Assembly: GCA_023386395.1 (NCBI GenBank)
Contig: JAEWJV010000189.1
Span: 1 to 24,703 of the forward strand
Length of the DNA stretch: 24,703 bases
Source: Bacteroidota bacterium
GTDB lineage: Bacteria > Bacteroidota > Bacteroidia > Chitinophagales > Chitinophagaceae
Direction: 5' to 3'
Shown here: one piece after another, positions 1 to 24,703 of the stretch
Numbering within the stretch: position 1 is the first letter of the stretch
How the letters are laid out: each line of letters begins with the position of its first letter
Program-made: the position numbers and the translations under genes
Notes under the pieces: model-generated
What the model was told of the DNA's origin: nothing
What the model saw: the letters and a program-made list of their open reading frames with translations, nothing else
Databases searched by the model: none

Positions 1-450
1 GAATTTAAGGGGCATAGGAAAATTAGTGGTCATCTTATTTGCCAGCCCATGTGCAATATATTTAAGCCTGTCCCTAAACCAAAGCAGGCCTACTTTTTTT
101 ATCGGTATTCTTCGACTACAACTAAGAATAAAACAATTTTTACAAAAAATACCTGCAATTACTGCAGGTATTGTTATAATTTCAGGAAGCCATAGCTGTA
201 ATATCTGAGGCTTAAAAACTTTTATCTCTCTAAATATCTCGTACCAGGATATAAGAAGAAATATACCGCTCCGTTTTTTTATGATAATGAAATCCACGTC
301 ATCCTTTAATTGCAAAACTGATGAAGGATCAAAGCATAATATAGCAACTTTATATTTTTGTCTGTCAGTATTATTGCATAAATGAATTAATTGGGTTTGT
401 GCACCTCCGCCATGCAGTTTATCAATACAATGAACTATTCTTTTTCTCAT
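1..450 (-). CDS. Glycosyltransferase, GT4-like, N-terminal part (cut by window edge)
   Basis: This is a partial gene whose reading frame stays open to the left edge; 150 residues are visible. The protein starts MRKRIVHCIDKLHGGGAQTQ, the N-terminal signature of GT-B fold glycosyltransferases of family GT4, in which the Gly-rich loop after the first strand lies near the acceptor site. A hydrophobic helix follows at about residues 92-105. It presumably adds one sugar to the lipid-linked repeat unit at the inner face of the cytoplasmic membrane. The ATG at 448-450 lies one base after the TAA of the upstream polymerase gene, so the two are almost certainly co-transcribed and may be translationally coupled. 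The C-terminal nucleotide-sugar-binding domain is outside the window, so donor and linkage cannot be guessed. Confidence 0.75.
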   Translation of the reverse strand, partial: MRKRIVHCIDKLHGGGAQTQLIHLCNNTDRQKYKVAILCFDPSSVLQLKDDVDFIIIKKRSGIFLLISWYEIFREIKVFKPQILQLWLPEIITIPAVIAGIFCKNCFILSCSRRIPIKKVGLLWFRDRLKYIAHGLANKMTTNFPMPLKF

Positions 451-451
451 A

Positions 452-1966
452 TTATCGAATATAGGGAAGGCCGCGAGAAATTTTTTTGCTTTGAAAATAT
501 TTTACCACTGCAAACCCACCATATATTATCACCCAAGCCCAAGTCAGATTTCTAAGTTGCCCCGTGGCGTCATTCCTTATCCAGTTTAAAACATTATTAA
601 AAAACAATAACCAAAAAGCAATTTGTTTTACTGGGAGCTTTTCAAATAATGCTTTAAACCAAAATTTCGTTAAGCAAAATCCCAATATTATGTATATCAC
701 AAATATTCCCAGAGGGCCAAAATTCAAATATGCCTCTGCTACCTGTAGATAACCCAATCCTGTCCCTCTTGTATTGTAGTAATAAGTAAACCATTGAGTT
801 GGCTGGACCCAAATACCTGCACCTCTAACATGAAAATCAATACTGATAATAAATTCAAGGAAGGGAATAGCAACAATTGTTGGTCGCACAAAATAATCAA
901 ATCCATATCTGTATTGAGCTTTATCAGGAACTAATTTCATTGTTCCTACTAATGATTGGAGCTGCTCTGAAACTGAATACATTGTGGAAGTTATTATATT
1001 CAGATTTTCTGTATCCGTAGAATGGAAAGTATTATCTTGAAATGTTATAACACTAATTAAAGTTTGACTATTCCATTGGCTTATAGGAATTGTTCTTGTT
1101 ACTCGTATTACAGGTATTAAATACAAACAAATTATAGATATTAAGACAATTTTCCTCCATGAAATCTTGGTGATTGTGTGGTATTTTATATAAAAAATAC
1201 TTATTAATAATACTATTGGAGGGAATGCTGAAGAACGATCACCAGTCAGTAAAATAATGATTATAAAAGGAAGTGCGAAAAAAAATACATATAATTTAAA
1301 CTGCTTAATAGAATTAGAACCTATAGTTATTAATATAATACTCCATGGCAAAAAATTTGAAAATGCAAGTGTAAATAATAAGCTAACGCTACCTTCTAAA
1401 CGCGAATCATGATATTCATGGTATGAGGATTTTATAAAAGTCATCAGACCATTTCCTTCTAAGGTTGGAATTAATATACATATGAACGATATAAATAATA
1501 ATCCGAACCCAATAATATTTAAAATCCGTTCTTCCTGCAACCTTGCAATAATTTGCATAGATGATTTGAAAGGTTTACTATTTCCATATTTTATAAGTGT
1601 TTTATTAAAAGAAATTCCAATGTAAAAAGATGTGTACATTAAATTTATTAATACAAGTGCCTTATTAATACCTACCAAATCAATAAACCTCCATTCAGAC
1701 AAACCTTTCACTCCATATAATATAAATAAAATAGGGCTTGTTGTTGTAAATAGAAAAGTTATTGCTAAAAAAATTACGGGAAAAGAAAAAGATTTTAGTT
1801 TACAAACAAATATGATGAAGAGAAAAGTAATTACTGAAAATATAACTGTAAAAATGCAGGAATTTGTCAAATCATCAAATAAAGTTTGCCTAGCAAATGC
1901 AATTATAAGAAAGTAAATTGCCAAAAGCAAATACACTTCTAATAAGAACGTTTTAACTTTATTCAT
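452..1966 (-). CDS. Wzy-like oligosaccharide repeat unit polymerase
   Basis: A 504-residue protein made almost entirely of hydrophobic segments (about 11-13 predicted membrane helices), with a larger polar loop around residues 300-390, as in O-antigen/capsule polymerases of the Wzy type. A GDRSSA motif near residue 245 opens a hydrophobic segment and resembles the GxRs/GDRS motif often seen in this family. It would join lipid-linked repeat units at the periplasmic face after flipping. Wzy proteins are poorly conserved, so the call rests on size, topology, this motif and position between acyltransferase and glycosyltransferase genes. A longer reading would use a TTG three codons upstream (1975), but the ATG at 1964-1966 is preceded by GAAAGG and is preferred. 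Codon use is very AT-rich, like the two genes upstream. Confidence 0.75.
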   Translation of the reverse strand: MNKVKTFLLEVYLLLAIYFLIIAFARQTLFDDLTNSCIFTVIFSVITFLFIIFVCKLKSFSFPVIFLAITFLFTTTSPILFILYGVKGLSEWRFIDLVGINKALVLINLMYTSFYIGISFNKTLIKYGNSKPFKSSMQIIARLQEERILNIIGFGLLFISFICILIPTLEGNGLMTFIKSSYHEYHDSRLEGSVSLLFTLAFSNFLPWSIILITIGSNSIKQFKLYVFFFALPFIIIILLTGDRSSAFPPIVLLISIFYIKYHTITKISWRKIVLISIICLYLIPVIRVTRTIPISQWNSQTLISVITFQDNTFHSTDTENLNIITSTMYSVSEQLQSLVGTMKLVPDKAQYRYGFDYFVRPTIVAIPFLEFIISIDFHVRGAGIWVQPTQWFTYYYNTRGTGLGYLQVAEAYLNFGPLGIFVIYIILGFCLTKFWFKALFEKLPVKQIAFWLLFFNNVLNWIRNDATGQLRNLTWAWVIIYGGFAVVKYFQSKKISRGLPYIR

Positions 1967-1991
1967 ACCTTTCAATTAAAAAGTACCTCTA

Positions 1992-2591
1992 TCACACTTT
2001 TATATGTCTTATATATTTCTTTATTTCTTCTGGCAGCAATTTTTTTACAACTTTGGCTGGATTACCTGCTAAAACACAATTTTCTTCAAGACAGGATTTA
2101 TTTACAACAGCATTTGCACCAATTATAACATTATCGGCTATCTTAATATCTCCGAAAAGCTTAGCACCGGGACCTATATAAACATTTTTACCAATTTGTG
2201 GTGCGCTCTTATTACCGGCAGATGCACCAATATTTACACATGCATGTATTCTGCAATTGATCCCAACCTTCGAGTTATGATTTACTACAATAGTGCCATA
2301 GTGCGCAATTGATAACCCTGAGTCAAAAACATTTGGAGGGATTGAAAAGCCTAACTGGAGTGATATTCTTCTAAATCTAGAATATACCAGTAATAACAAA
2401 AATCTATCGAACACATTCTTATCATTTTTATTTCGCAAATATTCGTATTTACGCAATACAAGCTGAAATTTCAATATTTTATTCGGAAATAATAACTCTT
2501 TTAATCGCATTAAAAAACTTGTAGGCTTCGCATTTAAAGCTATTTTGTCTCTTTCTATGTAATATTTATAATCTTTCAAAGATTGGATCAC
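1992..2591 (-). CDS. Serine acetyltransferase-like hexapeptide acyltransferase
   Basis: A 199-residue protein of the left-handed beta-helix acyltransferase family. The N-terminus MIQSLKDYKYYIERDKIAL matches the helical N-terminal part usual in capsule-locus relatives of CysE. From about residue 95 come the hexapeptide repeats (HYGTIVVN, GINCRIHACVNIG, IGKNVYIGPGAKLFGDIKIADNVIIGANAVV), ending in the typical AGNPAKVV. The His in the IAHYGT region fits the catalytic His of the family. Homologues transfer acetyl from acetyl-CoA, either to serine or, in polysaccharide loci, to a sugar hydroxyl or amine; the location favours sugar acylation. The start is GTG at 2589-2591; family alignment at MIQS supports it over the later Met. 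It begins 6 bases after the sulfotransferase stop. Confidence 0.85.
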   Translation of the reverse strand: MIQSLKDYKYYIERDKIALNAKPTSFLMRLKELLFPNKILKFQLVLRKYEYLRNKNDKNVFDRFLLLLVYSRFRRISLQLGFSIPPNVFDSGLSIAHYGTIVVNHNSKVGINCRIHACVNIGASAGNKSAPQIGKNVYIGPGAKLFGDIKIADNVIIGANAVVNKSCLEENCVLAGNPAKVVKKLLPEEIKKYIRHIKV

Positions 2592-2597
2592 TATTTT

Positions 2598-3434
2598 TTA
2601 ATTTAAATGCATTTTATATATTGCTTTATTTAGCCTTTGAACAGGAGTTTCTAAACAAGTGCTTTGATATTGAAACCATTCCGAATCATACATCAAATCT
2701 TTAGTGTTTATGTTTTCTTTAAAGGTTTGACTACCCAGAATTTCATGAAATTTTTGTTCTGGGCTATTCTCTGTTCTTGCAGAAAGTTTTAAAATAGCAG
2801 CCATTTTTTTCATACTTTCGCTATAGTTAAAAATCATTTTATCATACGAAACTATTAAGTGTTGCTTATGAAAGTTAAGTTTTAATAATTTTAAAATTTG
2901 TTTATTAGCTTTAAGCCACGTATAAGCTTCAAATAAATCACTTCTTTTAATATATCCCAGTCTTTTTTTATGTTTTTTTATTGAATAAATCCAACCGCGA
3001 TAATCCCGTACACAATGGATTACAAAAATTTTTGCTTTATACTTTTCCGATTCCATACTTATCTTCAAATGATTAATAGATTTCGACGAATCTATTAGAA
3101 GATGATTGGGATATATTGTATAAGCAGCTGAATAAACTAATTCAATTGCCTCTTTAATGGAATTGGTGGAACGAATATCGTCTTCTATTTTACTCCAAAA
3201 GCTGTCTTTTCTAATCCGCTCCAATAAAATTGGATAAGTTTTACGATTCCAATAACTTTTATTTCTAAGTTTTAATAAGAGTTTCCATGTAGGAGATTTT
3301 TTTTCAATATTTTTTATTGCATATATTGTTTGAGTCACTTCTCCTAAGGCAACCACCTTATCAAAATTTAAAAATTGTGACTGTAAGAAAGTTGTACCGC
3401 TTCTTGGAAGCCCGGCAATAAATATAATTGACAT
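2598..3434 (-). CDS. PAPS-dependent sulfotransferase in polysaccharide locus
   Basis: A 278-residue protein starting MSIIFIAGLPRSGTTFLQ. The P-loop-like GLPRSGTT (residues 8-15) is the 5'-phosphosulfate-binding loop of sulfotransferases using 3'-phosphoadenosine 5'-phosphosulfate. VIHCVRDYRGWIYS at about 138-151 gives the Arg143 and Ser151 that bind the 3'-phosphate. It would place sulfate on a sugar of the repeat unit or on a lipid-linked intermediate. The frame is open 53 codons further upstream, but that part overlaps the flippase gene in another frame and lacks family similarity; the ATG at 3432-3434, directly before the sulfotransferase core and 8 bases after the flippase stop, is the likely start. 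No cysDN/cysC genes for making PAPS are in this window. The acceptor is unknown. Confidence 0.85.
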   Translation of the reverse strand: MSIIFIAGLPRSGTTFLQSQFLNFDKVVALGEVTQTIYAIKNIEKKSPTWKLLLKLRNKSYWNRKTYPILLERIRKDSFWSKIEDDIRSTNSIKEAIELVYSAAYTIYPNHLLIDSSKSINHLKISMESEKYKAKIFVIHCVRDYRGWIYSIKKHKKRLGYIKRSDLFEAYTWLKANKQILKLLKLNFHKQHLIVSYDKMIFNYSESMKKMAAILKLSARTENSPEQKFHEILGSQTFKENINTKDLMYDSEWFQYQSTCLETPVQRLNKAIYKMHLN

Positions 3435-3442
3435 AAGAAAGT

Positions 3443-4759
3443 TTAAAACGGTAATACCGTAGCGTTTATTCCTAAAAGCTTTTTTACTAAAATTACCATC
3501 ACGCCATTTCTTATAATAACTGATATGGCTATGGCAATTGATGCCCCAATAATTCCGTATGATTGAATAAAGAAGTAGTTTAATACTACACAAATGATGC
3601 TGCTGGCAGCCGTGACATAAAAGGCCTCCTTTTGATGGTTGGTCATGGTCATTAATAATCCTACAGAACCACTGAGAGCATTAAATACGTTGCTAATCAA
3701 AATAATTATTAAAGGCCAAAAGGCCACCTTAAACTCCTCCCCGAAAAGGCCCAAAATAGGCTTCCCAAAAAAAACAACAGGCATTGATATAAAAATAGTA
3801 AAAACAAAGATGAGCCAGGCAGACTGTTTAACAGTTTTCTGAAGCCCTTTCATATCTCCTGCGCCATATAACTTTGAAAATATTGGAGCCTCCACAAAAT
3901 TCACCGCCGTTAATCCAAATAAAATTATGGTATCGATTTTAAGTGCAGCATTATAAATACCTACATCTTTTGGAGTCATTAAAAGCCCGATCATAAATAC
4001 ATCGGCAGTTTTTAGAAGCACCTGCAAACTGCTTGTAAACAGCATAGGTAATGATGTTGACAGCCATTCCTTTATAGCATATACAGGTTTTGCAAACTTT
4101 ATTTCTTTTATGCTGAACCTATTTAACCCAATAATCTGGTAAATTAAAACTAAGAGAGTTGATCCCACATAAATCCAGGCAAAAGCAACAGCGCTAATGT
4201 TTTTTGTTATTAAATAATAAATACTGATATTAAAAAAAGATAGTAAAGCAGGCAATAAAATATAGTTTGGAAGCAATGCCAAAGTTAATTTATGTCTTGC
4301 TTGCGCAAGGGCTATTAATAAATTTACAAAAGCGTATAATGGTAAAGACAAAATAAAAATCATATAGGGGTTTCTATTTCCCGGAAGTACATAATTGGTA
4401 TGATATATAACAACATAGCTAATTATTATTGTTAAAATTGACATGCCGGTTATGCCTAAATATGAAGTCCTTTGATATCCTTTTAATAGCGGCCAGTTTT
4501 TATCTTCCAACTTCCTTGGATAGTAGCGAAGCGTATATGTACCAAATCCTAATAAGGTAGGAATAAGTAATAATTTCTGTAAGTTGACGGAAAAACTATA
4601 AATACCATAGGTGTTTACACCCAGAAAGCGGGCCAGCACCACATTACTTAAAAAAGCTGCAGCAGCGCCACATACCTGGTAAATAAAAGCCTTACGGATT
4701 TTTTTTATTAAATCCTGCTTAAAAAGATTTTTCATTTTAACGCCTAAAGGCGCCTTCAT
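3443..4759 (-). CDS. Wzx-type oligosaccharide flippase (MOP superfamily)
   Basis: A 438-residue integral membrane protein with about 12-14 helices spread along its length. It has the conserved N-terminal segment FIYQVCGAAAAFLSNVVLARFLGVNTYGIYSF in broken form (Gln in helix 1, ARFLG, then YG-Y), typical of polysaccharide transporters of the PST/Wzx branch. It moves undecaprenyl-diphosphate-linked repeat units from the cytoplasmic to the periplasmic face. The chosen ATG (4757-4759) overlaps the TAA of the epimerase gene as TAATG, suggesting coupled translation; the in-frame ATG at 4733-4735 (430 residues, MKNLFKQ) is an equally reasonable start. A further upstream reading to 4786 lies inside the epimerase gene and is unlikely. 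Confidence 0.88.
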   Translation of the reverse strand: MKAPLGVKMKNLFKQDLIKKIRKAFIYQVCGAAAAFLSNVVLARFLGVNTYGIYSFSVNLQKLLLIPTLLGFGTYTLRYYPRKLEDKNWPLLKGYQRTSYLGITGMSILTIIISYVVIYHTNYVLPGNRNPYMIFILSLPLYAFVNLLIALAQARHKLTLALLPNYILLPALLSFFNISIYYLITKNISAVAFAWIYVGSTLLVLIYQIIGLNRFSIKEIKFAKPVYAIKEWLSTSLPMLFTSSLQVLLKTADVFMIGLLMTPKDVGIYNAALKIDTIILFGLTAVNFVEAPIFSKLYGAGDMKGLQKTVKQSAWLIFVFTIFISMPVVFFGKPILGLFGEEFKVAFWPLIIILISNVFNALSGSVGLLMTMTNHQKEAFYVTAASSIICVVLNYFFIQSYGIIGASIAIAISVIIRNGVMVILVKKLLGINATVLPF

Positions 4760-5814
4760 TAATTTTGGTAATAATCCTGATACCATTCTACAAATTTGTT
4801 TATACCTGTTTTAATATCTGTTGAAGGTTTAAACTGCAGATCGTTGGTTAATTCATCTATATCGGCAAAGGTTGCCTCCACATCCCCCGGTTGCATTGGC
4901 ATCATTTGTTTTATAGCTTCCCTGCCCAAAGCCGTTTCCAGCACATTTATAAAATCCATTAGCCGCACTGGCTGGTTATTGCCAATATTATACACTTTAT
5001 AGGGGGCTGATGAAGCTGAAGCATTGCCGGTAAAAGCATCCCACAACGCATTTGCCTTTGAAGGATGCAGCAGCACCCTTACTATGCCATCAACAATGTC
5101 ATCCACATAAGTAAAATCTCTTTGCATATTTCCATCATTGAAAACCTTAATAGGCTTATTTTTCATAATAGCTTCTGCAAAAATAAAATAAGCCATATCG
5201 GGCCTGCCCCAAGGGCCGTAAACCGTGAAAAAACGCAAACCCGTTGTCGGCAGTTTGTATAAATGGCTATATACATGCGCCATTAATTCATTGCTTTTTT
5301 TAGTAGCAGCATACAATGAAACCGGATGATCGGCACGGTCATGGGTGGAAAACGGTATTTTTCTATTCAAGCCGTAAACACTCGAACTGCTGGCATATAC
5401 AAGATGTTCAATATTAAAATGCCGGCAGGCTTCCAAGATATTGGCGAAACCAACAACGTTAGACTGTATATAAGTTTTAGGGTTTTCTATGCTATATCTC
5501 ACTCCTGCCTGTGCAGCCATGTTAGCAACCATGGTAAAGTTCTCTTCTTTAAAAAGTGAGGTTAACCTTTCATCATCTTCCAGGTTAAGTTTTATAAATT
5601 TGAATTGTTTGCCATAGGTACTAGAAACCACAGATCTGCCATTCTCTATTTCATTTATATTTATCCCTAAATTTTTTAAACGCCCATATTTAAGCCCTGT
5701 ATCGTAATAAGCATTAATATTATCAAGCCCTACAACGTCATGGCCTTTGTCAATTAAGGCCTTTGCAAGAAATGAACCAATAAATCCGGCAGCGCCGGTT
5801 ACCAAAATTTTCAT
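4759..5814 (-). CDS. UDP-glucuronate 4-epimerase-like NAD-dependent epimerase
   Basis: A 351-residue extended short-chain dehydrogenase. The Rossmann motif GAAGFIG is at residues 7-13, DNINAYYDTGLKYGRL follows the second strand, and the catalytic Tyr168-x3-Lys172 pair sits in LYAATKKS, with the Ser-rich SSSSVYG just before it. GPWGRPDMAYFIF is the signature of the CapI/LpsL group, which interconverts UDP-glucuronate and UDP-galacturonate. Length and motif order match that group. Substrate assignment is by family; because the only nucleotide sugar dehydrogenase in the window is of the TviB/WbpO type, activity on an N-acetylated uronic acid cannot be excluded. The ATG at 5812-5814 begins directly with the first beta strand. 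Confidence 0.88.
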   Translation of the reverse strand: MKILVTGAAGFIGSFLAKALIDKGHDVVGLDNINAYYDTGLKYGRLKNLGININEIENGRSVVSSTYGKQFKFIKLNLEDDERLTSLFKEENFTMVANMAAQAGVRYSIENPKTYIQSNVVGFANILEACRHFNIEHLVYASSSSVYGLNRKIPFSTHDRADHPVSLYAATKKSNELMAHVYSHLYKLPTTGLRFFTVYGPWGRPDMAYFIFAEAIMKNKPIKVFNDGNMQRDFTYVDDIVDGIVRVLLHPSKANALWDAFTGNASASSAPYKVYNIGNNQPVRLMDFINVLETALGREAIKQMMPMQPGDVEATFADIDELTNDLQFKPSTDIKTGINKFVEWYQDYYQN

Positions 5815-5994
5815 TTATAATTACTATTTTGTTTAAAGGAATATTGAAATAGAATAACTAAAATGCACTTCGCTTAAGGTTCTTTTCTCATGGAAGGCAA
5901 AAATAAAGATGACTGAACTGCATCATTTCTTACCGGCTTTTAGGTTTGTGCTGCAAATTATCAAATTGCAATTTAAACAGCTATTCAGCGTATT
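5815..5994 (-). promoter_or_regulatory. 180-base spacer upstream of the epimerase gene; possible internal promoter
   Basis: The gap between the Wzc and epimerase genes is the longest break within the downstream half of the polysaccharide series. Read on the minus strand it contains TATTTTTG at 5905-5898, a match to the Bacteroidota -7 box TAnnTTTG, about 85 bases before the epimerase ATG. A clear -33 TTTG at the usual spacing is not visible. An internal promoter here is therefore possible but weakly supported. No terminator-like hairpin with a T-run is apparent. Confidence 0.25.
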
Positions 5995-8370
5995 TTATTT
6001 AAAAGACAGCCAGTTCTTTTTCTTTTTCTGTTCGAAATACCCATAACCATAGCCATAGCCGTAACCATAGCCATACCGGTAAGTACTGCCTTTTTTTACG
6101 TCGTTTACTATAATATACAATTTATTCATCCTGCCGGTTTCTGTCAGTTCATTTAATATCTCTATCCCGCTTTTAAAACTATAGCCCTGTCTCATCACAT
6201 ATAAATTTGCATCAGTGTATTTCGAAAGTATCTGCGCATCGGTAACAGCGCCAATAGGAGCGGTGTCTATTATTATTACGTCAAACGAGGCCCTTAGTTC
6301 ATCAAACATTGTTTCCATTTTATCACTCATCAGCAATTCAGCCGGGTTGGGTGGAACCAGCCCTGAGCTAAAAAGAAAAATATTGGGGGCCACTCTTAAT
6401 TCTTTTATAAACTCATTAACCGGCCTATCGCCTATTATATAAGAAGTAAACCCTGATTCATTGGAAAGACCCAACATCGCTGATAATTTAGGCTTACGCA
6501 AATCCATCTCCATTAACAGTACTCTTTTACCGCTGTATGCATAGGTGGCAGCAAGCCCGGAACTTATAAAGGATTTACCTTCCCCCGAAATGGTAGATGT
6601 AATAAGTATTATGGGACATGATTTCTTTTTTATTACAAAATCTAAGTTGGTTCTAAACACCCTGAATTGTTCTGCCACAGCTGTGCGGCCGGCCTCTTTC
6701 ATATTTAATATGCCTTCACCATCATAATGCCCAACTTCTGCAAGTATTGGAACCTGTGTGTTGCCAGTAATATCTTCCCTGCTTACTATTTTATTGGAAA
6801 GCAGTTGTTTTAAAATTATAAAGCCTGTGGGCAAAATAAACGCAAAGAGTATAGCTGATGCACCAATAAGCATTTTGTTAGGAGAATATGGAAGGTATTC
6901 AGACTTGGGTTCCTGTATTACACTGGCACTTGGAATATTGGATGCTCTTGTTATAGCTGTTTCTTCTTTCTTCTGCAGTAAATAAAGATAAAGGGCTTGT
7001 TTTACATCTTTTTCCCTGGATAAATCTACATATTGGCGCTCCTGTGCAGGCACTTTTTTAATATATCCTGCCATTTGATCATTTTCCTGTGCAATTTTAT
7101 TCCTGCTTATTTCAAGAGCCTTTTTTTGGCTTTGCAAGCTTCTCACCATGTCGGCACGTACGTTTTTTATTTGCGTACTTAGGTTGGATGCAATGGGATT
7201 ATTTTCCTTAACGGTAAGAGATAGCCTTTCCTTTTGCAAGACCAGCATATTATACTGCTGCATTAATTGCAGAAAAGTGGGATCTGTCGTTAATAAGGCA
7301 GGCACTGTTTTGCTTTTATTCTTTTCGTCCATTAAATAGTCAAGCATGGTAGAAACAACATTCAACTGGACATCCACCTCATTCAATTTTTGATAATAGG
7401 CAGAGGTATTTTCTATAAGCATTTGAGATTGGGCTTCAATATTTGCCAGGTTGTTTTTTTGCTTAAACTGCTCTATATCGGTTTCAATGCCTGTAAGATC
7501 CCCTGAAACAAGCCCTATACGGCTGTTGATAAATGTGATAGTACTGTCTGAAATTGCATTTTTCTCAGTTAGGTTCCGCTGCATGTATTGCTGAATGAGC
7601 GTCTTTATAACAGCTTCGCCTTTCCTAGGAATATTAGTATTATAATCTATCTGGATAACAGTAGTTTGGTCATCCGGGATAGATATTGCCATGTTTTGTT
7701 TAATATTGGCAACAACTGCATCAACTGAATTTACAGAAAGAATATAATTCGTTGTGGTAAAATCCTCGCCTGTGGTATTTAAGCAAAGTCTGCCGGCAGG
7801 GGAATTAATGGTATCGCCAAAAGTTGCAGTTACTTCAAAATTATAGTCTTCATTACTAATAGTGTATTTTGATTTTTTTTCGGCAGCTGGTATTGCAACC
7901 TCAAATTGGATTAAGCTGATAGAATCAGAAACCGGAAAAAATGTAGCCATAAAAGGCGTTCTATCGTACAATTCGACATTCCTTATATCACCTTTACTAA
8001 AATAAGCAACATTTAGCTTAAGCTCATTTATTGTTTTTACTAATAAATCCTGTGTCTTTAAAATGGCCATCTCGTTATATACATTGCTTTGCATGCTAAA
8101 CAGACCTCCAAAATCCTGCATAATAGCGCTTGTAGCAAAAGATGCAGAGGATGATGAGCCTCCTTTACTGTCATTGTCTTCCACCAAAACCTGTGAATGC
8201 ACTTTATACATTGGAGTAGAGTACCTTATATACAAAAAGGCTAAGATTAAAAGAGCTATTAAACTTAAAAGGTAAAGTTTCCACTGAACAAGAAATCTGC
8301 CAATAATCTTTTTTATATCAAATTCCTCGTCAGGCTTTTGAGAAATCATACCTGTTTGCGTATTATCCAT
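5995..8370 (-). CDS. Wzc-like polysaccharide co-polymerase / tyrosine autokinase
   Basis: A 791-residue inner-membrane protein. An N-terminal membrane helix lies at about residues 32-50 and a second near 500-520. Between them is the periplasmic Wzz-type domain with long coiled-coil helices (about 260-440). The cytoplasmic BY-kinase domain has Walker A TISGEGKS (about 591-598), Walker A' LLMEMDLRKP (about 615-624) and Walker B VIIIDTAPIG (about 699-708). The tail (about 764-778) is an alternating Tyr-Gly run after YRYG, the expected autophosphorylation cluster, followed by a Lys patch. It controls chain length and couples export with the Wza-like protein encoded 21 bases upstream. The start at ATG 8368-8370 is preferred over a TTG two codons earlier. 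No Wzb-type phosphatase gene is seen nearby. Confidence 0.93.
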   Translation of the reverse strand: MDNTQTGMISQKPDEEFDIKKIIGRFLVQWKLYLLSLIALLILAFLYIRYSTPMYKVHSQVLVEDNDSKGGSSSSASFATSAIMQDFGGLFSMQSNVYNEMAILKTQDLLVKTINELKLNVAYFSKGDIRNVELYDRTPFMATFFPVSDSISLIQFEVAIPAAEKKSKYTISNEDYNFEVTATFGDTINSPAGRLCLNTTGEDFTTTNYILSVNSVDAVVANIKQNMAISIPDDQTTVIQIDYNTNIPRKGEAVIKTLIQQYMQRNLTEKNAISDSTITFINSRIGLVSGDLTGIETDIEQFKQKNNLANIEAQSQMLIENTSAYYQKLNEVDVQLNVVSTMLDYLMDEKNKSKTVPALLTTDPTFLQLMQQYNMLVLQKERLSLTVKENNPIASNLSTQIKNVRADMVRSLQSQKKALEISRNKIAQENDQMAGYIKKVPAQERQYVDLSREKDVKQALYLYLLQKKEETAITRASNIPSASVIQEPKSEYLPYSPNKMLIGASAILFAFILPTGFIILKQLLSNKIVSREDITGNTQVPILAEVGHYDGEGILNMKEAGRTAVAEQFRVFRTNLDFVIKKKSCPIILITSTISGEGKSFISSGLAATYAYSGKRVLLMEMDLRKPKLSAMLGLSNESGFTSYIIGDRPVNEFIKELRVAPNIFLFSSGLVPPNPAELLMSDKMETMFDELRASFDVIIIDTAPIGAVTDAQILSKYTDANLYVMRQGYSFKSGIEILNELTETGRMNKLYIIVNDVKKGSTYRYGYGYGYGYGYGYFEQKKKKNWLSFK
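6040..6075 (-). repeat. Six hexanucleotide units encoding the Tyr-Gly tail of Wzc
   Basis: Six consecutive 6-base units, written on the plus strand as variants of CCATAG, CCGTAA and CCATAA, encode six Tyr-Gly pairs at the Wzc C-terminus. The units differ at third codon positions, so the run is kept by selection on the protein or is an old expansion rather than a fresh slippage product. Unit number could change the count of phosphorylatable tyrosines without shifting the frame. Confidence 0.9.
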
Positions 8371-8391
8371 AAACAATTTTAAATTCTTTAA

Positions 8392-9207
8392 TTAACGTGT
8401 TCTCAATGCTACAAGTGCTACCGTAAGTATAGCTGCAGCAATAGTTATGTAACGATTCCGATAGGCATCCGTGGAAGCAATCTTATATTTATTGGGCTGC
8501 ACATAAACAATGTCGTTAGATTGCAGGTAAAAATAGGGAGAGCTCACAATGTCTTTATTATTAAGGTTAAGGCGGATAAGCTTCTTATCGTTCAGGGTAT
8601 CCCGCATCAATAACACATTTTCCCGCCGCCCGTATATAGTCATGTCGCCTGCAAGTCCCAAAGCATCAAAAATATTCACCCTTTCATTAGGAACAATATA
8701 AGTAGAAGGTCTTAGCACCTCACCAATTACCGTTATTTTAAAATTAGCATACCTTACATTTACAATAGCATTATTAAAATATTTATCCACTTCTTTTGTA
8801 ACCAAATCCTTGGTTTCTGCAGTGGTTAATCCCGCAACATGCAGTCTACCCACAAAAGGAAGTTCTATATATCCATCCTTATCCACCAAATATCCATTCA
8901 CATTTGGAGGATTATTTCCGGGTACACTACCGGAGACAGGTAAGGTTGTGGAGGTATTATTCAAACTATTCGTATTATTAAGCAGGGACGTAACGTCATT
9001 ATCTATTGTTTCGATGGTTACCGATAAAATATCATCCGGCTGGATCACCGGTGATTTAAAGGGCACCGTTTTAACCACGACAGGCTTTGCAGTATCTGCA
9101 TAATCCTGAAAATAGGAAACGTTTTTATAGGAAGTGCAGGAGTTTAATAGTAATAATAATGCGGTAAAAAGCAAGAAAGATAAAAAAGACAACCTGGTAT
9201 GCTTCAT
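8392..9207 (-). CDS. Wza-like polysaccharide export outer-membrane lipoprotein
   Basis: A 271-residue protein with a type II signal peptide: MKHTRLSFLSFLLFTALLLL followed by LNSC, with Cys24 as the lipidated residue. The poly-export domain covers about residues 50-150 (KSPVIQPDDILSVTIET, then VDKDGYIELPFVGRLHVAGLTTAE), and an SLBB-type domain follows (ITVIGEVLRPSTYIVPNERVNIFDALGLAGD). A hydrophobic stretch at about 252-267 fits the C-terminal outer-membrane helix of Wza. It forms the outer-membrane exit for the polymer and works with the Wzc-like protein encoded 21 bases downstream. A Ser/Thr/Asn-rich insertion (about residues 75-100) lies within the export domain. The ATG at 9205-9207 gives a complete signal peptide. 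Confidence 0.93.
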   Translation of the reverse strand: MKHTRLSFLSFLLFTALLLLLNSCTSYKNVSYFQDYADTAKPVVVKTVPFKSPVIQPDDILSVTIETIDNDVTSLLNNTNSLNNTSTTLPVSGSVPGNNPPNVNGYLVDKDGYIELPFVGRLHVAGLTTAETKDLVTKEVDKYFNNAIVNVRYANFKITVIGEVLRPSTYIVPNERVNIFDALGLAGDMTIYGRRENVLLMRDTLNDKKLIRLNLNNKDIVSSPYFYLQSNDIVYVQPNKYKIASTDAYRNRYITIAAAILTVALVALRTR

Positions 9208-9440
9208 GTTAATATGAATTAATTGCTTTTAAATGGGCCGATATGGCTATATAATGATATGGGGGCACAACAAAATACAAAAACAAGCCTTACAATATTA
9301 CAGTTGAATATCGTTTCAGTTAGCTGATTCCGGGGACCTTTATAATTCACAATGAATGTATTTTAAATAAATCAAAATAAAGACTGATTGGCTTAAAAAT
9401 CAAATGGAATACAAGTATAATAAATTTTTACAATATTAAA

Positions 9441-10724
9441 TTACAGCCTTGCATCTGCAAGTTCTTTGCCAATACATCCTTTTATATCAAAAATAACAGC
9501 ATTATTCTTTTTGTATGGCATAAAATCCATTTCGAGGAATGCCGCATGCGCAACTGCAATGATAACAGCCGCGTAATGCTTGTCTATTTCTTCCGCGGTT
9601 ATTACATTAATACCTAATTCCTTTTTCACCTCTTCCTTATTCACCAGCGGGTCATATACATCCGTTTCCACTCCAAACTGCTGCAGTTCGCGGTATATAT
9701 CAATCACCTTGCTGTTTCTTATATCGGGGCAGTTTTCCTTAAAAGCTATACCCAGCAGTAAGGTTTTACAACCCTTTATAGTATGGCCTTTTTTGATCAT
9801 CAGCTTAACCACCTTGCCTGCTATAAAAGCGCCCATCATATCATTTACTCTTCTGCCGGACAGTATCACTTGCGGATGATAACCAAGTGAAGTTGCTTTA
9901 TGAGCAAGATAATAGGGATCAACACTTATACAGTGTCCACCCACCAAACCAGGTCTGAAGTTTAAGAAATTCCATTTGGTACCGGCCGCTTCCAGCACAT
10001 CGTTTGTGTCAATACCTATACGGTCAAATATGAGCGCCAGTTCATTTACAAAAGAAATATTTACATCGCGCTGGGCATTTTCAATGGCCTTGGAAGCCTC
10101 GGCCACTTTTATACTGGGCGCCTTATGCGTACCGGCGGTTATGATAGTTCTATACAAACTATCGATCCTTTCTGCAGCTTCCGGCGTTGAACCCGATGTT
10201 ACTTTTTTAATATTCACCAGCGTATTCACCTTGTCGCCGGGATTAATGCGCTCGGGCGAATACCCTACATAAAAATCTTTATTGAATACAAGACCGGATG
10301 CATTTTCCAACACAGGCACACATTCTTCTTCTGTGCATCCCGGGTAAACAGTTGATTCATAAATAACCGTGTCACCCTGTTTTAAAACCCGCGCTGCTAT
10401 TTCAGAGGCCTCCAACAAATAGCTGAGATCAGGCGCATTATACCGGTCAACCGGCGTTGGAACGGTTATAATATAAACGTTGCCTGCTTTTAGATCTTCC
10501 AGGTTATTTGTAAAAAAAATGCCTTTAGAATTGTTGTTATCCTGTTTTAAAACAGCCTGCAAAACCCGTGGTTCTGCTTCCAGCGTGCGGTCTTTCCCTT
10601 CCTTTAATTCGGCAATTCTCTGGCTATTTATATCGAATCCGGTAACCGCAAAATGTTTGGCAAATTCCAGGGCAAGAGGCAAGCCTACATAACCCAATCC
10701 AATCACAGCTATCCTGGTATTCAT
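9441..10724 (-). CDS. TviB/WbpO-type UDP-N-acetylhexosamine 6-dehydrogenase
   Basis: A 427-residue nucleotide sugar dehydrogenase. The NAD-binding motif GLGYVGLP is at residues 9-16. The middle region has VYESTVYPGCTEEECVP and VGYSPERINPGDK, and the catalytic Cys265 sits in GLVGGHCISVDPYYL, followed by the C-terminal UDP-binding domain (GIAFKENCPDIRNSKV). These segments, and even the terminal DARL, resemble TviB/VipA of the Vi antigen pathway and WbpO more than UDP-glucose dehydrogenase (Ugd) or WecC. It would oxidise UDP-GlcNAc or UDP-GalNAc at C6 to the uronic acid using two NAD+. It is the first gene of the leftward polysaccharide series, separated from wza by 233 AT-rich bases, so it may be transcribed separately. 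Confidence 0.88.
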   Translation of the reverse strand: MNTRIAVIGLGYVGLPLALEFAKHFAVTGFDINSQRIAELKEGKDRTLEAEPRVLQAVLKQDNNNSKGIFFTNNLEDLKAGNVYIITVPTPVDRYNAPDLSYLLEASEIAARVLKQGDTVIYESTVYPGCTEEECVPVLENASGLVFNKDFYVGYSPERINPGDKVNTLVNIKKVTSGSTPEAAERIDSLYRTIITAGTHKAPSIKVAEASKAIENAQRDVNISFVNELALIFDRIGIDTNDVLEAAGTKWNFLNFRPGLVGGHCISVDPYYLAHKATSLGYHPQVILSGRRVNDMMGAFIAGKVVKLMIKKGHTIKGCKTLLLGIAFKENCPDIRNSKVIDIYRELQQFGVETDVYDPLVNKEEVKKELGINVITAEEIDKHYAAVIIAVAHAAFLEMDFMPYKKNNAVIFDIKGCIGKELADARL

Positions 10725-11260
10725 TCTATAAAATAACGCTATGGCGTTTATCTAAAAAAATATAAATAACTCCCCCCGTTTATTTACGGCTTCGCCGTCC
10801 TCACTCCCACCATATGAGTGAGGTTTGAGTGAAATAGCTATAGCATGGCCATAGATCTTCAGTGAAGTATAATTATATACTTCTTTGGCGGAGTACGGGA
10901 TACAGTAAAAGGCAGGCTTAATTCGTTCGAGGCAATGAACAACAAGGTGATAAACATTGTTGGTTCTTCCGGTTTCACAGATTTAGTTAACAGGCCGCAA
11001 AAGAAAGGATAAAAAAGGAATTTTCAAAATTGGAGCAACATAGATTTATCGCTTTTCGCCCGTTAATTTTTTAACCGGCGAGTGAAAAGAGAAAGCTGCA
11101 GACTGCGGGACCCAAGACTTTGAGCTCTGAGCTATACCCTTGGCCGTATAAGGAGAGATTAAATAAAAGAATTGACAAGTAAGCGGTTTGAAAAGGGATC
11201 AATATCCCCCCGGTAAACCAATTGTTAAGCAGCTAATAATATAAAAACAGGCAGCCAGCT
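10725..11260. other. 536-base gene-free stretch with several hairpins
   Basis: No convincing gene is visible on either strand. The stretch holds a run of inverted repeats: ACGGC-TTC-GCCGT (10786-10798), CCTCACTC-9 nt-GAGTGAGG (10799-10823), GAAGTATA-ATTA-TATACTTC (10864-10883) and a longer imperfect one at 11052-11089. A short 7-bp tandem repeat occurs at 11119-11132. The only short start-to-stop frame noticed (ATG at 10935, 25 codons) has no recognisable features. The region separates the polysaccharide locus from the hxlR-SDR group and may be the remains of small repeat elements or of a decayed gene. Confidence 0.7.
11052..11089. repeat. Long imperfect hairpin
   Basis: CGCCCGTTAA (11057-11066) faces TTAACCGGCG (11071-11080) across a TTTT loop with a single mismatch, and the outer CTTTTC (11052-11057) can pair with GAAAAG (11084-11089) past a small bulge. 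No T-run follows on either strand in the terminator position, so it is recorded as a structural repeat of unknown role. Confidence 0.6.
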
Positions 11261-11605
11261 TTACTCAGTCTCCAAGGGCATTGTAGCGATTTCATATTTT
11301 ATATTCCATTCTTTTATGCTTTCTAAAATCGGCAAAAAAGCCAGGCCTTTTTCAGACAAACTATATTCTACCCTTGGCGGTATTTCCTTATAGGCCAATC
11401 GTTGCAATAGCCCATCTTCTTCCAGCTCTTTTAACTGTTCGGTTAGTACTTTCCTTGAAATATTGGGCACTATGGCATCCAACTGGCCAAAACGAATGCT
11501 ACGGGTGCCAATAACATTTATAATTATCGGCTTCCATTTATTACCAATAGTGCCGATAGCTCTCGTGAAGGGGCAATTCGAATTGCAAAATCTGTCATCT
11601 CTCAT
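11261..11605 (-). CDS. HxlR-family winged-helix transcriptional regulator
   Basis: A 114-residue regulator. The family's N-terminal Cys-Pro is present (CPFTRAIGTIGNKWKP; Cys11), followed by the winged helix-turn-helix (IRFGQLDAIVPNISRKVLTEQLKELEEDGLL, then the wing RLAYKEIPPRVEYSLSEKG). HxlR proteins are dimeric DNA-binding regulators that often use this Cys to sense electrophiles or oxidants and usually control a divergent oxidoreductase gene, as is the case here. The frame is open to a TTG at 11629, but the ATG at 11603-11605 gives the normal family length and leaves the operator outside the gene. The divergent intergenic region holds a GTTAC/GTAAC inverted repeat that is the likely binding site, so autoregulation is probable. 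Confidence 0.9.
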   Translation of the reverse strand: MRDDRFCNSNCPFTRAIGTIGNKWKPIIINVIGTRSIRFGQLDAIVPNISRKVLTEQLKELEEDGLLQRLAYKEIPPRVEYSLSEKGLAFLPILESIKEWNIKYEIATMPLETE

Positions 11606-11621
11606 GTTTTTAAGATTTGTA

Positions 11622-11659
11622 GTTACCAAATAGTAACCAGAATAAACTATAATGGTTAC
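11622..11659. promoter_or_regulatory. Probable HxlR operator between divergent genes
   Basis: GTTAC (11622-11626) and GTAAC (11633-11637) form an inverted repeat with a 6-base spacer. A third half-site GGTTAC (11654-11659) lies 33 bases from the first, about three helical turns, and shares its last base with the -7 box of hxlR. Such dyads in front of HxlR genes are commonly the regulator's own site. Assignment is by position and symmetry only. Confidence 0.6.
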
Positions 11660-11666
11660 AAAGATA
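11659..11666 (-). promoter_or_regulatory. Candidate -7 box of hxlR promoter
   Basis: On the minus strand this reads TATCTTTG, an exact match to the Bacteroidota -7 consensus TAnnTTTG. A TTTC, close to the -33 TTTG, lies about 21 bases upstream. Transcription would start near 11652, giving a leader of about 46 bases that contains the inverted-repeat operator. Confidence 0.5.
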
Positions 11667-11710
11667 TACTATTGATGGTACCTTCGTGAAAGAAATCTAA
11701 AATAAATAAA

Positions 11711-12481
11711 ATGAGCAGATTAAAAAACAAAGTGGCAGTTATTACAGGTGGTAATAGTGGCATTGGGTTTGGCATTGCCCGGGAGTTTAAAAATGAAGGT
11801 GCTGCAGGAGCTATTGTTGGCAGAAACCAGCAAACTTTAGATAGTTCTGTAACCGAACTTGGTGATAATTTTATAGCTATCAACGCCGATGTAACCAAAG
11901 CTGCCGACCTAGAAAGAGTGTTTAAAGAAACGGCTGAAAAATTTGGTAAGATAGACGTGGTAGTGGCCAATGCAGGCGGCGCTGTAGCAGGGGTCATATT
12001 TGGTTCTGTGGCAGATATTGGCGAAGCGGTCTATGACAAGACAATGGACTTAAACCTTAAAAGTGTTTACCTCACGGTTCATAAAGCACTGCCCTATATG
12101 AATGATGGTAGTTCTATCATTCTTATCGGATCAAATGCAGCGCATCGGGCCTATCCTACTTTTACGCTTTATGGCGCTGCAAAAGCGGCTGTAATCCATT
12201 TTGCAAAAGGATTTTCCAACGACCTTTTAAATAGAAGGATCAGGGCAAATGTAATAACACCAGGCACAACAGATACGCCCGTATTTGACAAGTTTGTTCC
12301 TGCGGAACAGCTTGAAGCTGTAAAAAAATACTGGGCGGATGTAATGCCCATAGGCAGAATCGGGCAACCGTCTGATATTGGCAAAACAGCCGTTTTCCTG
12401 GCTTCTGATGATTCCTCTTTTATGCTTGGCGCTGAACTCCTTGTTGATGGTGGCCTCACCTATTTGTCGCCAGCTAAATAA
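11711..12481 (+). CDS. SDR family oxidoreductase
   Basis: A 256-residue classical short-chain dehydrogenase/reductase. It has the cofactor motif TGGNSGIG (residues 12-19), ANAGG (86-90) and the catalytic tetrad Asn115, Ser141, Tyr154 and Lys158 (LYGAAKAA). The C-terminal MLGAELLVDGG is also typical. It reduces a carbonyl or oxidises an alcohol with NAD(P)H; Arg38 after the second strand (VGRN) suggests NADP preference. The substrate is unknown. Divergent transcription from the HxlR regulator with a shared operator suggests induction by a reactive or electrophilic compound. The ATG at 11711 is preceded by an A-rich leader without a Shine-Dalgarno site. Confidence 0.9.
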   Translation: MSRLKNKVAVITGGNSGIGFGIAREFKNEGAAGAIVGRNQQTLDSSVTELGDNFIAINADVTKAADLERVFKETAEKFGKIDVVVANAGGAVAGVIFGSVADIGEAVYDKTMDLNLKSVYLTVHKALPYMNDGSSIILIGSNAAHRAYPTFTLYGAAKAAVIHFAKGFSNDLLNRRIRANVITPGTTDTPVFDKFVPAEQLEAVKKYWADVMPIGRIGQPSDIGKTAVFLASDDSSFMLGAELLVDGGLTYLSPAK

Positions 12482-12545
12482 TCATCCTGAATCAATTTTC
12501 ACAGAATCAAAATCATCTTATAACAGAAACTTAAAAAAGAATACA

Positions 12546-13169
12546 ATGAGTAATTTAGAAAACAAAGAAACAAGCTACGCAATTATCGGCTTCGGTAATA
12601 TCGGCCAGGCCCTGGCTAAGGCATTTGCCCGCAAGGGCATCGAAGTATCTGTTGCCACCACGCGCCATCCGGAAAGTTTTGCGCCCGATGCAGCCGCAAT
12701 CGGATCTACAATCATTCCTAAAACACTGGCAGAAGCCACTAAGGCGGATATCATCTTTTTGGCTGTCCGCTTTGAGTCGCACCCCGATGTTGCGAAAGCG
12801 CTGCCATCCTGGAAAGGAAAGACCATCGTTGATGTGACCAACGCTTACGGCGTACCTCCTGAGCAATTGGGAGGACAGCCTTCTGCCAGGGTTGTTGCGC
12901 AGGCTTTCACTGGTGCAAAACTGGTTAAGGGCTTCAACCATTTGGGCGCTGCCGTACTTGCCCGTGATCCGGGCGTAAATGGTGGCAGGAGAGTCGTATT
13001 CCTGGCGAGCGACGATGACGCCGCAACAGCGGAGATTGGTACGCTTGCGGAAAATCTTGGTTTTTCACCCATCAATCTTGGCGGGCTTTCGGAAGGCGGG
13101 TTGCTGGTACAGGCGCGGGGAAAGAGCTGGGGTCAACTAATCTTTAAGGACCTGGTTAACTTCGGCTGA
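12546..13169 (+). CDS. F420-dependent NADP oxidoreductase-like dinucleotide-binding protein
   Basis: A 207-residue Rossmann-fold protein. GFGNIGQALA at residues 15-24 is the dinucleotide-binding loop, and TTRHPES after the second strand is like the NADP-binding loop of F420-dependent NADP reductases. The C-terminal part (GFNHLGAAVLARDP, GGLSEGGLLVQARGKSWGQLIFKDLVNF) matches the COG2085-type proteins that are common next to HxlR regulators and SDR genes in bacteria lacking F420. It probably reduces an unknown substrate with NADPH. The frame is open upstream into the SDR gene, but the ATG at 12546, after an A-rich leader, starts the conserved part. Its codons are visibly more GC-rich than those of both flanking SDR genes, suggesting a separate origin. 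Confidence 0.85.
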   Translation: MSNLENKETSYAIIGFGNIGQALAKAFARKGIEVSVATTRHPESFAPDAAAIGSTIIPKTLAEATKADIIFLAVRFESHPDVAKALPSWKGKTIVDVTNAYGVPPEQLGGQPSARVVAQAFTGAKLVKGFNHLGAAVLARDPGVNGGRRVVFLASDDDAATAEIGTLAENLGFSPINLGGLSEGGLLVQARGKSWGQLIFKDLVNFG

Positions 13170-13303
13170 TAACCCGTTATAAAGGGCATCACAATACAAA
13201 CAGAATTTTAAAAAACCAATATCAAGGTTGCCATTGCAACCAGGTAATTTAAGAAACGAGGCTACAGAGTATTATTCTTTTAGCTGATATCATAAAAAAA
13301 ATC

Positions 13304-14062
13304 ATGAATAAATTAAAAAATAAAGTAGCGGTAATTACAGGCGCTTCAAAAGGAATAGGCGCCTCTATCGCAAAACACTTTGCCAAGGAAGGTGCAAAGG
13401 TGGTTGTAAATTATGCCACAAGTAAAGAAGGCGCAGATAGCGTGGTTAAGGAAATAACCGACAATGGTGGCACTGCTATTTCAGTGCAGGCCGATGTATC
13501 GAAAGAAGCCGATGTAATAAGACTTTTTGAAGAAACAAAGAAAGAATACGGTACGCTGGATATTTTAGTAAACAACGCAGCGTTTCACATTTACCAACCT
13601 ATTGAACAAGTATCAGCCGAAGCGTTTCATCAGCATTTCAACGTCAATGTTTTGGGGCCGGTACTTGCTACCCAGGCATCGCTGAAACTGTTTGGCGATC
13701 AGGGTGGCAATATCATCAACATCAGTTCAGGTGCAAGCAAAATGCCTCTTCCTGCAGCTTCGTTGTACTCTGCAACTAAAGCGGCATTGGATGCTATAAC
13801 AATTTCTTTGTCGAAAGAACTGGGTACAAAAAACATTCGTATCAATTCTATTTTGCCGGGCGCTACGGAAACGGAAGGCGCAAACAGTGCTGGTGTTACT
13901 GCAGGCAGCGAGTATGAAAAAATGTTTATAGCCAATACCCCACTTGGCCGCAGAGGCCAGCCCGAAGATATTGCAAAAGCGGCCGTTTTTCTTGCTTCCG
14001 ATGATGCCGCCTGGATCACGGGAGAGCAGATTTCCGTTTCGGGTGGAATGTATGGTTTTTAA
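13304..14062 (+). CDS. SDR family oxidoreductase (FabG-like)
   Basis: A 252-residue classical short-chain dehydrogenase with TGASKGIG (12-19), NNAA (90-93), Asn115, Ser142, and Tyr155-x3-Lys159 (LYSATKAA). NTPLGRRGQPEDIAKAAVFLASDDAAWITGEQISVSGG at the C-terminus is typical of the 3-oxoacyl-ACP reductase / glucose 1-dehydrogenase branch. Only its general oxidoreductase role can be stated. It lies 134 bases after the F420-oxidoreductase-like gene, and a strong terminator follows at 14164, so it is probably the last gene of the hxlR-controlled series, though the spacer leaves room for its own promoter. The sequence is clearly related to but distinct from the first SDR, so this is not a recent duplication. 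Confidence 0.9.
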   Translation: MNKLKNKVAVITGASKGIGASIAKHFAKEGAKVVVNYATSKEGADSVVKEITDNGGTAISVQADVSKEADVIRLFEETKKEYGTLDILVNNAAFHIYQPIEQVSAEAFHQHFNVNVLGPVLATQASLKLFGDQGGNIINISSGASKMPLPAASLYSATKAALDAITISLSKELGTKNIRINSILPGATETEGANSAGVTAGSEYEKMFIANTPLGRRGQPEDIAKAAVFLASDDAAWITGEQISVSGGMYGF

Positions 14063-14163
14063 ATTTATCAACTAAAAAGGCAAAACAATGGGAAGGAATT
14101 ATTGCCGGTCTGGTTTCACTATCCAGGCTAAAAATAAATCCGGAACAACCACGCTTTAACACT

Positions 14164-14196
14164 AAGCCACAGATAAAAATTATTTGTGGCTTTTTG
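14164..14196 (+). terminator. Rho-independent terminator of the SDR series
   Basis: AAGCCACAGATAA (14164-14176), loop AAA, and TTATTTGTGGCTT (14180-14192) form a 13-bp stem with one G-U pair, followed by TTTTTG and more T-rich sequence. It is oriented for the plus strand, about 100 bases after the second SDR stop. Confidence 0.85.
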
Positions 14197-14323
14197 CTTT
14201 TCGGCAACATCATTTAACGGTTGTGCTTGCAGACGAACAGAAAACTGATACAAGACCTGCGCATTAGTATTCCTGCGAAATTTTTTTACCCGCAAACAAA
14301 GTAAACCATGCAGTAAGTATGCC

Positions 14324-14376
14324 CCAGGTATGAAGGAGGGTACGGGGAGATATGGAGGAAAGTCCCGTCACCCTGG
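14324..14376. repeat. Imperfect inverted repeat
   Basis: GGGTACGGG (14338-14346) can pair with CCCGTCACCC (14364-14373) with a one-base bulge, and the outer CCAGG (14324-14328) with CCTGG (14372-14376), partly sharing bases. The loop is purine-rich. It lies downstream of the ends of both neighbouring genes. No T-run follows on either strand, so its role is unknown. Confidence 0.5.
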
Positions 14377-14444
14377 TAAACATCAATTAAGTTGAATGAT
14401 TGCTATACCAAAGCATATGATCATCCAGCAAACGCCCTGAAAAT

Positions 14445-14906
14445 CTAAAACGCGGGCACCAGGTTTCTGCCAAACTCATACATACCCGGCCATGGGATCA
14501 TAGCCAGTATTATTAAAAGTGCAAACGTGTATAGCAATATGCAGCGCCTGTGTTTTTTACCATCGGGTATATTCTTGCGGTACACGCCCCGGGCCACGGT
14601 AATCAATATAATTGCCACGATCATTCCTACGGTATGTTCAACTGCAAAAAAGCGGCTGGCGCTGTTGCGCATTACTTCTGCCCCGTTATTCATAAAATTC
14701 TGAAGTCCCCATGAACCTGCAAACCATTCATATAACCCAATAAGCAATTGAATATGGGCGAAAATCATGAGTATCAAACCAAGCTTTTTATCGCTTGCGC
14801 CAAAAGGTTTATTAACAGCAGCGATGTGCCTTAAAAGGTTTATAATCAGCAGCAATAAAATTACCCAGCGTAATAAATTGTGCAGGCCAAGCAGAAAATT
14901 ATACAT
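14445..14906 (-). CDS. Small four-helix membrane protein (cytochrome b-like in databases)
   Basis: A 153-residue protein with four hydrophobic segments (about residues 3-25, 42-60, 83-107, 120-140). The N-terminus MYNFLLGLHNLLRW, the His in FAHIQLLIG and the His in FFAVEHTVGM recur in a Bacteroidota family usually labelled cytochrome B; the helix-embedded histidines could bind haem, but this is not proven and the role is unknown. The frame is open to 15023, but that part runs through a tandem repeat and into the next gene; the ATG at 14904-14906, about 22 bases after a TACATTTG box, is the likely start. It lies downstream of the TolB-like gene in the same direction. Confidence 0.75.
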   Translation of the reverse strand: MYNFLLGLHNLLRWVILLLLIINLLRHIAAVNKPFGASDKKLGLILMIFAHIQLLIGLYEWFAGSWGLQNFMNNGAEVMRNSASRFFAVEHTVGMIVAIILITVARGVYRKNIPDGKKHRRCILLYTFALLIILAMIPWPGMYEFGRNLVPAF

Positions 14907-14927
14907 GATTTGATGAGTTTGAATGTT

Positions 14928-14935
14928 CAAATGTA
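14928..14935 (-). promoter_or_regulatory. Candidate -7 box for the four-helix membrane protein gene
   Basis: The minus strand reads TACATTTG, an exact TAnnTTTG match, ending 21 bases before the ATG. No TTTG is found at the -33 spacing; the 7-bp repeat array begins just upstream. The same octamer at nearly the same distance precedes the TolB-like gene. Confidence 0.4.
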
Positions 14936-14947
14936 AGCATTGTTGGT

Positions 14948-14982
14948 TATAAGCTATGAGCAGCGAGTTACGAGCTGTGAGC
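14948..14982. repeat. Five-unit degenerate 7-bp tandem repeat
   Basis: Plus-strand units are TATAAGC, TATGAGC, AGCGAGT, TACGAGC and TGTGAGC, with consensus TATGAGC. The array lies between the TolB-like gene end and the promoter of the next gene. Related 7-bp units occur at 11119 and 17815. Confidence 0.75.
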
Positions 14983-14985
14983 TCA

Positions 14986-16071
14986 TTATTCCTCCCAGTC
15001 AACCATAAAGAGGTTAATATCATATCCGCCGCCGCTGCTACGGTTTGAGGAAAACATTAGTTTCTTGCCATCATAGCTAAACATGGGGAAGGCATCAAAG
15101 CCATTGCCATGCGAGATTTTTTCAAGGCCGCTGCCATCTAAATTCATTAAATACATATTGAAAGGAAAGCCGTGCTTATATTCATAATTGCTGCAAAAAA
15201 TAATGCGTTTGCCATCGGGCGTAAAATTGGGCGCCCAGTTTGCCTGGCCCAGTGAAGTTATCTGCTGTGGATTACTGCCATCTGCATTGGCTATAAACAC
15301 TTCCATTTGCGTGGGTGCCACAAGGCCTTTTAATAAAAGATCTTTATAGTTTTTTATGTCTTCGGCTGTTTTGGGCCGGCTGGCACGCCATACTATTTTT
15401 GTGCCGTCTGGACTAAACCATGCGCCGCCATCATAACCGAGTTCATGCGTAATCTGTGTAATCTTTCCCGTTTCTAATTCCATTACATATAAATCAAGGT
15501 CGCCGCTACGCTCAGATGTAAAGATCATTTTCTTCCCATCGGGCGATAAGGTAGCTTCAGCATCATAACCCTTCGTTTTGGTGAGCTGTTTAATTATTTT
15601 TCCCGCTGTATCGGCTAAAAAAATATCATAGCTGTCATATACCGGCCACAGGTAGCGGTTGCCATACTGCTTGCGGTCGGGCACCGGCGGGCAGCTATCC
15701 CCACCTAAATATGTTGAAGCATATACCACCTGCTGGCCGCCCGGCAAAAAATAACCGCAGGTGGTGCGGCCAAGCCCGCTGCTCAATTGCTTAAATATAA
15801 ATGGCCGGCCGGCTGCAGGGATGTTCCCAATAAACATCCTGTCGCACATAATGCCTTCCTTTTCATTTTTACGCTGAAAAATCACCTGTTTATCATCATA
15901 GCTCCAGTAAGCTTCCGCATTATCGCCGTTAAAAGTTAGCTGCTGAATATTTTTAAAATGTTTTTCATCCGGATATATTAAGCTGTCAGCGCTTTGCGCT
16001 TTCAGGGTTTTTACAGTTATAACAGAAGCAATAAAGAAGAACAGGTATTTTATAAATTTCAAACCGTGCAT
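14986..16071 (-). CDS. Exported TolB-like beta-propeller (PD40/WD40-like) protein
   Basis: A 361-residue protein with a signal peptide (MHGLKFIKYLFFFIASVITVKTLKAQ, cleavage after AQ) and at least five propeller blades of the PD40 type, each with an SPDG or FxxDGKKIxF signature: SYDDKQVIF, SPDGKKMIFTSERSGD, SPDGTKIVWRASRP, TPDGKRIIFCSN and SYDGKKLMFSSNRS. Such proteins sit in the periplasm or on the surface and bind proteins or peptides; in Bacteroidota they often occur next to peptidases. The target is unknown. The frame is open to 16233, but the ATG at 16069-16071 starts the signal peptide and follows a TACATTTG promoter box. It may be co-transcribed with the small membrane protein gene downstream. 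Confidence 0.88.
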   Translation of the reverse strand: MHGLKFIKYLFFFIASVITVKTLKAQSADSLIYPDEKHFKNIQQLTFNGDNAEAYWSYDDKQVIFQRKNEKEGIMCDRMFIGNIPAAGRPFIFKQLSSGLGRTTCGYFLPGGQQVVYASTYLGGDSCPPVPDRKQYGNRYLWPVYDSYDIFLADTAGKIIKQLTKTKGYDAEATLSPDGKKMIFTSERSGDLDLYVMELETGKITQITHELGYDGGAWFSPDGTKIVWRASRPKTAEDIKNYKDLLLKGLVAPTQMEVFIANADGSNPQQITSLGQANWAPNFTPDGKRIIFCSNYEYKHGFPFNMYLMNLDGSGLEKISHGNGFDAFPMFSYDGKKLMFSSNRSSGGGYDINLFMVDWEE

Positions 16072-16091
16072 TATATAAAATTTAAACTGCG

Positions 16092-16099
16092 CAAATGTA
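16092..16099 (-). promoter_or_regulatory. Candidate -7 box for the TolB-like gene
   Basis: The minus strand reads TACATTTG, an exact TAnnTTTG match 20 bases before the ATG, giving a leader of about 15 bases. The expected -33 TTTG is not clear (TTTAC at that distance). It lies in the 194-base region divergent from the HerA-like gene. Confidence 0.4.
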
Positions 16100-16265
16100 A
16101 TGACAAAGACATGTTGATGTAAAAAGGATAATGGCAGATGAAAGCAGCGGCTGCGCGTATTCGTATTGCACCCATTGCTGAATATGCTTTTCCAGGGCAT
16201 ATTACCATTGCTTAAATTTTTCTCCGCAAACATCTAATCTCCTATCTTTCCCAAAAAAATTTTAA

Positions 16266-17813
16266 ATGGCTTCATCCAATGAATTCCTCGCTGCCATAAA
16301 CAATGGTTATAGTTTTAAAGGAGATCATATTAAAATAGGCTGCGGTATGCTTGATGGCCAGGTTGTTCCGGGCGCTGATGTATCCATCCCTTTGCGCATG
16401 CTTAACCGCCACGGTCTTATTGCCGGCGCCACAGGAACGGGCAAAACCAAAACATTACAGCTCCTGAGCGAATTTTTAAGCGATGCCAGCGTACCGGTTG
16501 TAATGATGGATATTAAAGGCGACCTGAGTGGCATTGCTGCAGCAGGTGCTGTGAATGATAAACTTGCCGAACGTATAAAACTGCTTAACATTAATTATGT
16601 GCCAACAGGTTTCCCGGTTGAATTGCTTACATTAAGCAATGAAAAGGGAATAAGGTTAAGGGCTACGGTAACAGAGTTCGGGCCAATATTACTCAGTAAA
16701 ATCCTCGGCCTGAACGATACGCAGGGCGGAGTGGTTTCAATGCTGTTTAAATATTGCGATGATAATAAACTTCCCCTGCTTGACCTGAAGGATTTCATTA
16801 AGATATTGCAATATGCCGCCAATGAAGGCAAAGATGAACTGGGCAAGATGTATGGCAACATTTCATCTGCAACAACAGGCACCATCCTGCGCAAGGTGGT
16901 TGAACTGCAGCAACAGGGCGCTGATATATTCTTCGGCGAACCCAGCTTTGAAATTGACGACCTGATGCGCATAAACGATGATGGCCGTGGCATGATCAAT
17001 ATTCTTCGCGTTACAGACATGCAGAGCAGGCCAAAACTCTTTTCAACATTCATGCTGCAAATGCTGGCAGAACTGTATGCCACCTGTCCCGAAGAAGGCG
17101 ACCTTGACAGGCCAAAGCTTGTAATGTTTATTGATGAAGCACACCTCATTTTTGAAGAAGCGACAGATGCATTATTACAACAGATAGAAACCGTCATAAA
17201 ACTTATCCGCTCGAAAGGCATAGGCATTTTCTTCTGCACACAGAACCCGCAGGATGTGCCGGCTTCCATATTAAGCCAGCTTGCCTTAAAAGTGCAACAT
17301 GCACTGCGCGCCTTTACCGCCGCCGACAGGAAGACCATTAAAAAAGCCGCGGAGAATTTTCCGGAAACAGATTTCTATAAAACAGAAGACCTGCTTACGC
17401 AGCTCGGCACAGGCGAAGCCTTTATAACAACATTGAATGAAAAAGGCATTCCCACACCACTGGTGCATACCATGCTTTGCCCACCCCGCAGCCGCATGGA
17501 TATTTTAAGCGAAAGCGAAATAGATGCATTGATTGCCAAAAGCAAGCTCATCAATAAATACAACCGGGAGATCAACAGCGAAAGCGCTTATGAAATACTA
17601 AACGAAAAATTACAGGTTGCAGCGGAAAGGCAGCAACAACAGGCGCAGGCGGCACAGCAGCAAAAACAAACCCGGCAGGTTAAAGAAAAAAGCATTTTTG
17701 ATACGCCCGCCATGCGCCAGGTTGAACGAACTGCCGCTTCTGTAATTACACGCAGCATATTAGGCGCATTAGGCCTGGGCGGCAGCCGCCGCAAAAGAAA
17801 AAGCTGGTTTTAA
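16266..17813 (+). CDS. HerA-like ATPase of the YjgR/DUF853 family
   Basis: A 515-residue cytoplasmic P-loop ATPase. Walker A is GATGTGKT (54-61) and Walker B is FIDEAH (288-293). Between them lie MDIKGDLSGI (81-90) and the GTILRKVVELQQQGADIFFGEPSFEIDDL segment typical of YjgR-like proteins. QNPQDVPASILSQLALKVQHALRAF corresponds to sensor and arginine-finger regions of the FtsK/HerA superfamily. A Gln-rich linker (about 448-470) precedes a basic C-terminus ending RRKRKSWF. HerA-type proteins are hexameric DNA translocases, but the cellular role of the YjgR branch is not settled. No NurA-type nuclease gene is adjacent. The ATG at 16266 follows a T-rich leader. Confidence 0.9.
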   Translation: MASSNEFLAAINNGYSFKGDHIKIGCGMLDGQVVPGADVSIPLRMLNRHGLIAGATGTGKTKTLQLLSEFLSDASVPVVMMDIKGDLSGIAAAGAVNDKLAERIKLLNINYVPTGFPVELLTLSNEKGIRLRATVTEFGPILLSKILGLNDTQGGVVSMLFKYCDDNKLPLLDLKDFIKILQYAANEGKDELGKMYGNISSATTGTILRKVVELQQQGADIFFGEPSFEIDDLMRINDDGRGMINILRVTDMQSRPKLFSTFMLQMLAELYATCPEEGDLDRPKLVMFIDEAHLIFEEATDALLQQIETVIKLIRSKGIGIFFCTQNPQDVPASILSQLALKVQHALRAFTAADRKTIKKAAENFPETDFYKTEDLLTQLGTGEAFITTLNEKGIPTPLVHTMLCPPRSRMDILSESEIDALIAKSKLINKYNREINSESAYEILNEKLQVAAERQQQQAQAAQQQKQTRQVKEKSIFDTPAMRQVERTAASVITRSILGALGLGGSRRKRKSWF

Positions 17814-17814
17814 G

Positions 17815-17863
17815 GATGAGTTGTGAATAGCGGGTTGAGAGTTGTCAATCGTGAAACGTGAAT
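17815..17863. repeat. Seven-unit degenerate 7-bp tandem repeat
   Basis: Units are GATGAGT, TGTGAAT, AGCGGGT, TGAGAGT, TGTCAAT, CGTGAAA and CGTGAAT. The period and the central GA(A/G) match the arrays at 14948 and 11119. The last unit also supplies the left arm of the palindrome at 17858. Confidence 0.65.
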
Positions 17864-17874
17864 GCAATATTCAC
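17858..17874. promoter_or_regulatory. Palindrome upstream of D-lactate dehydrogenase
   Basis: GTGAAT-GCAAT-ATTCAC is a perfect 6-bp dyad with a 5-base spacer, 43 bases before the dehydrogenase ATG. The position suits an operator. Spacing differs from the canonical CRP site (GTGA-N6-TCAC; here N9), so the binding protein is unknown. Confidence 0.35.
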
Positions 17875-17917
17875 TTATACACCAGCTTGTTTAAGCACAA
17901 AAAATAATATTGTTATT

Positions 17918-18910
17918 ATGAAGATCGCTCTGTTCAGCGCTAAAAGTTATGATAAGGAATATTTTGACAGGATCAATAAATATCATCATTATTCCATTAC
18001 TTATTTTGAAGCAGGACTTAATAAAAACACCGCTAACTTAACACAAGGCTTTGACGCGGTTTGCATTTTTGTAAATGATAATCTTGATAAGGAAACGATT
18101 GAAAAGATTGCGGCAAACGGCATTAAAATTATTGCCTTGCGCTGCGCCGGTTTTAATAACGTTGATATTTCTGCAGCGTATGCAAACAACATTAAAGTGG
18201 TGCGTGTGCCCGCTTATTCTCCTGAAGCTGTGGCAGAACATGCCGTGGCGCTTATTCTTACATTAAACAGGAAAACCCATAAAGCCTATAACCGTGTAAG
18301 GGAAAGCAATTTTTCGCTGGAAAGGCTTACGGGTTTTAACCTGCATAATAAAACAGTTGGTGTAATTGGCACAGGCATTATAGGGAGGGCGTTTTGCAAT
18401 ATCATGCTGGGTTTTGGATGCTGTGTTATAGCTTATGACGTTTATGAAGCAGATGAATTAAAGCGGAAAGGCGTTAAATATGTAAGCCTTGATGAATTGC
18501 TTGCGCAAGCTGATATTATTTCCCTGCATTGCCCGCTTACGCCCGAAACAAAACATATTATTAATAAAAGTGCTTTTAGTAAGATGAAGAATGGCGCAAT
18601 GCTCATTAATACCGGCCGCGGCGCATTGATTAATACAAAAGATGCCATCAAAGCTTTGAAGGATGGAAAGCTTGGTTACCTGGGCATTGATGTATATGAA
18701 CAGGAAACCAATATTTTCTTTCGCGATCTTTCTGAAGAAATTATGCAGGATGAAATCTTTGCAAGGCTGATGACTTTTCCCAATGTGCTGGTTACAGCAC
18801 ACCAGGCATTTTTTACCAGCGAAGCCTTAGAGCAGATAGCCACCATAACATTAAACAACTTAGCAGATTTTGAAAATGGTAAAGCGCTTGTAAACGAAGT
18901 AAAAGCCTGA
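17918..18910 (+). CDS. ldhA: Fermentative D-lactate dehydrogenase (LdhA-like)
   Basis: A 330-residue member of the D-isomer 2-hydroxyacid dehydrogenase family, close in length and sequence style to Escherichia coli LdhA (329). The NAD-binding loop is GTGIIG (151-156), and the catalytic set is Arg234 (NTGRGALINT), Glu263 (VYEQETNIFF) and His295 (TAHQAFFT). LRCAGFNNVD (74-83) provides the substrate loop. It reduces pyruvate to D-lactate with NADH, regenerating NAD+ when respiration is limited. The frame is open 20 codons upstream into the repeat array, but the ATG at 17918 begins the conserved MKIALFSAKSYD. It converges on the DUF6132-like gene with only 5 bases between stops. Confidence 0.92.
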   Translation: MKIALFSAKSYDKEYFDRINKYHHYSITYFEAGLNKNTANLTQGFDAVCIFVNDNLDKETIEKIAANGIKIIALRCAGFNNVDISAAYANNIKVVRVPAYSPEAVAEHAVALILTLNRKTHKAYNRVRESNFSLERLTGFNLHNKTVGVIGTGIIGRAFCNIMLGFGCCVIAYDVYEADELKRKGVKYVSLDELLAQADIISLHCPLTPETKHIINKSAFSKMKNGAMLINTGRGALINTKDAIKALKDGKLGYLGIDVYEQETNIFFRDLSEEIMQDEIFARLMTFPNVLVTAHQAFFTSEALEQIATITLNNLADFENGKALVNEVKA

Positions 18911-18915
18911 AATTT

Positions 18916-19113
18916 TTATGCCCGTTTTTGAGAAAACACGGAAGCCAGCAGGCCTCCCATTATGCTTCCGTAAATGCTGCTGTTAACAGGTTTGGATGTA
19001 ATGGCGCATGTGCCGGAGTTGCATCCTATAAATTTCCAGTATAGAAAGCCTGCAGCAGCGCCAATAAATATGCCCGCAATAATTGCTATATTTTTCTTTA
19101 AAAACACTTTCAT
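18916..19113 (-). CDS. DUF6132-like small membrane protein with CxSGxC motif
   Basis: A 65-residue protein with two hydrophobic segments (about 9-26 and 46-60). The loop between them has GCNSGTCAITSKP (Cys31, Cys36), the recognisable mark of the DUF6132-type family of Bacteroidota and allied groups. Its biochemical function is unknown. With a Lys-rich N-terminus inside, the Cys pair would face the periplasm. It is the last gene of the OsmC-rhodanese series. Its ATG follows by one base the TAG that would end the upstream haem lipoprotein if that gene were in its original frame. The Cys motif is nearly the same as that in the YgaP-like protein two genes upstream. Confidence 0.8.
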   Translation of the reverse strand: MKVFLKKNIAIIAGIFIGAAAGFLYWKFIGCNSGTCAITSKPVNSSIYGSIMGGLLASVFSQKRA

Positions 19114-19114
19114 C

Positions 19115-19697
19115 CTATTTTGTCATTTTTATTTTCCATAAGCCTCTAAGTTCACCGGCATGGTAACCGGTAGCCTTGTCAGCCGGGTACTTTTGATTGA
19201 TAACTGCTAATACTTCGGAAGATATCTGTTTGCGTATGGCCATGGCATTTGAGGCAGGTGGGCATGGCAATGGTAATTGCTTTATAGTAAGTAATGCTGT
19301 TACCCGACTGCATGATAAAATGCTTTTGCTTTTGTGCGCTATCTTGTATTAACTCATTCATTTGCTGCCAGGCAAGGCTGTCTGCAGCAGTTTGCAGTGC
19401 ATTACCGGGATTACGGTTTTTATTGCTAATCCTGCTAATAGCATATCCATACAAGGCAGCAGCGGAGTCTGTAAGCGGAATTGCTTTTTCGCTGCAAAAA
19501 CCAACTGCACCGGCCACACCGCGTGTTTGTATGGCATTGGATACATTGTACAACAGCATTGCCTGTGCGAAGGAGGCAACGCTATCACCCCTGCGTAAAT
19601 ACAATGCTTCATCCGGCGTGCTTTTTTCAGATGGCGTATTGTTGCAAGCTGCCAGCAGTGTAGTTAACACAAACACTATAAATGCCGTATGCTTCAT
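19115..19697 (-). pseudogene. Tll0287-like (DUF3365) haem lipoprotein, frameshifted near C-terminus
   Basis: The uninterrupted frame (19179-19697) encodes 172 residues: a lipoprotein signal (LLAAC, Cys18), the Tll0287-like region (GVAGAVGFCSEKAIPLTDS, ISRISNKNRNPGNALQ) and a c-type haem site CLKCH (Cys148, Cys151, His152). After HGHTQTDI the frame runs into a non-family tail and TGA. In another frame the family's normal ending is present: SEVLAVINQKYP, then DKATGYHAGELRGLW and TAG at 19115-19117. A one-base gain or two-base loss near 19217-19221 explains this. The protein would be a periplasmic, membrane-anchored haem sensor or electron carrier. The haem site survives, so some function may remain; a sequencing error is also possible. 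Confidence 0.8.
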
Positions 19698-19703
19698 TCC
19701 TGA

Positions 19704-19940
19704 TTATTTTCTATCGTCATGTAATTTATCGCCTGTTGCGCAGGTACGGTTACCTGTGCTGGAAATGCTGCAACTGCCCGAACCGCAGCCACCTATATTG
19801 AATACCGGCATTAAAGAAAACAGCGCACCGATGAGAATAAAGCTCCAGTCATGCATCCTGATTCCCTGCACCAGTACCAACACCCCAACCGCAAGCCGAA
19901 AAACACGCATAAAATTCCAGCTACTTAAATATTGTTTCAT
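19704..19940 (-). CDS. YgaP-like (DUF2892) small membrane protein with CxSGxC tail
   Basis: A 78-residue protein. Two hydrophobic segments (about 12-28 and 32-48) include FMRVFRLAVGVLVL and the MPVFNIGGC junction typical of the YgaP transmembrane domain family. A Cys-rich tail follows: GGCGSGSCSISS (Cys52, Cys57) and Cys67. In E. coli YgaP this membrane part is fused to a rhodanese domain; here the rhodanese is a separate gene 52 bases upstream. With both termini inside, the Cys tail would be cytoplasmic, within reach of the rhodanese. It may anchor or receive persulfide sulfur, but this is inferred. The haem lipoprotein gene begins 6 bases after its stop. Confidence 0.82.
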   Translation of the reverse strand: MKQYLSSWNFMRVFRLAVGVLVLVQGIRMHDWSFILIGALFSLMPVFNIGGCGSGSCSISSTGNRTCATGDKLHDDRK

Positions 19941-19992
19941 ACCTATATCTTATTTTCTGAATGATGAAATCTCCCGGCAATAAACGGCTGCA

Positions 19993-20310
19993 TTATTTAT
20001 TCATGCATGCCTGAACATTATGCCACGATCCGCCATTTATTATATTCCGTATACCTTTTTCTTCCAGCATGCCTTTTGCCCGTCCTGCCCTGCCGCCGCT
20101 TTGACAAAAAAGAACGATGCCATTTTCTGCTTTAAACTCAGATAAACGGCTCAGCACTTTATCTAACGGAATATTGACAGCACCTTTCACACTGCCCATG
20201 GAAAATTCTCCGGGGGTACGTACATCTACCAGATAAGCACCGTTTTTTATGGCCCCGGCAAGGGCTTCATTATCTGTTCCTGCGAACAGGTTTTTAAACA
20301 TTTCAAACAT
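19993..20310 (-). CDS. Single-domain rhodanese-like protein
   Basis: A 105-residue cytoplasmic rhodanese domain. It has LVDVRTPGEFSMGSVKGAVNIPL at about 27-49 (the conserved D-V-R-x-x-x-E and G-A-x-N-I-P elements) and the active-site loop CQSGGRAGRA with catalytic Cys69. It would carry persulfide sulfur on Cys69 and transfer it to thiols, cyanide or a partner protein. The gene lies in a minus-strand series with OsmC upstream and a YgaP-like membrane protein downstream, as if a YgaP protein had been split in two. This context favours handling of sulfide or reactive sulfur over a housekeeping role. The ATG at 20308-20310 is chosen; Met4 is a possible alternative. Confidence 0.92.
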   Translation of the reverse strand: MFEMFKNLFAGTDNEALAGAIKNGAYLVDVRTPGEFSMGSVKGAVNIPLDKVLSRLSEFKAENGIVLFCQSGGRAGRAKGMLEEKGIRNIINGGSWHNVQACMNK

Positions 20311-20370
20311 TTTGTTCTATTATTAAATTAAAAAATACTTTACTGAAAACTGAATAATATTTTGGAACAC

Positions 20371-20805
20371 CTAATTCAGAGACGGGCTGAGCGTAATAAC
20401 TGTTTTCATTGAATTGGTTACCAGGCAGCCGGTTTTAGCTTTTTCAAATACCCGCATTACTTTCTCCGCATCTTCCTGCGGGTGTGCAAGCTTAACAACC
20501 GGATGCATTTCGGCTTCCGTTATCTGGTACCTGCCATCAACCATTTGAAGCCGGGCGACTGTTTTGCAGTCAAAATCTTCCACCTCAATTTTAAAATTAT
20601 GTGCAATGGCTAAAAAGGTAGCCATATAACAACTGTTTATAGAAGCTACAAACAAGTGCTCCGGAGACCAGATGCCCCTAACGCCATCCGGGAATTCAGG
20701 CGGTGTGGCGCATTCGATGGTTTTATTTAAAACAGGTGATGAAAGTTCACCAACCCTTCCTTCTTTACGTCGAATATTTACTTCATAAAAATGTTCCTGT
20801 GCCAT
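20371..20805 (-). CDS. OsmC family protein
   Basis: A 144-residue OsmC/Ohr-fold protein. Two family cysteines are visible: Cys59 in SINSCYMATFLAIA and Cys127 in KTGCLVTNS, along with PEHLFVAS. OsmC proteins are homodimers that reduce organic hydroperoxides, and some members act on persulfides or other reactive sulfur. It is first in the minus-strand series leading to the rhodanese gene 60 bases downstream, probably one operon. The upstream region has two palindromes (20811-20857 and 20873-20886) that could bind a regulator. The ATG at 20803-20805 gives the normal family length. The substrate cannot be fixed from sequence. Confidence 0.9.
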   Translation of the reverse strand: MAQEHFYEVNIRRKEGRVGELSSPVLNKTIECATPPEFPDGVRGIWSPEHLFVASINSCYMATFLAIAHNFKIEVEDFDCKTVARLQMVDGRYQITEAEMHPVVKLAHPQEDAEKVMRVFEKAKTGCLVTNSMKTVITLSPSLN

Positions 20806-20810
20806 ATATT

Positions 20811-20886
20811 AAGTTTTGCTTTTGCAGTATTATATTGTTTTGCAAAATTCAAAACTTAACCAGACCCGTACAGTAACTTTAGTTAC
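20811..20886 (-). promoter_or_regulatory. Regulatory region upstream of the OsmC gene with two dyads
   Basis: AAGTTTTG (20811-20818) and CAAAACTT (20850-20857) form a perfect 8-bp inverted repeat with inner TTTTGCA/TGCAAAA arms, and GTAAC-TTTA-GTTAC (20873-20886) is a perfect 5-bp dyad. On the minus strand TTTG near 20852 is followed after about 17 bases by TAATACTG, a partial -33/-7 pair. The GTAAC dyad would sit upstream of it, where an activator might bind. All of this is positional inference. Confidence 0.4.
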
Positions 20887-20953
20887 ATAAGAAAGGCTGT
20901 AAGAAAGTATTTAGTGTTTTTAAACCTGTGGCCAATAAAATATAAGCACGGGT

Positions 20954-22462
20954 TTACTCCTCTTCCTTATCATACTCAACCCCAAAAAAATTAAAGCCAC
21001 TTACATTCCCTTTTTCATTTAAATTAAAACGTAAAAAAGCTTTACCATACCATTTGTGTTCAAACCTGCCAAGGAAAGTGTCATAATTCCAATGGCTCAA
21101 ATCAATATTGATATTGTTGGGGAATTTGGCTACGAGAGAATCGCCCTGCAATGCAATACCTGCATTGCCATATATTTCATTATGATAATTACCCGCATAA
21201 TTTTTCAGCTCAAGCGAAGGTTTTGTATGTAAAACCCTTGTTGAATCTGTTTTTGCTTCTTCTTTTTTATAAGCAGCAAAGCGGTCGGTGTAAAGTTTAT
21301 AGAGGTCTTTGCTCCAGTCGGTTTTATCATCATTAAAAACAAAAAGATCCATTGCCTTATACAGTAAAGCATGACGTATTTCAGTATGGTCCATATTGGC
21401 AAACATATACACTCCAAAATGTTCATCCGGTATTAGCCCGGCAATAGCAACGGCCCCGTCAAGACTACCTGTATGAAACTGTACCATCTGCCCTTTATAA
21501 TCTTCCTGGAACCAGCCAAGCCCATAAGTTGTCCAATGCGAATGGGTTAATTGCCTGGTTGGATAAAATTCATCTTCCGTAACAATAGATTGCGGCTTAA
21601 ATAATTCCAGGTATGTTTCCTGTTTTAATAAAGGCTTCCCGTTGATCCTTGTACTGTCAAGCATAAAACTTATCCATTTGCCCATATCATCCGTACAACT
21701 CCAGACGCCGCCTGCCGCATCAATGGTTTTGCTGTCAATAAAAGGTATGGTTTCAACGACGCTGTCTTCATACATATAATGCGGTGTGATGTGATTATTA
21801 CTTACCAATGATTGGCTGTAATTGGGAAAAGTATTGTTCATGCCAAGCCTTGCAAACAAACTGTCTTTAATAAACCTGTCCCATGATATGCCCGAAACCT
21901 TATGTATTACTTCACCCGCCACCATGTACATGAGGTTTTGATAAATAAAAGAAGAGCGAAACGAATAGGCAGGTTTTATATAACGCATCTGGTGAATGAT
22001 GGTATCCATGCTGTAATCAAAAACCCAAAGCAGGTCAGCATTGCCGAGACCAGCATTATGCGTAAAAAGGTCTTTAATGGTAAGCTCGCTGTTGGCATAG
22101 TTATCATACAATTTAAGTTCAGGATAAATATCACTTACTTTATCTGTCCAGTTAATTTTTCCCGCATCCACCAGCATGCCCATACATACAGCCGTCATAG
22201 CTTTGGTGGTAGAAGCGCATATAGAAAGTGTTGACGTTTCAAATGGCGCTTTTGTTGTAATATCTTTTACGCCATAACCTTTATTAAAAACAACTTTGTT
22301 GTCTTTAACCACTACCACAGAAAGGCCCGGCGTTTTCCATAACTGCATTGCATTTTGTATGTATGCATCAAAACTTTTTATAGCCTTTTGATAAGGCACA
22401 TTTTGCGTGTATGCAGTAATAAGAAAAAAGGTTAGAAAAACAAGAAGCGGTAATTTTCTCAT
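20954..22462 (-). CDS. Exported beta-lactamase-fold serine hydrolase (class C / PBP4*-like)
   Basis: A 502-residue protein with a signal peptide (MRKLPLLVFLTFFLITAYTQ). The serine beta-lactamase/transpeptidase-like core carries all three motifs: S85-T-T-K88, Y174-Q-N176 and H330-T-G332. After about residue 410 a C-terminal domain of the DUF3471 type follows (LKNYAGNYHNEIYGNAGIALQGDSLVAKF). Relatives include esterases, D-aminopeptidases and penicillin-binding-protein-like enzymes; few are true antibiotic-inactivating lactamases, and the substrate here is unknown. It probably acts in the periplasm or outside the cell. It is divergent from the secreted esterase gene across 203 bases and stands 148 bases from the OsmC gene, so it is likely a separate transcription unit. 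Confidence 0.88.
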   Translation of the reverse strand: MRKLPLLVFLTFFLITAYTQNVPYQKAIKSFDAYIQNAMQLWKTPGLSVVVVKDNKVVFNKGYGVKDITTKAPFETSTLSICASTTKAMTAVCMGMLVDAGKINWTDKVSDIYPELKLYDNYANSELTIKDLFTHNAGLGNADLLWVFDYSMDTIIHQMRYIKPAYSFRSSFIYQNLMYMVAGEVIHKVSGISWDRFIKDSLFARLGMNNTFPNYSQSLVSNNHITPHYMYEDSVVETIPFIDSKTIDAAGGVWSCTDDMGKWISFMLDSTRINGKPLLKQETYLELFKPQSIVTEDEFYPTRQLTHSHWTTYGLGWFQEDYKGQMVQFHTGSLDGAVAIAGLIPDEHFGVYMFANMDHTEIRHALLYKAMDLFVFNDDKTDWSKDLYKLYTDRFAAYKKEEAKTDSTRVLHTKPSLELKNYAGNYHNEIYGNAGIALQGDSLVAKFPNNINIDLSHWNYDTFLGRFEHKWYGKAFLRFNLNEKGNVSGFNFFGVEYDKEEE

Positions 22463-22665
22463 AGCTGTGATTTATTGTGTACAAGATAAAGCTTTGCAAT
22501 GTTTCCGCATGCTTGTTCCAATAAGATTTTCGAAAGAAACCTGCTGAAAGACAGCATTTGTTAACGCTTCTGTTACATTCTTTATAATTATGTAATATTG
22601 ACAATTAATATAAGGCACACTATAAACTACCACCAGCAATCAAACAAAACAAGTTTTAAAAATAA

Positions 22666-23445
22666 ATGCCAATGAAAAAGTTTTTACAAATGCTGCTCAT
22701 TGTAATTCTATGCAGCACATGCATCATTGCAAAAGCCCAGCCATCCCGTTTCAGCGCTGAACATTTTGTAAGTGATAAAGGAGACAGTTTAAACTACCGT
22801 CTTTTGTTTCCGGATGCTGATCCCGGCCGCAAATACCCGCTTGTTATTTTCCTGCATGGCGCAGGTGAGCGCGGCAATGATAATGATGCACAGTTAAAAT
22901 GGGGCGTAATGAATTTTGCTACCGATGAAATGATGAGCATGTATCCTGCGTTTGTAATTGCGCCGCAATGCCCCAAAGGAATGGCGTGGTCTAATTTTAA
23001 CCGCACCAATGCCAGCCGTGCCATGGCATTGCAAGCAACGCCGTCAAAACCAATGGAACTGCTAATTGCACTCATACAACAAATGAAAAAAAATCCATCA
23101 ATAGATACCAACCGTATTTATATAACCGGCCTTTCTATGGGCGGCTTTGGAACTTTTGATGCCATTGAACGTTATCCTGATTTATTTGCGGCGGCTATGC
23201 CTGTTTGCGGCGGCGGCGATACATCGAAAGCTGCATCTATTGCACATGTTCCGGTATGGATTGCACACGGTTCAGAGGATGGCACTGTGAACCCGCAGTT
23301 TTCGGTTGATATGCTGCAGGCATTAATGAATGCAGGCGCCCATCCGGGTTTTTCCATGTATCCTGAAACAGGTCATTTCTCCTGGCTGGCGGCCTACAAT
23401 AATAAACTTGCCATTGAATGGATGTTCAGGCAGCGGAAGAAATAA
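22666..23445 (+). CDS. Secreted alpha/beta-hydrolase esterase or peptidase (COG4099-like)
   Basis: A 259-residue alpha/beta hydrolase with a signal peptide (MKKFLQMLLIVILC to AKAQ). The oxyanion region is VIFLHGAGERGNDN (about 60-73). The nucleophile elbow is GLSMGG with Ser147, and the triad is completed by Asp195 (HGSEDGTVNP) and His227 (ETGHFSW). The family covers predicted peptidases and phospholipase/carboxylesterase-like proteins; polysaccharide esterases of this fold are common beside glycosidases in Bacteroidota, and a GH3 gene lies convergent 9 bases downstream. Either an acyl ester on a glycan or a peptide could be the substrate. The start may be the ATG at 22666 or the one at 22672. 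Confidence 0.85.
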   Translation: MPMKKFLQMLLIVILCSTCIIAKAQPSRFSAEHFVSDKGDSLNYRLLFPDADPGRKYPLVIFLHGAGERGNDNDAQLKWGVMNFATDEMMSMYPAFVIAPQCPKGMAWSNFNRTNASRAMALQATPSKPMELLIALIQQMKKNPSIDTNRIYITGLSMGGFGTFDAIERYPDLFAAAMPVCGGGDTSKAASIAHVPVWIAHGSEDGTVNPQFSVDMLQALMNAGAHPGFSMYPETGHFSWLAAYNNKLAIEWMFRQRKK

Positions 23446-23454
23446 CTGATTCGC

Positions 23455-24703
23455 TTATTGTATAGAAACTGCAGCTGTAAGTTTTGCATCTGCAGCATTT
23501 TCTCCTACTATGATTGTATAATTGCCTTTATATAACTTCCAGGCATTTTTATCATCATCCCATTTCTGCAGTTCGCTTAAAGCAATGCTGAACTGTACTG
23601 TTTTTTCTTCACTAACAGCTAACGGAATTTTCTTAAACGCTTTTAATTCTTTTAAAGGCATACCAGGCAGTTGCGGATAACTTATATACACCTGTGCAAC
23701 ATCGTCGCCATTATACTTTCCTGTATTTTTTATATTGACAGAAAAAGAAATACTGTCTTTGTTTATAACAGGTTTTTGCGTCCAGGCATAATCAAAACCG
23801 GTATAGCTCAGGCCAAAACCGAAAGGATATTGCACCTGTCCATTAAAGTAACGGTACGTTCTGCCTTTCATGGCATAGCTTGCGTAATCAGGAAGGTCAT
23901 CAAAAGCATTATAAAAAGTTACCGGCAAATGGCCTGACGGAGATACTTTTCCAAACAAAATATCAGCCAGCGCATTACCTCCCTCTTCACCCGGATACCA
24001 TGCCAGCACAATGGCATCTGCATAATCTTTAATAGCATTTATATTAACTGCGCTGCCGGAAGTTATTACAACAATCAATGGTGTTTTGGTGGCTTTACGC
24101 AAGGCTTTCAAATAAGCAATATGTGCAGCAGGCAAAGAAAAATCTTTCCTGTCGCCACCACCTTTTGCAAGAAAGGCATCGCCCTCTTCACCTTCATATA
24201 CCGGCGTGAAGCCTACAACAGCGATGGTAACTTCCGCATTGCCCGCCGCCCAGATTCCTCCAAAGTGCGTGGTATCTTCATAATCACAACCCATATCATA
24301 TTCAATCCTTGTGGCAGCGTCCACCGCATTGGTTATCCCTTCAACAAAATTTACTGCCTTGCCGGTTACACCATGATAGTTACCCATTAATGCATCTGCT
24401 GAAGTTGCATTAGGCCCAACGATCATTATCTGGTGATATTTATTTTTATCCAGCGGTAATACATTGTTATTATTCTTCAACAGTACCATGCTTTCCGCCG
24501 CCATTGACCTTGCCAGCCTGCGATGATAATTATTGGCGATACTGTCATCCCCAAAATCTTTATAAGGCGATAAGCTGCTGTCATCAAAAAAACCGAGCTT
24601 CATTTGTGTTCGCAGTAATGAGGCAAGTGCGCTGTCAACATCTTTTTCGCTTAACAATTTTTCATCGATAGCTTTCATAACATCCGCCTGCAAAATACCA
24701 CCA
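23455..24703 (-). CDS. Glycoside hydrolase family 3 enzyme, C-terminal part (cut by window edge)
   Basis: About 415 residues are visible and the frame is open to the right edge. The visible part begins at the end of the N-terminal barrel (SALASLLRTQMKLGFFD). It includes the GH3 C-terminal alpha/beta sandwich (MVLLKNNNNVLPL, IMIVGPNA, VAVVGFTPVYEGEEGD, IVVITSGSAVNI, AIVLAWYPGEEGGNALADILFGKVSPSGHLPVTFY, YPFGFGLSYTGFDY) and a fibronectin type III-like end domain (about the last 100 residues). Relatives are beta-glucosidases and beta-xylosidases that retain configuration; the catalytic Asp lies outside the window. The Glu-rich EGEEGD loop is near the expected acid/base position. It is likely exported, but the N-terminus is not seen. 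Substrate is not assignable. Confidence 0.9.
   Translation of the reverse strand, partial: GGILQADVMKAIDEKLLSEKDVDSALASLLRTQMKLGFFDDSSLSPYKDFGDDSIANNYHRRLARSMAAESMVLLKNNNNVLPLDKNKYHQIMIVGPNATSADALMGNYHGVTGKAVNFVEGITNAVDAATRIEYDMGCDYEDTTHFGGIWAAGNAEVTIAVVGFTPVYEGEEGDAFLAKGGGDRKDFSLPAAHIAYLKALRKATKTPLIVVITSGSAVNINAIKDYADAIVLAWYPGEEGGNALADILFGKVSPSGHLPVTFYNAFDDLPDYASYAMKGRTYRYFNGQVQYPFGFGLSYTGFDYAWTQKPVINKDSISFSVNIKNTGKYNGDDVAQVYISYPQLPGMPLKELKAFKKIPLAVSEEKTVQFSIALSELQKWDDDKNAWKLYKGNYTIIVGENAADAKLTAAVSIQ

Follow-up and report, generated by a model that had tools for sequence, protein, structure and literature searches.

What could five small genes, encoding an OsmC-family protein, a rhodanese, a haem lipoprotein and two tiny membrane proteins with Cys motifs, be doing side by side in a Chitinophagaceae genome? 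The genes occupy positions 18916-20805 of the window, by which we mean the whole 24,703-nt stretch of DNA that was analysed. The initial annotation had described five consecutive minus-strand genes with short spacing. This layout was borne out by the window ORF list, in which five adjacent ORFs, all on the minus strand, are separated by gaps of 60, 52, 6 and 65 nt. The features discussed below are as follows.

20873-20886, no strand assigned: operator palindrome GTAACTAAAGTTAC, 81 bp upstream of the osmC start
20843-20850, minus strand: putative -7 element GAATTTTG, 36 nt from the operator start
20371-20805, minus strand: OsmC-family protein, 144 aa (PF02566)
19993-20310, minus strand: single-domain rhodanese, 105 aa (PF00581)
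19704-19940, minus strand: YTM, a 78-aa membrane protein with C-x4-C after the second hydrophobic segment; no Pfam family
19179-19697, minus strand: Tll0287-like (sCache_heme) lipoprotein, probably of c-type haem, 172 aa (PF11845); frameshift-shortened ORF
19115-19270, minus strand: ORF in another frame, its end resembling the C-terminus of the intact haem relative; matched by the haem-family profile
18916-19113, minus strand: DUF6132 membrane protein, 65 aa (PF19628), with two predicted helices and C-x4-C in the loop

No tRNA was found in the window, and no Rfam match reached the gathering score. Over 17500-22500, generic sigma-70 promoter-like sites (22 against 14.7 expected, sd 3.2) and terminator-like sites (6 against 6.1) were uninformative. 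Elsewhere in the window, 452-10724 carries an exopolysaccharide cluster with a Wzy-type polymerase, hexapeptide transferase, sulfotransferase, flippase, epimerase, Wzz/kinase, export protein and UDP-sugar dehydrogenase.

Protein families of the five-gene cluster

Three of the names first given to these proteins were confirmed by Pfam scores above the family cut-offs: OsmC with 52.8 bits (cut-off 27.5), the rhodanese with 49.8 bits (cut-off 22.2) and DUF6132 with 33.8 bits (cut-off 23.2). Residues C59, C127, R17 and E49 were invariant in all 15 aligned OsmC proteins, as was the Cys of the rhodanese CxSGxR loop (25/25) and both members of the DUF6132 Cys pair (29/29). In a structural model of modest confidence (pLDDT 79), DUF6132 formed two helices with the Cys pair in the joining loop. 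Searches with single sequences returned 275 proteins for DUF6132, 12 for the haem protein and one, P0001, for YTM.

The 78-aa YTM had been labelled YgaP-like, and this label was not supported. The protein had no Pfam match at E ≤ 0.1, and hhalign gave a probability of 4.7% against YgaP_TM (PF11127) proteins from the same loci. Judged by its sequence, YTM is best treated as a family apart from YgaP_TM, with a C-x4-C motif that is near-invariant in an alignment of 29 members. E. coli YgaP is a rhodanese fused to a two-helix membrane domain. The window likewise pairs a rhodanese with a tiny Cys-bearing two-helix membrane protein, but as separate genes and with a membrane partner that lacks a YgaP_TM match. 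Two further relationships were tried and found unsupported: DUF6132 and YTM shared a mere 16-column match around the Cys motif (32% probability), and DUF6132 and YgaP_TM scored 0.9%. Charge bias placed both ends of YTM in the cytoplasm and did the same, weakly, for DUF6132, whose loop is also positively charged. With this predicted topology, the Cys pair would face the periplasm in DUF6132 and the cytoplasm in YTM.

The haem lipoprotein fared differently. Its family assignment stood, with 40.3 bits to PF11845 (cut-off 24.1) and a CLKCH haem motif, whereas the window ORF proved to be frameshifted. The window protein has the Cache fold, and its lipobox Cys, C68 and CxxCH were invariant in all 25 aligned family members. 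It is a c-type haem protein, with His and Cys as the probable ligands; alignment of the sequence to 5b82 did not place the axial haem Cys, nor was C68 matched to the Tll0287 ligand. GSU0582 and other haem-Cache structures were absent from the fold lists, which carries no weight either way. The ORF stops shortly after CxxCH, at 172 aa, and the missing Tll0287 C-terminus sits in a different frame, in the ORF 19115-19270, which the haem-family profile matches alone. A relative from Parafilimonas sp. (P0122), 93% identical over 92% of the query, is intact at 194 aa, and its closeness suggests a Chitinophagaceae-like source for the window. These results indicate that the window copy is frameshifted, either truly or through a sequencing or assembly error. 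Were the gene to extend to the end of the out-of-frame piece, only 1 nt would separate it from DUF6132, the same gap as in four relatives (L022, L023, L026 and L053), and in 16 of 21 other haem-bearing loci the haem gene ended within 60 bp of the DUF6132 ORF, with or without the remaining genes.

Recurrence of the locus in Bacteroidota

Neighbourhoods were surveyed around the best 80 of 453 DUF6132 loci from species genomes, which gave 67 dereplicated loci after eight near-identical groups had been merged. Rhodanese counts were taken from the A5 profile, because an earlier rhodanese cluster profile had picked up thioredoxin-like proteins as well (L113 is Redoxin/thioredoxin-like); the cluster-profile labels used for the window scan, the haem-DUF6132 gaps and the neighbour clusters are looser than these counts. 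Within 5 kb and on the same strand as DUF6132, a rhodanese was present in 48, YTM in 47 and both in 38 of the 67 dereplicated loci, haem in 19 and OsmC in 16. At least one of these four families was found in 61 loci and all four in only 4/67, again among the best 80 of 453. The gene-neighbourhood survey suggested by the initial annotation thus supports the joint recurrence of rhodanese, YTM and DUF6132, whereas a fixed five-gene unit is ruled out. In the outer flanks, more than 6.5 kb away in 81 sequences, YTM, haem and OsmC were not found and rhodanese occurred 5 times. The arrangement of the five genes is not due to chance. The exact gene order of the window recurs in L014 and L026.

Within 6 kb on either strand, the same 67 loci (from the best 80 of 453) contained MBL-rhodanese (41), thioredoxin (38), Crp/Fnr (28), TauE (24), two YeeE/YedE-type families (20 and 19), TPMT (14) and YgaP_TM (12), each neighbour family being named from one representative. 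MBL-rhodanese here denotes a metallo-beta-lactamase/rhodanese protein of the persulfide-dioxygenase type. Another small conserved family of about 128 aa lay near DUF6132 in 5 of the best 80 of 453 loci (for example L044:7566-7952 and L061:3616-4002). Four sequences, L016, L017, L018 and L020 (first 15.8 kb), were 99.96-99.99% identical, the whole sulfur locus included, under records of Pedobacter, Filimonas, a Chitinophagaceae strain and a Bacteroidetes MAG, which may reflect recent transfer or contamination.

Because these loci had been picked by DUF6132, a second survey was made of 147 Chitinophagaceae genomes, drawn evenly. Of the 65 DUF6132 places found here, 43 had YTM and at least 42 a rhodanese (113 rows entered, a lower bound) within 5 kb, all on the same strand; OsmC was within 5 kb in 8 places and haem in 5. 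Seen from the other side, five of the 14 haem places were near DUF6132, four of them directly upstream, and 9 were not within 5 kb; the 49 OsmC places divided into 8 near DUF6132 and 41 not within 5 kb. All five genes came together in at least one of the 147 genomes (G140, non-contiguous). The counts from the two surveys define a core of rhodanese, YTM and DUF6132, to which haem and OsmC are optional additions. The locus is common in Bacteroidota, and the window carries a compact version of it.

A shared operator and a candidate regulator

The only GTAAC-N4-GTTAC palindrome in the window lies at 20873-20886, where base composition predicts 0.029 for the whole window. In the 80 loci (best 80 of 453) together with the window, the palindrome occurred 44 times against 1.3 expected, and a labelled locus gene started within 500 bp downstream of 36 of the 44. 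In 22 of 41 distinct contexts a TAnnTTTG box, which we take to be the Bacteroidota -7 element, began exactly 36 nt after the start of the site; in 1 it stood elsewhere. When arms and box were relaxed, spacing 36 was seen in 67 contexts lying upstream of locus genes, compared with at most 4 at any other spacing from 20 to 59; the 67 are distinct by sequence alone, and close relatives supply several of them. Such a spacing-36 site was present in 47 of the 81 sequences, the window among them, and at spacings 35-37 over all positions the relaxed site was found 104 times versus 21 in reversed sequences. Upstream of its first gene, the window carries the exact operator with the -7-like box at +36, with one mismatch, in the first base of TAnnTTTG. 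Class II activators sit near -41.5.

Relatives of the window varied in this respect. L026, which has the same gene order, has two sites, GTAACTAAAGTTGC ahead of osmC and another ahead of the rhodanese gene. Among other loci with all five genes, L053 has the site upstream of MBL-rhodanese only, and L014 and L039 lacked it even with the relaxed pattern. In L106, and near position 942 of L006, the operator precedes an MBL-rhodanese paralogue that has a signal-peptide-like N-terminus and is possibly periplasmic.

The intact window operator also bears on whether the operon is decaying in this organism, with the haem gene broken and the rest of the locus gone. Decay would explain the frameshifted haem ORF, as well as the MBL-rhodanese, TauE and Crp genes that cluster profiles did not find in the window. 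However, the out-of-frame haem tail is nearly equal to that of the relative, so that any loss would be very recent, or else an error, and the other four ORFs retain the residues conserved in their own families. We regard decay as highly improbable.

In whole genomes, the exact composite of operator and box was found at 28 sites in 18 of the 147 Chitinophagaceae genomes (2 with the reversed pattern) and at 54 sites in 26 of 296 Bacteroidota genomes (1 with the reversed pattern). With 8 shared, these were 74 distinct sites, and the downstream genes were read for the 55 with fetched DNA. Locus families followed the site in 29 of the 55, namely MBL-rhodanese, TauE, rhodanese, YTM, haem, OsmC, YgaP_TM-rhodanese, TPMT and YeeE-type genes, a DUF983-type gene followed by Crp being counted as well. 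Further genes behind the site encoded two SQR-like proteins, one TrxB and one thioredoxin-like protein. The SQR-like name is approximate (237.6 and 235.8 bits against an NCBIfam cut-off of 525), and MBL-rhodanese is named by domain, its match to the Blh family being weak (54 bits, cut-off 625). The composite site was also seen upstream of some YTM genes standing apart from the cluster, of a haem gene without DUF6132 nearby (L081), of a haem gene 4.5 kb from DUF6132 (L092), of a lone OsmC gene (L088) and of a rhodanese gene on a different contig from DUF6132 (L094). The last four show that the genes can be co-regulated when dispersed; the majority of dispersed haem genes had no exact composite site.

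Sulfur genes are not the only ones preceded by the operator, since TolC-type outer-membrane proteins (OEP) lay directly behind it in 10 of the 55 site loci (L085, L099, L114, L116, L117, L119, L121, L122, L124 and L130) and other or no recognised genes in 12, among them one Hcp (L109) and one SulP. The TolC-type genes may belong to the same regulon, as its export branch, or be targets of another Crp. These 22 loci fit a palindrome that is the generic operator of a broad Crp/Fnr regulator of envelope, efflux and redox functions, with the five genes as general stress genes, and so does the spread of the Crp group described below, found in 109 of 147 Chitinophagaceae genomes. We nevertheless judge a generic operator unlikely: a single small set of families, all handling sulfur, lies behind the operator in over half of the site loci, and its members are physically clustered with or without the site.

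The Hcp gene raises a different alternative, a nitrosative or oxidative stress operon in which Crp/Fnr is an NO or redox sensor, OsmC clears organic hydroperoxides, the haem lipoprotein handles NO or peroxide, and sulfur genes are co-regulated since thiols are damaged. The peroxidase-type residues of OsmC are intact, and a 1-Cys peroxiredoxin lay within 6 kb on either strand of DUF6132 in 10 of the 67 dereplicated loci (best 80 of 453). According to the part of the sCache_heme preprint at hand, domains of this family fused to signalling modules show NO-sensor properties, whereas the stand-alone protein tested binds NO weakly (PMC12889525). Hcp, moreover, followed only 1 of the 55 site loci, against the 29 with sulfur-locus families, and we find such an operon improbable.

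A candidate for the protein that reads the operator came from the loci themselves. Of 32 distinct Crp/Fnr-like proteins encoded there, 29 grouped together and shared the motif G(E/D)(S/T/G)C, which holds their only invariant Cys; the remaining 3 look like unrelated paralogues. This residue, C76, was invariant in all 21 aligned proteins, including two behind DUF983-type genes at sites. The Cys-bearing Crp was present in 18/18 genomes with the exact composite and in 91/129 without it (Fisher p 0.003, kinship ignored), and its gene ends beside a composite site in three genomes (G056, G138 and G142). In L123 (1542-2563) and L129 (1549-2569), a small gene followed by the Cys-bearing Crp lay behind the site, the small gene being DUF983 in L123 and similar-looking in L129. 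We infer that this Crp binds the site and senses sulfane sulfur.

A sulfane-sulfur reading and its counterparts

The five genes are likely to form one operon belonging to a Bacteroidota regulon for sulfane-sulfur (sulfide, persulfide or polysulfide) stress. We favour this reading because of the conserved same-strand clustering, the constant spacing between operator and -7-like box, and the same site at MBL-rhodanese, TauE, SQR-like and thioredoxin-reductase genes. The link to thiols and sulfane sulfur that was originally drawn from gene names is thereby upheld by a conserved neighbourhood and a common operator and promoter. OsmC fits such a module because Pseudomonas ohr responds to sulfane sulfur, being induced by it according to the available portion of PMC9495516. 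P. aeruginosa OhrR/Ohr offers a parallel, in that sulfane sulfur there induces a thiol peroxidase gene of the OsmC/Ohr type; the difference is that OhrR is a MarR-type repressor, and the partner genes of the window do not appear in that portion of the description (PMC9495516).

Under the sulfane-sulfur reading, the Crp/Fnr-family activator with its one invariant Cys would bind the operator at about -41.5, with sulfane sulfur as the switch. In the cytoplasm, OsmC would reduce sulfane sulfur and the rhodanese would carry it. YTM, through its cytoplasmic Cys pair, and DUF6132, through its periplasmic pair, might then move sulfur, or thiol redox equivalents, through the inner membrane, and at the periplasmic end the haem of the lipoprotein may accept electrons or sulfur, by analogy with the Cys-ligated haems of TsdA/SoxA type. 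A membrane-spanning route of this kind had been suggested earlier. The conserved Cys pairs and the predicted topology allow a relay from the rhodanese to the haem protein, and we put forward the relay step, taken alone, only tentatively. A fuller version is rather doubtful: a trans-membrane sulfane-sulfur relay ending at a Cache-fold, Cys-ligated haem c that oxidises sulfur, switched by a Cys-sensing Crp/Fnr protein of a new class.

The cst operon of Staphylococcus is a relative of the bigR operon. The bigR operon of Xylella and Agrobacterium combines a dioxygenase-rhodanese with a TauE-related transporter under a repressor (PMC5823870, excerpt), and the wider Bacteroidota locus resembles it in having a rhodanese-type and MBL dioxygenase protein and a TauE-related transporter. 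Both would have a thiol-responsive regulator, which is the repressor BigR in one and a candidate Crp/Fnr-family activator in the other. The window operon differs in that no dioxygenase-rhodanese or TauE-type transporter gene lies within the unit, and YTM, DUF6132 and the haem lipoprotein do not figure in the same excerpt's description of the bigR operon (PMC5823870). Type III persulfide dioxygenases have been reported in Bacteroidota MAGs, as far as the accessible section of PMC12345210 states. Unlike Tll0287/sCache_heme (PDB 5b82), the window lipoprotein is encoded directly before DUF6132 in a sulfur locus, and neither rhodanese nor operon is mentioned in the consulted part of the sCache_heme preprint (PMC12889525). 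In TsdA, a Cys-ligated haem handles sulfane sulfur via a Cys S-thiosulfonate, as summarised in the sections available of PMC4423706 and PMC9562282. We propose TsdA/SoxA as a working analogy, in which a Cys haem ligand could carry sulfane sulfur; the window protein differs in its Cache fold and single CxxCH, and the likeness is put forward as an analogy only. In titles and abstract openings of the open-licence literature, no description of the locus, the operator or a role for DUF6132 was found.

If the relay is real, its haem would represent a second, independently evolved TsdA/SoxA-like chemistry. The regulon would provide Bacteroidota with a sulfur-stress control circuit not described in the literature searched. 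Its tie to the cluster suggests a first job for the haem protein and the tiny membrane protein, and since the operator is explicit and a Cys-bearing Crp/Fnr protein is the candidate activator, the function of both becomes directly testable.
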